Source: Brachycybe producta
Lineage: Eukaryota > Arthropoda > Diplopoda > Playtdesmida > Andrognathidae
Assembly: GCA_036925085.1 (NCBI GenBank)
Contig: JAUPFP010000053.1
Coordinates: 558,001 to 622,000, forward strand
Length of the DNA: 64,000 bases
Reading direction: 5' to 3'
Each line of letters opens with the position of its first letter. Within the stretch, counting starts at the first letter, position 1. The position numbers and the translations under genes were made by a program. This document shows, one piece after another, positions 1 through 64,000 of this stretch. Under the pieces are notes generated by a model. It worked only from the letters and a program-made list of their open reading frames with translations. It was not told the DNA's origin and searched no databases.

Positions 1-1200
1 TTTCAACTTCAAATTCAACTTCAACTTCAAATTCAACTTCAAATTCAACTTCAACTTTAACTTCATTACCAACTTCAACTTCAACTTCAACTTAAAATTC
101 AACTTCAACTTCAATGTCAACTTCAACTTCAACTTCAACTTTAACTTCATCTTCAACTTCAACTTCAACTTAAAATTCAACTTCAACTTCAACTTCAATG
201 TCAACTTCAACTTCAACTTCAACTTAAAATTCAACTTCAACTTCAACTTCAACTTCAACTTTAACTTCATTTTCAACTTCAACTTCAAATTCAACTTAAA
301 ATTCAACTTCAACTTCAATGTCAACTTCAACTTCAACTTCAACTTCAACTTCAACTTTAACTTCATCTTCAACTTCAACTTCAACTTCAACTTAAAATTC
401 AACTTCAACTTCAATGTCAACTTCAATTTCAACTTCAACTTCAACTTTAACTTCATCTTCAACTTCAACTTAAAATTCAACTTCAACTTCAACTTTAAAT
501 TCAACTTCAACTTCAATGTCAACTTCAACTTCAACTTCAACTTTAACTTCATCTTCAACTTCAACTTCAACTTAAAATTCAACTTCAACTTCAACTTCAA
601 TGTCAACTTCAACTTCAACTTCAACTTAAAATTCAACTTCAACTTCAACTTCAACTTCAACTTTAACTTCATTTTCAACTTCAACTTCAAATTCAACTTA
701 AAATTCAACTTCAACTTCAATGTCAACTTCAACTTCAACTTCAACTTCAACTTCAACTTTAACTTCATCTTCAACTTCAACTTCAACTTCAACTTAAAAT
801 TCAACTTCAACTTCAATGTCAACTTCAACTTCAACTTTAACTTCATTTTCAACTTCAACTTCAACTTCAACTTAAAATTCAACTTCAACTTCAATGTTAA
901 CTTCAACTTCAACTTCAACTTTAACTTCATCTTCAACTTCAACTTCAACTTAAAATTCAACTTCAACTTCAATGTCAACTTAAAATTCAACTTCAACTTC
1001 AATGTCAACTTCAACTTCAACTTCAACTTAAAATTCAACTTCAACTTCAACTTCAATGTCAACTTCAACTTCAACTTCAACTTCAACTTTAACTTCATCT
1101 TCAACTTCAACTTCAACTTCAACTTCAACTTCAAATTCAACTTCAACTTCAATGTCAACTTCAACTTCAAATTCAACTTCAACTTTAACTTCATCTTCAA
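1..1200. repeat. Block V tail, cut by the window start
   Basis: This matches 9745-10914 unit for unit apart from about 30 bp of whole-hexamer differences. The rare hexamer TACCAA at 67 aligns with the one at 9811. It ends at the CTACAA at 1201, where block I begins, as block V does at 7309 and 10915. Confidence 0.85.
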
Positions 1201-1254
1201 CTACAACTTCAACTTCAACTTAAAATTCAACTTCAACTTCAACTTCAATGTCAA

Positions 1255-1440
1255 CTTGATCTTCAACTTGAACTTCAAGTTCAAGTTCAACTTCAACTTT
1301 GAATTCAACTTTAAATTCAACTTCAAGTTCAACTTCAACTTAAAATTCAACTTCAACTTCAACTTCAATGTCAACTTGATCTTCAACTTTAACTTCAAGT
1401 TCAAGTTCAACTTCAACTTTGAATTCAACTTTAAATTCAA
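1255..1440. repeat. Dyad-module doublet 1
   Basis: Module of 11 hexamers: CTTGAT, CTTCAA, CTTGAA, CTTCAA, GTTCAA twice, CTTCAA, CTTTGA, ATTCAA, CTTTAA, ATTCAA. The first copy holds an 11-bp inverted repeat, AACTTGAACTT and AAGTTCAAGTT around one C, at 1265-1287. The second copy (1375) has CTTTAA for CTTGAA and so loses most of the left arm. GAATTC sites are at 1301 and 1421. Confidence 0.95.
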
Positions 1441-1896
1441 CTTCAACTTCAACTTCAACTTCAACTTCAACTTCAAATTCAACTTCAACTTCAACTTCAA
1501 CTTCAACTTCAAATTCAACTTAAAATTCAACTTCAACTTCATCTTCAACTTCAACTTCAACTTTAACTTCATCTTCAACTTCAACTTCAACTTAAAATTC
1601 AACTTCAACTTCAACTTCAATGTCAACTTCAACTTCATCTTCAACTTCAACTTCAACTTCAACTTAAAATTCAACTTCAACTTCAACTTCAATGTCAACT
1701 TCAACTTCAACTTCAACTTCAACTTTAACTTCATCTTCAACTTCAACTTCAACTTCAACTTCAAATTCAACTTCAACTTCATAATAAACTTAAACTTCAA
1801 CTTCAACTTCAAATTCAACTTCAACATCAACTTCAACTTCAATGTTAACTTCAACTTCAACTTCAACTTAAAATTCAACTTCAACTTCAATGTCAA

Positions 1897-1986
1897 CTTC
1901 AAGTTCAACTTCAATTTAATATTCAAGTTCAACTTCAATTTCATATTCAAGTTCAACTTCAATTTCATATTCAAGTTCAACTTCAA
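1897..1986. repeat. 24-bp subrepeat array
   Basis: A four-hexamer subrepeat: ATTCAA, GTTCAA, CTTCAA, TTTCAT. Here the first TTTCAT reads TTTAAT. Followed by CTTCGA-ATTCAA, which creates overlapping TTCGAA and GAATTC sites. Confidence 0.93.
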
Positions 1987-2178
1987 CTTCGAATTCAACT
2001 TCAACTTCAACTTTAAATTCAACTTTTAATTCAACTTCAACTTCAACTTCAACTTCAAATTCAACTTCAGCTTCAACTTCAACTTCAACTTCAACTTCAA
2101 ATTCAACTTCAACTTCATCTTCAACTTCAACTTCAACTTCAACTTCAAATTCAACTTTAACATAACCTTCAACTTCAA

Positions 2179-2286
2179 CTTCAAATTCAACTTCAAATTC
2201 AACTTCAAATTCAACTTCAAATTCAACTTCAAATTCAACTTCAAATTCAACTTCAAATTCAACTTCAAATTCAAATTCAAATTCAA
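2179..2286. repeat. 12-bp dimer array (CTTCAAATTCAA)8
   Basis: CTTCAA and ATTCAA alternate strictly for eight dimers, followed by ATTCAA runs (three in a row at 2269-2286). This is the longest clean dimeric stretch in the window. It is duplicated at 11893-12000. Confidence 0.92.
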
Positions 2287-2436
2287 CTTCAACTTCATCT
2301 TCAAGTTCAACTTCAACTTTAACTTCATCTTCAACTTCAACTTAAAATTCAACTTTAACTTCAACTTCAACTTTAACTTCAAATTCAACTTCAACTTCAA
2401 ATTCAACTTCAACTTCAACTTCAACTTCAACTTCAA

Positions 2437-2514
2437 CTACAATTTCATATTCAAGTTCAACTTCAGTTTCATATTCAAGTTCAACTTCAATTTCATATTC
2501 AAGTTCAACTTCAA
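2437..2514. repeat. 24-bp subrepeat array, CTACAA-led
   Basis: CTACAA is followed directly by TTTCAT; a CTTCAG replaces the first CTTCAA. Confidence 0.93.
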
Positions 2515-4032
2515 CTTCAAATTCAACTTCAACTTCAACTTTAAATTCAACTTTAAATTCAACTTCAACTTCAAATTCAACTTCAGCTTCAACTTCAACT
2601 TCAACTTCAACTTCAAACTCAACTTCAACTTCATCTTCAAATTCAACTTCAACTTCAACTTCAAATTCAACTTTAACATCAACTTCAACTTCAACTTCAA
2701 ATCCAACTTCAAATTCAACTTCAAATTCAACTTCAAATTAAACTTCAACTTCATCTTCAACTTCAACTTCAACTTTAACTTCATCTTCAACTTCAACTTC
2801 AACTTCAACTTAAAGTTCAACTTCAACTTCAACTTCAACTTCAACTTTAATTTTAACTTAAACTTTAACTTCAACTTTAACTTCAACTTCAACTTTAACT
2901 TCAAATTCAACTTCAACTTCAAATTCAACTTAAACTTCAATTTCAACTTTAACTTCAATTTCAACTTTGACTGTAACTTCATCTTCAACTTCAACTTAAA
3001 ATTCAACTTAAAATTCAACTTCAACTTCAACTTCAATGTAAACTTCAATTTCAACTTCAACTTAAAATTCAACTTCAACTTCAACTTCAACTTTAACTTC
3101 ATTTTCAACTTTAAATTCAACTTCAACTTCAAATTCAACTTCAAATTCAACTTCAAATTCAACTTCAAATTCAACTTCAACTTCAACTTCAACTTTAACT
3201 TCATTTTCAACTTCAACTTCAGCTTCAACTTAAAATTCAACTTCAACTTCAATGTCAACTTCAACTTCAAATTCAACTTTAACTTCATCTTCAACTTCAA
3301 CTTCAACTTAAAATTCAACTTCAACTTCAACTTCAATGTCAACTTCAACTTCAACTTCAACTTAAAATTCAACTTCAATTTCAACTTCAACTTCAACTTT
3401 AACTTCATTTTCAACTTCAACTTCAAATTCAACTTAAAATTCAACTTCAACTTCAATGTCAACTTCAACTTCAACTTCAACTTCAACTTCAACTTCAACT
3501 TTAACTTCATCTTCAACTTCAACTTCAACTTCAACTTAAAATTCAACTTCAACTTCAATGTCAACTTCAACTTCAACTTCAACTTCAACTTTAACTTCAT
3601 CTTCAACTTCAACTTAAAATTCAACTTCAACTTCAACTTTAAATTCAACTTCAACTTCAACTTCAACTTCAACTTTAACTTCATTTTCAACTTCAACTTC
3701 AACTTCAACTTAAAATTCAACTTCAACTTCAATGTTAACTTCAACTTCAACTTCAACTTCAACTTTAACTTCATCTTCAACTTCAACTTCAACTTCAACT
3801 TAAAATTCAACTTCAACTTCAACTTCAATGTCAACTTCAACTTCAACTTCAACTTAAAATTCAACTTCAACTTCAACTTCAATGTCAACTTCAACTTCAA
3901 CTTCAACTTCAACTTCAACTTTAACTTCATCTTCAACTTCAACTTCAACTTCAACTTCAACTTAAAATTCAACTTCAACTTCAATGTCAACTTCAACTTC
4001 AACTTCAACTTCAACTTTAAATTCATCTTCAA
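2437..4032. repeat. Block II, copy 1
   Basis: Starts with CTACAA then the 24-bp subrepeat array (to 2514). It includes short ATTCAA dimer runs (about 2700-2740 and 3133-3174) and an A/T-rich string of CTTTAA, TTTTAA, CTTAAA, CTTTAA from 2845. Copy 2 (12151-13758) is 12 bp longer. Confidence 0.85.
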
Positions 4033-4920
4033 CTACAACTTCAACTTTAACTTAAAATTCAACTTCAACTTCAAATTCAACTTCAACTTCATATTGAACT
4101 TCAACTTCAACTTCAACTTTGAATTCAACTTTAAATTCAACTTCAACTTCAACTTCAACTTCAACTTCAAATTCAACTTCAACTTCAATTTCAACTTCAA
4201 CTTCAACTTCAAATTCAACTTCAACTTCATATTGAACTTCAACTTCAACTTCAACTTTAACATCAACTTCAACTTCAACTTAAAATTCAACTTAAAATTC
4301 AACATCAACTTCATCTTCAACTTCAACTTCAACTTTAACTTCATCTTCAACTTAAAATTCAACTTCAACTTCAACTTCAATGTCAACTTCAACTTCATCT
4401 TCAACTTCAACTTCAACTTCAACTTAAAATTCAACTTCAACTTCAATGTCAACTTCAACTTCAACTTCAACTTCAACTTTAACTTCATCTTCAACTTCAA
4501 CTTAAAATTCAACTTCAACTTCAACTTTAAATTCAACTTCAACTTCAACTTCAACTTCAACTTTAACTTCATTTTCAACTTCAACTTCAACTTCAACTTA
4601 AAATTCAACTTCAACTTCAATGTTAACTTCAACTTCAACTTCAACTTCAACTTTAACTTCATCTTCAACTTCAACTTCAACTTCAACTTAAAATTCAACT
4701 TCAACTTCAACTTCAATGTCAACTTCAACTTCAACTTCAACTTAAAATTCAACTTCAACTTCAACTTCAATGTCAACTTCAACTTCAACTTCAACTTCAA
4801 CTTCAACTTTAACTTCATCTTCAACTTCAACTTCAACTTCAACTTCAACTTAAAATTCAACTTCAACTTCAATGTCAACTTCAACTTCAACTTCAACTTC
4901 AACTTTAAATTCATCTTCAA
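4033..4920. repeat. Block III, copy 1
   Basis: 888 bp, the same length as 13759-14646. Its left part is nearly the same as the left part of block IV (4921-5814), so III and IV form an ~890-bp partial tandem duplication inside the 9.7-kb HOR. Two CTTCATATTGAA variants lie near 4093 and 4213. Confidence 0.85.
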
Positions 4921-5814
4921 CTACAACTTCAACTTTAACTTAAAATTCAACTTCAACTTCAAATTCAACTTCAACTTCATATTGAACTTCAACTTCAACT
5001 TCAACTTTGAATTCAACTTTAAATTCAACTTCAACTTCAACTTCAACTTCAACTTCAAATTCAACTTCAACTTCAATTTCAACTTCAACTTCAACTTCAA
5101 ATTCAACTTCAACTTCATATTGAACTTCAACTTCAACTTCAACTTTAACATCAACTTCAACTTCAACTTAAAATTCAACTTAAAATTCAACATCAACTTC
5201 ATCTTCAACTTCAACTTCAACTTTAACTTCATCTTCAACTTAAAATTCAACTTCAACTTCAACTTCAATGTCAACTTCAACTTCATCTTCAACTTCAACT
5301 TCAACTTCAACTTAAAATTCAACTTCAACTTCAATGTCAACTTCAACTTCAACTTCAACTTCAACTTTAACTTCATCTTCAACTTCAACATCAACTTCAA
5401 CTTCAAATTCAACTTCAACTTCATAATGAACTTCAACTTCAACTTCAACTTCAAATTCAACTTCAACATCAACTTCAACTTCAATGTCAACTTCAACTTC
5501 AACTTCAACTTAAAATTCAACTTCAACTTCAACTTTAACTTCATTTTCAACTTCAACTTCAACTTCAACTTAAAATTCAACTTCAACTTCAATGTCAACT
5601 TCAACTTCAACTTCATCTTCAATTTCAACTTCAACTTCAACTTAAAATTCAACTTCAACTTCAACTTCAATGTCAACTTCAACTTCAACTTAAAATTCAA
5701 CTTCAACTTCAACTTCAACTTCAACTTTAACTTCATTTTCAACTTCAACTTCGACTTCAACTTAAAATTCAACTTCAACTTCAATGTTAACTTCAACTTA
5801 AAATTCAACTTCAA
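4921..5814. repeat. Block IV, copy 1
   Basis: 894 bp. The left ~500 bp repeats block III at an offset of 888 bp. It then diverges into a CTTCATAATGAA variant (5419-5430) and an early CTTCGA unit near 5749. Copy 2 is 14647-15540. Confidence 0.85.
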
Positions 5815-7308
5815 CTACAACTTCAATGTCAACTTCAACTTCATCTTCAACTTCAACTTCAAATTCAACTTCAACTTCAACTTTAAATTCAACTTTAAAT
5901 TCAACTTCAACTTCAAATTCAACTTCAGCTTCAACTTCAACTTCAACTTCAACTTCAAACTCAACTTCAACTTCATATTCAAATTCAACTTCAACTGCAA
6001 CTTCAACTTCAAATTCAACTTTAAAAACAACTTCAACTTCAACTTCAAATCCAACTTCAAATTCAACTTCAAATTCAACTTCAAATTCAACTTCAAATTC
6101 AACTTCAAATTAAACTTCAACTTCATCTTCAACTTCAACTTCAACTTTAACTTCATCTTCAACTTCAACTTCAACTTCAACTTAAAATTCAACTTCAACT
6201 TCAACTTCAACTTCAACTTTAATTTTAACTTAAACTTTAACTTCAACTTTAACTTCAACGTCAACTTTAACTTCAAATTCAACTTCAACTTCAAATACAA
6301 CTTAAACTTCAATTTCAACTTTAACTTCAATTTCAACTTTGACTTTAACTTCATCTTTAACTTCAACTTAAAATTCAACTTAAAATTCAACTTCAACTTC
6401 AACTTCAATGTAAACTTCAACTTCAACTTCAACTTAAAATTCAACTTCAACTTCAACTTCAACTTTAACTTCATTTTCAACTTCAAATTCAACTTCAACT
6501 TCAAATTCAACTTCAAATTCAACTTCAACTTTAACTTCATTACCAACTTCAACTTCAACTTCAACTTAAAATTCAACTTCAACTTCAATGTCAACTTCAA
6601 CTTCAACTTCAACTTTAACTTCATCTTCAACTTCAACTTCAACTTAAAATTCAACTTCAACTTCAACTTCAATGTCAACTTCAACTTCAACTTCAACTTA
6701 AAATTCAACTTCAACTTCAACTTCAACTTCAACTTCAAATTCAACTTAAAATTCAACTTCAACTTCAATGTCAACTTCAACTTCAACTTCAACTTTAACT
6801 TCATCTTCAACTTCAACTTCAACTTCAACTTAAAATTCAACTTCAACTTCAATGTCAACTTCAACTTCAACTTCAACTTCAACTTTAACTTCATCTTCAA
6901 CTTCAACTTAAAATTCAACTTCAACTTCAACTTTAAATTCAACTTCAACTTCAACTTCAACTTCAACTTCAACTTTAACTTCATTTTCAACTTCAACTTC
7001 AACTTCAACTTAAAATTCAACTTCAACTTCAATGTTAACTTCAACTTCAACTTCAACTTTAACTTCATCTTCAACTTCAACTTCAACTTAAAATTCAACT
7101 TCAACTTCAATGTCAACTTCAACTTCAACTTCAACTTAAAATTCAACTTCAACTTCAACTTCAATGTCAACTTCAACTTCAACTTCAACTTCAACTTTAA
7201 CTTCATCTTCAACTTCAACTTCAACTTCAACTTCAACTTCAAATTCAACTTCAACTTCAATGTCAACTTCAACTTCAAATTCAACTTCAACTTTAACTTC
7301 ATCTTCAA
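5815..7308. repeat. Block V, copy 1
   Basis: Marked by a run of rare hexamers: CTGCAA at 5995, then TTTAAAAACAA, then CTTCAAATCCAA, then an ATTCAA dimer run, the A/T-rich string at 6217 and TACCAA at 6541. Related copies start at 9085, 15541 and 18901, and its core was amplified into the 1.3-kb HOR series. Confidence 0.85.
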
Positions 7309-9084
7309 CTACAACTTCAACTTCAACTTAAAATTCAACTTCAACTTCAACTTCAATGTCAACTTGATCTTCAACTTGAACTTCAAGTTCAAGTTCAACT
7401 TCAACTTTGAATTCAACTTTAAATTCAACTTCAAGTTCAACTTCAACTTAAAATTCAACTTCAACTTCAACTTCAATGTCAACTTGATCTTCAACTTGAA
7501 CTTCAAGTTCAAGTTCAACTTCAACTTTGAATTCAACTTTAAATTCAACTTCAACTTCAACTTCAACTTCAACTTCAAATTCAACTTCAATTTCAACTTC
7601 AACTTCAACTTCAAATTCAACTTAAAATTCAACTTCAACTTCATCTTCAACTTCAACTTCAACTTTAACTTCATCTTCAACTTCAACTTCAACTTAAAAT
7701 TCAACTTCAACTTCAACTTCAATGTCAACTTCAACTTCATCTTCAACTTCAACTTCAACTTCAACTTAAAATTCAACTTCAACTTCAACTTCAATGTCAA
7801 CTTCAACTTCAACTTCAACTTCAACTTTAACTTCATCTTCAACTTCAACTTCAACTTCAACTTCAAATTCAACTTCAACTTCATAATAAACTTAAACTTC
7901 AACTTCAACTTCAAATTCAACTTCAACATCAACTTCAACTTCAATGTTAACTTCAACTTCAACTTCAACTTAAAATTCAACTTCAACTTCAACTTCAACT
8001 TCAACTTTAACATCATTTTCAACTTCAACTTCAACTTCAACTTAAAATTCAACTTCAACTTCAACTTCAATGTCAACTTCAACTTCAACTTCATAATGAA
8101 CTTCAACTTCAACTTCAACTTCAAATTCAACTTCAACATCAACTTCAACTTCAATGTCAACTTCAACTTCAACTTCAACTTAAAATTCAACTTCAACTTC
8201 AACTTTAACTTCATTTTCAACTTCAACTTCAACTTCAACTTCAAATTCAACTTCAACTTCATATTGAACTTCAACTTCAACTTCAACTTTGAATTCAACT
8301 TTAAATTCAACTTCAACTTCAACTTCAACTTCAACTTCAAATTCAACTTCAACTTCAATTTCAACTTCAACTTCAACTTCAAATTCAACTTCAACTTCAT
8401 ATTGAACTTCAACTTCAACTTCAACTTCAACATCAACTTCAACTTCAACTTAAAATTCAACTTAAAATTCAACATCAACTTCATCTTCAACTTCAACTTC
8501 AACTTTAACTTCATCTTCAACTTAAAATTCAACTTCAACTTCAACTTCAATGTCAACTTCAACTTCATCTTCAACTTCAACTTCAACTTCAATTTAAAAT
8601 TCAACTTCAACTTCAATGTCAACTTCAACTTCAACTTCAACTTCAACTTTAACTTCATCTTCAACTTCAACTTCAACTTCAACTTCAAATTCAACTTCAA
8701 CTTCATAATGAACTTCAACTTCAAATTCAACTTCAACATCAACTTCAACTTCAATGTCAACTTCAACTTCAACTTCAACTTAAAATTCAACTTCAACTTC
8801 AACTTTAACTTCATTTTCAACTTCAACTTCAACTTCAACTTAAAATTCAACTTCAACTTCAATGTCAACTTCAACTTCAACTTCATCTTCAATTTCAACT
8901 TCAACTTCAACTTAAAATTCAACTTCAACTTCAACTTCAATGTCAACTTCAACTTCAACTTAAAATTCAACTTCAACTTCAACTTCAACTTCAACTTTAA
9001 CTTCATTTTCAACTTCAACTTCGACTTCAACTTAAAATTCAACTTCAACTTCAATGTTAACTTCAACTTAAAATTCAACTTCAA
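7309..9084. repeat. Block VI, copy 1
   Basis: 1,776 bp. Begins like block I with a dyad-module doublet (7363, 7483), then continues into sequence like blocks III and IV, so it looks like a fusion of I-type and III/IV-type sequence. The CTTCATAATGAA variant is at 8089 and again near 8695. Confidence 0.82.
7363..7548. repeat. Dyad-module doublet 2
   Basis: Both copies (7363, 7483) have the intact dyad; spacing 120 bp. Confidence 0.95.
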
Positions 9085-10914
9085 CTACAACTTCAATGTC
9101 AACTTCAACTTCATCTTCAACTTCAACTTCAAATTCAACTTCAACTTCAACTTTAAATTCAACTTTAAATTCAACTTCAACTTCAAATTCAACTTCAGCT
9201 TCAACTTCAACTTCAACTTCAACTTCAAACTCAACTTCAACTTCATATTCAAATTCAACTTCAACTGCAACTTCAACTTCAAATTCAACTTTAAAAACAA
9301 CTTCAACTTCAACTTCAAATCCAACTTCAAATTCAACTTCAAATTCAACTTCAAATTCAACTTCAAATTCAACTTCAAATTAAACTTCAACTTCATCTTC
9401 AACTTCAACTTCAACTTTAACTTCATCTTCAACTTCAACTTCAACTTCAACTTAAAATTCAACTTCAACTTCAACTTCAACTTCAACTTTAATTTTAACT
9501 TAAACTTTAACTTCAACTTTAACTTCAACGTCAACTTTAACTTCAAATTCAACTTCAACTTCAAATACAACTTAAACTTCAATTTCAACTTTAACTTCAA
9601 TTTCAACTTTGACTTTAACTTCATCTTTAACTTCAACTTCAAATTCAACTTAAAATTCAACTTCAACTTCAACTTCAATGTAAACTTCAACTTCAACTTC
9701 AACTTAAAATTCAACTTCAACTTCAACTTCAACTTTAACTTCATTTTCAACTTCAAATTCAACTTCAACTTCAAATTCAACTTCAAATTCAACTTCAACT
9801 TTAACTTCATTACCAACTTCAACTTCAACTTCAACTTAAAATTCAACTTCAACTTCAATGTCAACTTCAACTTCAACTTCAACTTTAACTTCATCTTCAA
9901 CTTCAACTTCAACTTAAAATTCAACTTCAACTTCAACTTCAATGTCAACTTCAACTTCAACTTCAACTTAAAATTCAACTTCAACTTCAACTTCAACTTC
10001 AACTTTAACTTCATTTTCAACTTCAACTTCAAATTCAACTTAAAATTCAACTTCAACTTCAATGTCAACTTCAACTTCAACTTCAACTTCAACTTCAACT
10101 TTAACTTCATCTTCAACTTCAACTTCAACTTCAACTTAAAATTCAACTTCAACTTCAATGTCAACTTCAACTTCAACTTCAACTTCAACTTTAACTTCAT
10201 CTTCAACTTCAACTTAAAATTCAACTTCAACTTCAACTTTAAATTCAACTTCAACTTCAATGTCAACTTCAACTTCAACTTCAACTTTAACTTCATCTTC
10301 AACTTCAACTTCAACTTAAAATTCAACTTCAACTTCAACTTCAATGTCAACTTCAACTTCAACTTCAACTTAAAATTCAACTTCAACTTCAACTTCAACT
10401 TCAACTTTAACTTCATTTTCAACTTCAACTTCAAATTCAACTTAAAATTCAACTTCAACTTCAATGTCAACTTCAACTTCAACTTCAACTTCAACTTCAA
10501 CTTTAACTTCATCTTCAACTTCAACTTCAACTTCAACTTAAAATTCAACTTCAACTTCAATGTCAACTTCAACTTCAACTTTAACTTCATTTTCAACTTC
10601 AACTTCAACTTCAACTTAAAATTCAACTTCAACTTCAATGTTAACTTCAACTTCAACTTCAACTTTAACTTCATCTTCAACTTCAACTTCAACTTAAAAT
10701 TCAACTTCAACTTCAATGTCAACTTCAACTTCAACTTCAACTTAAAATTCAACTTCAACTTCAACTTCAATGTCAACTTCAACTTCAACTTCAACTTCAA
10801 CTTTAACTTCATCTTCAACTTCAACTTCAACTTCAACTTCAACTTCAAATTCAACTTCAACTTCAATGTCAACTTCAACTTCAAATTCAACTTCAACTTT
10901 AACTTCATCTTCAA
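9085..10914. repeat. Block V, second occurrence in copy 1
   Basis: Repeats block V (5815) at an offset of 3,270 bp: CTGCAA at 9265, A/T-rich string at 9487, TACCAA at 9811. It carries extra internal modules and is 336 bp longer than the copy at 5815. Confidence 0.85.
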
Positions 10915-10968
10915 CTACAACTTCAACTTCAACTTAAAATTCAACTTCAACTTCAACTTCAATGTCAA

Positions 10969-11154
10969 CTTGATCTTCAACTTGAACTTCAAGTTCAAGT
11001 TCAACTTCAACTTTGAATTCAACTTTAAATTCAACTTCAAGTTCAACTTCAACTTAAAATTCAACTTCAACTTCAACTTCAATGTCAACTTGATCTTCAA
11101 CTTGAACTTCAAGTTCAAGTTCAACTTCAACTTTGAATTCAACTTTAAATTCAA
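10969..11154. repeat. Dyad-module doublet 3
   Basis: Modules at 10969 and 11089, both dyads intact. Confidence 0.95.
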
Positions 11155-11610
11155 CTTCAACTTCAACTTCAACTTCAACTTCAACTTCAAATTCAACTTC
11201 AACTTCAACTTCAACTTCAACTTCAAATTCAACTTAAAATTCAACTTCAACTTCATCTTCAACTTCAACTTCAACTTTAACTTCATCTTCAACTTCAACT
11301 TCAACTTAAAATTCAACTTCAACTTCAACTTCAATGTCAACTTCAACTTCATCTTCAACTTCAACTTCAACTTCAACTTAAAATTCAACTTCAACTTCAA
11401 CTTCAATGTCAACTTCAACTTCAACTTCAACTTCAACTTTAACTTCATCTTCAACTTCAACTTCAACTTCAACTTCAAATTCAACTTCAACTTCATAATA
11501 AACTTAAACTTCAACTTCAACTTCAAATTCAACTTCAACATCAACTTCAACTTCAATGTTAACTTCAACTTCAACTTCAACTTAAAATTCAACTTCAACT
11601 TCAATGTCAA

Positions 11611-11700
11611 CTTCAAGTTCAACTTCAATTTAATATTCAAGTTCAACTTCAATTTCATATTCAAGTTCAACTTCAATTTCATATTCAAGTTCAACTTCAA
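11611..11700. repeat. 24-bp subrepeat array
   Basis: Copy of 1897-1986, including the TTTAAT variant. Confidence 0.93.
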
Positions 11701-11892
11701 CTTCGAATTCAACTTCAACTTCAACTTTAAATTCAACTTTTAATTCAACTTCAACTTCAACTTCAACTTCAAATTCAACTTCAGCTTCAACTTCAACTTC
11801 AACTTCAACTTCAAATTCAACTTCAACTTCATCTTCAACTTCAACTTCAACTTCAACTTCAAATTCAACTTTAACATAACCTTCAACTTCAA

Positions 11893-12000
11893 CTTCAAAT
11901 TCAACTTCAAATTCAACTTCAAATTCAACTTCAAATTCAACTTCAAATTCAACTTCAAATTCAACTTCAAATTCAACTTCAAATTCAAATTCAAATTCAA
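11893..12000. repeat. 12-bp dimer array, copy 2
   Basis: Copy of 2179-2286 at an offset of exactly 9,714 bp, including the closing triple ATTCAA. Confidence 0.92.
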
Positions 12001-12150
12001 CTTCAACTTCATCTTCAAGTTCAACTTCAACTTTAACTTCATCTTCAACTTCAACTTAAAATTCAACTTTAACTTCAACTTCAACTTTAACTTCAAATTC
12101 AACTTCAACTTCAAATTCAACTTCAACTTCAACTTCAACTTCAACTTCAA

Positions 12151-12228
12151 CTACAATTTCATATTCAAGTTCAACTTCAGTTTCATATTCAAGTTCAACT
12201 TCAATTTCATATTCAAGTTCAACTTCAA
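12151..12228. repeat. 24-bp subrepeat array, CTACAA-led
   Basis: Copy of 2437-2514, with the same CTTCAG. Confidence 0.93.
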
Positions 12229-13758
12229 CTTCAAATTCAACTTCAACTTCAACTTTAAATTCAACTTTAAATTCAACTTCAACTTCAAATTCAACTTCAG
12301 CTTCAACTTCAACTTCAACTTCAACTTCAAACTCAACTTCAACTTCATCTTCAAATTCAACTTCAACTTCAACTTCAAATTCAACTTTAACATCAACTTC
12401 AACTTCAACTTCAAATCCAACTTCAAATTCAACTTCAAATTCAACTTCAAATTCAACTTCAAATTAAACTTCAACTTCATCTTCAAGTTCAACTTCAACT
12501 TTAACTTCATCTTCAACTTCAACTTCAACTTCAACTTAAAGTTCAACTTCAACTTCAACTTCAACTTCAACTTTAATTTTAACTTAAACTTTAACTTCAA
12601 CTTTAACTTCAACTTCAACTTTAACTTCAAATTCAACTTCAACTTCAAATTCAACTTAAACTTCAATTTCAACTTTAACTTCAATTTCAACTTTGACTTT
12701 AACTTCATCTTCAACTTCAACTTAAAATTCAACTTAAAATTCAACTTCAACTTCAACTTCAATGTAAACTTCAATTTCAACTTCAACTTAAAATTCAACT
12801 TCAACTTCAACTTCAACTTTAACTTCATTTTCAACTTTAAATTCAACTTCAACTTCAAATTCAACTTCAAATTCAACTTCAAATTCAACTTCAAATTCAA
12901 CTTCAACTTCAACTTCAACTTTAACTTCATTTTCAACTTCAACTTCAGCTTCAACTTAAAATTCAACTTCAACTTCAATGTCAACTTCAACTTCAAATTC
13001 AACTTTAACTTCATCTTCAACTTCAACTTCAACTTAAAATTCAACTTCAACTTCAACTTCAATGTCAACTTCAACTTCAACTTCAACTTAAAATTCAACT
13101 TCAATTTCAACTTCAACTTCAACTTTAACTTCATTTTCAACTTCAACTTCAAATTCAACTTAAAATTCAACTTCAACTTCAATGTCAACTTCAACTTCAA
13201 CTTCAACTTCAACTTCAACTTCAACTTTAACTTCATCTTCAACTTCAACTTCAACTTCAACTTAAAATTCAACTTCAACTTCAATGTCAACTTCAACTTC
13301 AACTTCAACTTCAACTTTAACTTCATCTTCAACTTCAACTTAAAATTCAACTTCAACTTCAACTTTAAATTCAACTTCAACTTCAACTTCAACTTCAACT
13401 TTAACTTCATTTTCAACTTCAACTTCAACTTCAACTTAAAATTCAACTTCAACTTCAATGTTAACTTCAACTTCAACTTCAACTTCAACTTTAACTTCAT
13501 CTTCAACTTCAACTTCAACTTCAACTTAAAATTCAACTTCAACTTCAACTTCAATGTCAACTTCAACTTCAACTTCAACTTAAAATTCAACTTCAACTTC
13601 AACTTCAATGTCAACTTCAACTTCAACTTCAACTTCAACTTCAACTTTAACTTCATCTTCAACTTCAACTTCAACTTCAACTTCAACTTAAAATTCAACT
13701 TCAACTTCAATGTCAACTTCAATTTCAACTTCAACTTCAACTTTAAATTCATCTTCAA
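12151..13758. repeat. Block II, copy 2
   Basis: Copy of 2437-4032 with two extra hexamers. The A/T-rich string is at 12571. Confidence 0.85.
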
Positions 13759-14646
13759 CTACAACTTCAACTTTAACTTAAAATTCAACTTCAACTTCAA
13801 ATTCAACTTCAACTTCATATTGAACTTCAACTTCAACTTCAACTTTGAATTCAACTTTAAATTCAACTTCAACTTCAACTTCAACTTCAACTTCAAATTC
13901 AACTTCAACTTCAATTTCAACTTCAACTTCAACTTCAAATTCAACTTCAACTTCATATTGAACTTCAACTTCAACTTCAACTTTAACATCAACTTCAACT
14001 TCAACTTAAAATTCAACTTAAAATTCAACATCAACTTCATCTTCAACTTCAACTTCAACTTTAACTTCATCTTCAACTTAAAATTCAACTTCAACTTCAA
14101 CTTCAATGTCAACTTCAACTTCATCTTCAACTTCAACTTCAACTTCAACTTAAAATTCAACTTCAACTTCAATGTCAACTTCAACTTCAACTTCAACTTC
14201 AACTTTAACTTCATCTTCAACTTCAACTTAAAATTCAACTTCAACTTCAACTTTAAATTCAACTTCAACTTCAACTTCAACTTCAACTTTAACTTCATTT
14301 TCAACTTCAACTTCAACTTCAACTTAAAATTCAACTTCAACTTCAATGTTAACTTCAACTTCAACTTCAACTTCAACTTTAACTTCATCTTCAACTTCAA
14401 CTTCAACTTCAACTTAAAATTCAACTTCAACTTCAACTTCAATGTCAACTTCAACTTCAACTTCAACTTAAAATTCAACTTCAACTTCAACTTCAATGTC
14501 AACTTCAACTTCAACTTCAACTTCAACTTCAACTTTAACTTCATCTTCAACTTCAACTTCAACTTCAACTTCAACTTAAAATTCAACTTCAACTTCAATG
14601 TCAACTTCAACTTCAACTTCAACTTCAACTTTAAATTCATCTTCAA
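13759..14646. repeat. Block III, copy 2
   Basis: Same length and unit order as 4033-4920, offset 9,726 bp. Confidence 0.85.
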
Positions 14647-15540
14647 CTACAACTTCAACTTTAACTTAAAATTCAACTTCAACTTCAAATTCAACTTCAA
14701 CTTCATATTGAACTTCAACTTCAACTTCAACTTTGAATTCAACTTTAAATTCAACTTCAACTTCAACTTCAACTTCAACTTCAAATTCAACTTCAACTTC
14801 AATTTCAACTTCAACTTCAACTTCAAATTCAACTTCAACTTCATATTGAACTTCAACTTCAACTTCAACTTTAACATCAACTTCAACTTCAACTTAAAAT
14901 TCAACTTAAAATTAAACATCAACTTCATCTTCAACTTCAACTTCAACTTTAACTTCATCTTCAACTTAAAATTCAACTTCAACTTCAACTTCAATGTCAA
15001 CTTCAACTTCATCTTCAACTTCAACTTCAACTTCAACTTAAAATTCAACTTCAACTTCAATGTCAACTTCAACTTCAACTTCAACTTCAACTTTAACTTC
15101 ATCTTCAACTTCAACATCAACTTCAACTTCAAATTCAACTTCAACTTCATAATGAACTTCAACTTCAACTTCAACTTCAAATTCAACTTCAACATCAACT
15201 TCAACTTCAATGTCAACTTCAACTTCAACTTCAACTTAAAATTCAACTTCAACTTCAACTTTAACTTCATTTTCAACTTCAACTTCAACTTCAACTTAAA
15301 ATTCAACTTCAACTTCAATGTCAACTTCAACTTCAACTTCATCTTCAATTTCAACTTCAACTTCAACTTAAAATTCAACTTCAACTTCAACTTCAATGTC
15401 AACTTCAACTTCAACTTAAAATTCAACTTCAACTTCAACTTCAACTTCAACTTTAACTTCATTTTCAACTTCAACTTCGACTTCAACTTAAAATTCAACT
15501 TCAACTTCAATGTTAACTTCAACTTAAAATTCAACTTCAA
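14647..15540. repeat. Block IV, copy 2
   Basis: Same length as 4921-5814. One visible difference is an ATTAAA unit near 14911 where copy 1 has ATTCAA. Confidence 0.85.
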
Positions 15541-17112
15541 CTACAACTTCAATGTCAACTTCAACTTCATCTTCAACTTCAACTTCAAATTCAACTTCAA
15601 CTTCAACTTTAAATTCAACTTTAAATTCAACTTCAACTTCAAATTCAACTTCAGCTTCAACTTCAACTTCAACTTCAACTTCAAACTCAACTTCAACTTC
15701 ATATTCAAATTCAACTTCAACTGCAACTTCAACTTCAAATTCAACTTTAAAAACAACTTCAACTTCAACTTCAAATCCAACTTCAAATTCAACTTCAAAT
15801 TCAACTTCAAATTCAACTTCAAATTCAACTTCAAATTAAACTTCAACTTCATCTTCAACTTCAACTTCAACTTTAACTTCATCTTCAACTTCAACTTCAA
15901 CTTCAACTTAAAATTCAACTTCAACTTCAACTTCAACTTCAACTTTAATTTTAACTTAAACTTTAACTTCAACTTTAACTTCAACGTCAACTTTAACTTC
16001 AAATTCAACTTCAACTTCAAATACAACTTAAACTTCAATTTCAACTTTAACTTCAATTTCAACTTTGACTTTAACTTCATCTTTAACTTCAACTTAAAAT
16101 TCAACTTAAAATTCAACTTCAACTTCAACTTCAATGTAAACTTCAACTTCAACTTCAACTTAAAATTCAACTTCAACTTCAACTTCAATGTAAACTTCAA
16201 CTTCAACTTCAACTTAAAATTCAACTTCAACTTCAACTTCAACTTTAACTTCATTTTCAACTTCAAATTCAACTTCAACTTCAAATTCAACTTCAAATTC
16301 AACTTCAACTTTAACTTCATTACCAACTTCAACTTCAACTTCAACTTAAAATTCAACTTCAACTTCAATGTCAACTTCAACTTCAACTTCAACTTTAACT
16401 TCATCTTCAACTTCAACTTCAACTTAAAATTCAACTTCAACTTCAACTTCAATGTCAACTTCAACTTCAACTTCAACTTAAAATTCAACTTCAACTTCAA
16501 CTTCAACTTCAACTTTAACTTCATTTTCAACTTCAACTTCAAATTCAACTTAAAATTCAACTTCAACTTCAATGTCAACTTCAACTTCAACTTCAACTTT
16601 AACTTCATCTTCAACTTCAACTTCAACTTCAACTTAAAATTCAACTTCAACTTCAATGTCAACTTCAACTTCAACTTCAACTTCAACTTTAACTTCATCT
16701 TCAACTTCAACTTAAAATTCAACTTCAACTTCAACTTTAAATTCAACTTCAACTTCAACTTCAACTTCAACTTCAACTTTAACTTCATTTTCAACTTCAA
16801 CTTCAACTTCAACTTAAAATTCAACTTCAACTTCAATGTTAACTTCAACTTCAACTTCAACTTTAACTTCATCTTCAACTTCAACTTCAACTTAAAATTC
16901 AACTTCAACTTCAATGTCAACTTCAACTTCAACTTCAACTTAAAATTCAACTTCAACTTCAACTTCAATGTCAACTTCAACTTCAACTTCAACTTCAACT
17001 TTAACTTCATCTTCAACTTCAACTTCAACTTCAACTTCAACTTCAAATTCAACTTCAACTTCAATGTCAACTTCAACTTCAAATTCAACTTCAACTTTAA
17101 CTTCATCTTCAA
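15541..17112. repeat. Block V, copy 2
   Basis: CTGCAA at 15721, A/T-rich string at 15943, TACCAA at 16321. It is 78 bp longer than copy 1; part of the gain is a whole-hexamer duplication around the TGTAAA variant. Confidence 0.83.
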
Positions 17113-18900
17113 CTACAACTTCAACTTCAACTTAAAATTCAACTTCAACTTCAACTTCAATGTCAACTTGATCTTCAACTTGAACTTCAAGTTCAAGTTC
17201 AACTTCAACTTTGAATTCAACTTTAAATTCAACTTCAAGTTCAACTTCAACTTAAAATTCAACTTCAACTTCAACTTCAATGTCAACTTGATCTTCAACT
17301 TGAACTTCAAGTTCAAGTTCAACTTCAACTTTGAATTCAACTTTAAATTCAACTTCAACTTCAACTTCAACTTCAACTTCAAATTCAACTTCAACTTCAA
17401 CTTCAACTTCAACTTCAAATTCAACTTAAAATTCAACTTCAACTTCATCTTCAACTTCAACTTCAACTTTAACTTCATCTTCAACTTCAACTTCAACTTA
17501 AAATTCAACTTCAACTTCAACTTCAATGTCAACTTCAACTTCATCTTCAACTTCAACTTCAACTTCAACTTAAAATTCAACTTCAACTTCAACTTCAATG
17601 TCAACTTCAACTTCAACTTCAACTTCAACTTTAACTTCATCTTCAACTTCAACTTCAACTTCAACTTCAAATTCAACTTCAACTTCATAATAAACTTAAA
17701 CTTCAACTTCAACTTCAAATTCAACTTCAACATCAACTTCAACTTCAATGTTAACTTCAACTTCAACTTCAACTTAAAATTCAACTTCAACTTCAACTTC
17801 AACTTCAACTTTAACATCATTTTCAACTTCAACTTCAACTTCAACTTAAAATTCAACTTCAACTTCAACTTCAATGTCAACTTCAACTTCAACTTCATAA
17901 TGAACTTCAACTTCAACTTCAACTTCAAATTCAACTTCAACATCAACTTCAACTTCAATGTCAACTTCAACTTCAACTTCAACTTAAAATTCAACTTCAA
18001 CTTCAACTTTAACTTCATTTTCAACTTCAACTTCAACTTCAACTTCAAATTCAACTTCAACTTCATATTGAACTTCAACTTCAACTTCAACTTTGAATTC
18101 AACTTTAAATTCAACTTCAACTTCAACTTCAACTTCAACTTCAAATTCAACTTCAACTTCAATTTCAACTTCAACTTCAACTTCAAATTCAACTTCAACT
18201 TCATATTGAACTTCAACTTCAACTTCAACTTCAACATCAACTTCAACTTCAACTTAAAATTCAACTTAAAATTCAACATCAACTTCATCTTCAACTTCAA
18301 CTTCAACTTTAACTTCATCTTCAACTTAAAATTCAACTTCAACTTCAACTTCAATGTCAACTTCAACTTCATCTTCAACTTCAACTTCAACTTCAATTTA
18401 AAATTCAACTTCAACTTCAATGTCAACTTCAACTTCAACTTCAACTTCAACTTTAACTTCATCTTCAACTTCAACTTCAACTTCAACTTCAAATTCAACT
18501 TCAACTTCATAATGAACTTCAACTTCAACTTCAACTTCAAATTCAACTTCAACATCAACTTCAACTTCAATGTCAACTTCAACTTCAACTTCAACTTAAA
18601 ATTCAACTTCAACTTCAACTTTAACTTCATTTTCAACTTCAACTTCAACTTCAACTTAAAATTCAACTTCAACTTCAATGTCAACTTCAACTTCAACTTC
18701 ATCTTCAATTTCAACTTCAACTTCAACTTAAAATTCAACTTCAACTTCAACTTCAATGTCAACTTCAACTTCAACTTAAAATTCAACTTCAACTTCAACT
18801 TCTACTTCAACTTTAACTTCATTTTCAACTTCAACTTCGACTTCAACTTAAAATTCAACTTCAACTTCAATGTTAACTTCAACTTAAAATTCAACTTCAA
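17113..18900. repeat. Block VI, copy 2
   Basis: 1,788 bp with dyad modules at 17167 and 17287. It carries a private CTTCTA variant near 18799 that is absent from copy 1. Confidence 0.82.
17167..17352. repeat. Dyad-module doublet 4
   Basis: Modules at 17167 and 17287, both dyads intact. Confidence 0.95.
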
Positions 18901-20160
18901 CTACAACTTCAATGTCAACTTCAACTTCATCTTCAACTTCAACTTCAAATTCAACTTCAACTTCAACTTTAAATTCAACTTTAAATTCAACTTCAACTTC
19001 AAATTCAACTTCAGCTTCAACTTCAACTTCAACTTCAACTTCAAACTCAACTTCAACTTTATATTCAAATTCAACTTCAACTGCAACTTCAACTTCAAAT
19101 TCAACTTTAAAAACAACTTCAACTTCAACTTCAAATCCAACTTCAAATTCAACTTCAAATTCAACTTCAAATTCAACTTCAAATTCAACTTCAAATTAAA
19201 CTTCAACTTCATCTTCACCTTCAACTTCAACTTTAACTTCATCTTCAACTTCAACTTCAACTTCAACTTAAAATTCAACTTCAACTTCAACTTCAACTTT
19301 AATTTTAACTTAAACTTTAACTTCAACTTTAACTTCAACTTCAACTTTAACTTCAAATTCAACTTCAACTTCAAATACAACTTAAACTTCAATTTCAACT
19401 TTAACTTCAATTTCAACTTTGACTTTAACTTCATCTTTAACTTCAACTTCAAATTCAACTTAAAATTCAACTTCAACTTCAACTTCAATGTAAACTTCAA
19501 CTTCAACTTCAACTTAAAATTCAACTTCAACTTTAACTTCATCTTCAACTTCAACTTCAACTTAAAATTCAACTTCAACTTCAACTTCAATGTCAACTTC
19601 AACTTCAACTTCAACTTAAAATTCAACTTCAACTTCAACTTCAACTTCAACTTTAACTTCATTTTCAACTTCAACTTCAAATTCAACTTAAAATTCAACT
19701 TCAACTTCAATGTCAACTTCAACTTCAACTTCAACTTCAACTTCAACTTTAACTTCATCTTCAACTTCAACTTCAACTTCAACTTAAAATTCAACTTCAA
19801 CTTCAATGTCAACTTCAACTTCAACTTCAACTTTAACTTCATCTTCAACTTCAACTTAAAATTCAACTTCAACTTCAACTTTAAATTCAACTTCAACTTC
19901 AACTTCAACTTCAACTTCAACTTCAACTTTAACTTCATTTTCAACTTCAACTTCAACTTCAACTTAAAATTCAACTTCAACTTCAACTTCAACTTAAAAT
20001 TCAACTTCAACTTCAATGTTAACTTCAACTTCAACTTCAACTTTAACTTCATCTTCAACTTCAACTTCAACTTAAAATTCAACTTCAACTTCAATGTCAA
20101 CTTCAACTTCAACTTCAACTTAAAATTCAACTTCAACTTCATATTCAAATTCAACTTCAA
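18901..20160. repeat. Entry into the 1.3-kb HOR series (first, shorter unit)
   Basis: Begins like block V (CTGCAA at 19081, A/T-rich string at 19297). After about 19,525 it lacks the TACCAA-bearing part and reaches the next CTGCAA after only 1,080 bp. I read it as the founder or edge unit of the 1.3-kb series. Confidence 0.75.
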
Positions 20161-21432
20161 CTGCAACTTCAACTTCAAATTCAACTTTAAAAACAACTTC
20201 AACTTCAACTTCAAATCCAACTTCAAATTCAACTTCAAATTCAACTTCAAATTCAACTTCAAATTAAACTTCAACTTCATCTTCAACTTCAACTTCAACT
20301 TTAACTTCATCTTCAACTTCAACTTCAACTTCAACTTAAAATTCAACTTCAACTTCAACTTCAACTTTAATTTTAACTTAAACTTTAACTTCAACTTTAA
20401 CTTCAACTTCAACTTTAACTTCAAATTCAACTTCAACTTCAAATACAACTTAAACTTCAATTTCAACTTTAACTTCAATTTCAACTTTGACTTTAACTTC
20501 ATCTTTAACTTCAACTTCAAATTCAACTTAAAATTCAACTTCAACTTCAACTTCAATGTAAACTTCAACTTCAACTTCAACTTAAAATTCAACTTCAACT
20601 TCAACTTCAACTTTAACTTCATTTTCAACTTCAAATTGAACTTCAACTTCAAATTCAACTTCAACTTCAAATTCAACTTCAAATTCAACTTCAAATTCAA
20701 CTTCAAATTCAACTTCAACTTTAACTTCATTACCAACTTCAACTACAACTTCAACTTAAAATTCAACTTCAACTTCAATGTCAACTTCAACTTCAACTTC
20801 AACTTTAACTTCATCTTCAACTTCAACTTCAACTTAAAATTCAACTTCAACTTCAACTTCAATGTCAACTTCAACTTCAACTTCAACTTAAAATTCAACT
20901 TCAACTTCAACTTCAACTTCAACTTTAACTTCATTTTCAACTTCAACTTCAAATTCAACTTAAAATTCAACTTCAACTTCAATGTCAACTTCAACTTCAA
21001 CTTCAACTTCAACTTCAACTTTAACTTCATCTTCAACTTCAACTTCAACTTCAACTTAAAATTCAACTTCAACTTCAATGTCAACTTCAACTTCAACTTC
21101 AACTTTAACTTCATCTTCAACTTCAACTTAAAATTCAACTTCAACTTCAACTTTAAATTCAACTTCAACTTCAACTTCAACTTCAACTTCAACTTCAACT
21201 TTAACTTCATTTTCAACTTCAACTTCAACTTCAACTTAAAATTCAACTTCAACTTCAACTTCAACTTAAAATTCAACTTCAACTTCAATGTTAACTTCAA
21301 CTTCAACTTCAACTTTAACTTCATCTTCAACTTCAACTTCAACTTAAAATTCAACTTCAACTTCAATGTCAACTTCAACTTCAACTTCAACTTAAAATTC
21401 AACTTCAACTTCATATTCAAATTCAACTTCAA
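20161..21432. repeat. 1.3-kb HOR unit 1
   Basis: 1,272 bp from CTGCAA to CTGCAA, with the A/T-rich string at 20365 and TACCAA at 20731. A CTTCAAATTGAA variant near 20633 recurs in the next units. Confidence 0.88.
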
Positions 21433-22734
21433 CTGCAACTTCAACTTCAAATTCAACTTTAAAAACAACTTCAACTTCAACTTCAAATCCAACTTCAAAT
21501 TCAACTTCAAATTCAACTTCAAATTCAACTTCAAATTCAACTTCAAATTAAACTTCAACTTCATCTTCAACTTCAACTTCAACTTTAACTTCATCTTCAA
21601 CTTCAACTTCAACTTCAACTTAAAATTCAACTTCAACTTCAACTTCAACTTTAATTTTAACTTAAACTTTAACTTCAACTTTAACTTCAACTTCAACTTT
21701 AACTTCAAATTCAACTTCAACTTCAAATACAACTTAAACTTCAATTTCAACTTTAACTTCAATTTCAACTTTGACTTTAACTTCATCTTTAACTTCAACT
21801 TCAAATTCAACTTAAAATTCAACTTCAACTTCAACTTCAATGTAAACTTCAACTTCAACTTCAACTTAAAATTCAACTTCAACTTCAACTTCAACTTTAA
21901 CTTCATTTTCAACTTCAAATTGAACTTCAACTTCAAATTCAACTTCAACTTCAAATTCAACTTCAACTTCAAATTCAACTTCAAATTCAACTTCAAATTC
22001 AACTTCAAATTCAACTTCAACTTTAACTTCATTACCAACTTCAACTTCAACTTCAACTTAAAATTCAACTTCAACTTCAATGTCAACTTCAACTTCAACT
22101 TCAACTTTAACTTCATCTTCAACTTCAACTTCAACTTAAAATTCAACTTCAACTTCAACTTCAATGTCAACTTCAACTTCAACTTCAACTTAAAATTCAA
22201 CTTCAACTTCAACTTCAACTTCAACTTTAACTTCATTTTCAACTTCAACTTCAAATTCAACTTAAAATTCAACTTCAACTTCAATGTCAACTTCAACTTC
22301 AACTTCAACTTCAACTTCAACTTTAACTTCATCTTCAACTTCAACTTCAACTTCAACTTAAAATTCAACTTCAACTTCAATGTCAACTTCAACTTCAACT
22401 TCAACTTTAACTTCATCTTCAACTTCAACTTAAAATTCAACTTCAACTTCAACTTTAAATTCAACTTCAACTTCAACTTCAACTTCAACTTCAACTTCAA
22501 CTTTAACTTCATTTTCAACTTCAACTTCAACTTCAACTTAAAATTCAACTTCAACTTCAACTTCAACTTAAAATTCAACTTCAACTTCAATGTTAACTTC
22601 AACTTCAACTTCAACTTTAACTTCATCTTCAACTTCAACTTCAACTTAAAATTCAACTTCAACTTCAATGTCAACTTCAACTTCAACTTCAACTTAAAAT
22701 TCAACTTCAACTTCATATTCAAATTCAACTTCAA
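21433..22734. repeat. 1.3-kb HOR unit 2
   Basis: 1,302 bp. A/T-rich string at 21649, TACCAA at 22033. The ATTCAA dimer run is longer than in unit 1. Confidence 0.9.
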
Positions 22735-24042
22735 CTGCAACTTCAACTTCAAATTCAACTTTAAAAACAACTTCAACTTCAACTTCAAATCCAACTTCAA
22801 ATTCAACTTCAAATTCAACTTCAAATTCAACTTCAAATTCAACTTCAAATTCAACTTCAAATTAAACTTCAACTTCATCTTCAACTTCAACTTCAACTTT
22901 AACTTCATCTTCAACTTCAACTTCAACTTCAACTTAAAATTCAACTTCAACTTCAACTTCAACTTTAATTTTAACTTAAACTTTAACTTCAACTTTAACT
23001 TCAACTTTAACTTCAACTTCAACTTTAACTTCAAATTCAACTTCAACTTCAAATACAACTTAAACTTCAATTTCAACTTTAACTTCAATTTCAACTTTGA
23101 CTTTAACTTCATCTTTAACTTCAACTTCAAATTCAACTTAAAATTCAACTTCAACTTCAACTTCAATGTAAACTTCAACTTCAACTTCAACTTAAAATTC
23201 AACTTCAACTTCAACTTCAACTTTAACTTCATTTTCAACTTCAAATTGAACTTCAACTTCAAATTCAACTTCAACTTCAAATTCAACTTCAAATTCAACT
23301 TCAAATTCAACTTCAAATTCAACTTCAACTTTAACTTCATTACCAACTTCAACTTCAACTTCAACTTAAAATTCAACTTCAACTTCAATGTCAACTTCAA
23401 CTTCAACTTCAACTTTAACTTCATCTTCAACTTCAACTTCAACTTAAAATTCAACTTCAACTTCAACTTCAATGTCAACTTCAACTTCAACTTCAACTTA
23501 AAATTCAACTTCAGCTTCAACTTCAACTTCAACTTTAACTTCATTTTCAACTTCAACTTCAAATTCAACTTAAAATTCAACTTCAACTTCAATGTCAACT
23601 TCAACTTCAACTTCAACTTCAACTTCAACTTTAACTTCATCTTCAACTTCAACTTCAACTTCAACTTAAAATTCAACTTCAACTTCAATGTCAACTTCAA
23701 CTTCAACTTCAACTTTAACTTCATCTTCAACTTCAACTTAAAATTCAACTTCAACTTCAACTTTAAATTCAACTTCAACTTCAACTTCAACTTCAACTTC
23801 AACTTCAACTTTAACTTCATTTTCAACTTCAACTTCAACTTCAACTTAAAATTCAACTTCAACTTCAACTTCAACTTAAAATTCAACTTCAACTTCAATG
23901 TTAACTTCAACTTCAACTTCAACTTTAACTTCATCTTCAACTTCAACTTCAACTTAAAATTCAACTTCAACTTCAATGTCAACTTCAACTTCAACTTCAA
24001 CTTAAAATTCAACTTCAACTTCATATTCAAATTCAACTTCAA
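22735..24042. repeat. 1.3-kb HOR unit 3
   Basis: 1,308 bp. A/T-rich string at 22963, TACCAA at 23341. A private CTTCAG unit lies near 23511. Confidence 0.9.
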
Positions 24043-25296
24043 CTGCAACTTCAACTTCAAATTCAACTTTAAAAACAACTTCAACTTCAACTTCAAATCC
24101 AACTTCAAATTCAACTTCAAATTCAACTTCAAATTCAACTTCAAATTCAACTTCAAATTAAACTTCAACTTCATCTTCAACTTCAACTTCAACTTTAACT
24201 TCATCTTCAACTTCAACTTCAACTTCAACTTAAAATTCAACTTCAACTTCAACTTCAACTTTAATTTTAACTTAAACTTTAACTTCAACTTTAACTTCAA
24301 CTTCAACTTTAACTTCAAATTCAACTTCAACTTCAAATACAACTTAAACTTCAATTTCAACTTTAACTTCAATTTCAACTTTGACTTTAACTTCATCTTT
24401 AACTTCAACTTCAAATTCAACTTAAAATTCAACTTCAACTTCAACTTCAATGTAAACTTCAACTTCAACTTCAACTTAAAATTCAACTTCAACTTCAACT
24501 TCAACTTTAACTTCATTTTCAACTTCAAATTCAACTTCAACTTCAAATTCAACTTCAACTTCAAATTCAACTTCAAATTCAACTTCAAATTCAACTTCAA
24601 ATTCAACTTCAACTTTAACTTCATTACCAACTTCAACTTCAACTTCAACTTAAAATTCAACTTCAACTTCAATGTCAACTTCAACTTCAACTTCAACTTT
24701 AACTTCATCTTCAACTTCAACTTCAACTTAAAATTCAACTTCAACTTCAACTTCAATGTCAACTTCAACTTCAACTTCAACTTAAAATTCAACTTCAACT
24801 TCAACTTCAACTTCAACTTTAACTTCATTTTCAACTTCAACTTCAAATTCAACTTAAAATTCAACTTCAACTTCAATGTCAACTTCAACTTCAACTTCAA
24901 CTTCAACTTCAACTTTAACTTCATCTTCAACTTCAACTTCAACTTCAACTTAAAATTCAACTTCAACTTCAATGTCAACTTCAACTTCAACTTCAACTTT
25001 AACTTCATCGTCAACTTCAACTTAAAATTCAACTTCAACTTCAACTTTAAATTCAACTTCAACTTCAACTTCAACTTCAACTTCAACTTCAACTTTAACT
25101 TCATTTTCAACTTCAACTTCAACTTCAACTTAAAATTCAACTTCAACTTCAATGTTAACTTCAACTTCAACTTCAACTTTAACTTCATCTTCAACTTCAA
25201 CTTCAACTTAAAATTCAACTTCAACTTCAATGTCAACTTCAACTTCAACTTCAACTTAAAATTCAACTTCAACTTCATATTCAAATTCAACTTCAA
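24043..25296. repeat. 1.3-kb HOR unit 4
   Basis: 1,254 bp. A/T-rich string at 24259, TACCAA at 24625. The ATTGAA variant of units 1-3 is replaced by ATTCAA, and a private CTTCATCGTCAA lies near 25003. Confidence 0.9.
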
Positions 25297-27126
25297 CTGC
25301 AACTTCAACTTCAAATTCAACTTTAAAAACAACTTCAACTTCAACTTCAAATCCAACTTCAAATTCAACTTCAAATTCAACTTCAAATTCAACTTCAAAT
25401 TCAACTTCAAATTAAACTTCAACTTCATCTTCAACTTCAACTTCAACTTTAACTTCATCTTCAACTTCAACTTCAACTTCAACTTAAAATTCAACTTCAA
25501 CTTCAACTTCAACTTTAATTTTAACTTAAACTTTAACTTCAACTTTAACTTCAACTTCAACTTTAACTTCAAATTCAACTTCAACTTCAAATACAACTTA
25601 AACTTCAATTTCAACTTTAACTTCAATTTCAACTTTGACTTTAACTTCATCTTTAACTTCAACTTCAAATTCAACTTAAAATTCAACTTCAACTTCAACT
25701 TCAATGTAAACTTCAACTTCAACTTCAACTTAAAATTCAACTTCAACTTCAACTTCAACTTTAACTTCATTTTCAACTTCAAATTCAACTTCAACTTCAA
25801 ATTCAACTTCAACTTCAAATTCAACTTCAAATTCAACTTCAAATTCAACTTCAAATTCAACTTCAACTTTAACTTCATTACCAACTTCAACTTCAACTTC
25901 AACTTAAAATTCAACTTCAACTTCAATGTCAACTTCAACTTCAACTTCAACTTTAACTTCATCTTCAACTTCAACTTCAACTTAAAATTCAACTTCAACT
26001 TCAACTTCAATGTCAACTTCAACTTCAACTTCAACTTAAAATTCAACTTCAACTTCAACTTCAACTTCAACTTTAACTTCATTTTCAACTTCAACTTCAA
26101 ATTCAACTTAAAATTCAACTTCAACTTCAATGTCAACTTCAACTTCAACTTCAACTTCAACTTCAACTTTAACTTCATCTTCAACTTCAACTTCAACTTC
26201 AACTTAAAATTCAACTTCAACTTCAATGTCAACTTCAACTTCAACTTCAACTTTAACTTCATCTTCAACTTCAACTTAAAATTCAACTTCAACTTCAACT
26301 TTAAATTCAACTTCAACTTCAACTTCAACTTCAACTTCAACTTCAACTTCAACTTAAAATTCAACTTCAACTTCAACTTCAATGTCAACTTCAACTTCAA
26401 CTTCAACTTAAAATTCAACTTCAACTTCAACTTCAACTTCAACTTTAACTTCATTTTCAACTTCAACTTCAAATTCAACTTAAAATTCAACTTCAACTTC
26501 AATGTCAACTTCAACTTCAACTTCAACTTCAACTTCAACTTTAACTTCATCTTCAACTTCAACTTCAACTTCAACTTAAAATTCAACTTCACCTTCAATG
26601 TCAACTTCAACTTCAACTTCAACTTTAACTTCATCTTCAACTTCAACTTAAAATTCAACTTCAACTTCAACTTTAAATTCAACTTCAACTTCAAATTCAA
26701 CTTCAACTTTAACTTCATTACCAACTTCAACTTCAACTTCAACTTAAAATTCAACTTCAACTTCAATGTCAACTTCAACTTCAACTTCAACTTTAACTTC
26801 ATCTTCAACTTCAACTTCAACTTAAAATTCAACTTCAACTTCAACTTCAATGTTAACTTCAACTTCAACTTCAACTTTAACTTCATCTTCAACTTCAACT
26901 TCAACTTAAAATTCAACTTCAACTTCAATGTCAACTTCAACTTCAACTTCAACTTAAAATTCAACTTCAACTTCAACTTCAATGTCAACTTCAACTTCAA
27001 CTTCAACTTCAACTTTAACTTCATCTTCAACTTCAACTTCAACTTCAACTTCAACTTCAAATTCAACTTCAACTTCAATGTCAACTTCAACTTCAAATTC
27101 AACTTCAACTTTAACTTCATCTTCAA
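25297..27126. repeat. 1.3-kb HOR unit 5 and rearranged exit
   Basis: Starts as a normal unit (CTGCAA 25297, A/T-rich string 25513, TACCAA 25879). After about 26,340 it is rearranged: TACCAA recurs at 26719, only 840 bp on, and no further CTGCAA follows. The last ~400 bp match the end of block V, and CTACAA at 27127 starts a block I type sequence. Confidence 0.8.
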
Positions 27127-27180
27127 CTACAACTTCAACTTCAACTTAAAATTCAACTTCAACTTCAACTTCAATGTCAA

Positions 27181-27366
27181 CTTGATCTTCAACTTGAACT
27201 TCAAGTTCAAGTTCAACTTCAACTTTGAATTCAACTTTAAATTCAACTTCAAGTTCAACTTCAACTTAAAATTCAACTTCAACTTCAACTTCAATGTCAA
27301 CTTGATCTTCAACTTGAACTTCAAGTTCAAGTTCAACTTCAACTTTGAATTCAACTTTAAATTCAA
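27181..27366. repeat. Dyad-module doublet 5
   Basis: Modules at 27181 and 27301; the last doublet. All later copies are single. Confidence 0.95.
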
Positions 27367-28176
27367 CTTCAACTTCAACTTCAACTTCAACTTCAAATTC
27401 AACTTCAACTTCAATTTCAACTTCAACTTCAACTTCAAATTCAACTTCAACTTCATATTGAACTTCAACTTCAACTTCAACTTCAACATCAACTTCAACT
27501 TCAACTTCAAATTCAACTTAAAATTCAACTTCAACTTCATCTTCAACTTCAACTTCAACTTTAATTTCATCTTCAACTTCAACTTCAACTTAAAATTCAA
27601 CTTCAACTTCAACTTCAATGTCAACTTCAACTTCATCTTCAACTTCAACTTCAACTTAAAATTCAACTTCAACTTCAACTTCAATGTCAACTTCAACTTC
27701 AACTTCAACTTCAACTTTAACTTCATCTTCAACTTCAACTTCAACTTCAACTTCAAATTCAACTTCAACTTCATAATGAACTTCAACTTCAACTTCAACT
27801 TCAACTTTAACTTCATCTTCATCTTCAACTTCAACTTCAACTTCAAATTCAACTTCAAATTCAACTTAAAATTCAACTTCAACTTCAACTTCAATGTCAA
27901 CTTCAACTTCAACTTCAACTTAAAATTCAACTTCAACTTCAACTTCAACTTCAACTTCAACTTTAACTTCATTTTCAACTTCAACTTCAACTTCAACTTA
28001 AAATTCAACTTAAAATTCAACTTCAACTTCAATGTCAACTTCAACTTCAACTTCAACTTTAACTTCATCTTCAACTTCAACTTCAACTTCAACTTAAAAT
28101 TCAACTTCAACTTCATTGTCAACTTCAACTTCAACTTCAACTTAAAATTCAACTTCAACTTCAACTTCAATGTCAA

Positions 28177-28242
28177 CTTCAAGTTCAACTTCAATTTAAT
28201 ATTCAAGTTCAACTTCAATTTCATATTCAAGTTCAACTTCAA
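28177..28242. repeat. 24-bp subrepeat array, one unit shorter
   Basis: Like 1897-1986 but missing one 24-bp unit. Confidence 0.93.
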
Positions 28243-28530
28243 CTTCGAATTCAACTTCAACTTCAACTTTAAATTCAACTTTTAATTCAACTTCAACTTC
28301 AACTTCAAGTTCAACTTCAACTTCAAATTCAACTTTAACATCACCTTCAACTTCAACTTCAAATTCAACTTCAAATTCAAATTCAAATTCAACTTCAACT
28401 TCATCTTCAAGTTGAACTTCATCTTCAACTTCAACTTCAACTTCAACTTCAACTTCAACTTTAACTTCATCTTCAACTTCAACTTCAACTTCAACTTAAA
28501 ATTCAACTTCAACTTCAACTTCAATGTCAA

Positions 28531-28620
28531 CTTCAAGTTCAACTTCAATTTAATATTCAAGTTCAACTTCAATTTCATATTCAAGTTCAACTTCAATTTC
28601 ATATTCAAGTTCAACTTCAA
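28531..28620. repeat. 24-bp subrepeat array
   Basis: Full-length form with TTTAAT, followed by the GAATTC at 28625. Confidence 0.93.
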
Positions 28621-28872
28621 CTTCGAATTCAACTTCAACTTCAACTTTAAATTCAACTTTTAATTCAACTTCAACTTCAACTTCAACTTCAACTTTAAAT
28701 TCAACTTCAGCTTCAACTTCAACTTCAACTTCAACTTCAAATTCAACTTCAACTTCATCTTCAACTTCAACTTAAAATTCAACTTTAACTTCAACTTCAA
28801 CTTCAACTTTAATTTTAACTTAAACTTTAACTTCAACTTTAACTTCAACTTCAACTTTAACTTCAACTTCAA

Positions 28873-28950
28873 CTATAATTTCATATTCAAGTTCAACTTC
28901 AGTTTCATATTCAAGTTCAACTTCAATTTCATATTCAAGTTCAACTTCAA
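28873..28950. repeat. 24-bp subrepeat array, CTATAA-led
   Basis: As 2437-2514 but led by CTATAA instead of CTACAA. Confidence 0.93.
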
Positions 28951-28974
28951 CTTCAACTTCAACTTCAACTTCAA

Positions 28975-29052
28975 CTACAATTTCATATTCAAGTTCAACT
29001 TCAGTTTCATATTCAAGTTCAACTTCAATTTCATATTCAAGTTCAACTTCAA
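28975..29052. repeat. 24-bp subrepeat array, CTACAA-led
   Basis: Only 102 bp after the preceding array; the pair probably arose by local duplication. Confidence 0.93.
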
Positions 29053-30624
29053 CTTCAAATTCAACTTCAACTTCAACTTTAAATTCAACTTTAAATTCAA
29101 CTTCAACTTCAAATTCAACTTCAGCTTCAACTTCAACTTCAACTTCAACTTCAAACTCAACTTCAACTTCATCTTCAAATTCAACTTCAACTTCAACTTC
29201 AACTTCAAATTCAACTTTAACATCAACTTCAACTTCAACTTCAAATCCAACTTCAAATTCAACTTCAAATTCAACTTCAAATTCAACTTCAAATTAAACT
29301 TCAACTTCATATTCAACTTCAACTTCAACTTTAACTTCATCTTCAACTTCAACTTTAATTTTAACTTAAACTTTAACTTCAACTTTAACTTCAACTTCAA
29401 CATTAACTTCAAATTCAACTTCAACTTCAAATTCAACTTAAACTTCAATTTCAACTTTAACTTCAATTTCAACTTTGACTTTAACTTCATCTTCAACTTC
29501 AACTTCAAATTCAACTTAAAATTCAACTTCAACTTCAACTTCAATGTAAACTTCAACTTCAACTTCAACTTAAAATTCAACTTCAACTTCAACTTCAACT
29601 TTAACTTCATTTTCAACTTCAAATTCAACTTCAACTTCAAATTCAACTTCAAATTCAACTACAAATTCAACTTCAACTTCAACTTCAACTTTAACTTCAT
29701 TTTCAACTTCAACTTCAACTTCAACTTAAAATTCAACTTCAACTTAAATGTCAACTTCAACTTCAACTTCAACTTTAACTTCATCTTCAACTTCAACTTG
29801 AACTTAAAATTCAACTTCAAATTCAACTTCAATGTCAACTTCAACTTCAACTTCAACTTAAAATTCAACTTCAACTTCAACTTCAACTTCAACTTTAACT
29901 TCATTTTCAATTTCAACTTCAAATTCAACTTCAAATTCAACTTCAAATTCAACTTAAAATTCAACTTAAAATTCAACTTCAACTTCAATGTCAACTTCAA
30001 CTTCAACTTCAACTTCAACTTTAACTTCATCTTCAACTTCAACTTCAACTTCAACTTAAAATTCAACTTCAACTTCAATGTCAACTTCAACTTCAACTTC
30101 AACTTCAACTTTAACTTCATCTTCAACTTCAACTTAAAATTCAACTTCAACTTCAACTTTAAATTCAACTTCAACTTCAACTTCAACTTCAACTTTAACT
30201 TCATTTTCAACTTCAACTTCAACTTCAACTTAAAATTCAACTTCAACTTCAATGTTAACTTCAACTTCAACTTCAACTTCAACTTTAACTTCATCTTCAA
30301 CTTCAACTTCAACTTCATCTTAAAATTCAACTTCAACTTCAACTTCAACTTCAATGTCAACTTCAACTTCAACTTCAACTTAAAATTCAACTTCAACTTC
30401 AACTTCAATGTCAACTTCAACTTCAACTTCAACTTCAACTTCAACTTTAACTTCATCTTCAACTTCAACTTCAACTTCAACTTCAACTTAAAATTCAACT
30501 TCAACTTCAACTTCAATGTCAACTTCAACTTCAACTTCAACTTCAACTTCAACTTTAACTTCATCTTCAACTACAACTTCAACTTCAACTTAAAATTCAA
30601 CTTCAACTTCAACTTCAATGTCAA

Positions 30625-30690
30625 CTTGATCTTCAACTTGAACTTCAAGTTCAAGTTCAACTTCAACTTTGAATTCAACTTTAAATTCAA
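30625..30690. repeat. Dyad module, single, early form
   Basis: Second hexamer CTTCAA, as in the doublets. Dyad at 30635-30657. Confidence 0.94.
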
Positions 30691-32202
30691 CTTCAACTTC
30701 AACTTCAACTTCAACTTCAAATTCAACTTCAACTTCAATTTCAACTTCAACTTCAACTTCAAATTCAACTTCAACTTCATATTGAACTTCAACTTCAACT
30801 TCAACTTCAACATCCACTTCAACTTCAACTTAAAATTCAACTTAAAATTCAACTTCAACTTCATCTTCAACTTCAACTTCAACTTTAACTTCATCTTCAA
30901 CTTCAACTACAACTTAAAATTCAACTTCAACTTCAACTTCAATGTCAACTTCAACTTCATCTTCAACTTCAACTTCAACTTAAAATTCAACTTCAACTTC
31001 AACTTCAATGTCAACTTCAACTTCAACTTCAACTTCAACTTTAACTTCATCTTCAACTTCAACTTCAACTTCAACTTCAAATTCAACTTCAACTTCATAA
31101 TGAACTTCAACTTCAACTTCAACTTCAAATTCAACTTCAACATCAACTTCAACTTCAATGTTAACTTCAACTTCAACTTCAACTTAAAATTCAACTTCAA
31201 CTTCAACTTCAACTTCAACTTTAACTTCATTTTCAACTTCAACTTCAACTTTAACTTCATTTTCAACTTCAACTTCAACTTCAACTTAAAATTCAACTTC
31301 TACTTCAATGTCAACTTCAACTTCAACTTCAACTTTAACTTCATCTTCAACTTCAACTTCAACTTCAACTTAAAATTCAACTTCAACTTCAACTTCAATG
31401 TCAACTTCAACTTCAACTTAAAATTCAACTTCAACTTCAACTTCAACTTCAACTTTAACTTCATTTTCAACTTCAACTTCGACTTCAACTTAAAATTCAA
31501 CTTCAACTTCAATGTCAACTTCAACTTAAAATTCAACTCCAACTACAACTTCAATGTCAACTTCAACTTCATCTTCAACTTCAACTTCAACTTCAACTTA
31601 AAATTCAACTTCAACTTCAACTTCAATGTCAACTTCAACTTCAACTTCAACTTCAACTTTAACTTCATCTTCAACTTCAACTTCAACTTCAACTTCAAAT
31701 TCAACTTCATCATCAACTTCAACTTCAATGTTAACTTCAACTTCAACTTCAACTTAAAATTCAACTTCAACTTCAACTTCAACTTTAACTTCATTTTCAA
31801 CTTCAACTTCAACTTCAACTTAAAATTCAACTTCAACTTCAACTTCAATGTCAACTTCAACTTCAACTTCAACTTTAACTTCATCTTCAACTTCAACTTC
31901 AACTTCAACTTCAAATTCAACTTCAACTTCATAATGAACTTCAACATCAACTTCAACTTCAAATTCAACTTCAACATCAACTTCAACTTCAATGTCAACT
32001 TCAACTTCAACTTCAACTTAAAATTCAACTTCAACTTCAGCTTCAACTTCAACTTCAACTTCAACTTCAAATTCAACTTCAACTTCATCTTCAACTTCAA
32101 CTTAAAATTCAACTTTAACTTCAACTTCAACTTCAACTTTGATTTTAACTTAAACTTTAACTTCAACTTTAACTTCAACTTCAACTTTAACTTCAACTTC
32201 AA

Positions 32203-32280
32203 CTACAATTTCATATTCAAGTTCAACTTCAGTTTCATATTCAAGTTCAACTTCAATTTCATATACAAGTTCAACTTCAA
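32203..32280. repeat. 24-bp subrepeat array, CTACAA-led
   Basis: Carries a private ATACAA in the last unit. Confidence 0.93.
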
Positions 32281-32322
32281 CTTCAAATTCAACTTCAACT
32301 TCAACTTCAACTTCAACTTCAA

Positions 32323-32400
32323 CTACAATTTCATATTCAAGTTCAACTTTAGTTTCATATTCAAGTTCAACTTCAATTTCATATTCAAGTTCAACTTCAA
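32323..32400. repeat. 24-bp subrepeat array, CTACAA-led
   Basis: CTTTAG stands where other copies have CTTCAG. Counterpart of 28975. Confidence 0.93.
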
Positions 32401-34188
32401 CTTCAAATTCAACTTCAACTTCAACTTTAAATTCAACTTTAAATTCAACTTCAACTTCAAATTCAACTTCAGCTTCAACTTCAACTTCAACTTCAACTTC
32501 AAACTCAACTTCAACTTCATCTTCAAATTCAACTTCAACTTCAACTTCAACTTCAAATTCAACTTTAACATCAACTTCAACTTCAACTTCAAATCCAACT
32601 TCAAATTCAACTTCAAATTCAACTTCAAATTCAACTTCAAATTAAACTTCAACTTCATCTTCAACTTCAACTTCAACTTTAACTTCATCTTCAACTTCAA
32701 CTTCAACTTCAACTTAAAATTCAACTTCAACTTCAACTTCAACTTCAACTTCAACTTCAACTTTAATTTTAACTTAAACTTTAACTTCAACTTTAACTTC
32801 AACTTCAACATTAACTTCAAATTCAACTTCAACTTCAAATTCAACTTAAACTTCAATTTCAACTTTAACTTCAATTTCAACTTTGACTTTAACTTCATCT
32901 TCAACTTCAACTTCAAATTCAACTTAAAATTCAACTTCAACTTCAACTTCAATGTAAACTTCAACTTCAACTTCAACTTAAAATTCAACTTCAACTTCAA
33001 CTTCAACTTCAACTTTAACTTCATTTTCAACTTCAAATTCAACTTCAACTTCAAATTCAACTTCAAATTCAACTACAAATTCAACTTCAACTTCAACTTC
33101 AACTTTAACTTCATTTTCAACTTCAACTTCAACTTCAACTTAAAACTCAACTTCAACTTAAATGTCAACTTCAACTTCAACTTCAACTTTAACTTCATCT
33201 TCAACTTCAACTTCAACTTAAAATTCAACTTCAAATTCAACTTCAATGTCAACTTCAACTTCAACTTCAACTTAAAATTCAACTTCAACTTCAACTTCAA
33301 CTTCAACTTTAACTTCATTTTCAATTTCAACTTCAAATTCAAATTAAAATTCAACTTCAAATTCAACTTAAAATTCAACTTCAACTTCAATGTCAACTTC
33401 AACTTCAACTTCAACTTCAACTTTAACTTCATCTTCAACTTCAACTTCAACTTCAACTTAAAATTCAACTTCAACTTCAATGTCAACTTCAACTTCAACT
33501 TCAACTTCAACTTTAACTTCATCTTCAACTTCAACTTAAAATTCAACTTCAACTTCAACTTTAAATTCAACTTCAACTTCAACTTCAACTTCAACTTTAA
33601 CTTCATTTTCAACTTCAACTTCAACTTCAACTTAAAATTCAACTTCAACTTCAATGTCAACTTCAACTTCAACTTCAACTTCAACTTCAACTTCAACTTC
33701 AACTTCAACTTTAACTTCATCTTCAACTTCAACTTCAACTTCAACTTAAAATTCAACTTCAACTTCAATGTCAACTTCAACTTCAACTTCAACTTCAACT
33801 TTAACTTCATCTTCAACTTCAACTTAAAATTCAACTTCAACTTCAACTTTAAATTCAACTTCAACTTCAACTTCAACTTCAACTTTAACTTCATCTTCAA
33901 CTTCAACTTCAACTTCAACTTAAAATTCAACTTCAACTTCAACTTCAACTTCAATGTCAACTTCAACTTCAACTTCAACTTCAACTTCAACTTTAACTTC
34001 ATCTTCAACTTCAACTTCAACTTCAACTTCAACTTAAAATTCAACTTCAACTTCAACTTCAATGTCAACTTCAATGTCAACTTCAACTTCAACTTCAACT
34101 TCAACTTCAACTTCAACTTTAACTTCATCTTCAACTACAACTTCAACTTCAACTTAAAATTCAACTTCAACTTCAACTTCAATGTCAA

Positions 34189-34254
34189 CTTGATCTTCAA
34201 CTTGAACTTCAAGTTCAAGTTCAACTTCAACTTTGAATTCAACTTTAAATTCAA
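34189..34254. repeat. Dyad module, single, early form
   Basis: Counterpart of 30625 in the second 3.4-kb HOR copy. Confidence 0.94.
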
Positions 34255-34974
34255 CTTCAACTTCAACTTCAACTTCAAATTCAACTTCAACTTCAATTTC
34301 AACTTCAACTTCAACTTCAAATTCAACTTCAACTTCATATTGAACTTCAACTTCAACTTCAACTTCAACATCCACTTCAACTTCAACTTCAAATTCAACT
34401 TAAAATTCAACTTCAACTTCATCTTCAACTTCAACTTCAACTTTAACTTCATCTTCAACTTCAATTTCAACTTAAAATTCAACTTCAACTTCAACTTCAA
34501 TGTCAACTTCAACTTCATCTTCAACTTCAACTTCAACTTAAAATTCAACTTCAACTTCAACTTCAATGTCAACTTCAACTTCAACTTCAACTTCAACTTT
34601 AACTTCATCTTCAACTTCAACTTCAACTTCAACTTCAAATTCAACTTCAACTTCATAATGAATTTCAACTTCAACTTCAACTTTAACTTCATTTTCAACT
34701 TCAACTTCAACTTCAACTTAAAATTCAACTTCTACTTCAATGTCAACTTCAACTTCAACTTCAACTTTAACTTCATCTTCAACTTCAACTTCAACTTCAA
34801 CTTAAAATTCAACTTCAACTTCAACTTCAAAGTCAACTTCAACTTCAACTTAAAATTCAACTTCAACTTCAACTTCAACTTCAACTTTAACTTCATTTTC
34901 AACTTCAACTTCGACTTCAACTTAAAATTCAACTTCAACTTCAATGTCAACTTCAACTTAAAATTCAACTTCAA

Positions 34975-36432
34975 CTACAACTTCAATGTCAACTTCAACT
35001 TCATCTTCAACTTCAACTTCAACTTCAACTTAAAATTCAACTTCAACTTCAACTTCAATGTCAACTTCAACTTCAACTTCAACTTAAAATTCAACTTCAA
35101 CTTCAACTTTAACTTCATTTTCAACTTCAACTTCAACTTCAACTTAAAATTCAACTTCAACTTCAATGTCAACTTCAACTTCAACTTCAACTTTAACTTC
35201 ATCTTCAACTTCAACTTCAACTTCAACTTCAACTTTAACTTCATCTTCAACTTCAACTTCAACTTCAACTTAAAATTCAACTTCAACTTCAACTTCAATT
35301 TCAACTTCAACTTCAACTTAAAATTCAACTTCAACTTCAACTTCAACTTCAACTTTAACTTCATTTTCAACTTCAACTTCGACTTCAACTTAAAATTCAA
35401 CTTCAACTTCAATGTCAACTTCAACTTCAACTTCAACTTCAACTTTAACTTCATCTTCAACTTCAACTTCAACTTCAACTTAAAATTTAACTTCAACTTC
35501 AATGTCAACTTCAACTTCAATGTCAACTTCAACTTCAACTTCAACTTCAACTTTAACTTCATCTTCAACTTCAACTTCAACTTCAACTTCAACTTAAAAT
35601 TCAACTTCAACTTCAACTTCAATGTCAACTTCAACTTCAACTTCAACTTAAAATTCAACTTCAACTTCATTTTCAACTTCAACTTCGACTTCAACTTAAA
35701 ATTCAACTTCAACTTCAATGTCAACTTCAACTTCAACTTCAACTTCAACTTTAACTTCATCTTCAACTTCAACTTCAACTTCAACTTAAAATTTAACTTC
35801 AACTTCAATGTCAACTTCAACTTCAATGTCAACTTCAACTTCAACTTCAACTTCAACTTTAACTTCATCTTCAACTTCAACTTCAACTTCAACTTCAACT
35901 TAAAATTCAACTTCAACTTCAACTTCAATGTCAACTTCAACTTCAACTTCAACTTAAAATTCAACTTCAACTTCAACTTCAATGTCAACTTGATCTTTAA
36001 CTTGAACTTCAAGTTCAAGTTCAACTTCAACTTTGAATTCAACTTTAAATTCAACTTCAACTTCAACTTCAAATTCAACTTCAACTTCAATTTCAACTTC
36101 AACTTCAACTTCAAACTCAACTTCAACTTCATATTGAACTTCAACTTCAACTTCAACTTCAAATTCAACTTCAACATCAACTTCAACATCAACTTCAACT
36201 TCAACTTCAAATTCAACTTCAAATTAAACTTCAACTTCATCTTCAACTTCAACTTCAACTTTAACTTCATCTTCAACTTCAACTTCAACTTCAACTTCAA
36301 CTTCAAATTCAACTTCAACATCAACTTCAACTTCAACTTCAACTTTAACTTCATTTTCAACTTCAACTTCGACTTCAACTTAAAATTCAACTTCAACTTC
36401 AATGTCAACTTCAACTTAAAATTCAACTTCAA
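34975..36432. repeat. Mosaic block with first 306-bp doublet
   Basis: CTACAA at 34975 and 36433 bound it. ATTTAA units at 35485 and 35791 are 306 bp apart, and the dyad module follows 198 bp after the second one (35989). Its right part recurs around 38.4-39.6 kb at an offset of about 2,880 bp. Confidence 0.75.
35989..36054. repeat. Dyad module, single, late form
   Basis: Second hexamer is CTTTAA; the dyad (35999-36021) is unaffected. All eight modules from here rightwards share this change. Confidence 0.94.
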
Positions 36433-38220
36433 CTACAACTTCAATGTCAACTTCAACTTCATCTTCAACTTCAACTTCAACTTCAACTTAAAATTCAACT
36501 TCAACTTCAACTTCAATGTCAACTTCAACTTCAACTTCAACTTCAACTTCAACTTTAACTTCATCTTCAACTTCAACTTCAACTTCAACTTCAAATTCAA
36601 TTTCAACTTCATAATGAACTTCAACTTCAACTTCAACTTCAAATTCAACTTCAACATCAACTTCAACTTCAATGTTAACTTCAACTTCAACTTCAACTTA
36701 AAATTCAACTTCAACTTCAACTTCAACTTTAACTTCATTTTCAACTTCAACTTCAACTTAAAATTCAACTTCAATGTCAACTTCAACTTCAACTTCAACT
36801 TCATCTTTAACTTCATCTTCAACTTCAACTTCAACTTCAACTTCAAATTCAACTTCAACTTCATAATGAACTTCAACATCAACTTCAACTTCAAATTCAA
36901 CTTCAACATCAACTTCAACTTCAATGTCAACTTCAACTTCAACTTCAACTTAAAATTCAACTTCAACTTCAACTTTAACTTCATTTTCAACTTCAACTTC
37001 AACTTCAACTTAAAATTCAACTTCAACTTCAATGTCAACTTCAACTTCAACTTCAATTTTAACTTCATCTTCAACTTCAACTTCAACTTCAACTTAAAAT
37101 TCAACTTCAACATCAACTTCAATTTCAACTTCAACTTCAACTTAAAATTCAACTTCAACTTCAACTTCAACTTCAACTTTAACTTCATTTTCAACTTCAA
37201 CTTCGACTTCAACTTAAAATTCAACTTCAACTTCAATGTCAACTTCAACTTCAACTTCAACTTCAACTTTAACTTCATCTTCAACTTCAACTTCAACTTC
37301 AACTTAAAATTTAACTTCAACTTCAATGTCAACTTCAACTTCAATGTCAACTTCAACTTCAACTTCAACTTCAACTTTAACTTCATCTTCAACTTCAACT
37401 TCAACTTCAACTTCAACTTAAAATTCAACTTCAACTTCAACTTCAATGTCAACTTCAACTTCAACTTCAACTTAAAATTCAACTTCAACTTCATTTTCAA
37501 CTTCAACTTCGACTTCAACTTAAAATTCAACTTCAACTTCAATGTCAACTTCAACTTCAACTTCAACTTCAACCTTAACTTCATCTTCAACTTCAACTTC
37601 AACTTCAACTTAAAATTTAACTTCAACTTCAATGTCAACTTCAACTTCAATGTCAACTTCAACTTCAACTTCAACTTCAACTTTAACTTCATCTTCAACT
37701 TCAACTTCAACTTCAACTTCAACTTAAAATTCAACTTCAACTTCAACTTTAATTTCAACTTAAACTTTAACTTCAATTTTAACTTCAACTTCAACTTTAA
37801 TTTCAAATTCAACTTCAACTTCAACTTCAACTTCAACTTTAACTTCATTTTCAACTTCAACTTCAACTTCAACTTAAAATTCAACTTCAACTTCAATGTC
37901 AACTTCAACTTCAACTTTAACTTCAACTTTAACTTCATCTTCAACTTCAACTTCAATTTCAACTTAAAATTCAATTTCAACTTCAACTTCAATGTCAACT
38001 TCAACTTCAAATTCAACTTCAACTTCAACATCAACTTCAACTTCAATGTCAACTTCAACTTCAACTTCAACTTAAAATTCAACTTCAACTTCAACTTTAA
38101 CTTCATTTTCAACTTCAACTTCAACTTCAACTTAAAATTCAACTTCAACTTCAATGTCAACTTCAACTTCAACTTCAACTTTAACTTCATCTTCAACTTC
38201 AACTTCAACTTCAACTTCAA
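36433..38220. repeat. Mosaic block with second 306-bp doublet, no dyad module
   Basis: ATTTAA units at 37309 and 37615. No dyad module follows; a string with CTTTAA, CTTCAATTTTAA and ATTTCAA-like units near 37,740-37,810 stands there instead. CTTCATAATGAA variants occur near 36607 and 36859. Confidence 0.72.
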
Positions 38221-39612
38221 CTATAACTTCATCTTCAACTTCAACTTCAACTTCAACTTAAAATTCAACTTCAACTTCAACTTCAATTTCAACTTCAACT
38301 TCAACTTAAAATTCAACTTCAACTTCAACTTCAACTTCAACTTTAACTTCATTTTCAACTTCAACTTCGACTTCAACTTAAAATTCAACTTCAACTTCAA
38401 TGTCAACTTCAACTTCAACTTCAACTTCAACTTTAACTTCATCTTCAACTTCAACTTCAACTTCAACTTAAAATTTAACTTCAACTTCAATGTCAACTTC
38501 AACTTCAATGTCAACTTCAACTTCAACTTCAACTTCAACTTTAACTTCATCTTCAACTTCAACTTCAACTTCAACTTCAACTTAAAATTCAACTTCAACT
38601 TCAACTTCAATGTCAACTTCAACTTCAACTTCAACTTAAAATTCAACTTCAACTTCATTTTCAACTTCAACTTCGACTTCAACTTAAAATTCAACTTCAA
38701 CTTCAATGTCAACTTCAACTTCAACTTCAACTTTAACTTCATCTTCAACTTCAACTTCAACTTCAACTTAAAATGTAACTTCAACTTCAACTTCAACTTC
38801 AACTTCAATGTTAACTTCAACTTCAACTTCAACTTAAAATTCAACTTCAACTTCAACTTCAATGTCAACTTGATCTTTAACTTGAACTTCAAGTTCAAGT
38901 TCAACTTCAACTTTGAATTCAACTTTAAATTCAACTTCAACTTCAACTTCAAATTCAACTTCAACTTCAATTTCAACTTCAACTTCAACTTCAAACTCAA
39001 CTTCAACTTCATATTGAACTTCAACTTCAACTTCAACTTCAAATTCAACTTCAACATCAACTTCAACTTCAACTTCAAATTCAACTTCAAATTAAACTTC
39101 AACTTCATCTTCAACTTCAACTTCAACTTTAACTTCATCTTCAACTTCAACTTCAACTTCAACTTCAACTTCAAATTCAACTTCAACATCAACTTCAACT
39201 TCAACTTCAACTTCAACTTAAAATTCAACTTCAACTTCAATGTCAACTTCAACATCAACTTCAACTTCAATGTTAACTTCAACTTCAACTTCAACTTAAA
39301 ATTCAACTTCAACTTCAACTTCAACTTCAACTTTAACTTCATTTTCAACTTCAACTTCAACTTTAACTTCATTTTCAACTTCAACTTCAACTTCAACTTC
39401 AACTTTAACTTCATCTTCAACTTCAACTTCAACTTCAACTTAAAATTCAACTTCAACTTCAACTTCAATGTCAACTTCAACTTCAACTTAAAATTCAACT
39501 TCAACTTCAACTTCAACTTCAACTTTAACTTCATTTTCAACTTCAACTTCGACTTCAACTTAAAATTCAACTTCAACTTCAATGTCAACTTCAACTTAAA
39601 ATTCAACTTCAA
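38221..39612. repeat. Mosaic block with a degenerate doublet
   Basis: Starts at CTATAA. ATTTAA at 38473 is followed 300 bp on by ATGTAA at 38773, a shortened and mutated form of the 306-bp doublet, and the dyad module comes 96 bp later at 38869. Confidence 0.72.
38869..38934. repeat. Dyad module, single, late form
   Basis: 2,880 bp after the preceding copy. Confidence 0.94.
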
Positions 39613-42150
39613 CTACAACTTCAATGTCAACTTCAACTTCATCTTCAACTTCAACTTCAACTTCAACTTAAAATTCAACTTCAACTTCAACTTCAATGTC
39701 AACTTCAACTTCAACTTCAACTTTAACTTCATCTTCAACTTCAACTTCAACTTCAACTTCAAATTCAATTTCAACTTCATAATGAACTTCAACTTCAACT
39801 TCAACTTCAAATTCAACTTCATCATCAACTTCAACTTCAATGTTAACTTCAACTTCAACTTCAACTTAAAATTCAACTTCAACTTCAACTTCAACTTTAA
39901 CTTCATTTTCAACTTCAACTTCAACTTCAACTTAAAATTCAACTTCAACTTCAACTTCAACTTCAACTTCAACTTTAACTTCGTCTTCAACTTCAACTTC
40001 AACTTCAACTTTAACTTCATCTTCAACTTCAACTTCAACTTCAACTTAAAATTCAACTTCAACTTCAACTTCAATGTCAACTTCAACTTCAACTTAAAAT
40101 TCAACTTCAACTTCAACTTCAACTTCAACTTTAACTTCATTTTCAACTTCAACTTCGACTTCAACTTAAAATTCAACTTCAACTTCAATGTCAACTTCAA
40201 CTTCAACTTCAACTTCAACTTTAACTTCGTCTTCAACTTCAACTTCAACTTCAACTTAAAATTTAACTTCAACTTCAATGTCAACTTCAACTTCAATGTC
40301 AACTTCAACTTCAACTTCAACTTCAACTTTAACTTCATCTTCAACTTCAACTTCAACTTCAACTTCAACTTAAAATTCAACTTCAACTTCAACTTCAATG
40401 TCAACTTCAACTTCAACTTCAACTTAAAATTCAACTTCAACTTCATTTTCAACTTCAACTTCGACTTCAACTTAAAATTCAACTTCAACTTCAATGTCAA
40501 CTTCAACTTCAACTTCAACTTCAACTTTAACTTCATCTTCAACTTCAACTTCAACTTCAACTTAAAATTTAACTTCAACTTCAATGTCAACTTCAACTTC
40601 AATGTCAACTTCAACTTCAACTTCAACTTCAACTTTAACTTCATCTTCAACTTCAACTTCAACTTCAACTTCAACTTAAAATTCAACTTCAACTTCAACT
40701 TCAATGTCAACTTCAACTTCAACTTCAACTTAAAATTCAACTTCAACTTCAACTTCAATGTCAACTTGATCTTTAACTTGAACTTCAAGTTCAAGTTCAA
40801 CTTCAACTTTGAATTCAACTTTAAATTCAACTTCAACTTCAACTTCAAATTCAACTTCAACTTCAATTTCAACTTCAACTTGAACTTCAAACTCAACTTC
40901 AACTTCATATTGAACTTCAACTTCAACTTCAACTTCAAATTCAACTTCAACATCAACTTCAACTTCAACTTCAAATACAACTTCAAATTAAACTTCAACT
41001 TCATCTTCAACTTCAACTTCAACTTTAACTTCATCTTCAACTTCAACTTCAACTTCAACTTCAACTTCAACTTCAAATTCAACTTCAACATCAACTTCAA
41101 CTTCAACTTCAACTTCAACTTAAAATTCAACTTCAACTTCAATGTCAACTTCAACTTCAACTTCAACTTTAACTTCATCTTCAACTTCAACTTCAACTTA
41201 AAATTCAACTTCAACTTCAACTTCAACTTCAATGTCAACTTCAACTTCAACATCAACTTAAAATTCAACTTCAACTTCAACTTCAACTTCAACTTTAACT
41301 TCATTTTCAACTTCAACTTCAAATTCAACTTAAAATTCAACTTCAACTTCAATGTCAACTTCAACTTCAACTTCAACTTCAACTTCAACTTTAACTTCAT
41401 CTTCAACTTCAACTTCAACTTCAACTTAAAATTCAACTTCAACTTCAATGTCAACTTCAACTTCAACTTCAACTTCAACTTTAACTTCATCTTCAACTTC
41501 AACTTAAAATTCAACTTCAACTTCAACTTTAAATTCAACTTCAACTTCAACTCCAACTTCAACTTTAACTTCATTTTCAACTTCAACTTCAACTTCAACT
41601 TAAAATTCAACTTCAACTTCAATGTTAACTTCAACTTCAACTTCAACTTCAACTTTAACTTCATCTTCAACTTCAACTTCAACTTCAACTTAAAATTCAA
41701 CTTCAACTTCAATGTCAACTTCAACTTCAACTTCAACTTAAAATTCAACTTCAACTTCAACTTTAACTTCATTTTCAACTTCAACTTCAACTTCAACTTA
41801 AAATTCAACTTCAACTTCAATGTGAACTTCAACTTCAACTTCAACTTCAACTTTAACTTCATCTTCAACTTCAACTTCAACTTCAACTTAAAATTCAACT
41901 TCAACTTCAACTTCAATGTCAACTTCAACTTCAACTTCAACTTAAAATTCAACTTCAACTTCAACTTTAACTTCATCTTCAACTTCAACTTCAACTTAAA
42001 ATTCAACTTCAACTTCAACTTCAATGTCAACTTCAACTTCAACTTCAACTTCAACTTCAACTTCAACTTCAACTTCAACTTCAACTTTAACTTTAACTTC
42101 ATCTTCAACTTCAACTTCAACTTCAACTTCAACTTTAACTTCATCTTCAA
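39613..42150. repeat. D block, copy 1
   Basis: Doublet ATTTAA at 40261 and 40567, dyad module at 40765. The right end aligns with that of D copy 2 at an offset of 2,982 bp and with the hybrid copy ending at 57567. Confidence 0.83.
40765..40830. repeat. Dyad module, single, late form
   Basis: In D copy 1, 198 bp after the ATTTAA at 40567. Confidence 0.94.
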
Positions 42151-45132
42151 CTACAACTTCAACTTCAACTTAAAATTCAACTTCAACTTCAACTTCAACT
42201 TCAACTTCAATTTCAAATTCAACTTCAACTTCATATTGAACTTCAACTTCAACTTCAACATCAACTTCAACTTCAACTTCAAATTCAACTTCAAATTCAA
42301 CTTCAACTTCATCTTCAACTTCAACTTCAACTTTAACTTCATCTTCAACTTCAACTTCAACTTAAAATTCAACTTCAACTTCAACTTCAATGTCAACTTC
42401 AACTTCATCTTCAACTTCAACTTCAACTTAAAATTCAACTTCAACTTCAACTTCAATGTCAACTTCAACTTCAACTTCAACTTCAACTTTAACTTCATCT
42501 TCAACTTCAACTTCAACTTCAACTTAAAATTCAACTTCAACTTCAACTTCAATGTCAACTTCAACTTCAACTTCAACTTCAACTTTAACTTCATCTTCAA
42601 CTTCAACTTCAACTTCAACTTCATCTTCAACTTCAACTTCAACTTCAACTTAAAATTCAACTTCAACTTCAACTTCAATGTCAACTTCAACTTCAACTTC
42701 AACTTTAACTTCATCTTCAACTTCAACTTCAACTTCAACTTCAAATTCAATTTCAACTTCATAATGAACTTCAACTTCAACTTCAACTTCAAATTCAACT
42801 TCATCATCAACTTCAACTTCAATGTTAACTTCAACTTCAACTTCAACTTAAAATTCAACTTCAACTTCAACTTCAACTTTAACTTCATTTTCAACTTCAA
42901 CTTCAACTTCAACTTAAAATTCAACTTCAACTTCAACTTCAACTTCAACTTTAACTTCGTCTTCAACTTCAACTTCAACTTCAACTTCAACTTTAACTTC
43001 ATCTTCAACTTCAACTTCAACTTCAACTTAAAATTCAACTTCAACTTCAACTTCAATGTCAACTTCAACTTCAACTTAAAATTCAACTTCAACTTCAACT
43101 TCAACTTCAACTTTAACTTCATTTTCAACTTCAACTTCGACTTCAACTTAAAATTCAACTTCAACTTCAATGTCAACTTCAACTTCAACTTCAACTTCAA
43201 CTTTAACTTCGTCTTCAACTTCAACTTCAACTTCAACTTAAAATTTAACTTCAACTTCAATGTCAACTTCAACTTCAATGTCAACTTCAACTTCAACTTC
43301 AACTTCAACTTTAACTTCATCTTCAACTTCAACTTCAACTTCAACTTCAACTTAAAATTCAACTTCAACTTCAACTTCAATGTCAACTTCAACTTCAACT
43401 TCAACTTAAAATTCAACTTCAACTTCATTTTCAACTTCAACTTCGACTTCAACTTAAAATTCAACTTCAACTTCAATGTCAACTTCAACTTCAACTTCAA
43501 CTTCAACTTTAACTTCATCTTCAACTTCAACTTCAACTTCAACTTAAAATTTAACTTCAACTTCAATGTCAACTTCAACTTCAATGTCAACTTCAACTTC
43601 AACTTCAACTTCAACTTTAACTTCATCTTCAACTTCAACTTCAACTTCAACTTCAACTTAAAATTCAACTTCAACTTCAACTTCAATGTCAACTTCAACT
43701 TCAACTTCAACTTAAAATTCAACTTCAACTTCAACTTCAATGTCAACTTGATCTTTAACTTGAACTTCAAGTTCAAGTTCAACTTCAACTTTGAATTCAA
43801 CTTTAAATTCAACTTCAACTTCAACTTCAAATTCAACTTCAACTTCAATTTCAACTTCAACTTGAACTTCAAACTCAACTTCAACTTCATATTGAACTTC
43901 AACTTCAACTTCAACTTCAAATTCAACTTCAACATCAACTTCAACTTCAACTTCAAATACAACTTCAAATTAAACTTCAACTTCATCTTCAACTTCAACT
44001 TCAACTTTAACTTCATCTTCAACTTCAACTTCAACTTCAACTTCAACTTCAAATTCAACTTCAACATCAACTTCAACTTCAACTTCAACTTCAACTTAAA
44101 ATTCAACTTCAACTTCAATGTCAACTTCAACTTCAACTTCAACTTTAACTTCATCTTCAACTTCAACTTCAACTTAAAATTCAACTTCAACTTCAACTTC
44201 AACTTCAATGTCAACTTCAACTTCAACTTCAACTTAAAATTCAACTTCAACTTCAACTTCAACTTCAACTTTAACTTCATTTTCAACTTCAACTTCAAAT
44301 TCAACTTAAAATTCAACTTCAACTTCAATGTCAACTTCAACTTCAACTTCAACTTCAACTTCAACTTTAACTTCATCTTCAACTTCAACTTCAACTTCAA
44401 CTTAAAATTCAACTTCAACTTCAATGTCAACTTCAACTTCAACTTCAACTTCAACTTTAACTTCATCTTCAACTTCAACTTAAAATTCAACTTCAACTTC
44501 AACTTTAAATTCAACTTCAACTTCAACTCCAACTTCAACTTTAACTTCATTTTCAACTTCAACTTCAACTTCAACTTAAAATTCAACTTCAACTTCAATG
44601 TTAACTTCAACTTCAACTTCAACTTCAACTTTAACTTCATCTTCAACTTCAACTTCAACTTCAACTTAAAATTCAACTTCAACTTCAACTTCAATGTCAA
44701 CTTCAACTTCAACTTCAACTTAAAATTCAACTTCAACTTCAACTTTAACTTCATTTTCAACTTCAACTTCAACTTCAACTTAAAATTCAACTTCAACTTC
44801 AATGTGAACTTCAACTTCAACTTCAACTTCAACTTTAACTTCATCTTCAACTTCAACTTCAACTTCAACTTAAAATTCAACTTCAACTTCAACTTCAATG
44901 TCAACTTCAACTTCAACTTCAACTTAAAATTCAACTTCAACTTCAACTTTAACTTCATCTTCAACTTCAACTTCAACTTAAAATTCAACTTCAACTTCAA
45001 CTTCAATGTCAACTTCAACTTCAACTTCAACTTCAACTTCAACTTCAACTTCAACTTCAACTTCAACTTTAACTTTAACTTCATCTTCAACTTCAACTTC
45101 AACTTCAACTTCAACTTTAACTTCATCTTCAA
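42151..45132. repeat. D block, copy 2
   Basis: Doublet at 43243 and 43549, dyad module at 43747. The left ~450 bp resembles the start of the block at 45133 (CTACAA, then CTTCATATTGAA, then ATTCAA pairs). From about 43,309 rightwards it recurs at an offset of 12,435 bp. Confidence 0.83.
43747..43812. repeat. Dyad module, single, late form
   Basis: In D copy 2, 198 bp after the ATTTAA at 43549. Confidence 0.94.
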
Positions 45133-45624
45133 CTACAACTTCAACTTCAACTTAAAATTCAACTTCAACTTCAACTTCAACTTCAACTTCAACTTCAAAT
45201 TCAACTTCAACTTCATATTGAACTTCAACTTCAACTTCAACATCAACTTCAACTTCAACTTCAAATTCAACTTCAAATTCAACTTCAACTTCATCTTGAA
45301 CTTCAACTTCAACTTTAACTTCATCTTCAACTTCAACTTCAACTTAAAATTCAACTTCAACTTCAACTTCAATGTCAACTTCAACTTCATCTTCAACTTC
45401 AACTTCAACTTAAAATTCAACTTCAACTTCAACTTCAACTTCAACTTCAACTTTAACTTCATCTTCAACTTCAACTTCAACTTCAACTTAAAATTCAACT
45501 TCAACTTCAACTTCAATGTCAACTTCAACTTCAACTTCAACTTCAACTTCAACTTCAACTTCAACTTCAACTTTAACTTCATCTTCAACTTCAACTTCAA
45601 CTTCAACTTTAACTTCATCTTCAA
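45133..45624. repeat. Short E block, copy 1
   Basis: 492 bp. Copy 2 is 57568-58065 (498 bp). Both carry a CTTCATCTTGAA variant about 160 bp in. Confidence 0.8.
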
Positions 45625-47142
45625 CTACAACTTAAACTTCAACTTAAAATTCAACTTCAACTTCAACTTCAACTTCAACTTCAACTTCAAATTCAACTTC
45701 AACTTCATATTGAACTTCAACTTCAACTTCAACTTCAACATCAACTTCAACTTCAACTTCAAATTCAACTTCAAATTCAACTTCAACTTCATCTTCAACT
45801 TCAACTTCAACTTTAACTTCATCTTCAACTTCAACTTCAACTTAAAATTCAACTTCAACTTCAACTTCAATGTCAACTTCAACTTCATCTTCAACTTCAA
45901 CTTCAACTTAAAATTCAACTTCAACTTCAACTTCAATGTCAACTTCAACTTCAACTTCAACTTCAACTTCAACTTTAACTTCATCTTCAACTTGAACTTC
46001 AACTTCAACTTCATAATGAACTTCAACTTCAACTTCAACTTCAAATTCAACTTCAACATCAACTTCAACTTCAATGTTAACTTCAACTTCAACTTCGACT
46101 TAAAATTCAACTTCAACTTCAACTTCAACTTAAACTTTAACTTCATTTTCAACTTCAACTTCAACTTCAACTTAAAATTCAACTTCAACTTCAACTTCAA
46201 TGTCAACTTCAACTTCAACTTCAACTTCAACTTTAACTTCATCTTCAACTTCAACTTCAACTTCAACTTCAAATTCAACTTCAACTTCATAATGAACTTC
46301 AACTTCAACTTCAACTTCAAATTCAACTTCAACATCAACTTCAACTTCAATGTCAACTTCAACTTCAACTTCAACTTCAAATTCAACTTCAACTTCAACT
46401 TCAACTTCAACTTCAACTTCAATTTCAAATTCAACTTCAACTTCAACTTCAACTTCAACTTTAACTTCATTTTCAACTTCAACTCCAACTTCAACTTAAA
46501 ATTCAACTTCAACTTCAATGTCAACTTCAACTTCAACTTCAACTTCAACTTCAACTTCAACTTCAACTTCAACTTTAACTTCATCTTCAACTTCAACTTC
46601 AACTTCAACTTTAACTTCATCTTCAACTACAACTTAAACTTCAACTTAAAATTCAACTTCAACTTCAACTTCAACTTCAACTTCAACTTCAAATTCAACT
46701 TCAACTTCATATTGAACTTCAACTTCAACTTCAACTTCAACATCAACTTCAACTTCAACTTCAAATTCAACTTCAAATTCAACTTCAACTTCATCTTCAA
46801 CTTCAACTTCAACTTCAACTTAAAATTCAACTTCAACTTCAACTTCAATGTCAACTTCAACTTCAACTTCAACTTCAACTTTAACTTCATCTTCAACTTC
46901 AACTTCAACTTCAACTTCAAATTCAACTTCAACTTCATAATGAACTTCAACTTCAACTTCAACTTCAAATTCAACTTCAACATCAACTTCAACTTCAATG
47001 TCAACTTCAACTTCAACTTCAACTTCAAATTCAACTTTAACTTCATCTTCAACTTCAACTTCAATTTCAACTTAAAATTCAATTTCAACTTCAACTTCAA
47101 TGTCAACTTCAACTTCAAATTTAACTTCAACTTCAACTTCGA
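45625..47142. repeat. E2 block, copy 1, internally duplicated
   Basis: CTACAA directly followed by CTTAAA occurs at 45625 and again at 46627, so the block start is present twice (about 1,002 bp, then a truncated 516 bp). The homologous region 58066-59097 has it once. It ends at the first five-base unit. Confidence 0.8.
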
Positions 47143-47147
47143 CTTAA
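47143..47147. other. Phase-break junction 1 (five-base unit CTTAA)
   Basis: Follows ATTTAA, two CTTCAA and CTTCGA. This is the first departure from the 6-bp phase in the window. Confidence 0.97.
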
Positions 47148-47423
47148 CTTCAACTTCAAATTCAACTTCAACTTCAACTTCGACTTAAAATTCAACTTCA
47201 ACTTCAACTTCAACTTAAACTTTAACTTCATTTTCAACTTCAACTTCAACTTCAACTTAAAATTCAACTTCAAATTCAACTTCAACATCAACTTTAACTT
47301 CAACTTCAAATTCAACTTCAAATTCAACTTCAACTTCATCTTCAACTTCAACTTTAACTTCATCTTTAACTTCAACTTCAACTTCAACTTCAACTTCAAC
47401 TTCAAATTCAACTTCAACTTCAA
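47148..47423. repeat. Linker block, copy 1
   Basis: ATTCAA and CTTCGA-CTTAAA units and a CATCAA unit follow the phase break and lead to CTACAA at 47424. The copy after junction 4 (59103-59366) is 12 bp shorter. Confidence 0.8.
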
Positions 47424-47525
47424 CTACAATTTCATATTCAAGTTCAACTTCAATTTCATATTCAAGTTCAACTTCAGTTTCATATTCAAGTTCAACTTCA
47501 ATTTCATATTCAAGTTTAACTTCAA
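47424..47525. repeat. 24-bp subrepeat array, four-fold form
   Basis: Four TTTCAT-led units with CTTCAG in the second; last GTTCAA is GTTTAA. Followed by GAATTC at 47530. Confidence 0.93.
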
Positions 47526-48419
47526 CTTCGAATTCAACTTCAACTTCAACTTTAAATTCAACTTTAAATTCAACTTCAACTTCAACTTCAACTTCAACTT
47601 CAAGTTCAAATTCAACTTCAGCTTTAACTTCAACTTCAACTTCAACTTCAAACTCAACTTCAAATTCATCTTCAACTTCAACTTTAACTTCAACTTCAAC
47701 TTCAACTTCAAATTCAACTTTAACATCAACTTCAACTTCAACTTCAAATTCAACTTCAAATTAAACTTCAACTTCAACTTCAACTTTAACTTCATTTTCA
47801 ACTTCAACTTCGACTTCAACTTAAAATTCAACTTCAACTTCAATGTCAACTTCAACTTCAACTTCAACTTCAACTTTAACTTCATCTTCAACTTCAACTT
47901 CAACTTCAACTTAAAATTTAACTTCAACTTCAATGTCAACTTCAACTTCAATGTCAACTTCAACTTCAACTTCAACTTCAACTTTAACTTCATCTTCAAC
48001 TTCAACTTCAACTTCAACTTCAACTTAAAATTCAACTTCAACTTCAACTTCAATGTCAACTTCAACTTCAACTTCAACTTAAAATTCAACTTCAACTTCA
48101 TTTTCAACTTCAACTTCGACTTCAACTTAAAATTCAACTTCAACTTCAATGTCAACTTCAACTTCAACTTCAACTTCAACTTTAACTTCATCTTCAACTT
48201 CAACTTCAACTTCAACTTAAAATTTAACTTCAACTTCAATGTCAACTTCAACTTCAATGTCAACTTCAACTTCAACATCAACTTCAACTTTAACTTCATC
48301 TTCAACTTCAACTTCAACTTCAACTTCAACTTAAAATTCAACTTCAACTTCAACTTCAATGTCAACTTCAACTTCAACTTCAACTTAAAATTCAACTTCA
48401 ACTTCAACTTCAATGTCAA

Positions 48420-48485
48420 CTTGATCTTTAACTTGAACTTCAAGTTCAAGTTCAACTTCAACTTTGAATTCAACTTTAAATTCAA
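48420..48485. repeat. Dyad module, single, late form
   Basis: In F1, 198 bp after the ATTTAA at 48222. Confidence 0.94.
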
Positions 48486-50969
48486 CTTCAACTTCAACTT
48501 CAAATTCAACTTCAACTTCAATTTCAACTTCAACTTCAACTTCAAACTCAACTTCAACTTCATATTGAACTTCAACTTCAACTTCAACTTCAAATTCAAC
48601 TTCAACATCAACTTCAACTTCAACTTCAAATTCAACTTCAAATTAAACTTCAACTTCATCTTCAACTTCAACTTCAACTTTAACTTCATCTTCAACTTCA
48701 ACTTCAACTTCAACTTCAACTTCAAATTCAACTTCAACATCAACTTCAACTTCAACTTCAACTTCAACTTAAAATTCAACTTCAACTTCAATGTCAACTT
48801 CAACTTCAACTTCAACTTTAACTTCATCTTCAACTTCAACTTCAACTTAAAATTCAACTTCAACTTCAACTTCAACTTCAACTTCAATGTCAACTTCAAC
48901 TTCAACTTCAACTTAAAATTCAACTTCAACTTCAACTTCAACTTCAACTTTAACTTCATTTTCAACTTCAACTTCAAATTCAACTTAAAATTCAACTTCA
49001 ACTTCAATGTCAACTTCAACTTCAACTTCAACTTCAACTTCAACTTTAACTTCATCTTCAACTTCAACTTCAACTTCAACTTAAAATTCAACTTCAACTT
49101 CAATGTCAACTTCAACTTCAACTTCAACTTCAACTTTAACTTCATCTTCAACTTCAACTTAAAATTCAACTTCAACTTCAACTTTAAATTCAACTTCAAC
49201 TTCAACTCCAACTTCAACTTTAACTTCATTTACAACTTCAACTTCAACTTCAACTTAAAATTCAACTTCAACTTCAATGTTAACTTCAACTTCAACTTCA
49301 ACTTCAACTTTAACTTCATCTTCAACTTCAACTTCAACTTCAACTTAAAATTCAACTTCAACTTCAACTTCAATGTCAACTTCAACTTCAACTTCAACTT
49401 AAAATTCAACTTCAACTTCAAGTTTAACTTCATTTTCAACTTCAACTTCAACTTCAACTTAAAATTCAACTTCAACTTCAATGTTAACTTCAACTTCAAC
49501 TTCAACTTCAACTTTAACTTCATCTTCAACTTCAACTTCAACTTCAACTTAAAATTCAACTTCAACTTCAACTTCAATGTCAACTTCAACTTCAACGTCA
49601 ACTTAAAATTCAACTTCAACTTCAACTTTAACTTCATCTTCAACTTCAATGTCAACTTCAACTTCAACTTCAACTTAAAATTCAACTTCAACTTCAACTT
49701 TAACTTCATCTTCAACTTCAACTTCAACTTCAACTTAAAATTCAACTTCAACTTCAACTTCAATGTCAACTTCAACTTCAACTTCAACTTCAACTTCAAC
49801 TTCAACTTTAACTTCATCTTCAACTTCAACTTCAACTTCAACTTCAACTTTAACTTCATCTTCAACTACAACTTCAACTTCAACGTAAAATTCAACTTCA
49901 ACTTCAACTTCAACTTCAACTTCAACTTCAAATTCAACTTCAACTTCATATTGAACTTCAACTTCAACTTCAACTTCAACATCAACTTCAACTTCAACTT
50001 CAACTTCAAATTCAACTTCAAATTCAACTTCAACTTCATCTTCAACTTCAACTTCAACTTTAACTTCAACTTTAACTTCAACTTCAACTTAAAATTCAAC
50101 TTCAACTTCAACTTCAACTTCAACTTCAACTTCAAATTCAACTTCAACTTCATATTGAACTTCAACTTCAACTTCAACTTCAACATCAACTTCAACTTCA
50201 ACTTCAAATTCAACTTCAAATTCAACTTCAACTTCATCTTTAACTTCAACTTCAACTTTAACTTCATCTTCAACTTCAACTTCAACTTAAAATTCAACTT
50301 CAACTTCAACTTCAATGTCAACTTCAACTTCATCTTCAACTTCAACTTCAACTTAAAATTCAACTTCAACTTCAACTTCAATGTCAACTTCAACTTTAAC
50401 TTCAACTTCAACTTTAACTTCATCTTCAACTTGAACTTCAACTTCAACTTCATAATGAACTTCAACTTCAACTTCAACTTCAAATTCAACTTCAACATCA
50501 ACTTCAACTTCAATGTTAACTTCAACTTCAACTTCAACTTAAAATTCAACTTCAACTTCAACTTCAACTTAAACTTTAACTTCATTTTCAACTTCAACTT
50601 CAACTTAAAATTCAACTTCAACTTCAACTTCAATGTCAACTTCAAATTCAACTTCAACATCAACTTCAACTTCAATGTCAACTTCAACTTCAACTTCAAC
50701 TTCAAATTCAACTTCAACTTCAACTTCAACTTCAATTTCAAATTCAACTTCAACTTCAACTTCAACTTCAACTTTAACTTCATTTTCAACTTCAACTCCA
50801 ACTTCAACATAAAATTCAACTTCAACTTCAATGTCAACTTCAACTTCAACTTTAACTTCAACTTTAACTTCATCTTCAACTTCAACTTCAATTTCAACTT
50901 AAAATTCAATTTCAACTTCAACTTCAATGTCAACTTCAACTTCAAATTTAACTTCAACTTCAACTTCGA

Positions 50970-50974
50970 CTTAA
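50970..50974. other. Phase-break junction 2
   Basis: Same CTTAA five-base unit and same left context as junction 1. Confidence 0.97.
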
Positions 50975-51280
50975 CTTCAACTTCAAATTCAACTTCAACT
51001 TCAACTTCAACTTCAACTTCAAATTCAACTTCAACATCAACTTCAACTTCAACTTCAAATTCAACTTCAACATCAACTTTAACTTCAACTTCAAATTCAA
51101 CTTCAAATTCAACTTCAACTCCATCTTCAACTTCAACTTTAACTTCATCTTCAACTTCAACTTCAACTTCAACTTAAAATTCAACTTCAACTACAACTTA
51201 AACTTTAACTTCAACTTTAACTTCAACTTCAACTTTAACTTCAAATTCAACTTCAACTTCAAATTCAACTTCAACTTCAA

Positions 51281-51382
51281 CTACAATTTCATATTCAAGT
51301 TCAACTTCAATTTCATATTCAAGTTCAACTTCAGTTTCATATTCAAGTTCAACTTCAATTTCATATTCAAGTTCAACTTCAA
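51281..51382. repeat. 24-bp subrepeat array, four-fold form
   Basis: Same form as at 47424 without the GTTTAA change; GAATTC at 51387. Confidence 0.93.
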
Positions 51383-52240
51383 CTTCGAATTCAACTTCAA
51401 CTTCAACTTTAAATTCAACTTTAAATTCAACTTCAACTTCAACTTCAACTTCAACTTCAAGTTCAAATTCAACTTCAGCTTTAACTTCAACTTCAACTTC
51501 AACTTCAAACTCAACTTCAAATTCATCTTCAACTTCAACTTTAACTTCAACTTCAACTTCAACTTTAAATTCAACTTTAACATCAACTTCAACTTCAACT
51601 TCAAATTCAACTTCAAATTAAACTTCAACATCAACTTCAACTTCAACTTCAACTTTAACTTCATTTTCAACTTCAACTTCGACTTCAACTTAAAATTCAA
51701 CTTCAACTTCAATGTCAACTTCAACTTCAACTTCAACTTCAACTTTAACTTCATCTTCAACTTCAACTTCAACTTCAACTTAAAATTTAACTTCAACTTC
51801 AATGTCAACTTCAACTTCAATGTCAACTTCAACTTCAACTTCAACTTCAACTTTAACTTCATCTTCAACTTCAACTTCAACTTCAACTTCAACTTAAAAT
51901 TCAACTTCAACTTCAACTTCAATGTCAACTTCAACTTCAACTTAAACTTAAAATTCAACTTCAACTTCATTTTCAACTTCAACTTCGACTTCAACTTAAA
52001 ATTCAACTTCAACTTCAATGTCAACTTCAACTTCAACTTCAACTTCAACTTTAACTTCATCTTCAACTTCAACTTCAACTTCAACTTAAAATTTAACTTC
52101 AACTTCAATGTCAACTTCAACTTCAATGTCAACTTCAACTTCAACTTCAACTTCAACTTTAACTTCATCTTCAACTTCAACTTCAACTTCAACTTCAACT
52201 TCAACTTAAAATTCAACTTCAACTTCAACTTCAATGTCAA

Positions 52241-52306
52241 CTTGATCTTTAACTTGAACTTCAAGTTCAAGTTCAACTTCAACTTTGAATTCAACTTTAA
52301 ATTCAA
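52241..52306. repeat. Dyad module, single, late form
   Basis: In F2, 150 bp after the ATTTAA at 52091. Confidence 0.94.
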
Positions 52307-54658
52307 CTTCAACTTCAACTTCAAATTCAACTTCAACTTCAATTTCAACTTCAACTTCAACTTCAAACTCAACTTCAACTTCATATTGAACTTCAACTTC
52401 AACTTCAACTTCAAATTCAACTTCAACATCAACTTCAACTTCAACTTCAAATTCAACTTCAAATTAAACTTCAACTTCATCTTCAACTTCAACTTCAACT
52501 TTAACTTCATCTTCAACTTCAACTTCAACTTCAACTTCAACTTCAATTTCAACTTCAACATCAACTTCAACTTCAACTTCAACTTCAACTTAAAATTCAA
52601 CTTCAACTTCAATGTCAACTTCAACTTCAACTTCAACTTTAACTTCACCTTCAACTTCAACTTCAACTTAAAATTCAACTTCAACTTCAACTTCAACTTC
52701 AACTTCAATGTCAACTTCAACTTCAACTTCAACTTAAAATTCAACTTCAACTTCAACTTCAACTTCAACTTTAACTTCATTTTCAACTTCAACTTCAAAT
52801 TCAACTTAAAATTCAACTTCAACTTCAATGTCAACTTCAACTTCAACTTCAACTTCAACTTCAACTTTAACTTCATCTTCAACTTCAACTTCAACTTCAA
52901 CTTAAAATTCAACTTCAACTTCAATGTCAACTTCAACTTCAACTTCAACTTCAACTTTAACTTCATCTTCAACTTCAACTTAAAATTCAACTTCAACTTC
53001 AACTTTAAATTCAACTTCAACTTCAACTCCAACTTCAACTTTAACTTCATTTTCAACTTCAACTTCAACTTCAACTTAAAATTCAACTTCAACTTCAATG
53101 TTAACTTCAACTTCAACTTCAACTTCAACTTTAACTTCATCTTCAACTTCAACTTCAACTTCAACTTAAAATTCAACTTCAACTTCAACTTCAATGTCAA
53201 CTTCAACTTCAACTTAAACTTAAAATTCAACTTCAACTTCAACTTTAACTTCATTTTCAACTTCAACTTCAACTTCAACTTAAAATTCAACTTCAACTTC
53301 AATGTTAACTTCAACTTCAACTTCAACTTCAACTTTAACTTCATCTTCAACTTCAACTTCAACTTCAACTTAAAATTCAACTTCAACTTCAACTTCAATG
53401 TCAACTTCAACTTCAACTTCAACTTAAAATTCAACTTCAACTTCAACTTTAACTTCATCTTCAACTTCAATGTCAACTTCAACTTCAACTTCAACTTAAA
53501 ATTCAACTTCAACTTCAACTTTAACTTCATCTTCAACTTCAACTTCAACTTCAACTTAAAATTCAACTTCAACTTCAACTTCAATGTCAACTTCAACTTC
53601 AACTTCAACTTCATTTTCAACTTCAACTTCGACTTCAACTTAAAATTCAACTTCAACTTCAATGTCAACTTCAACTTCAACTTCAACTTCAACTTTAACT
53701 TCATCTTCAACTTCAACTTCAACTTCATCTTCAACTTCAACTTCAACTTTAACTTCAACTTTAACTTCAACTTCAACTTAAAATTCAACTTCAACTTCAA
53801 CTTCAACTTCAACTTCAACTTCAAATTCAACTTCAACTTCATATTGAACTTCAACTTCAACTTCAACTTCAACATCAACTTCAACTTCAACTTCAAATTC
53901 AACTTCAAATTCAACTTCAACTTCATCTTTAACTTCAACTTCAACTTTAACTTCATCTTCAACTTCAACTTCAACTTAAAATTCAACTTCAACTTCAACT
54001 TCAATGTCAACTTCAACTTCATCTTCAACTTCAACTTCAACTTAAAATTCAACTTCAACTTCAACTTCAATGTCAACTTCAACTTCAACTTCAACTTCAA
54101 CTTTAACTTCATCTTCAACTTGAACTTCAACTTCAACTTCATAATGAACTTCAACTTCAACTTCAACTTCAAATTCAACTTCAACATCAACTTCAACTTC
54201 AATGTTAACTTCAACTTCAACTTCAACTTAAAATTCAACTTCAACTTCAACTTCAACTTAAACTTTAACTTCATTTTCAACTTCAACTTCAACTTAAAAT
54301 TCAACTTCAACTTCAACTTCAATGTCAACTTCAAATTCAACTTCAACATCAACTTCAACTTCAATGTCAACTTCAACTTCAACTTCAACTTCAAATTCAA
54401 CTTCAACTTCAACTTCAACTTCAATTTCAAATTCAACTTCAACTTCAACTTCAACTTCAACTTTAACTTCATTTTCAACTTCAACTCCAACTTCAACATA
54501 AAATTCAACTTCAACTTCAATGTCAACTTCAACTTCAACTTTAACTTCAACTTTAACTTCATCTTCAACTTCAACTTCAATTTCAACTTAAAATTCAATT
54601 TCAACTTCAACTTCAATGTCAACTTCAACTTCAAATTTAACTTCAACTTCAACTTCGA

Positions 54659-54663
54659 CTTAA
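54659..54663. other. Phase-break junction 3
   Basis: Identical unit and context; 3,689 bp after junction 2. Confidence 0.97.
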
Positions 54664-54969
54664 CTTCAACTTCAAATTCAACTTCAACTTCAACTTCAAC
54701 TTCAACTTCAAATTCAACTTCAACATCAACTTCAACTTCAACTTCAAATTCAACTTCAACATCAACTTTAACTTCAACTTCAAATTCAACTTCAAATTCA
54801 ACTTCAACTCCATCTTCAACTTCAACTTTAACTTCATCTTCAACTTCAACTTCAACTTCAACTTAAAATTCAACTTCAACTACAACTTAAACTTTAACTT
54901 CAACTTTAACTTCAACTTCAACTTTAACTTCAAATTCAACTTCAACTTCAAATTCAACTTCAACTTCAA

Positions 54970-55071
54970 CTACAATTTCATATTCAAGTTCAACTTCAAT
55001 TTCATATTCAAGTTCAACTTCAGTTTCATATTCAAGTTCAACTTCAATTTCATATTCAAGTTCAACTTCAA
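54970..55071. repeat. 24-bp subrepeat array, four-fold form
   Basis: Start of the hybrid F/D block; GAATTC at 55076. Confidence 0.93.
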
Positions 55072-56181
55072 CTTCGAATTCAACTTCAACTTCAACTTTA
55101 AATTCAACTTTAAATTCAACTTCAACTTCAACTTCAACTTCAACTTCAAGTTCAAATTCAACTTCAGCTTTAACTTCAACTTCAACTTCAACTTCAAACT
55201 CAACTTCAAATTCATCTTCAACTTCAACTTTAACTTCAACTTCAACTTCAACTTTAAATTCAACTTTAACATCAACTTCAACTTCAACTTCAAATTCAAC
55301 TTCAAATTAAACTTCAACATCAACTTCAACTTCAACTTCAACTTTAACTTCATTTTCAACTTCAACTTCGACTTCAACTTAAAATTCAACTTCAACTTCA
55401 ATGTCAACTTCAACTTCAACTTCAAATTCAACTTCAACTTCATCTTTAACTTCAACTTCAACTTTAACTTCATCTTCAACTTCAACTTCAACTTAAAATT
55501 CAACTTCAACTTCAACTTCAATGTCAACTTCAACTTCATCTTCAACTTCAACTTCAACTTAAAATTCAACTTCAACTTCAACTTCAATGTCAACTTCAAC
55601 TTCAACTTCAACTTCAACTTTAACTTCATCTTCAACTTGAACTTCAACTTCAACTTCATAATGAACTTCAACTTCAACTTCAACTTCAAATTCAACTTCA
55701 ACATCAACTTCAACTTCAATGTTAACTTCAACTTCAACTTCAACTTTAACTTCATCTTCAACTTCAACTTCAACTTCAACTTCAACTTAAAATTCAACTT
55801 CAACTTCAACTTCAATGTCAACTTCAACTTCAACTTCAACTTAAAATTCAACTTCAACTTCATTTTCAACTTCAACTTCGACTTCAACTTAAAATTCAAC
55901 TTCAACTTCAATGTCAACTTCAACTTCAACTTCAACTTCAACTTTAACTTCATCTTCAACTTCAACTTCAACTTCAACTTAAAATTTAACTTCAACTTCA
56001 ATGTCAACTTCAACTTCAATGTCAACTTCAACTTCAACTTCAACTTCAACTTTAACTTCATCTTCAACTTCAACTTCAACTTCAACTTCAACTTAAAATT
56101 CAACTTCAACTTCAACTTCAATGTCAACTTCAACTTCAACTTCAACTTAAAATTCAACTTCAACTTCAACTTCAATGTCAA

Positions 56182-56247
56182 CTTGATCTTTAACTTGAAC
56201 TTCAAGTTCAAGTTCAACTTCAACTTTGAATTCAACTTTAAATTCAA
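56182..56247. repeat. Dyad module, single, late form
   Basis: In the hybrid F/D block, 198 bp after the ATTTAA at 55984. Confidence 0.94.
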
Positions 56248-57567
56248 CTTCAACTTCAACTTCAAATTCAACTTCAACTTCAATTTCAACTTCAACTTGA
56301 ACTTCAAACTCAACTTCAACTTCATATTGAACTTCAACTTCAACTTCAACTTCAAATTCAACTTCAACATCAACTTCAACTTCAACTTCAAATACAACTT
56401 CAAATTAAACTTCAACTTCATCTTCAACTTCAACTTCAACTTTAACTTCATCTTCAACTTCAACTTCAACTTCAACTTCAACTTCAAATTCAACTTCAAC
56501 ATCAACTTCAACTTCAACTTCAACTTCAACTTAAAATTCAACTTCAACTTCAATGTCAACTTCAACTTCAACTTCAACTTTAACTTCATCTTCAACTTCA
56601 ACTTCAACTTAAAATTCAACTTCAACTTCAACTTCAACTTCAATGTCAACTTCAACTTCAACTTCAACTTAAAATTCAACTTCAACTTCAACTTCAACTT
56701 CAACTTTAACTTCATTTTCAACTTCAACTTCAAATTCAACTTAAAATTCAACTTCAACTTCAATGTCAACTTCAACTTCAACTTCAACTTCAACTTCAAC
56801 TTTAACTTCATCTTCAACTTCAACTTCAACTTCAACTTAAAATTCAACTTCAACTTCAATGTCAACTTCAACTTCAACTTCAACTTCAACTTTAACTTCA
56901 TCTTCAACTTCAACTTAAAATTCAACTTCAACTTCAACTTTAAATTCAACTTCAACTTCAACTCCAACTTCAACTTTAACTTCATTTTCAACTTCAACTT
57001 CAACTTCAACTTAAAATTCAACTTCAACTTCAATGTTAACTTCAACTTCAACTTCAACTTCAACTTTAACTTCATCTTCAACTTCAACTTCAACTTCAAC
57101 TTAAAATTCAACTTCAACTTCAACTTCAATGTCAACTTCAACTTCAACTTCAACTTAAAATTCAACTTCAACTTCAACTTTAACTTCATTTTCAACTTCA
57201 ACTTCAACTTCAACTTAAAATTCAACTTCAACTTCAATGTGAACTTCAACTTCAACTTCAACTTCAACTTTAACTTCATCTTCAACTTCAACTTCAACTT
57301 CAACTTAAAATTCAACTTCAACTTCAACTTCAATGTCAACTTCAACTTCAACTTCAACTTAAAATTCAACTTCAACTTCAACTTTAACTTCATCTTCAAC
57401 TTCAACTTCAACTTAAAATTCAACTTCAACTTCAACTTCAATGTCAACTTCAACTTCAACTTCAACTTCAACTTCAACTTCAACTTCAACTTCAACTTCA
57501 ACTTTAACTTTAACTTCATCTTCAACTTCAACTTCAACTTCAACTTCAACTTTAACTTCATCTTCAA

Positions 57568-58065
57568 CTACAACTTCAACTTCAACTTAAAATTCAACTT
57601 CAACTTCAACTTCAACTTCAACTTCAACTTCAAATTCAACTTCAACTTCATATTGAACTTCAACTTCAACTTCAACATCAACTTCAACTTCAACTTCAAA
57701 TTCAACTTCAAATTCAACTTCAACTTCATCTTGAACTTCAACTTCAACTTTAACTTCATCTTCAACTTCAACTTCAACTTAAAATTCAACTTCAACTTCA
57801 ACTTCAATGTCAACTTCAACTTCATCTTCAACTTCAACTTCAACTTAAAATTCAACTTCAACTTCAACTTCAACTTCAACTTCAACTTTAACTTCATCTT
57901 CAACTTCAACTTCAACTTCAACTTAAAATTCAACTTCAACTTCAACTTCAATGTCAACTTCAACTTCAACTTCAACTTCAACTTCAACTTCAACTTCAAC
58001 TTCAACTTCAACTTTAACTTCATCTTCAACTTCAACTTCAACTTCAACTTTAACTTCATCTTCAA
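57568..58065. repeat. Short E block, copy 2
   Basis: Counterpart of 45133-45624 with one extra hexamer. Confidence 0.8.
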
Positions 58066-59097
58066 CTACAACTTAAACTTCAACTTAAAATTCAACTTCA
58101 ACTTCAACTTCAACTTCAACTTCAACTTCAAATTCAACTTCAACTTCATATTGAACTTCAACTTCAACTTCAACTTCAACATCAACTTCAACTTCAACTT
58201 CAAATTCAACTTCAAATTCAACTTCAACTTCATCTTCAACTTCAACTTCAACTTTAACTTCATCTTCAACTTCAACTTCAACTTAAAATTCAACTTCAAC
58301 TTCAACTTCAATGTCAACTTCAACTTCATCTTCAACTTCAACTTCAACTTAAAATTCAACTTCAACTTCAACTTCAATGTCAACTTCAACTTCAACTTCA
58401 ACTTCAACTTCAACTTTAACTTCATCTTCAACTTGAACTTCAACTTCAACTTCATAATGAACTTCAACTTCAACTTCAACTTCAAATTCAACTTCAACAT
58501 CAACTTCAACTTCAATGTTAACTTCAACTTCAACTTCGACTTAAAATTCAACTTCAACTTCAACTTCAACTTAAACTTTAACTTCATTTTCAACTTCAAC
58601 TTCAACTTCAACTTAAAATTCAACTTCAACTTCAACTTCAATGTCAACTTCAACTTCAACTTCAACTTCAACTTTAACTTCATCTTCAACTTCAACTTCA
58701 ACTTCAACTTCAAATTCAACTTCAACTTCATAATGAACTTCAACTTCAACTTCAACTTCAAATTCAACTTCAACATCAACTTCAACTTCAATGTCAACTT
58801 CAACTTCAACTTCAACTTCAAATTCAACTTCAACTTCAACTTCAACTTCAACTTCAACTTCAATTTCAAATTCAACTTCAACTTCAACTTCAACTTCAAC
58901 TTTAACTTCATTTTCAACTTCAACTCCAACTTCAACTTAAAATTCAACTTCAACTTCAATGTCAACTTCAACTTCAACTTTAACTTCAACTTTAACTTCA
59001 TCTTCAACTTCAACTTCAATTTCAACTTAAAATTCAATTTCAACTTCAACTTCAATGTCAACTTCAACTTCAAATTTAACTTCAACTTCAACTTCGA
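58066..59097. repeat. E2 block, copy 2 (single form)
   Basis: Counterpart of 45625-47142 without the internal duplication; ends at phase break 4. Confidence 0.8.
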
Positions 59098-59102
59098 CTT
59101 AA
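59098..59102. other. Phase-break junction 4
   Basis: Counterpart of junction 1 at an offset of 11,955 bp. Confidence 0.97.
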
Positions 59103-59366
59103 CTTCAACTTCAAATTCAACTTCAACTTCAACTTCGACTTAAAATTCAACTTCAACTTCAACTTCAACTTAAACTTTAACTTCATTTTCAACTTCAACT
59201 TCAACTTCAACTTAAAATTCAACTTCAAATTCAACTTCAACATCAACTTTAACTTCAACTTCAAATTCAACTTCAAATTCAACTTCAACTTCATCTTCAA
59301 CTTCAACTTTAACTTCATCTTTAACTTCAACTTCAACTTCAACTTCAAATTCAACTTCAACTTCAA
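59103..59366. repeat. Linker block, copy 2
   Basis: Counterpart of 47148-47423, two hexamers shorter. Confidence 0.8.
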
Positions 59367-59468
59367 CTACAATTTCATATTCAAGTTCAACTTCAATTTC
59401 ATATTCAAGTTCAACTTCAGTTTCATATTCAAGTTCAACTTCAATTTCATATTCAAGTTCAACTTCAA
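59367..59468. repeat. 24-bp subrepeat array, four-fold form
   Basis: Start of F3; GAATTC at 59473. Confidence 0.93.
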
Positions 59469-60362
59469 CTTCGAATTCAACTTCAACTTCAACTTTAAAT
59501 TCAACTTTAAATTCAACTTCAACTTCAACTTCAACTTCAACTTCAAGTTCAAATTCAACTTCAGCTTTAACTTCAACTTCAACTTCAACTTCAAACTCAA
59601 CTTCAAATTCATCTTCAACTTCAACTTTAACTTCAACTTCAACTTCAACTTCAAATTCAACTTTAACATCAACTTCAACTTCAACTTCAAATTCAACTTC
59701 AAATTAAACTTCAACTTCAACTTCAACTTTAACTTCATTTTCAACTTCAACTTCGACTTCAACTTAAAATTCAACTTCAACTTCAATGTCAACTTCAACT
59801 TCAACTTCAACTTCAACTTTAACTTCATCTTCAACTTCAACTTCAACTTCAACTTAAAATTTAACTTCAACTTCAATGTCAACTTCAACTTCAATGTCAA
59901 CTTCAACTTCAACTTCAACTTCAACTTTAACTTCATCTTCAACTTCAACTTCAACTTCAACTTCAACTTAAAATTCAACTTCAACTTCAACTTCAATGTC
60001 AACTTCAACTTCAACTTCAACTTAAAATTCAACTTCAACTTCATTTTCAACTTCAACTTCGACTTCAACTTAAAATTCAACTTCAACTTCAATGTCAACT
60101 TCAACTTCAACTTCAACTTCAACTTTAACTTCATCTTCAACTTCAACTTCAACTTCAACTTAAAATTTAACTTCAACTTCAATGTCAACTTCAACTTCAA
60201 TGTCAACTTCAACTTCAACATCAACTTCAACTTTAACTTCATCTTCAACTTCAACTTCAACTTCAACTTCAACTTAAAATTCAACTTCAACTTCAACTTC
60301 AATGTCAACTTCAACTTCAACTTCAACTTAAAATTCAACTTCAACTTAAACTTCAATGTCAA

Positions 60363-60428
60363 CTTGATCTTTAACTTGAACTTCAAGTTCAAGTTCAACT
60401 TCAACTTTGAATTCAACTTTAAATTCAA
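60363..60428. repeat. Dyad module, single, late form
   Basis: In F3, 198 bp after the ATTTAA at 60165. Confidence 0.94.
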
Positions 60429-62918
60429 CTTCAACTTCAACTTCAAATTCAACTTCAACTTCAATTTCAACTTCAACTTCAACTTCAAACTCAACTTCAA
60501 CTTCATATTGAACTTCAACTTCAACTTCAACTTCAAATTCAACTTCAACATCAACTTCAACTTCAACTTCAAATTCAACTTCAAATTAAACTTCAACTTC
60601 ATCTTCAACTTCAACTTCAACTTTAACTTCATCTTCAACTTCAACTTCAACTTCAACTTCAACTTCAAATTCAACTTCAACATCAACTTCAACTTCAACT
60701 TCAACTTCAACTTAAAATTCAACTTCAACTTCAATGTCAACTTCAACTTCAACTTCAACTTTAACTTCATCTTCAACTTCAACTTCAACTTAAAATTCAA
60801 CTTCAACTTCAACTTCAACTTCAACTTCAATGTCAACTTCAACTTCAACTTCAACTTAAAATTCAACTTCAACTTCAACTTCAACTTTAACTTCATTTTC
60901 AACTTCAACTTCAAATTCAACTTAAAATTCAACTTCAACTTCAATGTCAACTTCAACTTCAACTTCAACTTCAACTTCAACTTTAACTTCATCTTCAACT
61001 TCAACTTCAACTTCAACTTAAAATTCAACTTCAACTTCAATGTCAACTTCAACTTCAACTTCAACTTCAACTTTAACTTCATCTTCAACTTCAACTTAAA
61101 ATTCAACTTCAACTTCAACTTTAAATTCAACTTCAACTTCAACTCCAACTTCAACTTTAACTTCATTTTCAACTTCAACTTCAACTTCAACTTAAAATTC
61201 AACTTCAACTTCAATGTTAACTTCAACTTCAACTTCAACTTCAACTTTAACTTCATCTTCAACTTCAACTTCAACTTCAACTTAAAATTCAACTTCAACT
61301 TCAACTTCAATGTCAACTTCAACTTCAACTTCAACTTAAAATTCAACTTCAACTTCAAGTTTAACTTCATTTTCAACTTCAACTTCAACTTCAACTTAAA
61401 ATTCAACTTCAACTTCAATGTTAACTTCAACTTCAACTTCAACTTCAACTTTAACTTCATCTTCAACTTCAACTTCAACTTCAACTTAAAATTCAACTTC
61501 AACTTCAACTTCAATGTCAACTTCAACTTCAACGTCAACTTAAAATTCAACTTCAACTTCAACTTTAACTTCATCTTCAACTTCAATGTCAACTTCAACT
61601 TCAACTTCAACTTAAAATTCAACTTCAACTTCAACTTTAACTTCATCTTCAACTTCAACTTCAACTTCAACTTAAAATTCAACTTCAACTTCAACTTCAA
61701 TGTCAACTTCAACTTCAACTTCAACTTCAACTTCAACTTCAACTTCAACTTCAACTTTAACTTCATCTTCAACTTCAACTTCAACTTCAACTTCAACTTT
61801 AACTTCATCTTCAACTACAACTTCAACTTCAACGTAAAATTCAACTTCAACTTCAACTTCAACTTCAACTTCAACTTCAAATTCAACTTCAACTTCATAT
61901 TGAACTTCAACTTCAACTTCAACTTCAACATCAACTTCAACTTCAACTTCAACTTCAAATTCAACTTCAAATTCAACTTCAACTTCATCTTCAACTTCAA
62001 CTTCAACTTTAACTTCAACTTTAACTTCAACTTCAACTTAAAATTCAACTTCAACTTCAACTTCAACTTCAACTTCAACTTCAAATTCAACTTCAACTTC
62101 ATATTGAACTTCAACTTCAACTTCAACTTCAACATCAACTTCAACTTCAACTTCAAATTCAACTTCAAATTCAACTTCAACTTCATCTTTAACTTCAACT
62201 TCAACTTTAACTTCATCTTCAACTTCAACTTCAACTTAAAATTCAACTTCAACTTCAACTTCAATGTCAACTTCAACTTCATCTTCAACTTCAACTTCAA
62301 CTTAAAATTCAACTTCAACTTCAACTTCAATGTCAACTTCAACTTCAACTTCAACTTCAACTTTAACTTCATCTTCAACTTGAACTTCAACTTCAACTTC
62401 ATAATGAACTTCAACTTCAACTTCAACTTCAAATTCAACTTCAACATCAACTTCAACTTCAATGTTAACTTCAACTTCAACTTCAACTTAAAATTCAACT
62501 TCAACTTCAACTTCAACTTAAACTTTAACTTCATTTTCAACTTCAACTTCAACTTAAAATTCAACTTCAACTTCAACTTCAATGTCAACTTCAAATTCAA
62601 CTTCAACATCAACTTCAACTTCAATGTCAACTTCAACTTCAACTTCAACTTCAAATTCAACTTCAACTTCAACTTCAACTTCAATTTCAAATTCAACTTC
62701 AACTTCAACTTCAACTTCAACTTTAACTTCATTTTCAACTTCAACTCCAACTTCAACATAAAATTCAACTTCAACTTCAATGTCAACTTCAACTTCAACT
62801 TTAACTTCAACTTTAACTTCATCTTCAACTTCAACTTCAATTTCAACTTAAAATTCAATTTCAACTTCAACTTCAATGTCAACTTCAACTTCAAATTTAA
62901 CTTCAACTTCAACTTCGA

Positions 62919-62923
62919 CTTAA
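62919..62923. other. Phase-break junction 5
   Basis: Counterpart of junction 2 at an offset of 11,949 bp. Confidence 0.97.
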
Positions 62924-63037
62924 CTTCAACTTCAAATTCAACTTCAACTACAACTTAAACTTTAACTTCAACTTTAACTTCAACTTCAACTTTAACTTCA
63001 AATTCAACTTCAACTTCAAATTCAACTTCAACTTCAA

Positions 63038-63139
63038 CTACAATTTCATATTCAAGTTCAACTTCAATTTCATATTCAAGTTCAACTTCAGTTTCATATT
63101 CAAGTTCAACTTCAATTTCATATTCAAGTTCAACTTCAA
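63038..63139. repeat. 24-bp subrepeat array, four-fold form
   Basis: Start of the collapsed F4; GAATTC at 63144. Confidence 0.93.
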
Positions 63140-63607
63140 CTTCGAATTCAACTTCAACTTCAACTTTAAATTCAACTTTAAATTCAACTTCAACTTCAAC
63201 TTCAACTTCAACTTCAAGTTCAAATTCAACTTCAGCTTTAACTTCAACTTCAACTTCAACTTCAAACTCAACTTCAAATTCATCTTCAACTTCAACTTTA
63301 ACTTCAACTTCAACTTCAACTTTAAATTCAACTTTAACATCAACTTCAACTTCAACTTCAAATTCAACTTCAAATTAAACTTCAACATCAACTTCAACTT
63401 CAACTTCAACTTTAACTTCATTTTCAACTTCAACTTCAACTTCAACTTAAAATTCAACTTCAACTTCAATGTCAACTTCAACTTCAACTTTAACTTCAAC
63501 TTTAACTTCATTTTCAACTTCAACTTCAATTTCAACTTAAAATTCAATTTCAACTTCAACTTCAATGTCAACTTCAAATTCAAATTTAACTTCAACTTCA
63601 ACTTCGA

Positions 63608-63612
63608 CTTAA
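63608..63612. other. Phase-break junction 6
   Basis: Same unit. The left context has ATTCAA before ATTTAA where the other six have CTTCAA. Confidence 0.97.
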
Positions 63613-63708
63613 CTTCAACTTCAAATTCAACTTCAACTTCAACTTCAACTTCAACTTCAAATTCAACTTCAACATCAACTTCAAATTTAACTTCAACTTC
63701 AACTTCGA

Positions 63709-63713
63709 CTTAA
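63709..63713. other. Phase-break junction 7
   Basis: Lies 101 bp after junction 6, inside a 101-bp tandem duplication that includes the junction. Confidence 0.97.
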
Positions 63714-64000
63714 CTTCAACTTCAAATTCAACTTCAACTTCAACTTCAACTTCAACTTCAAATTCAACTTCAACATCAACTTCAACTTCAACTTCAAATT
63801 CAACTTCAACATCAACTTTAACTTCAACTTCAAATTCAACTTCAAATTCAACTTCAACTTCATCTTCAACTTCAACTTTAACTTCATCTTCAACTTCAAC
63901 TTCAACTTCAACTTAAAATTCAACTTCAACTACAACTTAAACTTTAACTTCAACTTTAACTTCAACTTCAACTTTAACTTCATCTTCAACTTCAACTTCA

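Follow-up and report, generated by a model that had tools for sequence, protein, structure and literature searches.

Human satellites 2 and 3, which are based on CATTC, and the AAGAG satellite of Drosophila are satellites built from simple units. Unequal exchange was reportedly put forward by Smith in 1976 as an explanation of satellite arrays. The outlines given in PMC8997354 and PMC11034957 describe satellite arrays in which variant units are duplicated together into longer repeats and whole units are gained or lost, with models that invoke unequal exchange and break-induced replication. The DNA analyzed here is a stretch of 64,000 bases from the millipede Brachycybe producta (contig JAUPFP010000053.1, positions 558,001 to 622,000), referred to below as the window, in which an array of a six-base unit loses its register at seven places. 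With good confidence, we attribute these breaks to one small out-of-register change inside the hexamer satellite that multiplied as the DNA around it was duplicated. One origin is very likely, and the overall process is ordinary satellite evolution.

The window consists of one head-to-tail array of the hexamer (CTTCAA)n on the plus strand with a period of 6 throughout, that is, the long array of a single unit that characterizes satellite DNA. Its units number 10,667 and fall into 59 types, with the 5-base one counted among them; 6,186 units are exactly CTTCAA, and identity to the consensus lies between 90 and 93% depending on the segment. The plus strand has 796 G per 64,000 bases. Variation is distributed very unevenly across the six positions of the unit; within the left 47 kb, conservation is approximately 99% for the T at position 3 and for the A at position 5, and both C positions vary in 15 to 21% of units. 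A 34-base pattern of the array had no match in viral contigs, and a 28-base pure-repeat pattern hit at least 118 stretches in prokaryote genomes. These were not considered relatives of the array due to their shortness (with loci cut to 8 kb or less, the top-scoring stretch among the matches listed had 140 bases, and the longest in the best 15 of at least 118 had 163). None of the publications found for the hexamer unit dealt with this satellite, judging by title and start of abstract, and 18-base strings of the repeat had no match in literature text.

To locate the breaks, register was scanned in 60-bp windows with a step of 10, and the array was also subjected to wrap-around alignment to CTTCAA with 1-base indels permitted, using five gap costs from 1.2 to 3.0 against a mismatch cost of 1.0. 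The scan confined phase shifts within the window to seven places, and the alignment returned exactly seven single-base deletions and no insertion at all five gap costs. Nor were compensated pairs of indels (for example, within TGTCAA or AATGAA) preferred anywhere in the window at any of these costs. All seven breaks are 5-base CTTAA units on the plus strand. They lie at 47143 to 47147, 50970 to 50974, 54659 to 54663, 59098 to 59102, 62919 to 62923 and 63608 to 63612 (breaks 1 to 6) and at 63709 to 63713 (break 7), the last being a local tandem copy 101 bases from break 6. The initial annotation, which had described these units as the only breaks of phase, was thus exact in all seven coordinates, and the four units before and three after each break were also as it had given them. 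The 24-mer ATTTAACTTCAACTTCAACTTCGA occurs seven times in the window, always directly preceding a break. The identical core is longer than had been reported, with at least 29 nt on the left and at least 26 nt on the right matching exactly in all 21 pairs of breaks; among random in-phase pairs with members more than 300 bp apart, 80 of 39,614 share as much on both sides.

Beyond the core, breaks lie in much larger common blocks. The block at 43049 to 51070, carrying breaks 1 and 2, is 99.77% identical to that at 55682 to 63019, carrying breaks 4 and 5 (both plus strand, approximately 8 kb); their nucleotide alignment covers 7,320 bases with 17 substitutions and seven whole-unit gap events. A second pair of approximately 4 kb, also on the plus strand, comprises 47700 to 51803 with break 2 and 51560 to 55492 with break 3, which overlap by 244 bases and are 99.34% identical (3,921 aligned bases, 26 substitutions, five whole-unit gap events). 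Blocks of 1 to 9.7 kb in the array are 98.8 to 99.9% identical, whereas random in-phase flanks of 240 bp have a median identity of 85%; this is the organization of a satellite with higher-order repeats.

Ungapped comparison of the flanks decays because the repeat copies differ by whole units. When whole-unit gaps were allowed, the flanks of 47143 and 59098 were 99.86% identical across 119 units to the left, with one gap of 81 units, and 99.92% identical across 198 units to the right, with one gap of two units. Between 50970 and 62919, the left flanks show a single base difference across 200 units (99.92%), and those of 50970 and 54659 are 98.3% identical over 196 units, with 99.4% over 166 units on the right. 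Breaks 6 and 7 are separated by sixteen whole units plus the 5-base unit, and their first 72 nt on the right are identical. The right flank of 62919 departs from those of all other breaks after 26 nt and lacks 32 units when aligned to 50970, which reads as an in-register deletion. Left and right flanks grouped the breaks differently in ungapped comparison; with flanks this non-uniform and their groupings discordant, later deletions or exchanges must therefore be added to the history. Flank alignments among 62919, 63608 and 63709, and of the last two with the other breaks, were left out, as they often crossed a large gap into a neighboring copy, in places involving the same bases. A tree of 240 bp of left flank from six breaks and three in-phase rows, from which 63709 was excluded since its left flank consists mostly of the 101-bp copy of the neighboring break, had none of its four inner branches well supported, and the bootstrap did not settle. 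The case for a single origin rests on the pairwise block alignments. With whole-unit gaps permitted, the flanks match across hundreds of bases to kilobases, in support of the proposal in the initial annotation that one event was amplified with its surrounding block and that the break marks copies of the repeat.

Positions, shared core and shared blocks are direct observations; the order of events and the recombination mechanism that follow are inferred. A small out-of-register change would have produced a single 5-base unit within one long repeat unit, which may then have been copied by out-of-register recombination, either unequal exchange or break-induced replication, giving break-bearing copies that are now 3.7 to 4.4 kb apart. 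One duplication of approximately 8 kb would have taken two breaks together, and the final break would derive from the local duplication of 101 bp, so that five duplications would be enough for seven copies. The breaks themselves probably have no function of their own and would be inherited tags of one sub-lineage of the repeat. Nested duplications without breaks are found elsewhere in the array (for example, one of 9.7 kb at 99.89%), representing the same process.

One part of the earlier description did not hold. The first break had been taken as the boundary between an in-phase left domain and the right domain, but the repeat family around it is also present without a break at 35 to 44 kb, and therefore the breaks tag a sub-lineage rather than a domain edge. 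The family occurs with and without the break from approximately 35 kb on, and break 1 lies inside it. A break-free member at 35131 to 36249 (plus strand) is 98.3% identical, without gaps, to 42889 to 44007. The 360-bp segment at 35521 is 99.7 to 100% identical to segments at 37.3, 40.3, 43.3, 48.0, 51.8 and 59.9 kb, and the one at 40321 is identical to another at 55.7 kb; by arithmetic, a core of the 35521 type is located approximately 800 to 1,080 bp downstream from breaks 1 to 4. The in-phase left part is itself a mosaic. Its 9.7-kb tandem duplication spans 1 to 19335 (99.89% over 9,489 aligned bases, 10 substitutions, six whole-unit gap events), and a ladder of long repeats of approximately 1.25 to 1.3 kb extends from 19463 to 26412. 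Clusters of TTTCAT-ATTCAA-GTTCAA appear in the left part at 1939 to 2491, 11653 to 12205, 28219 to 29029 and 32209 to 32377 and also to the right of breaks 1 to 5 (at 47430, 51287, 54976, 59373 and 63044), linking repeat families that are otherwise different.

Three kinds of change could have created the 5-base unit: loss of 1 bp, loss of 7 bp, or an out-of-register joint. The 7-bp loss had been derived from the form CTTCGA-CTTAAA-ATTCAA, said to lie near 46,096 and 47,191. The form is indeed present, but four times, and its CTTCGA begins at 46093, 47178, 58534 and 59133, so that the two positions were off by 3 and 13 bases; all four copies are in or adjoin break-carrying repeats. In the third case, the break would be the seam of an out-of-register joint of two repeat lineages by low-homology end joining, amplified afterward, an idea that competes with the origin step only and that we regard as possible but doubtful. 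The in-phase segment that most resembles the left flanks (37801 to 38041, plus strand) shares 97.5% identity with the 240 bp preceding break 2, and after the match ends at 38034 it continues differently to the right, which favors a joint. In one alignment the break copies have 41 extra bases (six units and the 5-base unit) that end at the seam, and the sequence approximately 240 to 400 bp to the right of 47143 and 50970 resembles another set of places, near 1.9 to 2.5, 11.6 to 12.2 and 28.2 to 29 kb. Precedent comes from maize centromeres, for which microhomology-mediated end joining is reported in the outline given by PMC8997354. Within the window, no in-phase copy carrying both flanks was found, which counts against the preferred account of the breaks. 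Segments of 96 bp touching the seam had best matches of 0.938 to 0.969 in the break-free first 45.9 kb, but among 541 control segments from the same right-hand region, 2% scored 0.938 or lower and 18% scored 0.969 or lower. The seam is thus somewhat, not strikingly, poor in relatives. An unusual scarcity of relatives, strong against a background that allowed matches to a segment's own recent duplicates, was discarded as weak against this control. Whole-unit deletions have also reworked the right flanks, which would blur any joint.

The single out-of-phase event in seven copies contrasts with approximately 5,370 mismatches to the unit in the window, many of which are copies of older changes. 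Nine duplicate pairs, partly overlapping, provided 32,780 aligned bases with 117 substitutions, 37 whole-unit gap events and no gap of any other size. With assumed ratios of small indels to substitutions of 1/10 and 1/40, approximately 12 and 3 indels would be expected by arithmetic, a count weakened by the choice of pairs from ungapped matches and by the many differences that may be old variants exchanged between copies. In seven of the pairs, 94 differences fall on unit positions 1 to 6 as 30, 16, 8, 31, 2 and 7. An active lock on phase, in which indels other than whole units are removed by a repair bias against small loops, by copying only in register or by a protein that needs the 6-bp register, seems improbable to us; if true, the seven breaks would represent a rare escape that spread only by riding in a duplicated block.

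Less probable still is an assembly artefact, in which the break-bearing blocks would be falsely duplicated haplotypes or repeats. Certain blocks are indeed 99.8 to 99.9% identical, but the copies are distinguished by the substitutions and whole-unit gaps counted above (17 and 7 in the 8-kb pair, 26 and 5 in the 4-kb pair), and the structure beside the breaks differs among them. Several separate 1-base losses at a favored site are highly improbable, in line with the earlier judgment that seven independent origins were implausible. Units near the break do recur often in the array, and an exact match of 29 nt on the left occurs in approximately 1.5% of random in-phase pairs, but independent losses are contradicted by the kilobase-scale blocks common to the breaks and by the 24-mer, which includes the rare units ATTTAA and CTTCGA and is found in the window at breaks only. 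For breaks 1 to 5 the shared blocks refute them already; the evidence on breaks 6 and 7 comes from shorter flanks. The likelihood of a very long coding sequence, with indels forbidden by the frame and the breaks acting as frameshifts, is negligible: over the left 47 kb, the Phe-Asn plus frame does contain 4 stops where the two remaining plus frames have 604 and 624, and out-of-phase indels are almost absent, but no stop can be reached from TTC or AAC by one substitution, unit shuffling yields 0.87 stops on average (range 0 to 4, 30 shuffles) against the 4 observed, and a protein-coding repeat with an open frame and few amino acid changes was rejected, as 62 of the 94 recent differences are non-synonymous in this frame and a stop closes it 14 to 70 codons beyond each of the seven breaks. 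Coding constraint is no explanation for the phase-locking.

Most unit variants recur many times in the array and are therefore poor markers of descent. The out-of-phase unit is almost unambiguous and reveals descent among copies of the repeat, and the scarcity of other such units (one event against approximately 5,370 substituted positions) would allow measuring how firmly a simple satellite holds its register. Apart from these two aspects, the array shows standard satellite evolution.

Like satellites with higher-order repeats, this array combines tandem units and nested block duplications with variants that travel along in longer duplicated units, and whole units have been gained and lost. 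It differs from those with monomers such as the 171-bp alpha satellite in its unit of 6 bp and in a sub-lineage marked by one out-of-phase event. With human satellites 2 and 3 and Drosophila AAGAG it shares a short simple unit, diverged copies and large arrays, although the unit is a different one, and while those arrays probably contain many indels, a single out-of-phase event is found here.
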